A stretch of DNA of 34,779 nucleotides, taken from the NCBI GenBank assembly GCA_902586885.1, contig CACIJG010000004.1:77501-112279 (forward strand), in the 5' to 3' direction. The stretch is from an uncultured Alphaproteobacteria bacterium. GTDB taxonomy: Bacteria > Pseudomonadota > Alphaproteobacteria > Rhodobacterales > Rhodobacteraceae. Below the pieces are notes generated by a model. The model saw only the letters and a list, made by a program, of their open reading frames with translations, searched no databases and was not told the origin of the DNA. Below are positions 1 through 34,779 of the stretch, piece after piece. A program made the position numbers and the translations under genes. Within the stretch, counting starts at the first letter, position 1. The number at the start of each line of letters is the position of its first letter.

Positions 1-1589
1 ACTTTTTCTGCATTCATCTTTGTATTTTCTTTAGCCTTTTTTTCTGCTTCAGAAATCAAAGATTCTAATTTTGGAATAACAGAGTATGTTAGCTCTCCCG
101 CTCTCTCCAATTGCCCGGTTCTTTTTGCCTCTTCCAACTCCGATTTCAAATTTTCTAAAATCTCCTTATTGTTACCAATTTCTTTCGCATTTCCCAGCTC
201 TTGGTTCCATTGTGAAGTCAACTTATTAGATCTCCCCTTAAGTTCTTTTAACTCAATTAATAACTCAGACAATCTATCCGCAGAAGGTCCATCTGTTTCT
301 TTTTTAAGAGCTTCGCACTCAATATCCTTTTGTAGAATTTCTCTATCTAAATCTTCCAGCTCAGTTGGCTTACTTCCCATTTCCATTTTTAGTTTTGCAG
401 CAGCTTCATCAATTAAATCGATCGCCTTATCAGGAAGAAATCTGTCTCCTATATAACGATCAGACATTCTTACTGCAGCCACTAAAGCGGAGTCGCTGAT
501 TGAGACACCATGGTGAACTTCATATTTATCCTTAATTCCTCTCAAGATGGAAATACAATCATCGCAATTAGGAGGATCAACCATAATTGGCTGAAATCGC
601 CTAGCGAGCGCTGCATCTTTTTCAATATATTTTCGATGTTCATCTAAAGTTGTTGCTCCAATGCACCTAACCGTCCCTCTGGCTAACGCCGGTTTTAAGA
701 GATTTGAAGCATCCATTGATCCCTCAGACTGTCCTGCTCCTACTAAAAGATGAACCTCATCAATAAAAAGAATAAATTTTCTATCATTGTTCTCTATTTC
801 TCTCAGAACACCTTTCAACCTCTCCTCGAACTCTCCTCTGAATTTAGCGCCTGCTACAAGTGATCCCATGTCTAATGAAATTAGTTTTTTATCAAATAGT
901 ATCTCTGGGACATCTTTTCTAATTATTCTGAGCGCTAAACCTTCTGCTATAGCTGTTTTACCAACCCCAGGATAACCTATTAAAATTGGGTTATTTTTCG
1001 TTCTCCTAGTTAAAACTTGAATGGTTCTTCTTATTTCTTCGTCACGTCCGATTATTGGATCAATATCCCCATCATTTGCTTTTTGTGTTTGGTCAACAGT
1101 ATATTTTTCTAAAATACTCTGACCCTCCTCATATTGCTGATCTTTAATTTTTCTCTCCTTCCGATTACTTATCAAATTTGTTTCAAAATTTTGCAAATTG
1201 GGTAAATTTTTCTTAAATAATTTTCCTACACTACATCTTCCAAAAGCTATTGCTATTAGAAGCGAATCTATTCCTATGAATTTATCTCCATATTTTTTTG
1301 ACAAATCACTGGACTCATTCATTGCGAGTTGAAGATCTTTATCAATATACAAGTTCTCATGACCTTCAACTTTAGGAATGATTTTCAAAGCTTTTTCCAA
1401 ATCGCTCAAAATAAGGGAAAAGTTCCCTCCGCAACTTTCTATTGCTTTTTTCAATCTTTTATTATCATGGGATAAAATAGTTTTTGCCAGATGTCCTGTA
1501 GTTAATGCTTGATTTTGCATTGCCTTTGCAGTTTCCATAGCGTCAAAAAAAATCTTCTTTGCAAGTTCAGTATATCTATCTAGTTTCAT
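1..1589 (-). CDS. clpB: ATP-dependent disaggregase ClpB (N-terminal part, cut by window edge)
   Basis: ClpB is the hexameric Hsp100 ATPase that pulls proteins out of aggregates together with DnaK. About 529 codons are present, covering the N-terminal domain, the whole first AAA+ module and the start of the coiled-coil middle domain. The second ATPase domain lies off the left edge. Reading the minus strand, the Walker A motif is GYPGVGKTA (about 965-990), where most ClpB proteins have GEPGVGKTA. Walker B is [12 protein letters not shown] and the arginine-finger region is ALARRFQP. The start begins [12 protein letters not shown] at 1589. The normal family length is about 860 residues, so the truncation is only the window boundary. 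The gene is divergent from pyrF and has a plausible sigma-32 promoter in the gap. Confidence 0.95.
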
Positions 1590-1624
1590 ATAAAAATCAA
1601 AAATATATTTAAATTCTTATATTT

Positions 1625-1652
1625 AGATGTGGTTTTTTAAATGATATACAAG
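1625..1652 (-). promoter_or_regulatory. Possible RpoH (sigma-32) heat-shock promoter of clpB
   Basis: On the minus strand CTTG (1652-1649) is followed after exactly 17 bases by CACATCT (1631-1625). This resembles the alphaproteobacterial RpoH pattern CTTG-N17-CYTATNT, with two mismatches in the second box. It lies 36 bases upstream of the clpB start. clpB is a standard RpoH target, and rpoH itself is at 16150-17028. This is a motif match only. Confidence 0.4.
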
Positions 1653-1682
1653 ACTTAAAAAAAGAAATTGCTGATTAAATAT

Positions 1683-2390
1683 ATGAGAATTGAAGAAAAA
1701 ATAATTGTCGCCTTAGATTTAGAAACTAGTGATGATGCAATGGATATAGTTCTTAAGTTGGAGGGTCACGCAAATTTTTTCAAGATTGGACTTGGTCTTC
1801 TAGCTAAAGGTGGACTAGATTTAGCGATGGAACTTAAGAAAAAAAATAAAAGTATTTTTTTGGACTTAAAACTTTTTGATATTCAAAATACTATAGAGAA
1901 AGCGGTAAAGAGCTTAAGTTCATTGGGAGTAGATTTTATTACCGTTCATGGAGACCCACAAGTTGTAAGGGCGGCCATAATGGGAAGAGAGAAACCCGAA
2001 ACAAAAATATTGGCAGTAACATTTTTGACAAGTCTCAATAGAAAGGATCTCGACCAAAATCTTATAAAATATGGAAAAATACCAAATCTTGTTGAAAAAA
2101 GAGCAGAAATAGCTGTCAGAGCTGGTGCTGATGGTATTATAGCTTCTCCTCAAGAAATCAAATTGCTTCGAAAAAATGTAACTTGCTCAAAAAAATTGAT
2201 TGTGACCCCAGGTGTAAGACCAAAAAATGCTAAACTATACGATCAAAAAAGAGTGTCTACTCCATCTCAGGCCATTATAGATGGGGCAAATCATATAGTT
2301 GTTGGAAGACCCATCTACAAATCAAAAAATCCCCTGGAAAGCTATCTTGCGATTGCCTCTGAAATAGCCGATGTGAAATCTAAAAATTAG
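1683..2390 (+). CDS. pyrF: Orotidine 5'-phosphate decarboxylase
   Basis: The enzyme decarboxylates OMP to UMP, the last step of de novo pyrimidine synthesis. Counting from the ATG at 1683, the catalytic DxKxxD array is D61, K63, D66 in FLDLKLFDIQNT. The C-terminal phosphate-binding region reads VTPGVRP and then VVGRPIYKSKNP. The 235-residue length is normal. An in-frame TTG at 1668 would add five residues. I prefer the ATG because the family usually has only a few residues before the first strand (IIVALDLE), and neither start has a clear ribosome binding site. The gene converges on the amidohydrolase gene and overlaps it by 11 bases. Confidence 0.95.
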   Translation: MRIEEKIIVALDLETSDDAMDIVLKLEGHANFFKIGLGLLAKGGLDLAMELKKKNKSIFLDLKLFDIQNTIEKAVKSLSSLGVDFITVHGDPQVVRAAIMGREKPETKILAVTFLTSLNRKDLDQNLIKYGKIPNLVEKRAEIAVRAGADGIIASPQEIKLLRKNVTCSKKLIVTPGVRPKNAKLYDQKRVSTPSQAIIDGANHIVVGRPIYKSKNPLESYLAIASEIADVKSKN

Positions 2391-3210
2391 AAATAATTCG
2401 TAAAAACTGCTGAAAAACTGATACCACCCGATACTGAAAATCTGAAAAAGTTGGAGAATATTCCAGCGTCCTTTCGTCACAATACAAGGATCTTAAAAAC
2501 TCAATTTGTATAACATGATAATTTTGTTCTGGTTTTGAATAATTTTTAGTAATGAAGCCCCCTGAAAAAGGCTTATTGATATCCACTTTAAATCCCTCTT
2601 CAGAGAATAATTTTTGTAATAACGATAAAATGCTATTTTCGCATGACGAACCAAAACAATCTCCAAGGACCACATCTGCTAGATCATTATCTGGTTTATC
2701 TTTAGCAAAATTGCTGGGCATCGAGTGACAGTCTAAAAGAATAACTTTTTGAAAAAGCGTATGTGTATGAGATATAACCTCACCAAGTTTTTTATGATAC
2801 GGAAAATAGAAGTTATCTATTCTTTCTTGAACCTCTTTTTTTGATATTTTTTTTGAATAAATTCCCCTTTGCATATCTACAACCCGAGGTATCACACCAA
2901 GTCCAGCCAAAACTTTTGGAGTTTTTGAAAAGTTGGTTAAATCTCTTACAAGAAGTGGGTCAAGTTCCATATGGTCTCTGTTTAAATCAACGTAAGATCT
3001 AGGGAAAATTGCAGCCATTAAAATAGAACCCAAATTCACAATTGGCGAAAAGATTTCGTCTACAAATAAATCTTCTGATGATCTTAAACTTGTTAATGGC
3101 AATTTAGTCATTTCTAGAAATTTTTTTGGATAATATCTTCCGCTATGAGGGGAATTAAATACTACGCAGGAAGTCTGATAGTCTGGCAACTTTAGTTCAA
3201 AGGGCGACAT
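2380..3210 (-). CDS. N-formylglutamate amidohydrolase family protein
   Basis: This is a 276-residue protein of the FGase family (PF05013), whose founding member hydrolyses N-formylglutamate at the end of one histidine-degradation route. Supporting motifs are VVFNSPHSGRYYP near residue 16, RSYVDLNRD near residue 91, and VILLDCHSMPS in the middle, which fits the metal-binding core. No other histidine-utilisation (hut) gene is visible nearby, so the exact substrate is uncertain; many family members in alphaproteobacteria occur alone. Its stop region overlaps the end of pyrF in a tail-to-tail arrangement. It starts 37 bases from the promoter of tRNA-Val on the opposite strand. Confidence 0.82.
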   Translation of the reverse strand: MSPFELKLPDYQTSCVVFNSPHSGRYYPKKFLEMTKLPLTSLRSSEDLFVDEIFSPIVNLGSILMAAIFPRSYVDLNRDHMELDPLLVRDLTNFSKTPKVLAGLGVIPRVVDMQRGIYSKKISKKEVQERIDNFYFPYHKKLGEVISHTHTLFQKVILLDCHSMPSNFAKDKPDNDLADVVLGDCFGSSCENSILSLLQKLFSEEGFKVDINKPFSGGFITKNYSKPEQNYHVIQIEFLRSLYCDERTLEYSPTFSDFQYRVVSVFQQFLRIISNF

Positions 3211-3246
3211 AATTATTCCTAGACTGAGTTTTGTTCAAAATTAACC

Positions 3247-3274
3247 TTGACCCTTAATAAGCTTTTTATATAAA
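3247..3274 (+). promoter_or_regulatory. Sigma-70-type promoter of tRNA-Val
   Basis: TTGACC (3247-3252), a 16-base spacer and TATAAA (3269-3274) lie 11 bases before the first base of tRNA-Val. Both hexamers are close to consensus and the spacing is good. rpmJ downstream may share this transcript. Confidence 0.6.
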
Positions 3275-3285
3275 AAAAACAATAA

Positions 3286-3360
3286 GGGCGTATAGCTCAG
3301 CGGGAGAGCACTTCGTTGACATCGAAGGGGTCACTGGTTCAATCCCAGTTACGCCCACCA
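3286..3360 (+). tRNA. tRNA-Val(GAC)
   Basis: A complete 75-nt cloverleaf with encoded CCA. The acceptor stem GGGCGTA pairs with TACGCCC. The D arm is GCTC...GAGC. The anticodon stem CTTCG/CGAAG encloses the loop TTGACAT, giving anticodon GAC. The T stem is ACTGG/CCAGT around TTCAATC. It reads GTC and GTT valine codons. Confidence 0.96.
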
Positions 3361-3417
3361 TAAAAAAAGCTTGTTTTTATGACACAAAACTATTAAAAGT
3401 CACCTCTGGAGATATAA

Positions 3418-3543
3418 ATGAAAATAAGAAATTCTTTAAGATCATTGAAACAAAGACATAGAAATTGCCGAGTAGTTAGACGGAAAGGCAAAGTTTATGT
3501 TATAAATAAAGTTCAGCGCAGGTTCAAAGCAAGGCAAGGCTGA
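3418..3543 (+). CDS. rpmJ: 50S ribosomal protein L36 (41-residue form)
   Basis: This 41-codon ORF encodes a very basic protein beginning [17 protein letters not shown] and ending RRFKARQG. It is the long L36 type typical of alphaproteobacteria. The cysteine/histidine zinc ligands of the classical 37-residue L36 are mostly absent. A good ribosome binding site (TGGAG, about 3407-3411) sits 6 bases before the ATG. The gene lies 57 bases after tRNA-Val and 17 bases before the hydroxy acid dehydrogenase gene, so it may be the first protein-coding gene of that transcript. Confidence 0.93.
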
Positions 3544-3560
3544 TAAGAATACGCCAGACT

Positions 3561-4709
3561 ATGAACTTAAATAAATGTCATAACTTCAAAGATTTCAGAG
3601 AGTTGGCTAGAAGAAGACTTCCTCGCCCCATATTTGACTATATTGACGGGGCAGCTGACGATGAAATAACTTATAAGAGAAATACTGAAAGCTTCAATTC
3701 TGTTTCACTGGTACCGAACGTTTTAAATGCGGTTGAAAAGGTTGATATGTCAACTACGATATTTGGTAAGAAGATTTCGATGCCAATATATTGCTCACCA
3801 ACTGCAGTACAACGCTTGTTCCATTTCGAAGGAGAGAGGGCGGTAGCAAACGCTGCAAAAAAATATAATACAATGTTCGGCGTTTCCTCTTTAAGCACTG
3901 TAAGTGTTGAAGAGATCACAAGCATCACAGACTCACCAAAAATGTTTCAATTCTATTTTCATAAAGATAGAGGTCTTAATAAAAATATGCTGGAAAGAGC
4001 CCAACAAGCTAAGTTTGATGTCCTAGCATTGACAGTAGACACAATAACTGGAGGCAATAGGGAGAGAGATTTGAGGACGGGCTTTACTATCCCTCCAAAA
4101 CTTACCCTAAATAGTATGTTAAGTTTTGGCTTAAAACCGGCATGGCTTTATAATTTTTTAACTTCTTCAGCTTTTGAATTGCCGCACCTGCAAGAACACG
4201 TCGAAGAAGGTACGAGCGCTGTTACTTCTATAGGTTCCTATTTTTCTAATATGCTTGATCAAACTATGAGTTGGAATGACGCTGAAAAATTGAGATCTGA
4301 TTGGAATGGGCCATTTGCTTTGAAAGGAATTATGAGTGTTGAAGATGCAAAGAGAGCGGTTGATATTGGATGTGATGGTGTGATTGTTTCAAATCACGGT
4401 GGAAGACAGTTGGATGGAGGTTGCACCCCGTTTGATCAATTAGGGAGAATAGTTGATGCAGTTGGAGATAAAGTAGACGTTATCTGTGAAGGCGGTATTC
4501 AACGAGGTACTCATGTCCTTAAAGCACTATCTATGGGGGCCAAAGCTTGCGCTGGAGGAAGGCTATACCTATACGCCCTGGCCGCAGCAGGGCAAAAGGG
4601 AGTTGAGAAAGCCTTAGAAGTACTTCAAAAAGAAATAGAAAGAGACATGAAGTTAATGGGCGTGACAAGTATTGATCAATTATCCCGCAAGAATATTAAT
4701 TTGATGTAA
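3561..4709 (+). CDS. FMN-dependent alpha-hydroxy acid dehydrogenase (LldD-like)
   Basis: This 382-residue TIM-barrel flavoenzyme oxidises an L-2-hydroxy acid, possibly L-lactate, to the 2-oxo acid. The family active-site signature SNHGGRQLDG lies at residues 277-286, giving catalytic H279 and substrate-binding R282. K255 in LKGIMS and the region GNRERDLRTGF (165-175) also fit. The early motif FDYIDGAADDE (25-35) is the usual N-terminal FMN-contact segment. Length matches L-lactate dehydrogenase LldD and mandelate dehydrogenase, and sequence alone does not separate these. No lactate permease or regulator is adjacent. The next gene starts 3 bases after its stop, so the two are probably co-transcribed. 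Confidence 0.88.
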   Translation: MNLNKCHNFKDFRELARRRLPRPIFDYIDGAADDEITYKRNTESFNSVSLVPNVLNAVEKVDMSTTIFGKKISMPIYCSPTAVQRLFHFEGERAVANAAKKYNTMFGVSSLSTVSVEEITSITDSPKMFQFYFHKDRGLNKNMLERAQQAKFDVLALTVDTITGGNRERDLRTGFTIPPKLTLNSMLSFGLKPAWLYNFLTSSAFELPHLQEHVEEGTSAVTSIGSYFSNMLDQTMSWNDAEKLRSDWNGPFALKGIMSVEDAKRAVDIGCDGVIVSNHGGRQLDGGCTPFDQLGRIVDAVGDKVDVICEGGIQRGTHVLKALSMGAKACAGGRLYLYALAAAGQKGVEKALEVLQKEIERDMKLMGVTSIDQLSRKNINLM

Positions 4710-4712
4710 CGA

Positions 4713-5282
4713 ATGAACTCAATAAATCTAGAAAATTCTATTAGACGACATATAAAGGGCAGTCAACCCGCTCCAGTACATTTGTGGGACCCACCTTTTT
4801 GTGGAGATTTAGATATTCATGTTAACTCAAAAGGGCAATGGTACTATCAAAAATCTGAAATAACAAGAGAACGTCTGATAAGGCTCTTTTCAAACATATT
4901 AAAGAAGGAAGGAGAAAAATACTTTTTGGTAACACCAGTTGAAAAAGTAGGAATAAGGGTTGATGACGTGCCTTTCATTGCAAATGATATTTTTGTCTCA
5001 AACATCGCAAATAAGACACTTGTAAAATTTCAAACAAACGTCGGAGATCATATTACTTTAGACATGCTAGACAAATTCTACATCGACTTCAAAAAAGAAA
5101 CAGGGGAACCTAAACCCTACGTTAGAGTAAGGGCAAACCTATTCGCGAAAATAGACAGAAAATGTTTCTATAGGCTAATAGATTTATGTTGCAACAAAAA
5201 AATTGAACGAAAATCTTGGTTTGGTTTCTGGTCAAACAAGACTTTTTTTCCTATCACCGAAACCTTGAATATTGGCCTTTAA
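4713..5282 (+). CDS. DUF1285 family protein
   Basis: A 189-residue soluble protein of unknown function recognised as DUF1285 (PF06938). The N-terminal half has the typical HLWDPPFCGDLDIHV (24-38), WYYQKSEITRERLIRLF and YFLVTPVEKVGIRVDDVPF. No catalytic motif, signal peptide or membrane segment is visible. It follows the hydroxy acid dehydrogenase gene by 3 bases. Its stop codon shares the tetranucleotide TTAA (5279-5282) with the stop of rppH on the other strand. Function cannot be assigned. Confidence 0.82.
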   Translation: MNSINLENSIRRHIKGSQPAPVHLWDPPFCGDLDIHVNSKGQWYYQKSEITRERLIRLFSNILKKEGEKYFLVTPVEKVGIRVDDVPFIANDIFVSNIANKTLVKFQTNVGDHITLDMLDKFYIDFKKETGEPKPYVRVRANLFAKIDRKCFYRLIDLCCNKKIERKSWFGFWSNKTFFPITETLNIGL

Positions 5283-5761
5283 TGGATTTTCAATTCATGT
5301 TTGAATTCTTCCAATACTTTTTTATATAGCTCCATTTTAAAAGGAACAATTTTTTCAATTAAATCATCAATTGAAGACCACCTCCATTCACAGAATTCAG
5401 GTGTTTTAGTTGATATATTTATATCAGTATCCTCACCTATGAACTCAAAGAGAAACCATTTTTGACTTTGTCCTCTGTACTTACCGCCCCAAAAGTTAGA
5501 TTGTATTCCAGACGGAAGATCATATCTGTACCATTTTTTTGTAATTCTCACTAAAGATACTTTATCTTTTGATATTCCAGTCTCCTCAAACATTTCTCGA
5601 TAGGCGGTTTCCAAAGGGACTTCGTTTTCATCCATCCCACCTTGGGGCATTTGCCAAGCTGACGTATTATCTAACCTTCGCCCAGTAAAAATTTTTTTGT
5701 CTGACTGAAAGATTACCAACCCCACACCCAGGCGATACGGAAGATGTTTCTTTTCACTCAT
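5279..5761 (-). CDS. rppH: RNA pyrophosphohydrolase RppH (Nudix)
   Basis: RppH removes pyrophosphate from 5'-triphosphorylated mRNA and so triggers 5'-end-dependent decay. The 160-residue protein opens with LPYRLGVGLVIF and has a full Nudix box beginning GGMDENE and ending REMFEETGI, with the metal-binding glutamates in REMFEE. WQMPQGG before the box and FWGGKYRGQSQKWF after it are typical of the RppH/IalA subfamily. The gene is last in the minus-strand operon and overlaps the end of ctpA by 8 bases, which suggests translational coupling. Confidence 0.93.
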   Translation of the reverse strand: MSEKKHLPYRLGVGLVIFQSDKKIFTGRRLDNTSAWQMPQGGMDENEVPLETAYREMFEETGISKDKVSLVRITKKWYRYDLPSGIQSNFWGGKYRGQSQKWFLFEFIGEDTDINISTKTPEFCEWRWSSIDDLIEKIVPFKMELYKKVLEEFKHELKIH

Positions 5762-7070
5762 TTTTTAAATCATTGTAAACGCTTAAACCCTCTATTAAAT
5801 CTAAAGCATGGGCCAGTTGATTGTCCTCGTTTCTTCTACGAGAAGTCTTCTTAAACAATTCATCTTCTTTCTTTAACATTTCTTTTTCGTAATCACTAAG
5901 CCTGTCATTGCTCAAAGCGCCTTCCAAGTCGGCTTCAGACCAAGATCGCCGTTTGCCTTCTTTCTCGTCTTTCTCCTCTCTTTTATACTCGATAAAAACA
6001 TCTGGTGTTACTCCTAGAGCTTGAATAGACCTTCCTGATGGCGTGTAATAACGAGCTGTTGTAAGACGGATTCCTGTATCCTGACCAATTGGCAAGACAG
6101 TTTGGACAGAACCTTTTCCAAAGCTTTTGGTTCCGACAATAACTGCCCTTTTGTGATCCTGCAGTGCACCAGCGACTATCTCAGATGCAGATGCAGATCC
6201 CGAATTTATTAAAACAACTAAAGGCTTGTTAGACGCAATGTCTCCCTTTTTTGCTTTATATCGATCTCCCTTTCCAGCTCTGTTTCTTGTTGAAACAATT
6301 TCTCCTTGTTCTAAAAACATATCAGTAACCGAAATGGCAACTGAAAGTAACCCTCCCGGATTATTTCTTAGGTCTAAGACGAAACCCTTTGGTGGCGTGT
6401 CACCCATTTCTTTTTTTATCTTATCAATACCATCCTTAAGATTCGGAGTTGTCTGCTCATTGAAAGTTGTTACTCTCATCACAACTATATCATCTTCTCT
6501 CCTTACTTTTGCGGCTGTCAACTTTATCACGTCCCTAGTTATTGTTATTTCGAGCGGATCTTCGGACCCTTCCCTAACAACTGTTAATTTTACATCTGAA
6601 CCCACCGGACCTCTCATAATTTCAACTGCCTCTGATAAAGTTAAGCCTAGGGTTGGTTTATCATCAACAAAGGTTATAAAGTCGCCAGCTAAAATACCTG
6701 CTTCAAAAGCTGGCGTTCCGTCTATCGGAGACACCACCTTAACAAAACCATCTTGCTGAGTTACTTCAATTCCAAGGCCTCCAAACGATCCTTTAGTATC
6801 TACCTGCATATCGTCAAAACTCTTGGGAGGCAAAAAACCAGAATGAGGATCAAGTGAGGACAGCATTCCATTTATTGCTGCCTCAATTAGTTCTGAACTC
6901 TTAACTTCCTCTACATAATTTGATTTCAGGAGATCAAAAACTTGACCAAATAGTTCCAGTTGCTCATATGTATCTCGTTTACTTTCTTTTGCGATAGGGC
7001 TTTGAGATCCAAAGAAAAAAGCAACAATTATGAAAGTAAAAAATTTCAGGTTTCTTTTATAATTTGTCAT
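5754..7070 (-). CDS. ctpA: Carboxyl-terminal processing protease (S41 family, CtpA)
   Basis: A periplasmic or membrane-anchored serine protease of 438 residues. Residues 8-22 form a hydrophobic signal or anchor, and a PDZ domain follows at about 90-180 (GGLGIEV, DGTPAFEAGILAGD). The S41 catalytic core contains VLDLRNNPGG (231-240) and NSGSASASEIVAGAL. By the fixed 25-residue spacing of the family, the catalytic dyad is S294 and K319 (SFGKGSVQ). A charged C-terminal tail follows GVTPDVFIEY. In related alphaproteobacteria the order is gpmI, an EnvC-like peptidase gene, then ctpA; here only 99 bases lie between gpmI and ctpA and no envC is present. Confidence 0.94.
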   Translation of the reverse strand: MTNYKRNLKFFTFIIVAFFFGSQSPIAKESKRDTYEQLELFGQVFDLLKSNYVEEVKSSELIEAAINGMLSSLDPHSGFLPPKSFDDMQVDTKGSFGGLGIEVTQQDGFVKVVSPIDGTPAFEAGILAGDFITFVDDKPTLGLTLSEAVEIMRGPVGSDVKLTVVREGSEDPLEITITRDVIKLTAAKVRREDDIVVMRVTTFNEQTTPNLKDGIDKIKKEMGDTPPKGFVLDLRNNPGGLLSVAISVTDMFLEQGEIVSTRNRAGKGDRYKAKKGDIASNKPLVVLINSGSASASEIVAGALQDHKRAVIVGTKSFGKGSVQTVLPIGQDTGIRLTTARYYTPSGRSIQALGVTPDVFIEYKREEKDEKEGKRRSWSEADLEGALSNDRLSDYEKEMLKKEDELFKKTSRRRNEDNQLAHALDLIEGLSVYNDLKNE

Positions 7071-7169
7071 AGTTTGTCACCTTTCTCCGTATGCTCACTA
7101 ACTTTGTTAAAAATCTAACTCTCATTGCCAATATATCAAGAGCACAAAATACCAATATAGATCAAATAT

Positions 7170-8711
7170 TCAACTTACAAATTTTATTAAAGATTTCCCA
7201 CTCATTAATTTTGGTTTTTCTAATCCCATCAAGTCTAATACCGTTGGAGCCACATCCGATAGTTTTCCTGATGAAAGAGACAGATTTTCTCTTTTTGAGT
7301 ATAGGATAATCGGTACCGGGTTAAGAGTATGAAAAGTATGAGCCTTTGAGGTGCCTTTTATAAACATCTCTTCGCAATTTCCATGGTCTGAGATTATTAA
7401 CATTTCTCCATCAACTACCTCAAGACTTGAAATAATGCGACCCATCATCCGATCAATTGTCTCACATGCTTTCAAAGTAGCATTTAAATTGCCTGTGTGT
7501 CCTACCATGTCGGGATTGGCAAAATTTATTATTAAAAGATCATAAATTTTTGATCCAATTGCTGAAATTAATTCCAAACATATCTTTTCTGAGGACATCT
7601 CAGGACATTCCTCATAACTAGCCACTCTTGGGCTAGGCACCAAAATTCTATCCTCTCCTTTATACTTTTTTTCTGCTCCGCCATTAAAAAAATATGTCAC
7701 ATGAGGATATTTTTCTGTTTCAGCAATTCTGAATTGCTTGAGGTTATTTTTCTCAATCCATTCACCTAGAGTGTCTTTAAAAGTAATTTTTTCAAAAAGA
7801 ACTTTTACTAAACTCTTCAAATCAGGATCATATTCGATCATCCCCAAAATATCTTTGAATTTATTAGGAAGAGTACCGTCTGAGTTCAAAAAGTTTTTTT
7901 TGGTAAAAGAATGCATTAACTGTCTCGCCCTATCAGCTCTAAAATTAGTAAGAATCAGTCTATCATTCTTATCTATCAAGCCCTTATAATCTCCAATTAT
8001 CGTGGGCTCTATAAATTCATCTGTTAAACCTTTACTATGAGAGTTATTAATAGCCTCTAGCGCAGATTTACATCTTTTACCTTTTCCACTAGTAATAGCC
8101 CATAAAGCTGCCTTAGTTCTATCCCATCTCTTATCTCTGTCCATTGAATAATATCTTCCCATTATTGAGGCAATGCGAACATTTTTTGGCATCTCAGACT
8201 GAATAACTTTAATATCTTTTATACTAGATTTAGTCTCTACGTCTCGCCCATCGGCAAAAAGATGTAAATTTACTCTTAGGTTATTCGAGGACGCTATGTG
8301 CATCAATTTGATAAGATGATCCCTATGTCCATGTACGCCTCCTTCTGAAAAAAGACCTGCTATGTGGACAAATCCACCATTCGTTTTTGATTCTAATAAA
8401 AACTGGTTTAGGGTTGTGTCTTTATCTAGCTCTCCTGACTTTATAGCCTCATCTATTCTTGGTAACATAGTCTTAATTATTCTACCTGATCCGATATTTA
8501 AGTGACCTACTTCTGAGTTTCCCATTTGTCCCTCTGGTAAACCTACGGAGCTCCCATGAGTTTTTAAAGTTGCATTGGGAAATTTTCTTATTAATGCATC
8601 TATATTTGGTGTTTTTGCCAGTTTGAAAGCGTTACCTTTCTTTGTGGGTCTCAAACCTAGGCCGTCAAGAATACATAATACGAGAGGAAATCTTTTAATC
8701 TTCGTGTTCAC
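7170..8711 (-). CDS. gpmI: 2,3-bisphosphoglycerate-independent phosphoglycerate mutase
   Basis: Interconverts 3- and 2-phosphoglycerate in glycolysis and gluconeogenesis using two metal ions and a phosphoserine. In the 513-residue protein the metal-binding DGLG begins at D16. The nucleophile is S66 in GQMGNSEVGH. GRYYSMDRDKRWDR and the late ISDHGNCE and HTLNPVP segments complete the alkaline-phosphatase-like core. The length is normal. It starts 7 bases after rlmH ends, in the same operon. Confidence 0.96.
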   Translation of the reverse strand: MNTKIKRFPLVLCILDGLGLRPTKKGNAFKLAKTPNIDALIRKFPNATLKTHGSSVGLPEGQMGNSEVGHLNIGSGRIIKTMLPRIDEAIKSGELDKDTTLNQFLLESKTNGGFVHIAGLFSEGGVHGHRDHLIKLMHIASSNNLRVNLHLFADGRDVETKSSIKDIKVIQSEMPKNVRIASIMGRYYSMDRDKRWDRTKAALWAITSGKGKRCKSALEAINNSHSKGLTDEFIEPTIIGDYKGLIDKNDRLILTNFRADRARQLMHSFTKKNFLNSDGTLPNKFKDILGMIEYDPDLKSLVKVLFEKITFKDTLGEWIEKNNLKQFRIAETEKYPHVTYFFNGGAEKKYKGEDRILVPSPRVASYEECPEMSSEKICLELISAIGSKIYDLLIINFANPDMVGHTGNLNATLKACETIDRMMGRIISSLEVVDGEMLIISDHGNCEEMFIKGTSKAHTFHTLNPVPIILYSKRENLSLSSGKLSDVAPTVLDLMGLEKPKLMSGKSLIKFVS

Positions 8712-8718
8712 AAAATTA

Positions 8719-9177
8719 TCATTCTTTATGATAAGGATGGTTCGAAATAATACATTTAGCTCTATATAGCTGCTCCGTTAGTATAACCCGGATAAGTTTG
8801 TGAGGTAAAACAAGATTTGAAAAAGATATACTTCTTAAAGCATTTTCTTTTATTTTGTAAGGCAAACCATGTGCTCCACCAATGAATATTGAAATGTCTT
8901 TTATTCCGCTATTCGATAGCCTATTTAAATAATTTGCGAACTCCACAGAAGTAATATTTTCTCCCTTCTCGTCTAGTATTATATAATTTTTTTCTTCCTT
9001 TTGTCTCTGAAATATTTTCCTGTTGTAGTCCTTTTCTTCAGAACCAATTTCATAAATATCTAAGGTATTTAGATTAGATTTTGGGAGTTTATTGTTAAAC
9101 CTTTTCAGATATCTTAGAATTAATTCGAACTCAGGACCTCTAGAAATTTTCCCATGAGCTATTATCTTTATATTCAT
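8719..9177 (-). CDS. rlmH: 23S rRNA (pseudouridine-1915-N3)-methyltransferase RlmH
   Basis: A SPOUT-fold methyltransferase that modifies pseudouridine 1915 in helix 69 of 23S rRNA. The 152-residue length is normal. Diagnostic parts are the SAM-binding knot IFIGGAHGL, the late LTEQLYRA and the C-terminus SNHPYHKE, which ends in the invariant HPYHK. It lies between rsfS (15-base gap) and gpmI, the usual bacterial context that links ribosome maturation genes. Confidence 0.95.
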   Translation of the reverse strand: MNIKIIAHGKISRGPEFELILRYLKRFNNKLPKSNLNTLDIYEIGSEEKDYNRKIFQRQKEEKNYIILDEKGENITSVEFANYLNRLSNSGIKDISIFIGGAHGLPYKIKENALRSISFSNLVLPHKLIRVILTEQLYRAKCIISNHPYHKE

Positions 9178-9192
9178 TGAAACACAAAACTT

Positions 9193-9570
9193 TCAGTTCG
9201 ATATATTTTTTATGTGATCTTTCCAAATTTTTTCGATTTGATAATAATCTCTCACTTCTGGTCTAAATATGTGAACAATAACAAACTGAAAGTCTAACAA
9301 AATCCAGTCTGCATTTTCTCTCCCTTCAATTTTACCGTTGATTTTATATGAACTTTTGACCTCTTCCATGAGTTTTTCTGCTAGAAATATTACTTGCCGA
9401 TTTGAAGAGCCCGAAGCTATAATAAGATAGTCAAATTCGGAAAAATTTTCATCTACTGATACCTCAACAATATTTTCTGCTTTACCTTCAATTAAGTTTT
9501 CTCTTATGAATGAAACCAAGTCTTTTTCTTTAAGGCTATTGACAGTCAATTTGTCTGACTTGTTAATCAT
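9193..9570 (-). CDS. rsfS: Ribosomal silencing factor RsfS
   Basis: RsfS binds L14 and blocks joining of ribosomal subunits when nutrients are scarce. The 125-residue protein has the family core YLIIASGSSNRQV, then EGRENADWILLDFQFVIVHI and FRPEVRDYYQIEKIW, matching the conserved VHvF-PEvRefY-LE-LW stretch. It is the first gene of the rsfS-rlmH-gpmI-ctpA-rppH run. The usual upstream partner nadD is missing; a nucleoside hydrolase gene is there instead, 90 bases away. Confidence 0.94.
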   Translation of the reverse strand: MINKSDKLTVNSLKEKDLVSFIRENLIEGKAENIVEVSVDENFSEFDYLIIASGSSNRQVIFLAEKLMEEVKSSYKINGKIEGRENADWILLDFQFVIVHIFRPEVRDYYQIEKIWKDHIKNISN

Positions 9571-9660
9571 TTTTTCTTCTTTTTTCAGGCTACTCTCCTA
9601 TAAGTTAATAGTTAGTTTGATGTGCTATTGGTATATTGAGTAGTCACCAAAAGATCAATT

Positions 9661-10599
9661 TTATTTAGTTAAATTAAGGACATTTTTCAAAACATGGTTA
9701 AAAAAGGCTTCACTATTTACTTCATTTATATAATTAACATTTTTAGGTCGATCGGTAACCTCCCACCAATCCACCACAGTCATGCCTCTTGTTAAATCTG
9801 ACTCGGTTTCGACCTCAACATTAACTACTTTTCCTTTGTAAATCTCTGGGTTTAGTAAATATACTATTACGTTAGGGTCATGAAGAGGGCCTCCCTTACT
9901 ACCATATTTTTTGACATCATATCTCTCGAAAAAATCTAATAGCTTGGCTGCTTGGGTGGCACTATTTTTATCAGAGGAACGTAATTTACTTAAAAACTGT
10001 CTATCTACAAGAGTTTTATGTGTCACATCTAGAGGCAACATTGTTATTTTTATACCGCTACTTAAAACAATTTTTGCTGCTTCTGGGTCTACATATATAT
10101 TGAATTCAGCTGCTGGCGTTATATTGCCGCCTTCAAAGAAACCTCCTCCCATCAATACTATCTCTTCTAAAAGATCTCCTATTTCAGGTTTCTTTAATAA
10201 TGCAGTAGCTATATTAGTTAATGGCCCCAAGGCACAAAGAGTAATTTTTTTTTCATCATTTTCCAGGATAGTTTCAATTATGAAATCAGAAGCCTTATCT
10301 TTTTCAACCTTTTTATTTTTCAAAACTAATTCTGTTCCATCCAAGCCTGTCTTTCCATGAACATGTTCAGCCGTTACCAATTTTCTTGTAAGCGGCTTTT
10401 CACAACCTCTAAAAACAGGTATTTCCTCCTTTCCAGTTAGTTCACAGATTTTCAAAGCATTTTCTGAAGTGAAATCTAAAGACACATTCCCTGCTACACA
10501 CGTGACACCTAACACTTTGAGTTTTTCACTTCCAAAAGCTGTCATTAATGCTAATGCATCATCCTGTCCAGGGTCAGTATCAATTATAATTTTTTTCAA
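9661..10599 (-). CDS. Inosine-uridine-preferring nucleoside hydrolase
   Basis: Splits ribonucleosides into ribose and base for salvage. The calcium-binding signature DTDPGQDDALAL occupies residues 7-18 counted from the chosen start. ALGPLTNIA, EFNIYVDPEAA and HDPNVIVYLL are the other family blocks. I place the start at the TTG at 10599, giving MKKIIIDTDPG and 312 residues. A GAGGTG ribosome binding site lies 4 bases before this codon. A longer reading from 10689 would overlap ilvE by 62 bases and add an unconserved N-terminus. The gap to ilvE is 28 bases, so the two are likely co-transcribed. Base specificity cannot be read from sequence. Confidence 0.9.
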   Translation of the reverse strand: MKKIIIDTDPGQDDALALMTAFGSEKLKVLGVTCVAGNVSLDFTSENALKICELTGKEEIPVFRGCEKPLTRKLVTAEHVHGKTGLDGTELVLKNKKVEKDKASDFIIETILENDEKKITLCALGPLTNIATALLKKPEIGDLLEEIVLMGGGFFEGGNITPAAEFNIYVDPEAAKIVLSSGIKITMLPLDVTHKTLVDRQFLSKLRSSDKNSATQAAKLLDFFERYDVKKYGSKGGPLHDPNVIVYLLNPEIYKGKVVNVEVETESDLTRGMTVVDWWEVTDRPKNVNYINEVNSEAFFNHVLKNVLNLTK

Positions 10600-10627
10600 T
10601 AGCACCTCACTGCATGAGGGTCCTTTC

Positions 10628-11497
10628 CTAAGATCTAACTTCTTTTTCATATTCGCTGGACATTTGCCTAGCAAGTTGACCGACTTCAAACCTAAAAGTA
10701 TCTATTTGACCGACTGGCGTTACTTCTGCCGCAGTTCCAGTAAGCCAACACTGCTCAAAACTATCCAGTTCTTCAAGCTTAATGTGTTTTTCTACAACCT
10801 CAATGCCATTTTTTTTCAAGAGACTTATGACAGTCTGACGAGTTATTCCATTTAAAAAACAATCAGGTGTAGGGGTATACACCCTATTGTTCTTTACAAA
10901 AAATATGTTTGCTCCTGTGGCTTCTGCTACGTAGCCCCGATAGTCCAGCATAAGGGAGTCAGAACATCCTTTTGATTCAGCAGCATGCTTAGACATTGTA
11001 CAAATCATATATAATCCAGCAGCCTTAGCAAAGCATGGTATTGTCTCAGGGCTTGGTCGCTTCCAGGGAGAAATATCTAACTTAGCACCTTTTAGTTTGG
11101 CATCTCCATAATATGCACCCCATTCCCATGAAGCTATTGCAACTCTTACCGGATTTCTAGAAGATGCCACACCCATGTCTGGGCCTGAGCCTCTCCATGC
11201 TAAAGCTCTTACATAAGAGTCTTTTTGATTATTTGCCTTTAAAACTTTTTTCTTTGCTTCCTCTAATTCATCTATTGAGTAAGGTATATTTATGTCCACA
11301 TATTGACCAGACCTTATCAGTCTAGACGAGTGCTCTTTACTTTTATAAATTCTTCCTCCATAAGCCCTCTCACCCTCAAAAACTGATGATCCATAGTGTA
11401 AGGCATGAGTTAACAAATGAAATTTTGCATCCTTCCATTGAACTAACTCTCCATCAACCCAAATCATTCCTTTTAAGTTTTCATAAGAATCAACCAT
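10628..11497 (-). CDS. ilvE: Branched-chain amino acid aminotransferase
   Basis: A PLP-fold-type-IV transaminase that makes or degrades leucine, isoleucine and valine. In the 289-residue protein the Schiff-base lysine is K158 in CFAKAAGLYM. The PLP-contact glutamate is E192 in AEATGANIFF, and the later LTGTAAEVTPV binds the phosphate. The opening MIWVDGELVQW and HYGSSVFEG are typical of IlvE group I. An internal ATG (M11) directly before IWVDGE is a possible alternative start. It is divergent from a response regulator gene, a neighbourhood also seen for petR in other alphaproteobacteria. Confidence 0.93.
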   Translation of the reverse strand: MVDSYENLKGMIWVDGELVQWKDAKFHLLTHALHYGSSVFEGERAYGGRIYKSKEHSSRLIRSGQYVDINIPYSIDELEEAKKKVLKANNQKDSYVRALAWRGSGPDMGVASSRNPVRVAIASWEWGAYYGDAKLKGAKLDISPWKRPSPETIPCFAKAAGLYMICTMSKHAAESKGCSDSLMLDYRGYVAEATGANIFFVKNNRVYTPTPDCFLNGITRQTVISLLKKNGIEVVEKHIKLEELDSFEQCWLTGTAAEVTPVGQIDTFRFEVGQLARQMSSEYEKEVRS

Positions 11498-11687
11498 GCA
11501 ACCCCACTTTTATAATTATTCTATCTTCAATACAAAATTTTATTAATATTTACCAGAGTTTGATTCATTGTTTAAAAAAATAAACTTCTTCGATTAGCTT
11601 TATCTATCTAAAGTATTTATTTTGATAATATCACTGTGTTAACTTATTAGCGTTTACTTAACTTCTTAACTACTTAGGACAATCGAG
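11498..11687. promoter_or_regulatory. Divergent control region between ilvE and the response regulator
   Basis: This AT-rich 190-bp gap must hold the promoters for both flanking genes. It contains three copies of TTAACT at 11639, 11658 and 11666, just upstream of the regulator start. It also has a short inverted repeat, GTTTA and TAAAC around 11571-11586. The TTAACT copies could be a regulator-binding site, but their spacing (19 and 8) is not the regular 10-11 bp usual for OmpR-type proteins. No strong sigma-70 promoter stands out. Confidence 0.3.
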
Positions 11688-12389
11688 ATGTTACATGATG
11701 AAAAGCACATATTGCTAATTGATGACGATGAGCGTATTCTTTCTCTACTAAAGACCTTTCTTAATCAAAATGGATTTATGACTTCCAGCGCTAAAAACTC
11801 GCAAGAAGCCCGCTCTCTATTAGATTATTTTGAATTCGATATCCTTATAATTGATATTATGATGCCAGGGGAAACAGGTTTGGAGCTATTAGAATCTTTA
11901 AGAAAAAATAGAGATATTCCTGTAATATTATTGTCAGCAAAAGGGGAAGCAAGTGATAAGATTTCAGGCCTCGAATTGGGGGCAGATGACTATTTATCAA
12001 AGCCTTTTGAGCCAAAAGAACTATTATTGAGAATAAAAAACTTGCTCTCTAGAAATAATGCAATTGACGACAACAAATATGAGAAAAAAGTTAAAATTGG
12101 AACGAAAATTTTTGATTTAGAAAGAATGGAACTGCAGGAAAACAATAATATTATTGCTCTAACAACTGTTGAAACAAAACTCTTAGAAATTTTTTGCTCG
12201 AACCCAAAAACTATTATTGAAAGAAATCATATTATTTCTGAATTAGGATATAAAAGCGATAGTAATAAGCAGAACGAAAGAAATGTCGATGTTCAAGTTA
12301 CTCGATTAAGAAAAAAAATTGAGGATGACACAAAAAATCCACGGTTTCTTAAAACAATACGCGGTAAAGGCTACAGACTTTTACTTTAA
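11688..12389 (+). CDS. OmpR-family response regulator, PetR-like orphan
   Basis: The protein has 233 residues: a receiver domain (about 5-118) and a winged-helix DNA-binding domain (about 135-233). The acidic pocket is IDDDE, the phosphoacceptor is D56 in LIIDIMMPGE, and the switch residues are S83 and K105 (LSKPFEP). The C-terminal domain ends RKKIEDDTKNPRFLKTIRGKGYRLLL in two conserved segments. The receiver resembles PetR of alphaproteobacteria (MMPGETGL, GLELGADDYL). No histidine kinase is adjacent. The MarR-type petP gene often found beside petR is also absent, so its signal input is unknown. The gene converges with the SH3 gene, 14 bases apart. Confidence 0.88.
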   Translation: MLHDEKHILLIDDDERILSLLKTFLNQNGFMTSSAKNSQEARSLLDYFEFDILIIDIMMPGETGLELLESLRKNRDIPVILLSAKGEASDKISGLELGADDYLSKPFEPKELLLRIKNLLSRNNAIDDNKYEKKVKIGTKIFDLERMELQENNNIIALTTVETKLLEIFCSNPKTIIERNHIISELGYKSDSNKQNERNVDVQVTRLRKKIEDDTKNPRFLKTIRGKGYRLLL

Positions 12390-12403
12390 TTAGTTTTTAG
12401 CTA

Positions 12404-12952
12404 TCAAAAAATCTCCATTTTTTTTACGCCCCATATATCTGACTTTAAAACCCAACCTTTAAGTTTTTTAATTCCTACCAAACACCACAAAAGATCGCAT
12501 TTTTTTACTTTAGCTATAACATTTTTTTTTAAAATAGCTTTCCCAAGACCTTCTGGCTTATTTTTATTACGTAGAAGGGTTTCTTCTCTAATTACAATCA
12601 CGTATCTTTTTCCAGAAAAAAGACTTTTAAACATCCAACCCGTCTGACCCTCAAAATCTTCTACCTTCCTCCAATACCCAAACTCACCAATAATCTTAAT
12701 CGGTAAATTTTTTCGTTTGTAAACCCAATCAATTTTATGGTCAAAACTTGGACCTCGTCTCATATTGGCTTCATTCACCTTTAAAGAGACATATCGTGGA
12801 ATATCCAAACCTGTTTCCTTGCCAACCGTAGATTCGAAGTTTTCAGCAAACAATTTCCAAGAAAATATGATGTTAATTATTAAAAGGAGTACAAAAAATC
12901 TGTAGCGAGAAGAAAAACTTCGAAATATAATGGGAATTGATATCTTTATCAT
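12404..12952 (-). CDS. Secreted SH3-domain protein
   Basis: A 182-residue protein with a basic N-terminus and one hydrophobic segment at about 18-36, read as a signal peptide or anchor. Two bacterial SH3-like repeats follow: one with NEANMRRGPSFDHKIDWVY and a second around EETLLRNKNKPEGL, ending in KGWVLKSDIWGV. Such proteins act in the periplasm, often near peptidoglycan, but no enzymatic domain is present and no specific role is known. In alphaproteobacteria a gene like this is commonly divergent from a 2-hydroxyacid dehydrogenase, as here; 69 bases separate the two starts. Confidence 0.78.
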   Translation of the reverse strand: MIKISIPIIFRSFSSRYRFFVLLLIINIIFSWKLFAENFESTVGKETGLDIPRYVSLKVNEANMRRGPSFDHKIDWVYKRKNLPIKIIGEFGYWRKVEDFEGQTGWMFKSLFSGKRYVIVIREETLLRNKNKPEGLGKAILKKNVIAKVKKCDLLWCLVGIKKLKGWVLKSDIWGVKKMEIF

Positions 12953-13021
12953 TTTTTTAAATCAGTGATTCATTAAAACAAAGTATAACAAATTTCAAAA
13001 ATAATTTAAAACCATACAAAT

Positions 13022-14002
13022 ATGAGAAAAGCCAGAGTAATAATAACAAGAAAGCTTCCCTTGCCAGTTGAGAAGAGAATGGGTGAGCTTTTTGACGTAA
13101 CTCTTTCTAAAGCTGAGCACCCAATTGAAAGACAGGAGCTAATTAATGCCTTGAAGGAGGCAGAAGTTTTAGTACCAACTATTGGTGATAAAATTAATGC
13201 AAGTATGCTCAGCTTAGCAAATCCTAAACTAAAACTAATAGCAAATTATGGCGCAGGCTATGACCATATAGACGTCAAAACAGCCTTTCAGCGAGGTATA
13301 ATAGTTACTAATACTCCCAGCGTATTAACTACAGATACGGCTGATATGACTATGGCATTGCTATTAGCTATGCCCAGAAAACTTAGAGAAGGTCATGAGG
13401 AGATGCAGTCTGGCAACTGGAAGGGATGGAGCCCCACCGCCTTAATGGGAACCAGAGTTACAGGAAAGAACCTTGGGATAATTGGGATGGGAAGAATTGG
13501 CCAAGCTATTGCGAAACGAGCTATTGCGTTTGACTTGAAAATCAATTACCACAATAGGCGCAAACTACATAGCGAACTTGAGAAAACCCTTCAAGCAAAA
13601 TATTGGATTAATCTTGAAGAAATGATTTCTAATGTAGATATTTTAGTTGTCTCTGCCTCTTTGAATCCATCTTCCTTGTATCTTTTAGACCAAAAAATGC
13701 TCTCAAGGCTTAAACCTTCAGCATACATAATAAATATATCGAGAGGCGAAATTATTGACCAAAACGCTCTAGTTAGACTGCTTAAAAATAAAAAAATAAG
13801 TGGCGCTGGTTTAGATGTCTATGATCATAATAAGATTATAAGTGAAGATTTCAAACGTTTAAAGAACGTTTTTCTATTACCTCATATGGGATCTTCAACA
13901 CTAGAGGGTAGGCTGGAAATGGGTGAGAAAGTTATCTTGAATATCAAAACATTTATCGATGGACATAGACCTTCTGACCAAATAGTTCCAAGCATGCTAT
14001 AA
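13022..14002 (+). CDS. D-2-hydroxyacid dehydrogenase (glyoxylate/hydroxypyruvate reductase type) with altered catalytic residue
   Basis: The 326-residue protein has the full two-domain architecture. The dinucleotide site is GIIGMGRIGQA (152-162). YHNRRK (176-181) after the second strand suggests NADP preference. The substrate arginine is R241 in NISRGEI and the catalytic histidine is H288 in LLPHMGSST. The third catalytic residue is normally Glu, five positions after the Asp of GLDV (usual text DVFEHEP). Here the text is DVYDHNKI, which puts Asn at 270. The C-terminus GHRPSDQIVPSML is typical of the GlxR-type enzymes of alphaproteobacteria. Activity may be reduced or changed. Confidence 0.87.
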   Translation: MRKARVIITRKLPLPVEKRMGELFDVTLSKAEHPIERQELINALKEAEVLVPTIGDKINASMLSLANPKLKLIANYGAGYDHIDVKTAFQRGIIVTNTPSVLTTDTADMTMALLLAMPRKLREGHEEMQSGNWKGWSPTALMGTRVTGKNLGIIGMGRIGQAIAKRAIAFDLKINYHNRRKLHSELEKTLQAKYWINLEEMISNVDILVVSASLNPSSLYLLDQKMLSRLKPSAYIINISRGEIIDQNALVRLLKNKKISGAGLDVYDHNKIISEDFKRLKNVFLLPHMGSSTLEGRLEMGEKVILNIKTFIDGHRPSDQIVPSML

Positions 14003-14005
14003 GTT

Positions 14006-14767
14006 TTAATACCTATTATTACACACCAAACATTTAACGTTTTTTTCTACTGAGAAAACTTGAAAAACACCGTTAAGACAGTCAAATATTAAAAGCTTGT
14101 TTGTGAGAATATTGCCTGTATTGCAAACATACTTAATTGTTTCAGCAGCCATATAACTTCCTACCAAAGCAGTGGTAGTACCCAAAACCCCTTCTGAGTT
14201 ACAATTAAGTTCATTAGTATTTTCTTCTATATCAGGAAAAATACACTCATAACATGGGGCTCCATCTTTTAGAAGGAAGCTTATTGTGCCTTCCCATCCA
14301 GAAACTCCTCCAAAAATCAAGGGCTTTTCGTATTTAACACAGGCTTTGTTAATCTCTATTCTTGACTTTACGTTATCTGTACCATCAAGAATTAAATCAT
14401 ATTTTGATATTATTTCAGCAGATTTAGTGTTATCTATAAAAAAATCGTATTTTTCTATTTTAACATCATTATTTAACTCTCCTACAAACCTAGAAACAAC
14501 TTCTACTTTTTTTTTACCAATATCTTTATACTTATAAATCGTCTGTCTCTGCAAATTGGAGAGAGCTACAGTATCTTGATCTACTATTCCGATGTTTCCG
14601 ACTCCTGCACCTGCAAGATATTGTATAGCCGAAGAACCTATACCACCCAGACCGATAAGCAATATATTAGAATTCCACAACTTTTTTTGACCAACTCCCC
14701 CAATATTTTTCATAAGAATATGTCGCCTGTAGCGATCTAAATAGTCAGGACTTGAAGCATTAGGCAT
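14006..14767 (-). CDS. moeB: MoeB/ThiF-type E1-like adenylyltransferase
   Basis: Adenylates the C-terminus of a small sulfur carrier protein (MoaD or ThiS) for molybdopterin or thiazole synthesis. In the 253-residue protein the nucleotide loop is LIGLGGIGSS (38-47) and the arginine finger is in RYRRHI (12-17). DGTDN (128-132) is the catalytic aspartate region. Two CxxC pairs (C172/C175 in CYEC and C246/C249 in CLVC) bind structural zinc. No rhodanese domain is fused and no carrier gene is in the window, so MoeB and ThiF cannot be separated with certainty. It converges with the dehydrogenase gene, 3 bases apart. The dut gene often placed between it and coaBC is absent. Confidence 0.86.
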   Translation of the reverse strand: MPNASSPDYLDRYRRHILMKNIGGVGQKKLWNSNILLIGLGGIGSSAIQYLAGAGVGNIGIVDQDTVALSNLQRQTIYKYKDIGKKKVEVVSRFVGELNNDVKIEKYDFFIDNTKSAEIISKYDLILDGTDNVKSRIEINKACVKYEKPLIFGGVSGWEGTISFLLKDGAPCYECIFPDIEENTNELNCNSEGVLGTTTALVGSYMAAETIKYVCNTGNILTNKLLIFDCLNGVFQVFSVEKNVKCLVCNNRY

Positions 14768-14889
14768 TTTATTTTTGACCTTTATTTTTCCAATTTATCT
14801 CAAATAATCAACTTCATATTTAATACAACTATCAAATTCGCTTATCAGAGCTGAATTATTCTATGAAAAATCTCTTCTTGTTTACGACT

Positions 14890-16089
14890 TTAATCGCCAA
14901 ATTGCTTAATTATTTCATCCCTTATTATTTTAGCAACTTCGCGTTTGCCTGATCTCTTATAGTGTATAATTTTCTCTTCTTTAATGAGAAAGACTTCGTT
15001 ATTATCACCTCCCATATTATGGGTATCTTTGCTAACTTTATTAGCAATAAGCCAATCACAACCCTTTTTCTCCAATTTTTTCTTTGCATTTTCGATAACA
15101 TTATCAGTTTCCGCAGCAAAACCGATTATAAGCTCAGGTCTATGTCGTTTAGAGCATACAGTTTTTAATATATCTGGATTTTCAATAAATTCTAAGTCAG
15201 GTGGCTTTGTGCCCTCAATCTTTTTTATTTTTCCTGTAGATATATTTTTAACTCTCCAATCTCCTACCGCAGCAACAAATATGGCTATGTCATAGTCTCC
15301 AGAATTTAAAACAGCTTCGTACATCTCCATTGCTGTTTCAACTCTAATTACTCTGCAACAGTCTGGGAGATCTATATTAACGGGTCCCGTTACCAATGTA
15401 ACATCTGAGCTGACCTCTGAAAGGATTCTCGCTATTTCTGTTCCCTGTTTGCCTGAGGACTTATTGGTAATAAATCTAATCTCATCTATGTGCTCATGCG
15501 TAGGACCTGATGTAACCAGGATTTTTTTATTACCGAGCGCTTTTACTTTTTTTTTTTTAAGGTTATCCAAAATTTTTGATGGCTCGGACATCCTCCCAAA
15601 CCCGTATTCACCGCACGCCATTTCTCCCTCGTCAGGTCCAATTACTTTAACCCCACTTTCTTTTAGTAAAGATAAATTACTTTGAAAAATAGGATTCTCC
15701 CACATTCTTACGTTCATAGCAGGAGCTAAATAAATTGGCTTTGTTGTTGCTAGCAAAAGTGTTTGAGCTAAATCATTAGCAAGACCATTTGCCATAGAAG
15801 ATATAATGTTAGCGGTTGCTGGTGCAACCAAAATTGCATCAGGCCAGCGAGCTAACTCGATATGACCCATTTTAATTTCTTGATCTCTATCATGAAGGGA
15901 AGTTCTAAGTGGTTCTCCAGAAAGATGTTCTATAGTTGCTGATGTTACGAACTCCAAGGCTGCTTCAGTGGCTACGCACTTAACTTCAGCCTCATTTTTC
16001 TTAATAAGCCTTATAAGTTCAAGAGTTTTGTAAGCCGCTATGCCACCCGAAATTATCAATACAACTTTTTTAAACATATCCCTATCCAA
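14890..16089 (-). CDS. coaBC: Bifunctional phosphopantothenoylcysteine decarboxylase / phosphopantothenate-cysteine ligase
   Basis: Catalyses two successive steps of coenzyme A synthesis. The N-terminal flavoprotein CoaC (about 1-185) has the catalytic histidine H76 in MGHIELARW, the PAMN motif at 123-126 and C159 in GEMACGEYGFGRM. The C-terminal CoaB part (about 187-399) starts KILVTSGPTHEHIDEIRFI and contains N210 in TNKSSGKQG. The length of 399 is normal. An alternative start four residues later (MFKKVVL) is possible. It is followed by moeB after 122 bases and preceded by rpoH. Confidence 0.95.
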   Translation of the reverse strand: MDRDMFKKVVLIISGGIAAYKTLELIRLIKKNEAEVKCVATEAALEFVTSATIEHLSGEPLRTSLHDRDQEIKMGHIELARWPDAILVAPATANIISSMANGLANDLAQTLLLATTKPIYLAPAMNVRMWENPIFQSNLSLLKESGVKVIGPDEGEMACGEYGFGRMSEPSKILDNLKKKKVKALGNKKILVTSGPTHEHIDEIRFITNKSSGKQGTEIARILSEVSSDVTLVTGPVNIDLPDCCRVIRVETAMEMYEAVLNSGDYDIAIFVAAVGDWRVKNISTGKIKKIEGTKPPDLEFIENPDILKTVCSKRHRPELIIGFAAETDNVIENAKKKLEKKGCDWLIANKVSKDTHNMGGDNNEVFLIKEEKIIHYKRSGKREVAKIIRDEIIKQFGD

Positions 16090-16149
16090 ATCAGAGCTTT
16101 TTCAAACTCTAAGATAGGCATATTTTATATAATGATCAATAACAACTAA

Positions 16150-17028
16150 TTAAAGTCCGATCATTGAATGAATGCCTTTGTGGACAGATAAATGTTTTTT
16201 GAGCTTTTTAAGCGCCTGAGTTTCAAGCTGCCTCACCCTTTCTTTAGACACTCCCAGCTCCCCGCCGATAGCATCAAGGGTTCGTGGCTTTTCAGTTAAT
16301 TTGCGATCAACAACAATCCGCTTTTCACGAGAATTTAAGGTGCCTAGTGCTTCCTCAATCCAAGTTTTAATTTTCAGGGAATCACTTTCTTTGTCTACAC
16401 TTTCAGAACCGATAGAATTTTGATCTTCAAGGGTTTCTATCCACTCTCTTCCTTCCTCATTCTGCTGCAATGAGTTGAGTGAGAAATCACTGCCCGCAAG
16501 CCTTGTTTCCATCATTTCCACATCTCTCAACGGGACTCCCATTTGATCTGCTATTAAAGTATTTAAAGACCCATAGTCAACGCAAGCGCCTGCTTTTTCA
16601 ACCTCTCGTTCTAGCCTTGACTTTACTCGTTTAAAGTTAAAAAAAAGCGATTTCTGAGAAGCCGTAGAACCAGTTCTTACCAGGGACCAGTTTCTAAGAA
16701 CAAAATCTTGAATCGAAGCTTTTATCCACCATGTAGCATAAGTTGAAAATCGTACACCTCTTTCAGGATCAAATTTCTTAGCGGCTTTCATTAGTCCAAC
16801 CCCAGCCTCTTGGATGAGCTCTGTGCTATCTACACCATATCTACTGTATTTATTGGCCATCGAAATTGCTAATCGCATGTATGCATTAACTAATCTATGT
16901 AGAGATTTTTCACATTGGTTGTAATACCAATTTCTAGCTAACTCTAACTCTGTTTCAGCTTCGAGTAATTCTGCTCTCATCGCTTTCAATGTGAGTGAAC
17001 CATTATTAATTTTATCTGCTTTAGACAT
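16150..17028 (-). CDS. rpoH: RNA polymerase sigma-32 factor
   Basis: The heat-shock sigma factor, 292 residues. Region 2 includes VNAYMRLAISMANKYSRYG and ELIQEAGVGLMKAAKKFDPE, with the tryptophans for promoter melting in FSTYATWWIKASIQDFVL. The RpoH box is recognisable in SQKSLFFNFKR. Region 4 has the helix-turn-helix LDAIGGELGVSKERVRQLE. It probably drives clpB, whose promoter-like site is at 1625-1652. The start is preceded by only a weak ribosome binding site. It is part of the long minus-strand run. Confidence 0.96.
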   Translation of the reverse strand: MSKADKINNGSLTLKAMRAELLEAETELELARNWYYNQCEKSLHRLVNAYMRLAISMANKYSRYGVDSTELIQEAGVGLMKAAKKFDPERGVRFSTYATWWIKASIQDFVLRNWSLVRTGSTASQKSLFFNFKRVKSRLEREVEKAGACVDYGSLNTLIADQMGVPLRDVEMMETRLAGSDFSLNSLQQNEEGREWIETLEDQNSIGSESVDKESDSLKIKTWIEEALGTLNSREKRIVVDRKLTEKPRTLDAIGGELGVSKERVRQLETQALKKLKKHLSVHKGIHSMIGL

Positions 17029-17145
17029 TTCTCGTACAATCCATTTTTTACATCGAAACCAATATCTAATTAATTTTTTTCATTTTAGAATAGATAAACT
17101 AGCAAACCCATTATGCATTTTTTCGATACCTAGCTTAAAAAATTC

Positions 17146-17277
17146 TTAATAACCTGCTATCGCTCCTCCAACCATATCTAAATCTGAGCCCATACCACTA
17201 ATCGCACCGCCGATTGTTCCACATCCAGATAACCCTAGGATAAAAGCAATCGAAATATAAAATAAGATTTTTTTCAT
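17146..17277 (-). CDS. Small entericidin-like lipoprotein
   Basis: A 43-residue ORF in the gap between rpoH and rmuC. It begins MKKILFYISIAFILGLSGC, a lipoprotein signal peptide with lipobox LSGC, so the mature protein starts at C19. The remaining 25 residues are glycine-rich (GTIGGAISGMGSD, MVGGAIAGY). This layout matches the entericidin (EcnA/EcnB) family of tiny membrane lipoproteins. A run of As before the ATG gives a weak ribosome binding site. Its rank next to rpoH suggests it may be stress-expressed. Assignment to the family rests on size and layout, not on a long conserved motif. Confidence 0.65.
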   Translation of the reverse strand: MKKILFYISIAFILGLSGCGTIGGAISGMGSDLDMVGGAIAGY

Positions 17278-17307
17278 AGTTTTTTCCTTTTTTTTGTTGT
17301 TAATATT

Positions 17308-18447
17308 TTAGTTATTTTTACTTTCCATTTTCTGACTTCCAATAACAAATTTGCTTGATTCTTTTTCAATAGACGAAAAGTCATCAAACTCAAATCTCTC
17401 AATATTGAAAACTCTTCTATTCGCCTTTTTTGCTGAAACCTTTAACTCATCCACATCCCTTGCAGCTAAACTAAAATGCTTATCAAGATTAGTGACACGG
17501 GACTCCAAACGACCCAAATCCTTATATAACAATTCTAGTTGCGATCTAAGTTTACCTGTTTGCTTTCTCAATCTCTCATCTTTTAAGATCGCTCTCATCG
17601 TGTTCAACGTAGCCATTAGGGTGGTTGGGGAAACTATCCAAACCCTAGACTGAAAACCTTCTCTTACCAGCTTTGAAAAATTTGCATGCAATTCGGCATA
17701 GACCGCCTCTGACGGTAGAAATAAAATCGCACCGTCGGCAGTTTCTCCCTCTATAATATATTTTTCAGCTATATCCTTTATATGAGTCCGTATTGTTGAT
17801 TGAAAGAACTGAGAGCTTTTGCTTTTTTCTATTTCTGTTTTTGCTGCAACCATTGCATTGAATGCCTCCAATGGAAACTTACTATCTATAATAATATTTC
17901 CTTGAGGCTCTGGTAAATAAATTATACAGTCAGCTCTCTTGCCGTTGGACAAGGTAAACTGAAAATCAAAAGCATCCGATGGCAAAGCTTTTTTAACGAT
18001 ATCTATTAACTGTATTTCCCCAAAGATCCCACGAGCCTGTTTGTTTGATAAAATTTCTTGTAGGCTTAAAACATCGCCCGAAAGCTTTTCAATATTTGTT
18101 TGCGCTTTATCTATAGTTTGCAGTCTCTCCTGTAGCTCTCCCAAAGTTTGTGCGGTTTTTACTGATGTTCCATTTAGAGACGTAGATATAGATTTCTGAA
18201 CTTCTTCTAACCTTGACTCCACATGCTTGATAATTGCAGTTTGAGTTGAGGCATGGGTATCAGAAATGGCTTTTAGACTGCCTACAAGTTGTTGTTGACC
18301 CAAAGATATGTCCTTTATTGCATCCTCCAACTTATTATCACTTGAGTTATTTTTTTTTAATTTTGTATTTTTTGAAAAAAAATATAAAAAGCTAAGAAAG
18401 GCAAAGAAAAGAATTATTGCTGTCAAAATGATTTCTAAATTGACCAC
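17308..18447 (-). CDS. rmuC: DNA recombination protein RmuC homologue
   Basis: The 379-residue protein has an N-terminal membrane anchor (about 6-24), a long coiled-coil-rich stretch (about 35-130) and the RmuC nuclease-like domain (about 135-340). Characteristic pieces are RGIFGEIQL, FQFTLSNGKRADCIIYLP, IIDSKFPLEAF and VWIVSPTTLMATLNTM. RmuC limits DNA inversions at short inverted repeats in E. coli; the biochemical activity is not well settled. It starts 5 bases after the mutL stop, so the two are likely co-translated. Confidence 0.9.
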   Translation of the reverse strand: MVNLEIILTAIILFFAFLSFLYFFSKNTKLKKNNSSDNKLEDAIKDISLGQQQLVGSLKAISDTHASTQTAIIKHVESRLEEVQKSISTSLNGTSVKTAQTLGELQERLQTIDKAQTNIEKLSGDVLSLQEILSNKQARGIFGEIQLIDIVKKALPSDAFDFQFTLSNGKRADCIIYLPEPQGNIIIDSKFPLEAFNAMVAAKTEIEKSKSSQFFQSTIRTHIKDIAEKYIIEGETADGAILFLPSEAVYAELHANFSKLVREGFQSRVWIVSPTTLMATLNTMRAILKDERLRKQTGKLRSQLELLYKDLGRLESRVTNLDKHFSLAARDVDELKVSAKKANRRVFNIERFEFDDFSSIEKESSKFVIGSQKMESKNN

Positions 18448-18452
18448 CCTTT

Positions 18453-20252
18453 TTAACTCCGACCAAAAAGCGCGTTTATCTTGGAAATATCAAGCTTTAA
18501 AAAAGTAGGTCTTCCGTGATTACATTGCCCAGCATTCGGTGTTTTCTCCATTTCTCTTAAGAGGAAATTCATCTCTTCATATTTTAAAATTCTTCCAGAA
18601 CGCACTGAACCATAGCAGGCCATACTTGAAAATACATTGTCAAGTTTATCTATCAAGTCATCAATAGTCTCATATTTTTTAACTTCTTGAAAAATATCTT
18701 CAAGTAATTTTCTTGGATTTGCATCGCCCAAAATAGTAGGAATACCTCTTATGCAAACTGATTTGGGGCCAAAGCTCTCAATTTCTATGCCTAAAGTTCT
18801 TAAAATCTCTTGATTCTCCATAAGTTTCTCAACTTCTGGTTCAGTTGTTTCTAAAATCTCAGGCATTAGTAGCTCTTGGATTTCTATCTTACCTTTTTCT
18901 TTTTGATCTTTAAGCTTCTCAAAAATAATCCTCTCATGAGCTGCGTGTTGATCAATAATTACCAACTCATCATTAGTTTGGGCAATAATAAAATTTTTAA
19001 AAAAATGGGCTTTTGGTACACCTAACGGGTGATTGCTAAACTCATCTTTTTTTTCCTCGGATTCAACCAAATTTTTATTTTCTGAACGCCCTGCAAATAA
19101 TATCTCTAACTGGCCAGCTTTTTTTAAACTTGTTTTTTTAAATTTGGGTTCATGTTTTTCCATATTATAAATTTTTTGACCATGACCCATGATTGCATAT
19201 GCCTTTTCGTTCAGATGCTGACTAGGAGAAAATTTATCCAAATTGAGACTTCCTGTTATAGCTCTTCTAATTGATTTTTTTATCTCGCTAGGTTCTCTAA
19301 ATTTTACCTCTAGCTTTGAAGGATGGACATTAACATCAATAGCACTTCTGGGAACCGATAAATAAAGGATAACAGAAGGAAATCTATCCTTTGGTATAGA
19401 GTCTCCATATGATCTTCTTACAAATGAGAAGAGCTGCCTATCTTTTACGTAGCGACCATTTACATAAAAATGGTTATTGACTGAAGTTCCTGCGGTATAT
19501 GATGGCGAGCTAATGTAGCCAAAAACTTTAATGCCCTCTTTTTCATCAGAGACTAGATGCGAATTTTCAATAAACGAATTATTGAGAACCGAACTTATTC
19601 TTTCTGAAACAGAATTCTTACCAGATTCTGCTTCTAAGCTAAGAATTACTCTAGTATTTTTGTTTTCTCTCAACTCAAATAATTTGAAACTCACTTTTGG
19701 GTGTGATAGAGCCAATTTTTTCACTACATCCAAAATAGCCAAGCTTTCGGAACGATCTGATTTTAAAAACTTCAATCGTGCAGGGATAGATCGAAACAGC
19801 TTTTTTATCTCGATCAATGTTCCGTCAATATGTTTTGATGGCTTGATTTCACTTATTTGGCCAAAATTACACGATATCTCAAATGTATTTTTGCTATTAA
19901 ATTCTCTTGAAATAATGGTCATATCAGAAACTGCTCCTATTGAGGGAAGAGCTTCTCCTCTAAAGCCAAGACTGGAAATATTCATTAAGTCATCAGCATT
20001 GCGAATTTTTGATGTTGCATGTCTGGATAAAGCTAAATCAAGATCATCAGCCTGTATGCCATAGCCATTGTCCCTCACGCACAAATAAGATTTTCCTCCA
20101 TCTGAATACATTATTTCAATCAAGGAAGCACCCGCATCTAACGAATTTTCTACAAGTTCCTTCACAACTGAACTAGGACGTTCCACAACTTCGCCAGCTG
20201 CAATTTGATTACTTATAAAATCGCCTAATTGCTTTATGCGGCGAGAATGCAT
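18453..20252 (-). CDS. mutL: DNA mismatch repair protein MutL (endonuclease type)
   Basis: A GHKL ATPase that couples MutS to strand removal. The N-terminal ATP-binding motifs are NQIAAGEVVERPSSVV, ELVENSLDAGA, DNGYGI and LGFRGEALPSIG. The C-terminal domain keeps the metal-dependent endonuclease motif DQHAAHERIIFE (about 18918-18953) and the late motif GQCNHGRPT, and it ends with FGRS. So this MutL nicks DNA itself, as in organisms that lack MutH. The start is uncertain. I chose the ATG at 20252 (MHSRRIKQL, 599 residues) by comparison with the family N-terminus. ATGs at 20288 (with a GGAAA ribosome binding site) and 20330 are in frame. Confidence 0.95.
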   Translation of the reverse strand: MHSRRIKQLGDFISNQIAAGEVVERPSSVVKELVENSLDAGASLIEIMYSDGGKSYLCVRDNGYGIQADDLDLALSRHATSKIRNADDLMNISSLGFRGEALPSIGAVSDMTIISREFNSKNTFEISCNFGQISEIKPSKHIDGTLIEIKKLFRSIPARLKFLKSDRSESLAILDVVKKLALSHPKVSFKLFELRENKNTRVILSLEAESGKNSVSERISSVLNNSFIENSHLVSDEKEGIKVFGYISSPSYTAGTSVNNHFYVNGRYVKDRQLFSFVRRSYGDSIPKDRFPSVILYLSVPRSAIDVNVHPSKLEVKFREPSEIKKSIRRAITGSLNLDKFSPSQHLNEKAYAIMGHGQKIYNMEKHEPKFKKTSLKKAGQLEILFAGRSENKNLVESEEKKDEFSNHPLGVPKAHFFKNFIIAQTNDELVIIDQHAAHERIIFEKLKDQKEKGKIEIQELLMPEILETTEPEVEKLMENQEILRTLGIEIESFGPKSVCIRGIPTILGDANPRKLLEDIFQEVKKYETIDDLIDKLDNVFSSMACYGSVRSGRILKYEEMNFLLREMEKTPNAGQCNHGRPTFLKLDISKINALFGRS

Positions 20253-20370
20253 TTTGTCTTCGGACAAAATAGAGTTTTCGATATTCATGTTGATTTTCCA
20301 CACTATATTGTAGATTGTTGATGTTAACACACCATCAATTGTACTTCAAACAAGTTTCTTAAAATAATTA

Positions 20371-20838
20371 CTAACTCATTTCTTCGTCAAATCTGAAATA
20401 GATCAAACCTATTATGCCAATAAAGATGAAAACATCAGCAACGTTAAATGAAAATGGGTTTTTGACTCCACAACAAGTTAAATTTATAAAATCCGCCACA
20501 GAGGCATATAAAAGCCTATCAATAGCATTGCCAACCGCACCTCCAATTACTAAAGAGCTCGATAATTGAATTGCATAATTTTTTGTTTTTCTTACCCAAA
20601 AAAGTAAGACTCCAGATATTAATAATGAAATTAAGAATAAAAGATAAACTTGACTAGAACTTTCGCTCTCAAACAAACCAAAATTAATTCCTTTATTCCA
20701 AGCCATATGGAGATTTAAAAACTGATTATTTAAGTCAATTCTTAATTTCGTACTTAATTGAAAATAAAAAACAATTAACCACTTAGAAAGCTGATCAATG
20801 GCACAAAACAAAAAGGAATAAATTAAAATTCGATACAT
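20371..20838 (-). CDS. lspA: Lipoprotein signal peptidase (signal peptidase II)
   Basis: The inner-membrane aspartyl protease that cleaves prolipoproteins, such as the one at 17146-17277. The 155-residue protein has four hydrophobic segments. The conserved blocks are DQLSKW near the start, NKGINFGLF, GGAVGNAIDRL (first catalytic Asp) and FNVADVFIF (second catalytic Asp). The usual upstream neighbour ileS is not here; the gene is instead divergent from tRNA-Ser, 118 bases away. Confidence 0.95.
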   Translation of the reverse strand: MYRILIYSFLFCAIDQLSKWLIVFYFQLSTKLRIDLNNQFLNLHMAWNKGINFGLFESESSSQVYLLFLISLLISGVLLFWVRKTKNYAIQLSSSLVIGGAVGNAIDRLLYASVADFINLTCCGVKNPFSFNVADVFIFIGIIGLIYFRFDEEMS

Positions 20839-20956
20839 TATTAATAAAATTAATGGGCTCTTTAAGAATTGCCTTTAGTCTACAGAAAATTAAAAAATAT
20901 TAAATTTGTTTTTTAAATACTTGAACAGAAGTAGATAGCATTGTAACCCTATTGGT

Positions 20957-21046
20957 GGACAGGTGGCCGAGTGGTTTAAGGCGCTCCCCTGCTAAGGGAG
21001 TGAGGGGGAAACTCCTCCGTGGGTTCGAATCCCATCCTGTCCGCCA
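20957..21046 (+). tRNA. tRNA-Ser(GCT)
   Basis: A complete 90-nt class II tRNA with encoded CCA. The acceptor stem GGACAGG pairs with CCTGTCC, followed by G and CCA. The anticodon stem CTCCC/GGGAG encloses CTGCTAA, giving anticodon GCT. A long variable arm (TGAGGGGGAAACTCCTCC) and T arm (TGGG/CCCA) follow. It reads AGC and AGT. Its 3' end is the apparent attachment site for the island downstream. Confidence 0.97.
21034..21046 (+). repeat. Attachment-site core within the tRNA-Ser 3' end
   Basis: ATCCTGTCCGCCA is the end of the T arm, the acceptor strand and CCA. It matches 12 of 13 bases at 30139-30151 and 11 of 11 of its last bases at 28076-28086, all in the same orientation. This is the pattern left when tyrosine integrases recombine into a tRNA 3' end. 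Confidence 0.6.
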
Positions 21047-21156
21047 GTATACATAACTATTTCATGTCACTACGTGTCAAACACCAGTGCACATTATAGT
21101 TTCAGTTGATTCGCCTCTCCTATTCCCATTCACTCTATGTCAGCCTATTCCACCTC

Positions 21157-21178
21157 ATTTGTGGGTAAATTTGTGGGT
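21157..21178 (+). repeat. Paired ATTTGTGGGT direct repeats, possible integrase arm sites
   Basis: ATTTGTGGGT occurs at 21157-21166 and again at 21169-21178, between the tRNA and the first integrase remnant. The same decamer opens both 87-bp repeats (22691-22700 and 28002-28011). Repeats placed between a core site and an integrase start are typical of arm-type binding sites. Confidence 0.4.
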
Positions 21179-21201
21179 GGAAAGAGAAAGGAGAGAGACC
21201 C

Positions 21202-21267
21202 ATGAAACTGACGCTCACAAAAATAAAAACACTCCCCATTGGCAAAAAAATCTTCATCAGTATATAG
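21202..21267 (+). pseudogene. Integrase N-terminal remnant next to tRNA-Ser
   Basis: After a good ribosome binding site (GGAGAG) an ATG opens a 21-codon frame, MKLTLTKIKTLPIGKK and a few more residues, then TAG. The opening MKLT...IKTL-P fits the first residues of arm-binding domains in tyrosine integrases, and its place directly downstream of a tRNA is the classic one. The rest of the gene is gone. The fragment is too short for certainty. Confidence 0.35.
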
Positions 21268-21488
21268 ACTCATGAGATTTGGGCATTAGAATTTAGATAT
21301 GAATATTTTTCCGTTTTTACGCTATCTGGTATGGTTATCAGATGAGATTTAAAATCTGTATTATCAACGTGAACATGCTATCCTGCAAAAATATCTTTTC
21401 TAGCAATACTTATATTAGAATTAGCTGCACAAGAACCTGAAATAAATAAAATATTTTCTAATATTTTTTGAGTTTTCTTTTGTAAAAA
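21268..21488. other. Intergenic stretch with possible decayed coding sequence
   Basis: No intact gene. On the minus strand, downstream of the hydratase stop, a frame reads protein-like (ILFISGSCAANSNISIARKD, then a TAG, then HVHVDNTDFKSHLITIPDS) and ends at a TGA at 21270. One internal stop in about 70 codons is uncommon in DNA this AT-rich. It may be the worn tail of a gene, but I do not recognise it. Confidence 0.2.
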
Positions 21489-22244
21489 TTATGCAGTTTT
21501 TTTACTCAGAAAATTTGCAAAAGCATCTTTAGCCTCATCCGAATTTAAGAGCTTCCATAGCATATCTCCTTCCTCTTTCATTCTCTGCTTCATTCCCTCT
21601 TTGATTTCAGACTTGAGAAATTTTTTTGATATCCTTAATGAATTTGGAGGTAAAGAAATCAGTTTATCACAAGTTGACTTTACTGCGTCTGATAATTCTG
21701 ATGCTTTAAAAATTCTAGTAACAATGCCCATATCTAAGGCATCCAATGCGTTAAAGTTGTCTCCTAGTAAAATCTTTTCAGCTGCCTTAAGATAACCTGA
21801 AATTCTTGGTAGAATAAGAGTTGAAGCAGCCTCGGGGCACAATCCCAACTTTACAAAAGGCAGGCTAAATTTTGTTTCCCTTTCAGCATATACAAAATCA
21901 CAATGCAGTAAACATGTCACCCCTACTCCGACTGCTAGCCCAGATACTTCAGCAACAATAGGCTTTGGAAAAGAACTAATTTCATACAAAAACCCCATAA
22001 CTTCTGTCTCATCACTAACTGTATTGGGATTTGCGTTTGCAAAAGAGGTTATATCGTTACCCGCAGAAAAAATACCCCCCTCACCACATAAATGAACTAC
22101 CTTTATGTCCTCTCTGTTCCGTGCTTCCTTAAAAGCATCATCCATAGTTTTATACATATTTCCCGTTAAAGAGTTTTTCTTATCCGGACGATTTATTGAA
22201 ACTTTTGCTACTCCAGCATCAAAGGAAACTAAAATATTTTCCAT
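21489..22244 (-). CDS. Enoyl-CoA hydratase/isomerase family protein
   Basis: A 251-residue crotonase-fold protein. The oxyanion-hole segments are GIFSAGNDI (57-65) and VSGLAVGVG (100-108). GLCPEAASTLILPRISG (134-150) supplies one acidic residue, E138, and resembles isomerase or PaaG-like members more than classical hydratases with two glutamates. It likely acts on an acyl-CoA, but reaction and substrate are not readable. The start is the ATG at 22244, 8 bases after a strong AAGGAG site. A GTG three codons upstream lies inside that site and is not the start. It is the main gene of the first island block. Confidence 0.87.
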   Translation of the reverse strand: MENILVSFDAGVAKVSINRPDKKNSLTGNMYKTMDDAFKEARNREDIKVVHLCGEGGIFSAGNDITSFANANPNTVSDETEVMGFLYEISSFPKPIVAEVSGLAVGVGVTCLLHCDFVYAERETKFSLPFVKLGLCPEAASTLILPRISGYLKAAEKILLGDNFNALDALDMGIVTRIFKASELSDAVKSTCDKLISLPPNSLRISKKFLKSEIKEGMKQRMKEEGDMLWKLLNSDEAKDAFANFLSKKTA

Positions 22245-22279
22245 AGATAACACTCCTTACAAGATAAATTGATTGGGTA

Positions 22280-22308
22280 AATGTACACCAAATATTTGAA
22301 GAGTTCAA
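22280..22308 (-). promoter_or_regulatory. Possible promoter of the enoyl-CoA hydratase-like gene
   Basis: On the minus strand TTGAAC (22308-22303), a 17-base spacer and TACATT (22285-22280) precede the start by 35 bases. The -35 is good and the -10 is moderate. Confidence 0.4.
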
Positions 22309-22445
22309 TTAATGTACTTATAGATACAAAGTAAGTCATGAGTAGGCACTTTCGCTTTAGTAAATTTACTCATCAAGAGAGGAAGAGAAATGCAGATAAG
22401 CTACTAAAAGAAACTTAACAATTGAATGCATTTTTTTTCGAACGT

Positions 22446-22586
22446 GTGTCTTGTACGATACATACATTAGTAAAACTAAAGTTTTTAAAGCTCACATTAC
22501 TCGGTGCTTTTGGAGCTGGATTATTAGCTACGCTTATTGCAAAAGAAATGCGTAAGAAGAAAAAAGCAGAAGATATTGACGATTAA
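22446..22586 (+). CDS. Possible small single-pass membrane protein
   Basis: A 46-codon frame from a GTG (or 54 codons from a TTG at 22422). It has one hydrophobic helix, LTLLGAFGAGLLATLIA, followed by a basic stretch (KEMRKKKKAE) and an acidic end (DIDD). This is the usual layout of tiny membrane proteins with the N-terminus out. No clear ribosome binding site is present. A 26-codon frame at 22338-22418 (MSRHFRFSKFTH, lysine- and arginine-rich) is in the same reading frame, with a TAA and one codon between, so the pair could also be one gene broken by a stop. Unrecognised. Confidence 0.3.
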   Translation: MSCTIHTLVKLKFLKLTLLGAFGAGLLATLIAKEMRKKKKAEDIDD

Positions 22587-22679
22587 GTAAAAATGTTCGC
22601 ATGCTTCAGCATTTGATGCTATCTGGTAGTTTTTTTATTGAGACTTTGCACGAGGTACAATATGCATATTGACAAACAA

Positions 22680-22774
22680 TTTGTATGAGTATTTGTGGGT
22701 AGAAACTCTATCTAATAAAATATTTTTTACACAACAAAGGCTTACAGAGAAGTGTGGTAGAGGGCCACTCCACC
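22680..22774 (+). repeat. Island junction repeat, copy A (87-bp repeat plus core)
   Basis: The first 87 bases, from TTTGTATGAGTATTTGTGGG to GTGGTAGAGGGCC, align without gaps to 27991-28077, with 71 of 87 identities by my count. It includes the decamer ATTTGTGGGT and the block ACAAAGGCTTACAGAG. The end, GGGCCACTCCACC (22762-22774), is identical to 26543-26555. I read it as the right end of a lost element. The rest of 22587-22863 shows no gene. Confidence 0.6.
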
Positions 22775-22863
22775 TCAAAAAGTCCTTAAGCATCTTGATC
22801 TATTCACAAATAGTTTCATACTAGAAAATTAGAGATTTGAGGCAATTATATAGGCAAAACAAA

Positions 22864-24180
22864 ATGTCAGAATTTTTAGAATTAAAACTTGAGAATGCTT
22901 CTTTGGATGAGGTCGCGGAGTTGGCACTAAAGTCAGTTGAGCCAAATTCGTCAGAAAACAAAAGTGTAAATGTGAAAGATGTTTCTGGTAATAGCGGTGC
23001 TAAAACGTATATCTGTTCAATTGACGACATTCCAAAGTGCATTGTCAAAGTTAGCAGTTCCAAAAGCATAATGAGTTCACATCCAATAACTCAAAAGAGA
23101 GTATCGCTCGCAACTGAAGTTCTTCGATCTCAAAATCTTGCTCCCCCAATTATATTAAAAGGAATTGATTTCCATATTGAGCGTTCAGCTGGAGTTTCTG
23201 TAATGCAGGATTTCTTTCATTTTAATGAAGATTTAGCACCACCCGATAAAGTAGCTCAAGTTTTAGCAAAATTGCACTCAGCACCAATTAAATGGTATGA
23301 TAAATTGAAAGCTGAATTTTTAGACGGCGATAAATTTTTGTCTTCAGCATTACATTCGGTCCCACTTCACGCTCCATTTTGGTGTCTACCTTGGTCAGGA
23401 ATTGATACTAAAATGCCAGTCCTTGGAGTAGGTAATCCAGACCCCAAAATTGCAAAAAAGGTTTTTGACCTTGGTGTACGAACTGGAGTTTATGAAAAAG
23501 TTATACAGTGTGAGGCTTTTTATCCTATTTCGGAAGCCGCAAAACGGCAGGTAGTCATTCACAATGATTTCAAGCCTGATAACATATTATATGATCCTGA
23601 TACCAAAGAGCTCACAGTAATAGACTATGATCTTGTGCAAGTTGGGGCTGCTGTAATGGATTTTGGATTGCCATACATGATGTGGCTAGGATCAAGGTTT
23701 ACCGACGTTACGTATAGGAGAGATTTTATAAAGTCATATCTGCATCATTCTAGCCTTCAAACAGACGAAAAAAGTATTAAAAATATGATGCTTGATTGTG
23801 AAATTAATACTATCGTTGCATTTCCTGGTCTATTGGCAAATATCTATGATGCAGAAATTCCACTATTACGCGGATTTGATCATCCCACAGCCAAGTCAGG
23901 TTATATAGCCCAATCTTCTGAAGCTTCTCCAACAGGATTAGAAATCGTAGACTTATTGGCTGAAGCTGTTTCAAAAGTAAGATCTAATGCTGATTTAATT
24001 ATTTCGAGTCTTGAAGAGGGAATTGTGGTAACAATTTTCAAAAATAAGGGCTTAGGATCAGATTTGCTATATTCTTGGCTTAAGGAAATGCAAAAAAATA
24101 ATATGCTCCGTCTTTTTGGAATTGCTGAGAGTGATGGAGCTGAACTATTTGTTTCAGATCACGCTAAAAAGAAAAAGTAA
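22864..24180 (+). CDS. Choline/aminoglycoside kinase-like phosphotransferase
   Basis: A 438-residue protein with the eukaryotic-like kinase fold of the APH/choline kinase group. Visible parts are a glycine-containing nucleotide loop (SGNSGAKTYIC, 41-51), a likely ATP lysine in CIVKV (K62), the catalytic loop VIHNDFKPDNILYD (D235, N240) and the metal aspartate in VIDYD (D254). The loop HNDFKPDN followed by IDYD resembles choline/ethanolamine kinases and homoserine-kinase-like enzymes. The tail beyond about residue 340 is unassigned. The ATG at 22864 is preferred; an upstream TTG at 22837 is weak. The gene converges with the methyltransferase gene. The substrate is unknown, and I do not read it as a resistance gene. 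Confidence 0.75.
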   Translation: MSEFLELKLENASLDEVAELALKSVEPNSSENKSVNVKDVSGNSGAKTYICSIDDIPKCIVKVSSSKSIMSSHPITQKRVSLATEVLRSQNLAPPIILKGIDFHIERSAGVSVMQDFFHFNEDLAPPDKVAQVLAKLHSAPIKWYDKLKAEFLDGDKFLSSALHSVPLHAPFWCLPWSGIDTKMPVLGVGNPDPKIAKKVFDLGVRTGVYEKVIQCEAFYPISEAAKRQVVIHNDFKPDNILYDPDTKELTVIDYDLVQVGAAVMDFGLPYMMWLGSRFTDVTYRRDFIKSYLHHSSLQTDEKSIKNMMLDCEINTIVAFPGLLANIYDAEIPLLRGFDHPTAKSGYIAQSSEASPTGLEIVDLLAEAVSKVRSNADLIISSLEEGIVVTIFKNKGLGSDLLYSWLKEMQKNNMLRLFGIAESDGAELFVSDHAKKKK

Positions 24181-24196
24181 ACGAATATCTATTCGT
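24181..24196. terminator. Weak bidirectional hairpin between convergent genes
   Basis: ACGAATATCTATTCGT directly after the kinase stop is a near-perfect palindrome (six or seven pairs, tiny loop). Only short A/T runs flank it, so termination strength is doubtful. It lies between two convergent genes. Confidence 0.3.
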
Positions 24197-24233
24197 AAAT
24201 AAAGTTTAAAAGTGGCATCACAACTCAACCGAA

Positions 24234-25082
24234 TTACTTAGTTGCTGATACATAATTAAGACATGCCTTATAAGTGATTTCTTTGCCAATTTGTCGTTTT
24301 TCACATAGTTGAATGATTTCATTTTTTATCATTGACATTTTTTCACTTGATAAATTTTCTTCAGATAAAATTTTTGCTCTTGGTCCAATCCCCATGAGAA
24401 GTTCTGCATCTTGCTCAGCGCTATCTTTCGTTGAGATAGATGTATAAACCTTATCAATGTTTATATTTTTAAATCCAGCAGATTGTAAGACTTCATTAAC
24501 ATATTCACGGTCGCTGAATGCAAAAGGGCCTGGGTCCTTTGTTACCTCTGGAAGAACTTTCTGAGTATATTTTGTGATAACATCCATACCTTCAGTTATA
24601 AACTCATTCTCCATCATATTTGTCCAACACACGAAATTTAGAGAACCATTTGTCTGCATTGAGCCGAGAATATTTTTGAAAGCTTCTGAGGGATTTTCAA
24701 AAAACATTACACCAAATCGAGATATAACTTTGTCAAAATAATTTCCATCAAAAGAATAATTTTGCGCATCACAATGAACAAATTTCATTGCATCAATATT
24801 TGAGAATTTACTTTTTGCGTGATTTAACAGGGTATGCGAAATATCTGCTCCTACCACATGACCCCCATCGCCCAATAATTTTGATACTCGAAAAGTTGTG
24901 TCACCACCTCCACAACCAATATCTAGAACTTTGTCCGATTCTTTTAGCTTTGCTCTCAAAAAAAGTTCATTGGTTAATATTGATAATCGTTCATTTAATG
25001 CATCCTCATTTTTCACCCACTTAGGTCCAGATTTTTCGTTCCAGTATTCGGATTGTTCTACATTTATAATTTTTTGTTTCAT
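24234..25082 (-). CDS. Class I SAM-dependent methyltransferase (UbiE/Methyltransf_11 type)
   Basis: The 282-residue protein has a Rossmann methyltransferase core. Motif I is VLDIGCGGGDTT (52-63), then HVVGADIS, then FVHCDAQNYSF, and the post-motif FDKVISRFGVMFFENP. This pattern fits small-molecule methylases of the UbiE-like group. The N-terminal YWNEKSGPKWVKNEDALNER block is frequent in stand-alone members. A strong AAGGAG site precedes the ATG. The acceptor is unknown. Neighbours are a kinase on one side and a small barrel protein and thioesterase on the other, which suggests small-molecule metabolism. Confidence 0.85.
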   Translation of the reverse strand: MKQKIINVEQSEYWNEKSGPKWVKNEDALNERLSILTNELFLRAKLKESDKVLDIGCGGGDTTFRVSKLLGDGGHVVGADISHTLLNHAKSKFSNIDAMKFVHCDAQNYSFDGNYFDKVISRFGVMFFENPSEAFKNILGSMQTNGSLNFVCWTNMMENEFITEGMDVITKYTQKVLPEVTKDPGPFAFSDREYVNEVLQSAGFKNINIDKVYTSISTKDSAEQDAELLMGIGPRAKILSEENLSSEKMSMIKNEIIQLCEKRQIGKEITYKACLNYVSATK

Positions 25083-25127
25083 ATTATCTCCTTGAAAAAT
25101 TGCATTTTTATCAGAAAATTGGAGGCA

Positions 25128-25436
25128 TTATTTACTTTGCTCAAACCTATCAGGCTTTACATAAGCTTGAACAACTTCCCCTTCTAAAAACCATTGATCC
25201 TTTACCTTGGCCCCATGCTTTTCAAAATTCTTATCTCTTTGAATTTTAGCCTCATCAGCTTTTTCTTGATTTGGAAAAACTGAAATAGCAATCACTGAGG
25301 TAGGAGTAGTTCTTATCCGTAATAGTATTTCAGCATCTGGGAACGTTTTTGCAGATTCCTTATTATATTGCTCTGATATTTCAAGAAATTCCTCTTCAGA
25401 TCTCCATTCCACCATATTGATCCTTGCAATGCTCAT
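25128..25436 (-). CDS. Small hypothetical protein, possibly dimeric alpha/beta barrel
   Basis: A 102-residue soluble protein: MSIARINMVEWRSEEEFLEI opens it, then LLRIRTTPTSVIAISVFPNQEKADEAKIQRDK and a charged C-terminus, in shorter segments. The strand-helix-strand alternation and the pattern 'AISVFPNQEKADEA' resemble ABM/EthD-like ferredoxin-fold barrels, but I see no diagnostic motif. An AAGGGT site lies before the ATG. It is 45 bases upstream of the methyltransferase gene in the same direction, so they probably form a two-gene unit. Confidence 0.6.
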   Translation of the reverse strand: MSIARINMVEWRSEEEFLEISEQYNKESAKTFPDAEILLRIRTTPTSVIAISVFPNQEKADEAKIQRDKNFEKHGAKVKDQWFLEGEVVQAYVKPDRFEQSK

Positions 25437-25568
25437 TAGTTTTACCCTTTCAATTATTTAATCAACTCATTTTAGTTTTTTTTTGAGGCTTTAAATTTAG
25501 TTCAATATTAAAACTTTATTTCCTTAATCCAAAAATGTATATTTATAACAAATTTTTTTTTAAGAGAT

Positions 25569-25985
25569 TTGGCTAAAGAATATAAATATAAAATAGATAA
25601 ATCGTTTATTGATTTTAATGGTCACCTAGCGGAATTTGGTTATTACTATTACGGCGTTCAAGGGTTAAGAAATCTTTGTGAAGATAGGGGCTGCTCTCCA
25701 GAACTTTACAAAGAATTGAAGATTGGTCCTATTACCTTTCAAACAACTGTATCCTTTAAAAAGGAAGTTCGCGAAAACTCTGTAATTGTCGTAAATCCTA
25801 GAATTACTTCTATATCAGAAGATTGCAAAAAGTGGTCTAGCCAATCTGATATTCTGAATGCAAACCAGGACCTTTGCGCTTCAATCGTAAGTAACGGAGC
25901 TTTCATGGACCACACAAGCAGAAAGGTGGTTTCACCACCAAAGACATTACAAGACAAATGGAGATTATTATTAAAGGTGGATTAA
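25569..25985 (+). CDS. Hotdog-fold thioesterase-like protein
   Basis: A 138-residue single-hotdog protein of the 4HBT/YbgC group. The N-terminal SFIDFNGHLAEFGYYYY (12-28) corresponds to the conserved D-x-N-GH-N active-site segment at the start of the central helix, with D15 as likely catalytic residue. PITFQTTVSFKKEVRENSVIVV is the following strand pair. It probably hydrolyses an acyl-CoA; related thioesterases act on betainyl- or carnitine-derived CoA esters, but the substrate is not readable. The start is a TTG with a weak AAGAG site; no in-frame ATG is available. It is divergent from the small protein gene. Confidence 0.72.
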   Translation: MAKEYKYKIDKSFIDFNGHLAEFGYYYYGVQGLRNLCEDRGCSPELYKELKIGPITFQTTVSFKKEVRENSVIVVNPRITSISEDCKKWSSQSDILNANQDLCASIVSNGAFMDHTSRKVVSPPKTLQDKWRLLLKVD

Positions 25986-26022
25986 CCAATGGTTAAGTTT
26001 TTATAAATCTGGATTTTAGAGA

Positions 26023-26526
26023 TTGTTCGTTTACTTGGATACTGAAACAACAGGAAGAGGCATTGCTTGGGGCGATAAGATTGTTGAGATATCAATAGTT
26101 GGAGAAAACGGTTTAGTACTTTTAGATACTTTAGTTGATCCAGAACGCGATATACCCTGGCAAGTCACCCAGATACATGGCATTACGAATGACATGTGTG
26201 AAGGGTACCCAACTATTGAAGAATTACTTCCTGAAATCAATGATATAGTAAGAGGCAAAAAGGTCGTAATCTATAACTCTAGTTATGATATTCAATTTTT
26301 TCCAGATAGGCTTGGGCAAGCGGATGAAGTTTTGTGCGCCATGAGAACTTATGCAAGATTTAAAGAAAAGGGTGATAGAAAATGGGTGAAATTATCTCAA
26401 GCAGCAGAGGAAGTTGGACACGTTTGGGATGGAAATGCTCATAGGTCTCTTCCTGACACGCAGGCATGTAGAAGTGTGTGGGTTTGGCTTCTAAAAAATA
26501 ATAGAGAATTTAATGAAACCTTCTAA
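26023..26526 (+). CDS. DEDDh-family 3'-5' exonuclease
   Basis: The 167-residue stand-alone exonuclease domain has all DEDDh residues: D6 and E8 in YLDTETTG, D89 in NSSYDIQFF, H140 and D145 in HRSLPDTQA. IHGITNDM matches the DnaQ/RNase T type. It could trim DNA or RNA; no polymerase or other domain is fused. The start is a TTG (MFVYLDTETTG) 37 bases after the thioesterase stop, preceded by a weak AGAG. It ends just before a junction repeat. Confidence 0.85.
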   Translation: MFVYLDTETTGRGIAWGDKIVEISIVGENGLVLLDTLVDPERDIPWQVTQIHGITNDMCEGYPTIEELLPEINDIVRGKKVVIYNSSYDIQFFPDRLGQADEVLCAMRTYARFKEKGDRKWVKLSQAAEEVGHVWDGNAHRSLPDTQACRSVWVWLLKNNREFNETF

Positions 26527-26542
26527 AACTGGATATGGCGGT

Positions 26543-26555
26543 GGGCCACTCCACC
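26543..26555 (+). repeat. Island junction core, copy C
   Basis: GGGCCACTCCACC is identical to the end of junction copy A at 22762-22774, and the 14 bases before the shared end still match partly (TATGGCGGTGGGCC against TGTGGTAGAGGGCC). It lies 17 bases after the exonuclease stop. I read it as a third worn right end. The 87-bp arm region is not present here. Confidence 0.4.
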
Positions 26556-26639
26556 AAACCAATTTACATAAAAAAATTATTTATTTAATTGATAAGAGTT
26601 CGATGTGGTCACTACTTGCGATCCTATATTAATTTTTTA

Positions 26640-26669
26640 TTGCTAAAAATATTTTTTACTTTCTATAAT
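26640..26669 (+). promoter_or_regulatory. Promoter of the adenylate cyclase gene
   Basis: TTGCTA (26640-26645), an 18-base spacer and a perfect TATAAT (26664-26669) lie 28 bases before the ATG at 26698. The cyclase therefore has its own promoter inside the island. Confidence 0.5.
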
Positions 26670-26697
26670 AAGTTCATAAAATGAATGGATTGGCATT

Positions 26698-27984
26698 ATG
26701 GAAAATACAGAAATTGAAAGAAAAAGACACGTTGAGGGACTAAGACTCGCAGTTTGGTTGTCAGCTGGTCTAAATTTTTTTGTATTACTTTCGTCTATAT
26801 TAGGTAGTGGGGGTTGGACAAGTGAGTTAGCCAGTAAGTTATGGCTCATTAATATCATTGTTGGGACCACTATTTACCTCTCGGTTGCAATTTTTCTCAA
26901 TAATAAAAACTATATCTATCTCTTAACAATTGTTGTTTGTTGGTTTGTTGTTGGTCCCTGGATTAGGGCATCCGCTTTTGGTTTGGACGATCAAGTAGTG
27001 GATTACTTCGGTACCTATGGAGGTAGACTTATTGATTGGAGATTTATGGTTACCACGTATTCAATGATATTAATCGTACTTTTGGGAAGGTTTTATCTCA
27101 CGATATCTTTTGTCATTTATTATTTGGCTTTAAATGCATTTTTTTCTTCTAGCATTATATTACATCCCGAAACTTATTTTACTTATGATCATAGTAAAAT
27201 AAGCTCAGACCTATTTGCAATGCATGGGGGAATTTACCAACAAAATGTTACGGTTGTAATTATTAGTGCCTTGGCTCTGATTGGGATAGCTTGGAGAATG
27301 CAAAAAAATCTCAAAGATGCTTCTCTCCATGAGAGATCAAATTCCATTCTAGGAAGATATTTTTCGCCAGAAGTTAGAGAAGAGATCGAAAAAAATAAGG
27401 CAACGTTAGACCTCGATAATGAAAAAGAACAAAAGATAGCAGTTATGTTCACTGATATTTCTGGTTTTACAAAGTTATCCGAAGGAATGAAACCCAAAGA
27501 CGTTTTAGATTTATTATCGGAGTATCAAACTAAGATGGTGGCAGCCATTTTTCATAATGGAGGAACAGTTGATAAGTTTATAGGAGATAGTGTGATGGCT
27601 ACCTTTGGTACACCCTTCTCAAAAGGAAACGATTCTCAAAATGCGTTAAACTGTTTAAGACAAATGCAAATTTCAATGCGTGAGTGGGCTCAAGAAAGAC
27701 AAGAAAAGGGACTACCAGTTGTAAAACATAGGATAGGGGTTCATTTCGGAGAGTGCTTTGTTGGAAATGTAGGTAGCGAGGATAGGTTTGAGTATACGGT
27801 GATTGGTGACACAGTAAATGTTGCAAGTAGAATTTGCGAAGGATGCAAAGATGTTGGCGCTGATGTTCTAATTTCAGAGGAAGTGATGAGCAGACTTAGT
27901 GAGAACTTAACATCGGAAGAGGTAGTTGACTTTTCCGTAAGGGGTAGAAGTAAGAAAATAAAATTACATAAAATTATGGTTTAA
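26698..27984 (+). CDS. Membrane-bound class IIIb adenylate cyclase
   Basis: Makes cAMP at the inner membrane. In the 428-residue protein about six hydrophobic segments fill residues 17-200, then a linker (GRYFSPEVREEIE, common before such domains) leads to the catalytic domain (about 245-428). The metal aspartates are D253 (FTDISGFT) and D297 (FIGDSVMATFG). K293 and T367 (FEYTVIGDTVNVASR) are the purine-selecting pair; Thr instead of Asp marks class IIIb. N374 and R378 are the transition-state residues. So the active site looks complete and adenine-specific. The sensory role of the membrane part is unknown. No cAMP receptor gene is visible in the window. Confidence 0.9.
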   Translation: MENTEIERKRHVEGLRLAVWLSAGLNFFVLLSSILGSGGWTSELASKLWLINIIVGTTIYLSVAIFLNNKNYIYLLTIVVCWFVVGPWIRASAFGLDDQVVDYFGTYGGRLIDWRFMVTTYSMILIVLLGRFYLTISFVIYYLALNAFFSSSIILHPETYFTYDHSKISSDLFAMHGGIYQQNVTVVIISALALIGIAWRMQKNLKDASLHERSNSILGRYFSPEVREEIEKNKATLDLDNEKEQKIAVMFTDISGFTKLSEGMKPKDVLDLLSEYQTKMVAAIFHNGGTVDKFIGDSVMATFGTPFSKGNDSQNALNCLRQMQISMREWAQERQEKGLPVVKHRIGVHFGECFVGNVGSEDRFEYTVIGDTVNVASRICEGCKDVGADVLISEEVMSRLSENLTSEEVVDFSVRGRSKKIKLHKIMV

Positions 27985-27990
27985 CGATTA

Positions 27991-28086
27991 TTTGTATGAA
28001 TATTTGTGGGTAGAGAGATTGTCTGTTAAAATACTATCAAGATAACAAAGGCTTACAGAGGAGTGTGATAGAGGGCCTGTCCGCCA
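27991..28086 (+). repeat. Island junction repeat, copy B (87-bp repeat plus tRNA-Ser end)
   Basis: The 87 bases from TTTGTATGAATATTTGTGGG to GTGATAGAGGGCC align without gaps to copy A. Here the end reads CCTGTCCGCCA (28076-28086), identical to the last 11 bases of tRNA-Ser. This is the clearest link between the 87-bp repeat and the tRNA attachment site. It begins 6 bases after the cyclase stop. Confidence 0.65.
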
Positions 28087-28306
28087 CACCATCTCAATTA
28101 CATATTATTAATCAATACCTTAGGTTTTTGGAGGCTAATCCATCCCCCAATCGGTATGATTTCAGAGTATAATTAATGTTATCTTCCTCTAATAAAGAGG
28201 GGGTGGGTAAAAACTCTTACCCTTCTTAAAGCAATGGATAGTGGTTACAGATTTTTGGTTTTTTTCAAAGTGAATAAAGGTTAATTTCGTCGTGCATATT
28301 AGATAT
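28087..28306. other. Intergenic stretch with two adjacent small hairpins
   Basis: No gene seen. CCTCT-AATAA-AGAGG (28186-28200) and GGGTAA-AAACTC-TTACCC (28205-28222) can form two short stems only 4 bases apart. The second is followed by TTCTT on the plus strand. They could terminate cyclase transcription or be remnants. The rest is AT-rich with no recognisable content. Confidence 0.3.
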
Positions 28307-29881
28307 TCATATACCTAGAATTTTGACCGCTACTTGTTTGCTTGAAAAGGAGACCGCAATAACTTCATACCCAAATCCATTCAATTCACAAAATTCTATC
28401 AAAGCCTTATACTCGTCCTCTTCCCAAGTTGGATTTGTAAAAAATTCATCAAAAACCAATATTGTGTGCTCATCAATTATAACTTTAGAATAATTCAATG
28501 CACAGATTGTGGATGAATAAAGGTCAGCATCGAAGTTAATTAAAGATGCTAAAGGTCTATCTTTTGAAAAAAAATTAGGTAACGATTCCTCGAATTTTCC
28601 GACAATAAATTCTCCCCCTTCTATTTTTGGGATATTACCCTCACTAGAATAAGTACCTGCCTTCTCCTTATGCCAGTTCTCTGGAAGACCTGTAAAAGTA
28701 TCAAAACCAAAGCCTTTTTTAAATGTCTTGATAAGGTACTTGAATGCTGTGCCCCTCCAAACACCATATTCATAAAATGGCCTTTCTACTTTACTATTTC
28801 TTGTAATATAGTCAAAAAATGCCCACCTATGAAAAAACAGCTTGGGAGTAGTAGGCAGGTTTAACACCCAATTAATTGAGCGGGCTAAACCGTGCTCTTT
28901 GTAACCCTCTTTTTTTAATAGACTTAAATCATTGTTTTTGTTTTCGTAGGCTTTGAGAACAATTGAAGTTAAAATTGCTTCTTTATAATTAGGGTTTTTT
29001 TCTAAGCAGAGATCTATCCATGCCTTAGCCTCTTCTATTGAGTAAGAGGTATTATATAAATTCCAATATACTTGATAAAAAGTAGGCTTTATTTTGAGAG
29101 CATTTTTGTAACTATCTACACCTTTTGCCATTTCCCCAATTTCTGTGTAAGCTAGACCTAGATTATTGTAAGCGTCAGCAAAGCTTGGATTAATTTCAAT
29201 TGCTCTTTTATAATTTTCTATGGCAGATTGTAATTCTCCACTTATTGCTAGGGTTATTCCAATATTGTAATAGATGGAAGCGTTTTCTTTTTCCATTTCA
29301 AGTGCTCTATTAAAGCTCGCGAGTGCAGCCGGAATGTCGCCATTCAATCTAAGTGCGTTTCCTAAATTCATATAGGTCGATGGATCATCCGATTTAATTT
29401 CCAGCGCTTTATTCAATATGTCGATTGCCTCCTTGAAATCATGGTTATATGTAAGGGCAACGCCCAAATTATTAAGCACATCAGCATTATTAGGTTTGAT
29501 TTCTAGAGCTTTTTTAAAACTTTTTATGGCTATTTTGTAATCTTTGAGTGCGTAATTAGAAAGACCGAAAATATTGTGCAAGCTCACACTGGAAGGATAA
29601 TCTTCTAACAAGTTTCTTGCGCTTTTTATACATTCAGTATAGCGGCCTTTATCGTGAAGGTTGCCTAATGCTTTTGACACAGGTGGGGGAGGGTCAGCGA
29701 GCTGCTTTATCCCTACCCTTGCCTTGATATTTCCTGGATACTTTTGAACAATATCCAGATATATGGATCTCGCTTCTTTGATTTCTTGTGCATTTTCCTT
29801 TTTTTTAGCTAGCCGAAGAGCTTTATCTAAATTCATTTCATCTAAAATACTTTTTTTTTCCTCCATATTAACTTCTTTCAT
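28307..29881 (-). CDS. TPR-repeat protein fused to a TylF/MycF-like methyltransferase domain
   Basis: In the 524-residue protein the N-terminal half has about six clear tetratricopeptide repeats (about 65-268; for example ADVLNNLGVAL, STYMNLGNALRLNG, ADAYNNLGLAYTEIGE) after a charged helix. A linker follows, then a C-terminal domain (about 345-524) of the macrocin O-methyltransferase kind: EYGVWRGT (371-378) as the SAM loop, FDTFTGLPENW (393-403), metal-binding DADLYSST (451-458) and a later acidic DEF (478-480). It may methylate a sugar or surface glycan, with the repeats as scaffold; this is inference. The start may be M1 or M6. Its 5' end overlaps an integrase remnant by 14 bases. Confidence 0.82.
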   Translation of the reverse strand: MKEVNMEEKKSILDEMNLDKALRLAKKKENAQEIKEARSIYLDIVQKYPGNIKARVGIKQLADPPPPVSKALGNLHDKGRYTECIKSARNLLEDYPSSVSLHNIFGLSNYALKDYKIAIKSFKKALEIKPNNADVLNNLGVALTYNHDFKEAIDILNKALEIKSDDPSTYMNLGNALRLNGDIPAALASFNRALEMEKENASIYYNIGITLAISGELQSAIENYKRAIEINPSFADAYNNLGLAYTEIGEMAKGVDSYKNALKIKPTFYQVYWNLYNTSYSIEEAKAWIDLCLEKNPNYKEAILTSIVLKAYENKNNDLSLLKKEGYKEHGLARSINWVLNLPTTPKLFFHRWAFFDYITRNSKVERPFYEYGVWRGTAFKYLIKTFKKGFGFDTFTGLPENWHKEKAGTYSSEGNIPKIEGGEFIVGKFEESLPNFFSKDRPLASLINFDADLYSSTICALNYSKVIIDEHTILVFDEFFTNPTWEEDEYKALIEFCELNGFGYEVIAVSFSSKQVAVKILGI

Positions 29882-30011
29882 AAACCATTGTTTTAACCAA
29901 TTCTTTGCCCTTGCCTTTGTAGACCCTTAAGAAGAGACCATTTGGGTGATAGTGTTTCCCAGGCTTCTTAACTGTTGTAACAAAAGTCGTGCTGTAAGTT
30001 TCTTCATTCAT
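29868..30011 (-). pseudogene. Integrase N-terminal remnant at the right end of the island
   Basis: A 47-codon frame starting MNEETYSTTFVTTVKKPGK and continuing HYHPNGLFLRVYKGKGK before a TAA. The VKKPGK-HPNGLFLRV pattern matches the arm-type DNA-binding domain at the N-terminus of P4-like tyrosine integrases (DUF4102-like), which normally run to about 400 residues. Everything downstream is lost, replaced by the TPR gene. It reads leftward from the right-hand core at 30139-30151, 128 bases away, as an integrase next to its attachment site would. Confidence 0.5.
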
Positions 30012-30120
30012 TCCCAATTGAACATGGAATTTAGTAAATATTGTTGAATTTAATTGAACTTACTATAGCACATAACCCATCGAATCTTATATGTTAATTA
30101 TGTGTTTTTGAGCATTATTG

Positions 30121-30151
30121 GAAGTGTGTAATGGGGATATCCAGTCCGCCA
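30121..30151 (+). repeat. Right boundary repeat of the island, copy D
   Basis: GAAGTGTG (30121-30128) matches copy A, and ATCCAGTCCGCCA (30139-30151) matches 12 of the last 13 bases of tRNA-Ser. The interval between these two parts is 4 bases longer than in copy B. It lies 11 bases from the end of the rhomboid gene and is the last such repeat in the window. Confidence 0.55.
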
Positions 30152-30161
30152 TCAATTTAAA

Positions 30162-30815
30162 TTAGGACTTACCCTCTCTAATCACAAAAATCAATAGAAA
30201 TCCAGAAATAGCCCCTCCCAAATGAGCCTGCCAAGCAATTTCAGCTCCGAAAAGTGACGGCCCCCATAAAACCAGAGGAATATGAATTAAAGTCATTACT
30301 AATGCTATGTTGACAATAGGTTGGATAGACACAGAATTATTTAATCTAATGACTAAGTCTTTCCCAAAGAAAAATGCTAATAATCCGTATACAGAACTAC
30401 TTGCGCCAACAAGTGGGCCAGTCTCTGTTGGCTCAAGAATTTGAAAAAAGAGTGCACCTGAAACTGCCGCTAAAAAAAATATAGTAAGAAATTTTAAAAG
30501 ACCTAAATGTTCCTCAATATGTTTTCCCACAGCTACAAGAACACCCACATTTAATACCATGTGAAAAAAATCACCATGAAGGAATGCGTGACTAATAAAG
30601 CGAAAATAATAATCTCCAAAGTAAAGTTCTGGAAATTGAGATAGAAAAGGTTTTGGGACAAATGAAAAATAAATAAATAAAGTTCGTCGAGGTTCAAGCC
30701 CAAATATCTGTAAGTAAACCTCTATAACAACCATTATACACCCAATAATTAATACGCCTGGGGGTATATTGTTAAATATCGGCTCTCTTTTTCTTGGTTT
30801 GATTGTGGCCATCAT
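30162..30815 (-). CDS. Rhomboid-family intramembrane serine protease
   Basis: The 217-residue protein has six hydrophobic segments. The catalytic serine is S139 in GASSSVYG and the catalytic histidine is H198 in WQAHLGGAISG. The HAFLHGDFFHMVLN block (76-89) is the conserved second segment with the usual histidines and asparagine. The glycine after the serine in the common GASG motif is serine here, a change seen in some bacterial rhomboids. The substrate is unknown. It starts in an AT-rich gap and is divergent from ridA; its end abuts the island boundary. Confidence 0.9.
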   Translation of the reverse strand: MMATIKPRKREPIFNNIPPGVLIIGCIMVVIEVYLQIFGLEPRRTLFIYFSFVPKPFLSQFPELYFGDYYFRFISHAFLHGDFFHMVLNVGVLVAVGKHIEEHLGLLKFLTIFFLAAVSGALFFQILEPTETGPLVGASSSVYGLLAFFFGKDLVIRLNNSVSIQPIVNIALVMTLIHIPLVLWGPSLFGAEIAWQAHLGGAISGFLLIFVIREGKS

Positions 30816-30972
30816 TTCTATCTGAGATTATACACATAAATTCTTTTTTCTAATTAAGAAAATTTTTTTTATTATGCAAAGTCTAAAAAAAGAAAAATCT
30901 TATTTTGGGACAGGTACCTTGCAAATTTTAATTGAAGTTTGTGAGCAATTGAATTTTCTGATAAAATATCTT

Positions 30973-31359
30973 ATGGATATAGAGCACTTAACTTTTTCTA
31001 AAGGCCCCAAAAAGGTAGCCCCTTTTAGCCATGCTGTAAGAGCTGGTGAGTTTTTATTTATAACCGGACAGATGCCTACGCTTAAAAATGATAGCACCCA
31101 ACTTGTTCAAGGCGGCATAGAAGCGCAAACCCATCAAGTCATGAAAAACCTAATTGAGGTATTAAGTGCTGCTGGTTCATCGATAGATAAGGTAATTTTT
31201 GCAAGAGTTTACCTGGTCAACTTTGGTGATTTTGATAAGATGAATAAAGTATATGCTTCCTACTTTAAAACAGAAAAATTACCCGCAAGAACTTGCATTG
31301 GGGTAACTGGATTAGCTGTAGGAGCGTCAGTAGAAATAGATTTAATTGCTTCCCGCTAA
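30973..31359 (+). CDS. ridA: RidA family enamine/imine deaminase
   Basis: The YjgF/RidA proteins hydrolyse reactive enamines released by PLP enzymes such as the IlvE and threonine dehydratase routes. Counting from the ATG at 30973 the protein has 128 residues, the usual length. The core contains PFSHAVRAGEFLFITGQMP, VFARVYL-like IFARVYLVNF and the substrate arginine R106 in LPARTCIGV, ending GASVEIDLIA. The frame is open back to an ATG at 30874, but the added 33 residues have no family counterpart. The stop overlaps that of the GST-like gene by 4 bases (CTAA). Confidence 0.88.
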   Translation: MDIEHLTFSKGPKKVAPFSHAVRAGEFLFITGQMPTLKNDSTQLVQGGIEAQTHQVMKNLIEVLSAAGSSIDKVIFARVYLVNFGDFDKMNKVYASYFKTEKLPARTCIGVTGLAVGASVEIDLIASR

Positions 31360-32393
31360 TTGACTAAGGTCTCGCAACCGGTCCCATCTATAATCTTGTT
31401 CACCTCAGTTTTCTCTGACTTAGTCAAAGATTCGTACTCTTCTCTTAACCAAGTTAAACATTTTACCTGATAAGGAAATGTTCTTTGGCTCCAAATCAGC
31501 CCATCCAGTTTTGTCTCCCAGCTTTCTTCTCCTTTAAGAAATGCTCTTTCGTTTTCTAACATGGTCGGAACATACGTTGCCCCGATTTCCTTTAAAAGCA
31601 AATTAATTGTGTTTGGAATTTCCCCTAACTCTAACCAATCGCTTTCAGATGGATCGAGGCCTGAAAGATCTTCGGTTCTGTTAACCCAAGCTACAGTTCT
31701 CATAGATATGTTCTGAGTAATTGCTCTAGGCGTAGGATCTGCTCCTACAAGTTGGCATAGCTGACCAAAAAAAGAAAAATCTGACGAGGAAGGCCTCTTG
31801 CCGAGTAGAAACGGATATTTAGACAAATGCTTTTCCATTATTACCAAAAACCGCTTAAAACTTTTGTCAATGAGCGGAGCCGTAATTTTGTTTGATCCTA
31901 CAACCCAAACTCTACCAATTTGACGCTCTGTTATTTCTTTTTTCATTTTATCAAAAACATCGTCTGAAACCACTGGTTGTGATGTCAAAGGTAATAATGT
32001 TCCTGCATTTTCAATATCTTGTTTGTCATGCCATCGATAATGAAACATAAATTTAGTACCCCATTCATCTCCAAAATCCTCTAATAGATAATTAATGAAC
32101 GCCAGCACTGGATTATTAGGAATAGTACTTCTTTTCTGGAAAGCGGTTTCCAACATTCTGATTATTGGGGTTGAATCGGTTACCGCCTTTGCTTTTTCAC
32201 CAGCAGATTTAATGATGAAAGTTGGATGTAGTACTGGTTTAGGTTTTTCTATTTTCATTTGATCCAGAATAGATCCAGGATTACCCCAAATGATTTTATA
32301 TGGGATCAACCTGTACCTTAAAAGTGATACCATTTTCCTAGTATAGGGTGACATTGTACTGCCGATTAGTTTTATTGGTAATTCAGCTGTCAA
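31356..32393 (-). CDS. Glutathione S-transferase-like protein (extended)
   Basis: The 345-residue protein starts with a thioredoxin-like domain (IKLIGSTMSPYTRKMVSLLRY..., where S14 or S15 stands at the usual active-site position) and a GST C-terminal helical domain around KYPFLLGKRPSSSDFSFFGQL. Ordinary GSTs have about 200-230 residues; this one carries about 100 extra C-terminal residues with no recognisable motif. Similar long GST-like proteins occur in marine alphaproteobacteria without known substrates. It converges with ridA and starts 42 bases downstream of the helicase stop. Confidence 0.75.
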   Translation of the reverse strand: MTAELPIKLIGSTMSPYTRKMVSLLRYRLIPYKIIWGNPGSILDQMKIEKPKPVLHPTFIIKSAGEKAKAVTDSTPIIRMLETAFQKRSTIPNNPVLAFINYLLEDFGDEWGTKFMFHYRWHDKQDIENAGTLLPLTSQPVVSDDVFDKMKKEITERQIGRVWVVGSNKITAPLIDKSFKRFLVIMEKHLSKYPFLLGKRPSSSDFSFFGQLCQLVGADPTPRAITQNISMRTVAWVNRTEDLSGLDPSESDWLELGEIPNTINLLLKEIGATYVPTMLENERAFLKGEESWETKLDGLIWSQRTFPYQVKCLTWLREEYESLTKSEKTEVNKIIDGTGCETLVN

Positions 32394-32435
32394 TTTATGA
32401 CCTTAGAAAATAAAATATTATTTTTAGAATGACGA

Positions 32436-34511
32436 TTAAGAAAACAAATCATCAGCCGGTTTCTCAAGTTTAGAAAAAAGATTTGTATAGCGTAAGTTAA
32501 GATATACTTTTTTTAAAGCTTCTTTGAAAACTCTTTTACTCCCGATTAGACATACCTTCTGTTTTCCTCTTGTTATCGCTGTATAAATTAATTTTCTTGT
32601 AAGCATTATTCTATGATCATCAACTATAGGCATAACCACATTTGAGTACTCAGATCCCTGACTTTTGTGCACTGTAATCGCATATGCTAGATCAATAATA
32701 TCTGTTCTTTTCTCGTGCACTAGCTTTGGCTTTCCATCAAACTCGATTTGTATATTCTTTCCAATTTTATTTATAATATAACCTATGTCACCGTTTCTAA
32801 TGTCCAACTCGTAGTCATTAGTCGTACAGATTACTTTGTCATTAATAAAAAAGTTTACCTCCATATCATTCTCTAACTTTGAAAAAACTTTTCTCGAGTT
32901 TGGATTATATTTTTTTTGCAAAATAGTATTCAAATTCATTAATCCTGCAGGAAATCTGCGCATAGGCGAAAGAATTTGTGTCTTTTCCAAGTCAATTCTA
33001 TCTTTTCCATTTTCTGTTAACTCATCGAGAACTTTTGTGATTTCTTGAACGACACCTTTCTTTTCAATATCTATAAAGGAAAAATCTGAAGTCTTTACAT
33101 CATTTGAATAATAAATCATTTCCCCACGATTGACTGCTTTCGCAACAGTTGAGATATTACTCTTACTTTCCTGTCTAAATTGTTGAGTTAGCCTGCTGAC
33201 CATTATTTTTTTTGACCTTATCAAGTCCAAAAAAGGCTGGCCTGGACCCACTGGAGGCAGTTGATCGACATCTCCAATTAGAATCAACTGAGCTCCATCA
33301 GGAACTAATTTTACTAGATCCCTAAACAAGTTTATGTCAATCATAGAAGACTCATCCACTATTAATGCATCAATTTCAGTCATGTTTGCAGAAGCCTCAA
33401 TCGTAGCTATTAGCATATGAATAGTAGAAGGCTTAAAAGTTTTTAGAGCAGGATTTTCTGCTATTCTTTTTGCCGCTCGACCAGTTGGTGCACAAATTCT
33501 TATTTTTTTTTCATATTTCTTTACTAAAACTTGAGCTATTCCTTCAATAATCCTTGTTTTACCTGTCCCTGGTCCTCCTGTAATTATCGAAATAGAAGAG
33601 CCTATAGAACTTTGAATAGCCTCTACCTGTTCGTCAGACAGAGGACTTTTAACATTTTTATTTGCAGTAAATTTTTTTCCTTCAATTGATTTGAACCTAG
33701 AATCAATACGACCTAAATGTTTCAAAATTTCTAAGTCTCTTTCCTCTGCTTCCTTTGTCTCTAAAAAATGTTTTCCGTTGAATTCAAATTTATGAAAAAA
33801 ATGTGGAGCGTTATTAATAGCCTCCTCGATCTTATAATTCTCAGTGTTTGTCATTTCCTGCACTCTAGAGAAAACTTTTTCTGATGGTCCGCAGGTATTT
33901 CCTCTTTCCTGTTCACTTTTCATTAAAACATGCCTTGAAGCTGCAACTAATTTTTGTTCCTCGCTGACATTTATTCTGAGCTTGTCAATTATTTCCTCAA
34001 TACTTTCAAAATTAAGTCTCGGTATTTTTTGAAGTAACATGTAAGGATCTTTGTGAACCTCACTAAAGAACTGATTTCCTATTTCTTCTCTCACAAATTT
34101 TTTTTGCGTGAACGAGAACCCTATTTGTGAAAAAAAAACTTCGAAGCCGGAGTTATCAGAGACTATGTCCCATCCTGAGATTAAAATTGCGAGGATATTT
34201 TTTGATGTTTTTTCTTCAATAGCAACAAAATTTCTTTTTTTAAGCAAAAAAATAACTTCTATACCGAAATCCTTAATTATTTTTTCAGCTATCTTGGGAC
34301 CCAAGCCCTTGAATTCTCTCCCTGTAAAAAACTTCTTTAAACCATAAAGCGGTTCATTATCCAATATCACGCCCCCATCAATTGGTTTATCCTGACTATC
34401 TAAAGGAATGAAATAGTAGCCCTCTCGTCCAACAGAAATATAATTCGCTATATTATCGTTACAATTTATCGATTTCCTAATACCATTAAAATGACTAAAA
34501 ATTCCAATCAA
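32436..34511 (-). CDS. recD2: RecD2-type superfamily 1B DNA helicase
   Basis: The 691-residue protein has an N-terminal OB-like segment, a helix-hairpin-helix (FKGLGPKIAEKIIKDFG, 67-83), and the two RecA-like domains: Walker A GGPGTGKT (312-319), Walker B IVDESS (384-389), GDVDQLPPVGPGQPF (413-427), QQFRQES, and the C-terminal AITVHKSQGSEY of UvrD_C_2. There is no RecB or RecC partner in the window; RecD2 works alone as a 5'-3' helicase. The start is a TTG at 34511 preceded by GGGGAAAAGC. The next in-frame ATG is far inside the protein. A small ORF overlaps the start. Confidence 0.9.
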   Translation of the reverse strand: MIGIFSHFNGIRKSINCNDNIANYISVGREGYYFIPLDSQDKPIDGGVILDNEPLYGLKKFFTGREFKGLGPKIAEKIIKDFGIEVIFLLKKRNFVAIEEKTSKNILAILISGWDIVSDNSGFEVFFSQIGFSFTQKKFVREEIGNQFFSEVHKDPYMLLQKIPRLNFESIEEIIDKLRINVSEEQKLVAASRHVLMKSEQERGNTCGPSEKVFSRVQEMTNTENYKIEEAINNAPHFFHKFEFNGKHFLETKEAEERDLEILKHLGRIDSRFKSIEGKKFTANKNVKSPLSDEQVEAIQSSIGSSISIITGGPGTGKTRIIEGIAQVLVKKYEKKIRICAPTGRAAKRIAENPALKTFKPSTIHMLIATIEASANMTEIDALIVDESSMIDINLFRDLVKLVPDGAQLILIGDVDQLPPVGPGQPFLDLIRSKKIMVSRLTQQFRQESKSNISTVAKAVNRGEMIYYSNDVKTSDFSFIDIEKKGVVQEITKVLDELTENGKDRIDLEKTQILSPMRRFPAGLMNLNTILQKKYNPNSRKVFSKLENDMEVNFFINDKVICTTNDYELDIRNGDIGYIINKIGKNIQIEFDGKPKLVHEKRTDIIDLAYAITVHKSQGSEYSNVVMPIVDDHRIMLTRKLIYTAITRGKQKVCLIGSKRVFKEALKKVYLNLRYTNLFSKLEKPADDLFS

Positions 34512-34582
34512 GCTTTTCCCCGATCGCCCTTAAGTTGCTTCCAAATCCAGTTGTATTGACCTAAAAAAGTTCTATCTTTCAA
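34508..34582 (-). CDS. Possible 24-residue peptide overlapping the helicase start
   Basis: A TTG at 34582 opens MKDRTFLGQYNWIWKQLK and a basic end, and stops at a TGA that shares TTGA with the helicase start codon. The tryptophan- and lysine-rich text looks protein-like. It could be a leader peptide coupled to helicase translation or the tail of a lost gene. No good ribosome binding site is present. An in-frame stop lies four codons upstream of the start. Confidence 0.3.
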   Translation of the reverse strand: MKDRTFLGQYNWIWKQLKGDRGKA

Positions 34583-34709
34583 GTGAGCTTTTTAATCGAA
34601 ACCACTGATACTAGATTGCTTGAATAGTTTAAGAGTAATAATCCGTGGCATAAACATAAATCCTAAATATTTTTTCTCAAGAAACATCTAGTTATATTCT
34701 ATCATTATA

Positions 34710-34742
34710 AAACCCATGCGGATAGTCATTCCGCATGGGTTT
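34710..34742 (-). terminator. Strong rho-independent terminator
   Basis: A 13-bp perfect stem, 34710-34722 paired with 34730-34742 (AAACCCATGCGGA with TCCGCATGGGTTT), and a 7-base loop. On the minus strand TTTTATAATG follows, so it fits a gene entering from the right edge; on the plus strand TTTATTTATTA follows, so it may work both ways. The gap from here to the helicase start (34583-34709) shows no gene. Confidence 0.75.
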
Positions 34743-34760
34743 ATTTATTAAATATGTGTG

Positions 34761-34779
34761 TTAACCTTCAGGTGGGGGT
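34761..34779 (-). CDS. Possible C-terminus of a gene entering from the right edge
   Basis: On the minus strand the last codons read PPPEG and then TAA (34763-34761), 18 bases before the terminator stem. Only five codons are in view, so identity cannot be given. The support is the position directly ahead of a strong terminator. Confidence 0.3.

Follow-up and report, generated by a model that had tools for sequence, protein, structure and literature searches.

The tRNA-Ser(GCT) gene as the probable entry site of an integron-like cassette array in a genus of uncultured Rhodobacteraceae

The island downstream of the tRNA-Ser(GCT) gene in the window, i.e., the whole stretch of 34,779 nucleotides analysed here, is likely a degenerate copy of a genus-wide, integron-like cassette array for which this tRNA gene represents the entry site and which is served by integrases of the satellite type. 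The hosts are uncultured and probably marine bacteria. Each cassette consists of short cargo, often one or two genes, followed by its own ~100-bp module in which integrase arm-like sites precede a core related to the tRNA 3′ end, and the cores belong to two classes, a tRNA class and an internal class. This pattern of cassettes with their own 3′ module and of two core classes goes beyond a first-pass annotation of the same DNA, made from the sequence alone. Little is understood of how accessory genes are gained and lost one by one in uncultured bacteria with small genomes; this process becomes testable here, as names can be given to the unit (cargo plus 3′ module), to the site of entry, to the enzyme that is likely at work and to an empty site.

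Organization of the island in the window

The features of the window copy are the following.

20957–21046, plus strand: tRNA-Ser(GCT), the anchor (ARAGORN, Rfam), its own 3′ end CCTGTCCGCCA at 21036–21046
21047–21256, plus strand: left end of an IntA-type element, with the arm-like direct repeat ATTTGTGGGTAAATTTGTGGGTG at 21157–21179
21202–21252, plus strand: IntA stub, the first 17 residues and then stops (tblastn, 94% to the first 17 amino acids of the G016 integrase, E 4.7e-4)
21475–22776: enoyl-CoA hydratase cassette with its own 3′ module (gene 21489–22253, minus strand)
22677–22774, plus strand: att module 1, arm-like sites and internal-class core GGGCCACTCCACC (nhmmer E 6.7e-25 against the genus-wide profile, of whose sequences it is one)
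22777–26542: second block, mostly former right chromosomal flank, with 25114–25546 cassette-derived
22837–24180, plus strand: kinase of the second block (Pfam APH)
24234–25082, minus strand: methyltransferase of the second block (Pfam support)
25128–25436, minus strand: "barrel" protein of the second block (90% to cassettes of G005 and G018)
25569–25985, plus strand: thioesterase of the second block (Pfam 4HBT_2)
26023–26526, plus strand: exonuclease of the second block (Pfam RNase_T)
26543–26555, plus strand: internal-class core GGGCCACTCCACC (13/13) that lacks arm-like sites and bounds the cyclase cassette on the left; insertion boundary with respect to G021
26556–28086, plus strand: adenylate/guanylate cyclase cassette with its own 3′ module (gene 26698–27984; Pfam Guanylate_cyc)
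27990–28086, plus strand: att module 2, arm-like sites and tRNA-class core CCTGTCCGCCA (nhmmer E 3.6e-27, likewise one of the profile's sequences)
28087–28256: conserved left end (left-end group 0), found directly behind a core at 10 places in 9 genomes, the window's included
28307–29881, minus strand: TPR protein (Pfam TPR families), cargo of the fourth block, its methyltransferase half being putative
29892–30023, minus strand: stub comprising the 44 N-terminal codons of a second integrase, IntB (tblastn, 43% to G009 IntB, E 1.7e-7)
30141–30151, plus strand: degenerate core CCAGTCCGCCA that closes the fourth block on the right; insertion boundary with respect to G021
30162–30815, minus strand: rhomboid protease, right flank of this lineage, outside the array

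The anchor gene is identical at 90/90 bases in 17 of the 22 genus genomes, its own included. Copies of its 3′ end had been reported at 28076 and 30139, and CCTGTCCGCCA indeed recurs exactly at 28076–28086 and with one mismatch at 30141–30151. With up to one mismatch it has four matches in the window (shuffle mean 0.13, none of 100 shuffles reaching four), one being the 3′ end of the tRNA itself and another (20953, minus strand) its acceptor stem. The 13-bp core described earlier at 22762 and 26543 is confirmed with 13/13 identity to GGGCCACTCCACC at these two places, its only occurrences in the window (shuffle mean 0.00). As to the repeat first seen as 87 bp, it is real and extends over 99 bp at 80% identity (22679–22777 vs 27990–28088), yet it is more than a sign of wear, being a module conserved throughout the genus. 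In its own genome it has only two copies, both inside the island (E 2.1e-18 for the second), and its copies in relatives mark junctions of gain and loss.

Most of the initial gene assignments are backed by Pfam (hydratase as ECH_1, kinase as APH, methyltransferase, thioesterase, exonuclease, cyclase and TPR), the exceptions being the "barrel" protein at 25128–25436, which matches no Pfam family, and the TPR protein, whose methyltransferase half has no match at E ≤ 0.001. On the other hand, the division into four cargo blocks stands only in part, the second block being mostly old right flank with the "barrel" part alone derived from a cassette. In fact, its kinase–methyltransferase and thioesterase segments match, mostly at 82–87%, stretches without a further downstream core in 11 other genomes, where thioesterase, kinase and methyltransferase follow the last module or the tRNA directly; the entire block is 96% identical to G021.

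The remaining parts of the island have their counterparts in other arrays. The IntA-type left end adjoins the tRNA also in G003, G005, G008, G012, G016 and G018, and window positions 21021–21256 are 93% identical to G011 6200–6434. The hydratase cassette is 87–88% identical to stretches of G016, G019 and G005, located there in other array positions, and window positions 26543–28086 are 87% identical to a core-to-core segment of G011 (C20). The sequence 3′ of module 2 directly follows the tRNA in G017 and G019, a match of only ~180 bp at 72–77% identity beyond which the cargo differs; the group 0 left ends as a whole share 72–80% identity over ~180–310 bp. The rhomboid protease of the right flank adjoins RidA at another place in the closest genus relatives other than G021. 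Because both integrases are stubs, one boundary is devoid of arm-like sites and the right flank is rearranged, the window copy can probably move only if an integrase is supplied; no related integrase was detected in its own genome (76% complete) at E ≤ 1e-20, nor a match to the small terminase subunit (TerS) in the window.

Distribution of the module and gene content of relatives

By profile search, with up to 150 first-look candidates scored per genome, the module was found at 67 places in 17 of the 22 genus genomes; these genomes are 58–91% complete, the profiles were built from the same copies that they then find, both window copies included, and the counts are not independent because the events have a common ancestry. 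In 148 other genera of the family, represented by one genome each and searched with stricter filters at which weak matches are lost, no module was found. Modules recur along the island between the cargo genes in a single orientation, which is that of the tRNA strand for all 35 copies on tRNA-bearing stretches.

The premise that whole segments come and go in relatives at the listed sites, and that the island grew by insertion, was borne out, the insertions occurring at the tRNA. What is missing in relatives between tRNA and core ranges from units of 2–22 kb to the fully empty site of G015. Clean presence/absence is seen for G006, G013 and G019 vs the empty G015, for G008 vs G019, for G003 and G016 vs G006 and for G007 and G013 vs G017, and window positions 26557–30144 are absent in G021. 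In the pair G013 and G017, a 2.57-kb integrase-less segment located exactly at the tRNA in the former is missing in the latter, the right flank being 98.9% identical. Where a unit delimited by tRNA-class cores is present in one genome and absent in another, the difference runs exactly from the tRNA end to a core of this class; inside such units the cassettes are separated by internal-class cores. Both ends fall at a core or module in 16 of the 39 indel rows that were kept, only 0.9% of island positions lying within 15 bp of a core; neither end falls at a listed core in 15 of these 39 and in all 17 (of 56) that were dropped, 14 vs G014 (12 showing the same private 967-bp deletion within the kinase gene, and two with larger gaps) and three vs G008c.

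Cassette identity, core classes and integrases

The similarity between modules tracks the cassette when the downstream module is considered (0/2000 permutations as high) and does not when the upstream one is (1130/2000). Integrase-less cassettes of near-equal length recur in different genomes (1518–1528 bp in five, 1484–1487 bp in three, besides pairs of 665/669, 1177/1180 and 1529/1535 bp), and those that recur have changed neighbours; for 24 of 46 segments there is no counterpart with the same composition, and length differences above 1 kb occur in two of the eight cassette clusters and for one member of a third. Genes with their own 3′ site, uniform orientation and changed order, the hallmark of integron-type cassettes, are thus found here.

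The class of the core is reflected in what follows it, since the left end that comes after it lies directly at the tRNA elsewhere in 17/18 cases for the tRNA class vs 7/34 for the internal class, a count in which tRNA-abutting left ends were listed by hand, 3 of 55 modules were left out as unclassified and three internal cores (G018_m6865, G009_m2773 and G008b_m4206) were misread as tRNA-type, an error that acts against the claim and is left uncorrected in these figures.

In relatives the genes adjoining the tRNA encode an integrase (Pfam Arm-DNA-bind_3, Phage_int_M and Phage_integrase) and TerS. An integrase is carried by 6 of 45 core-to-core segments, all six starting at the tRNA; the other 39 have no integrase match (E ≤ 1e-5) and possess att sites at both ends, 25 of them having no more than two ORFs as counted by eye. 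The loss of integrases postulated earlier applies to this copy, with its two stubs, and is specific to it, relatives having kept open integrase genes together with TerS.

Proposed mechanism and alternatives

The integrase would bind the arm-like sites of the module and recombine the core with the tRNA 3′ end, and new arrivals would therefore enter beside the tRNA. Integrase-less cassettes may be moved in trans, as the G013/G017 pair suggests, and may also be lost by homologous recombination between modules: the single crossover that could be placed, that of one cassette loss, lies in the common module body ~40–60 bp before the core and is therefore attributed to homologous recombination. TerS points to possible packaging by a helper phage, against which the lack of any match to the module in viral_contigs argues weakly; the same collection yielded one remote integrase relative (35%) and no relative of TerS. 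Neither an excised circle nor a packaged copy nor any sign of activity came to light.

A lower, though appreciable, probability is given to ordinary tandem accretion, by which complete elements would have been inserted serially at the tRNA and decayed in place, leaving attR remnants and surviving genes, nothing being moved in trans. The two integrase stubs, the elements with an integrase that relatives have at this tRNA and a solo remnant of ~215 bp in G008, consisting of core, left end and module, are what such a process would leave, whereas the recurrence of integrase-less cassettes of near-equal length in different genomes, the precise gain or loss of the 2.57-kb segment at the tRNA and the internal cores, which form a class of their own rather than decayed tRNA cores, speak against it. 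The crossover inside the module body would also suit a dispersed repeat (REP-like, MITE-like or a terminator) located between genes by chance and shuffled by homologous recombination alone; this is improbable, in that both own-genome copies lie within this island, the copies share their orientation and terminate in the 3′ sequence of the tRNA or one related to it, insertions at the tRNA, where the common sequence amounts to only ~11 bp, are bounded by modules, and there is no conserved fold (consensus −3.3 kcal/mol, 0/10 pairs with a compensating change).

The same fold data bear on a true chromosomal integron (IntI with attC cassettes), a reading that has hardly any likelihood in spite of the integrase at the anchor end and of the same-orientation cassettes with a 3′ recombination site. 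Indeed, the site consensus has no conserved hairpin of the attC type, the core derives from a tRNA and the array integrase, by its Pfam domains, is not of the IntI type, carrying Arm-DNA-bind_3 and Phage_int_M; IntI is not known to have an arm-binding domain.

Relation to known systems

Integrons and CALINs have an anchor site with an integrase beside it, and their cassettes share an orientation and end in individual 3′ sites. The array resembles them in all these respects (see also PMC11389934) and differs in its integrase family, in having a tRNA gene as anchor and in the lack of a detectable attC-like fold. Like the tycheposons, VEIMEs, PICMI and PICI satellites of marine bacteria (PMC11389934, PMC10803314), it includes small integrative elements that carry a recombinase, accompanied here by TerS; insertion at a tRNA gene with a tyrosine recombinase, typical of tycheposons, is found, and integrase plus TerS, typical of PICI-like satellites, is found in relatives only. 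Unlike in these elements, the integrase–TerS unit makes up only the tRNA-proximal part of the array.

Additive flexible genomic islands of marine and freshwater bacteria, streamlined genomes included, receive cassettes by site-directed recombination, with tRNA genes as sites and tRNA 3′-end repeats as marks in two of the three reports, of which parts serve here as the source (PMC10872708, PMC7771536, PMC5217437). Segments bounded by tRNA 3′-end copies, a clean empty site in G015 and integrase-less segments flanked by att sites place the array among such tRNA-anchored islands; what those parts report is the tRNA repeat, whereas in the array the integrase, its arm-like sites and the 3′ module are linked to one another and to the identity of the cassette. 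The ssrA islands of Dehalococcoides, according to the sections of PMC3146451 at hand, are likewise tandem units downstream of a single RNA gene, whose 3′ end recurs as a short repeat at their boundaries; an integration module is present in 16 and absent from 15, and the latter are suggested to be cis-mobilizable. They rely on serine recombinases, unlike the tyrosine integrase and TerS found here, and the same sections contain no description of a shared ~100-bp 3′ module with two core classes.

Tentatively, then, the array may be a gene-capture system that arose independently of integrons, with a tRNA anchor, the arm-binding tyrosine integrase of a satellite-like element, double-stranded arm-plus-core sites and two compatibility classes, one for tRNA entry and one for cassette-to-cassette junctions. 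If internal-class cores recombine with one another, integron-like shuffling would have arisen with a different integrase family.

A conserved module at the ends of the cassettes

In genomes of the same genus (22 in all; G003–G021 denote relatives, G000 the genome of the window), the 87-bp repeat of the window recurs many times between cargo genes as a module, a conserved unit of ~100 bp placed at the 3′ end of cassettes. An alignment of 29 copies shows its parts, namely two arm-like sites (consensus TTTGTATGAATATTTGTGGGTA), a partly conserved spacer of ~30 bp, AACAAAGGCTTACAGAGGAGTGTGGYAGAGGG and finally the core, a short sequence matching or related to the tRNA-Ser(GCT) 3′ end. The sequence ATTTGTGGGTA is also repeated next to the tRNA, ahead of where the integrase begins; in the window's own genome it occurs six times, three of them in this island (reversed control, 0). 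Given where they lie, and given that the integrase has an arm-binding domain, the arm-like sites are predicted to be integrase arm sites.

The module profile marks 67 places in 17 of the 22 genus genomes, G015 and G020 having one weak place each; in a profile search with stricter filters of one genome from each of 148 other genera of the family, no copy was found. Scanning the GTDB genomes for exact matches to a pattern returned 12 stretches, all labeled uncultured Alphaproteobacteria isolate AG-..., some MAG; we take these names to designate single-cell genomes from the sea. Names of the AG- type are applied to marine genomes in one published passage. Just upstream of several modules (e.g., window 22643–22665) lies a palindrome, not quite perfect, of the type TTTGCACNNNGTGCAA, perhaps a terminator or a signal for packaging.

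Earlier reports describe ssrA islands in tandem, some having an integration module and some lacking one (PMC3146451), and additive islands (PMC10872708, PMC7771536, PMC5217437), and mention tycheposons, VEIMEs and other satellites (PMC11389934, PMC10803314; tycheposons in passing in PMC12416821). Neither this array nor the module is described in the titles and abstract openings of a literature including few subscription papers; the array may therefore be new in its details while its kind is already known, and an integron-like reading may stand beside this one.

Organization of the window copy

The draft genome containing the window (C4:77501–112279) amounts to 1.84 Mb and is 76% complete. From left to right, the island comprises:

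20957–21046, tRNA-Ser(GCT)
leftmost part of the island, left end of an IntA-type element (IntA, the integrase type adjoining the tRNA in relatives) and a 17-residue integrase stub
after the IntA stub, hydratase cassette with module 1 (22677–22774)
between the hydratase and cyclase cassettes, second block
after the second block, cyclase cassette with module 2 (27990–28086)
after module 2, a left end found in 10 places of 9 genomes
after that left end, TPR gene
after the TPR gene, minus strand, stub of a second integrase (IntB)
right end of the island, degenerate core

The tRNA 3′ end is copied exactly at 28076 and with one mismatch at 30141, and the 13-mer GGGCCACTCCACC lies at 22762 and 26543, copy numbers not reached in shuffled sequence. 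Every sequence item on which the first-pass annotation had based a tRNA-Ser island split by several worn attachment sites into four cargo blocks is present, its 87-bp repeat being a 99-bp pair of 80% identity with two copies in the genome. At E ≤ 0.001, Pfam has matches for the genes it named, but none for the “barrel” protein or for the methyltransferase part of the TPR gene product.

The second block is mainly old right flank, since its thioesterase, kinase and methyltransferase genes come after either the last module or the tRNA in 11 other genomes, with no further core in the stretch examined (the G005 contig ends within the kinase). The flank at 30162–34511 (rhomboid-RidA-GST-RecD) is unlike what borders this tRNA in other genomes of the genus; of its genes, rhomboid, GST and RecD recur in G021, RidA having no match within the G021 stretch examined. 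Because the nearest genus relatives of the rhomboid gene besides G021 adjoin RidA at another place, a rearrangement of the right flank in the lineage of the window and G021 is probable.

Empty sites and indel boundaries

In G015 the tRNA joins thioesterase, peptidase, kinase and methyltransferase genes directly, with nothing between, and relative to it insertions run exactly from the tRNA end to a core in G006 (22.2 kb), G013 (12.3 kb) and G019 (9.8 kb), in flanks of 90–93% identity. The same two boundaries enclose 6.7 kb in G008 versus G019, 8.8 and 8.6 kb in G003 and G016 versus G006, and 2.2 and 2.6 kb in G007 and G013 versus G017 (flanks, 85–99.7%).

The closest relative of the window, G021, is without 26557–30144, flanking stretches of 3.9 kb (96%) on one side and 0.7 kb (86%) on the other meeting at the core, and on sequence comparison is the best presence/absence case for the window; G017 and G019 are without 21047–28076, their right-hand match extending only ~180 bp (72–77%) with different cargo beyond. 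Thus, the prediction of the first-pass annotation that relatives lack blocks between the listed junctions is borne out.

Of 56 indel rows, which share ancestry and are not independent, 17 were dropped (14 versus G014, 3 versus G008c), none of which had an end at a core. Among the 39 kept, both ends lay ≤15 bp from a core in 10, at core and module in 6, one end in 8 and neither in 15, the last including the G021 case, whose cores are without full modules and absent from the core list; 0.9% of island positions lie ≤15 bp from a core. In G014 (G014:C6) 967 bp are missing inside the kinase gene with intact flanks, a private deletion away from any core. In G011 (G011:C28, oriented 1938–6225) the tRNA is the site of a 4.3-kb insertion with a carbamoyltransferase gene. 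The tRNA end is repeated there over a full 26 bp, and since the core of the other units is 11 bp a different integrase may have acted.

Integrase, orientation and cargo

The integrase, presumably P4-type, has Arm-DNA-bind_3, Phage_int_M and Phage_integrase domains and its neighbor matches terminase small subunit (TerS) families. Integrases sharing 88% identity or more with the G016 protein occur in G003 (one internal stop), G005, G008, G011 (in pieces), G012 and G018; remoter relatives lie at other places, several adjoining other tRNA-Ser genes. At E ≤ 1e-20 a relative is present in 16 of the 22 genus genomes and none in the 76% of the window's genome available.

Once the 28 stretches are oriented, the 63 modules that pass E 1e-3 share a single strand. 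Because any stretch lacking the tRNA took its orientation from its own modules, the clean figure is that of the tRNA-bearing stretches, 35/35. Cutting at the tRNA end and module ends yields 45 segments, six of which hold an integrase match >250 residues; all six begin at the tRNA and have a TerS match. The other 39 are without integrase match (E ≤ 1e-5), three having a TerS-like match and 25, counted by eye, no more than two ORFs of ≥90 aa.

Loss and movement of cassettes

The rhomboid cassette, present in G006 and G013, is missing from G007 and G017, whose remaining module switches parent within a shared 19 bp, ~40–60 bp before the core, so that its loss was by homologous recombination. On the other hand, a 2.57-kb segment of G013, with two ORFs and no integrase match, has ends with only the tRNA-like core in common; as this alone is short for homologous recombination, site-specific movement in trans would be the simplest reading. 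In G008 (G008:C19, oriented 6837–7052) a ~215-bp solo remnant resembles a miniature element, running from a core through the left end of an integrase element, arm-like sites included, to the right part of a module and another core.

Two core classes

The core is of tRNA type in 17 of the 18 classified modules whose next left end abuts the tRNA in some genome, versus 7 of 34 others, a number that includes three parser misreadings (3 of 55 modules were unclassified). In most arrays the order is tRNA, internal class, ..., tRNA class, the exceptions being G018 and G009, with extra tRNA-class cores inside, and G021, with none; all 10 two-sided exact indels extend from the tRNA to a tRNA-class core. 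Sequence identity in the overlap region may define two classes of mutually compatible cores, serving respectively entry at the tRNA and cassette-to-cassette junctions.

Other tRNA-linked elements in the same genome

At tRNA-Ser(TGA) (G000:C3:50400–66000, local 1602–1680) the gene is followed by GGTCCCCCAAT twice, arm-like, with no second tRNA end across 15.6 kb (up to 6 mismatches in 23 bases). At tRNA-Thr(TGT) (G000:C8:20500–36500, local 1581–13814) there is a 12-kb element with a perfect 28-bp repeat of the tRNA end, an integrase-sized candidate open frame behind the tRNA (local 1674–2810) and paired GGTAGACCA sites that lie close to each end and share one orientation.
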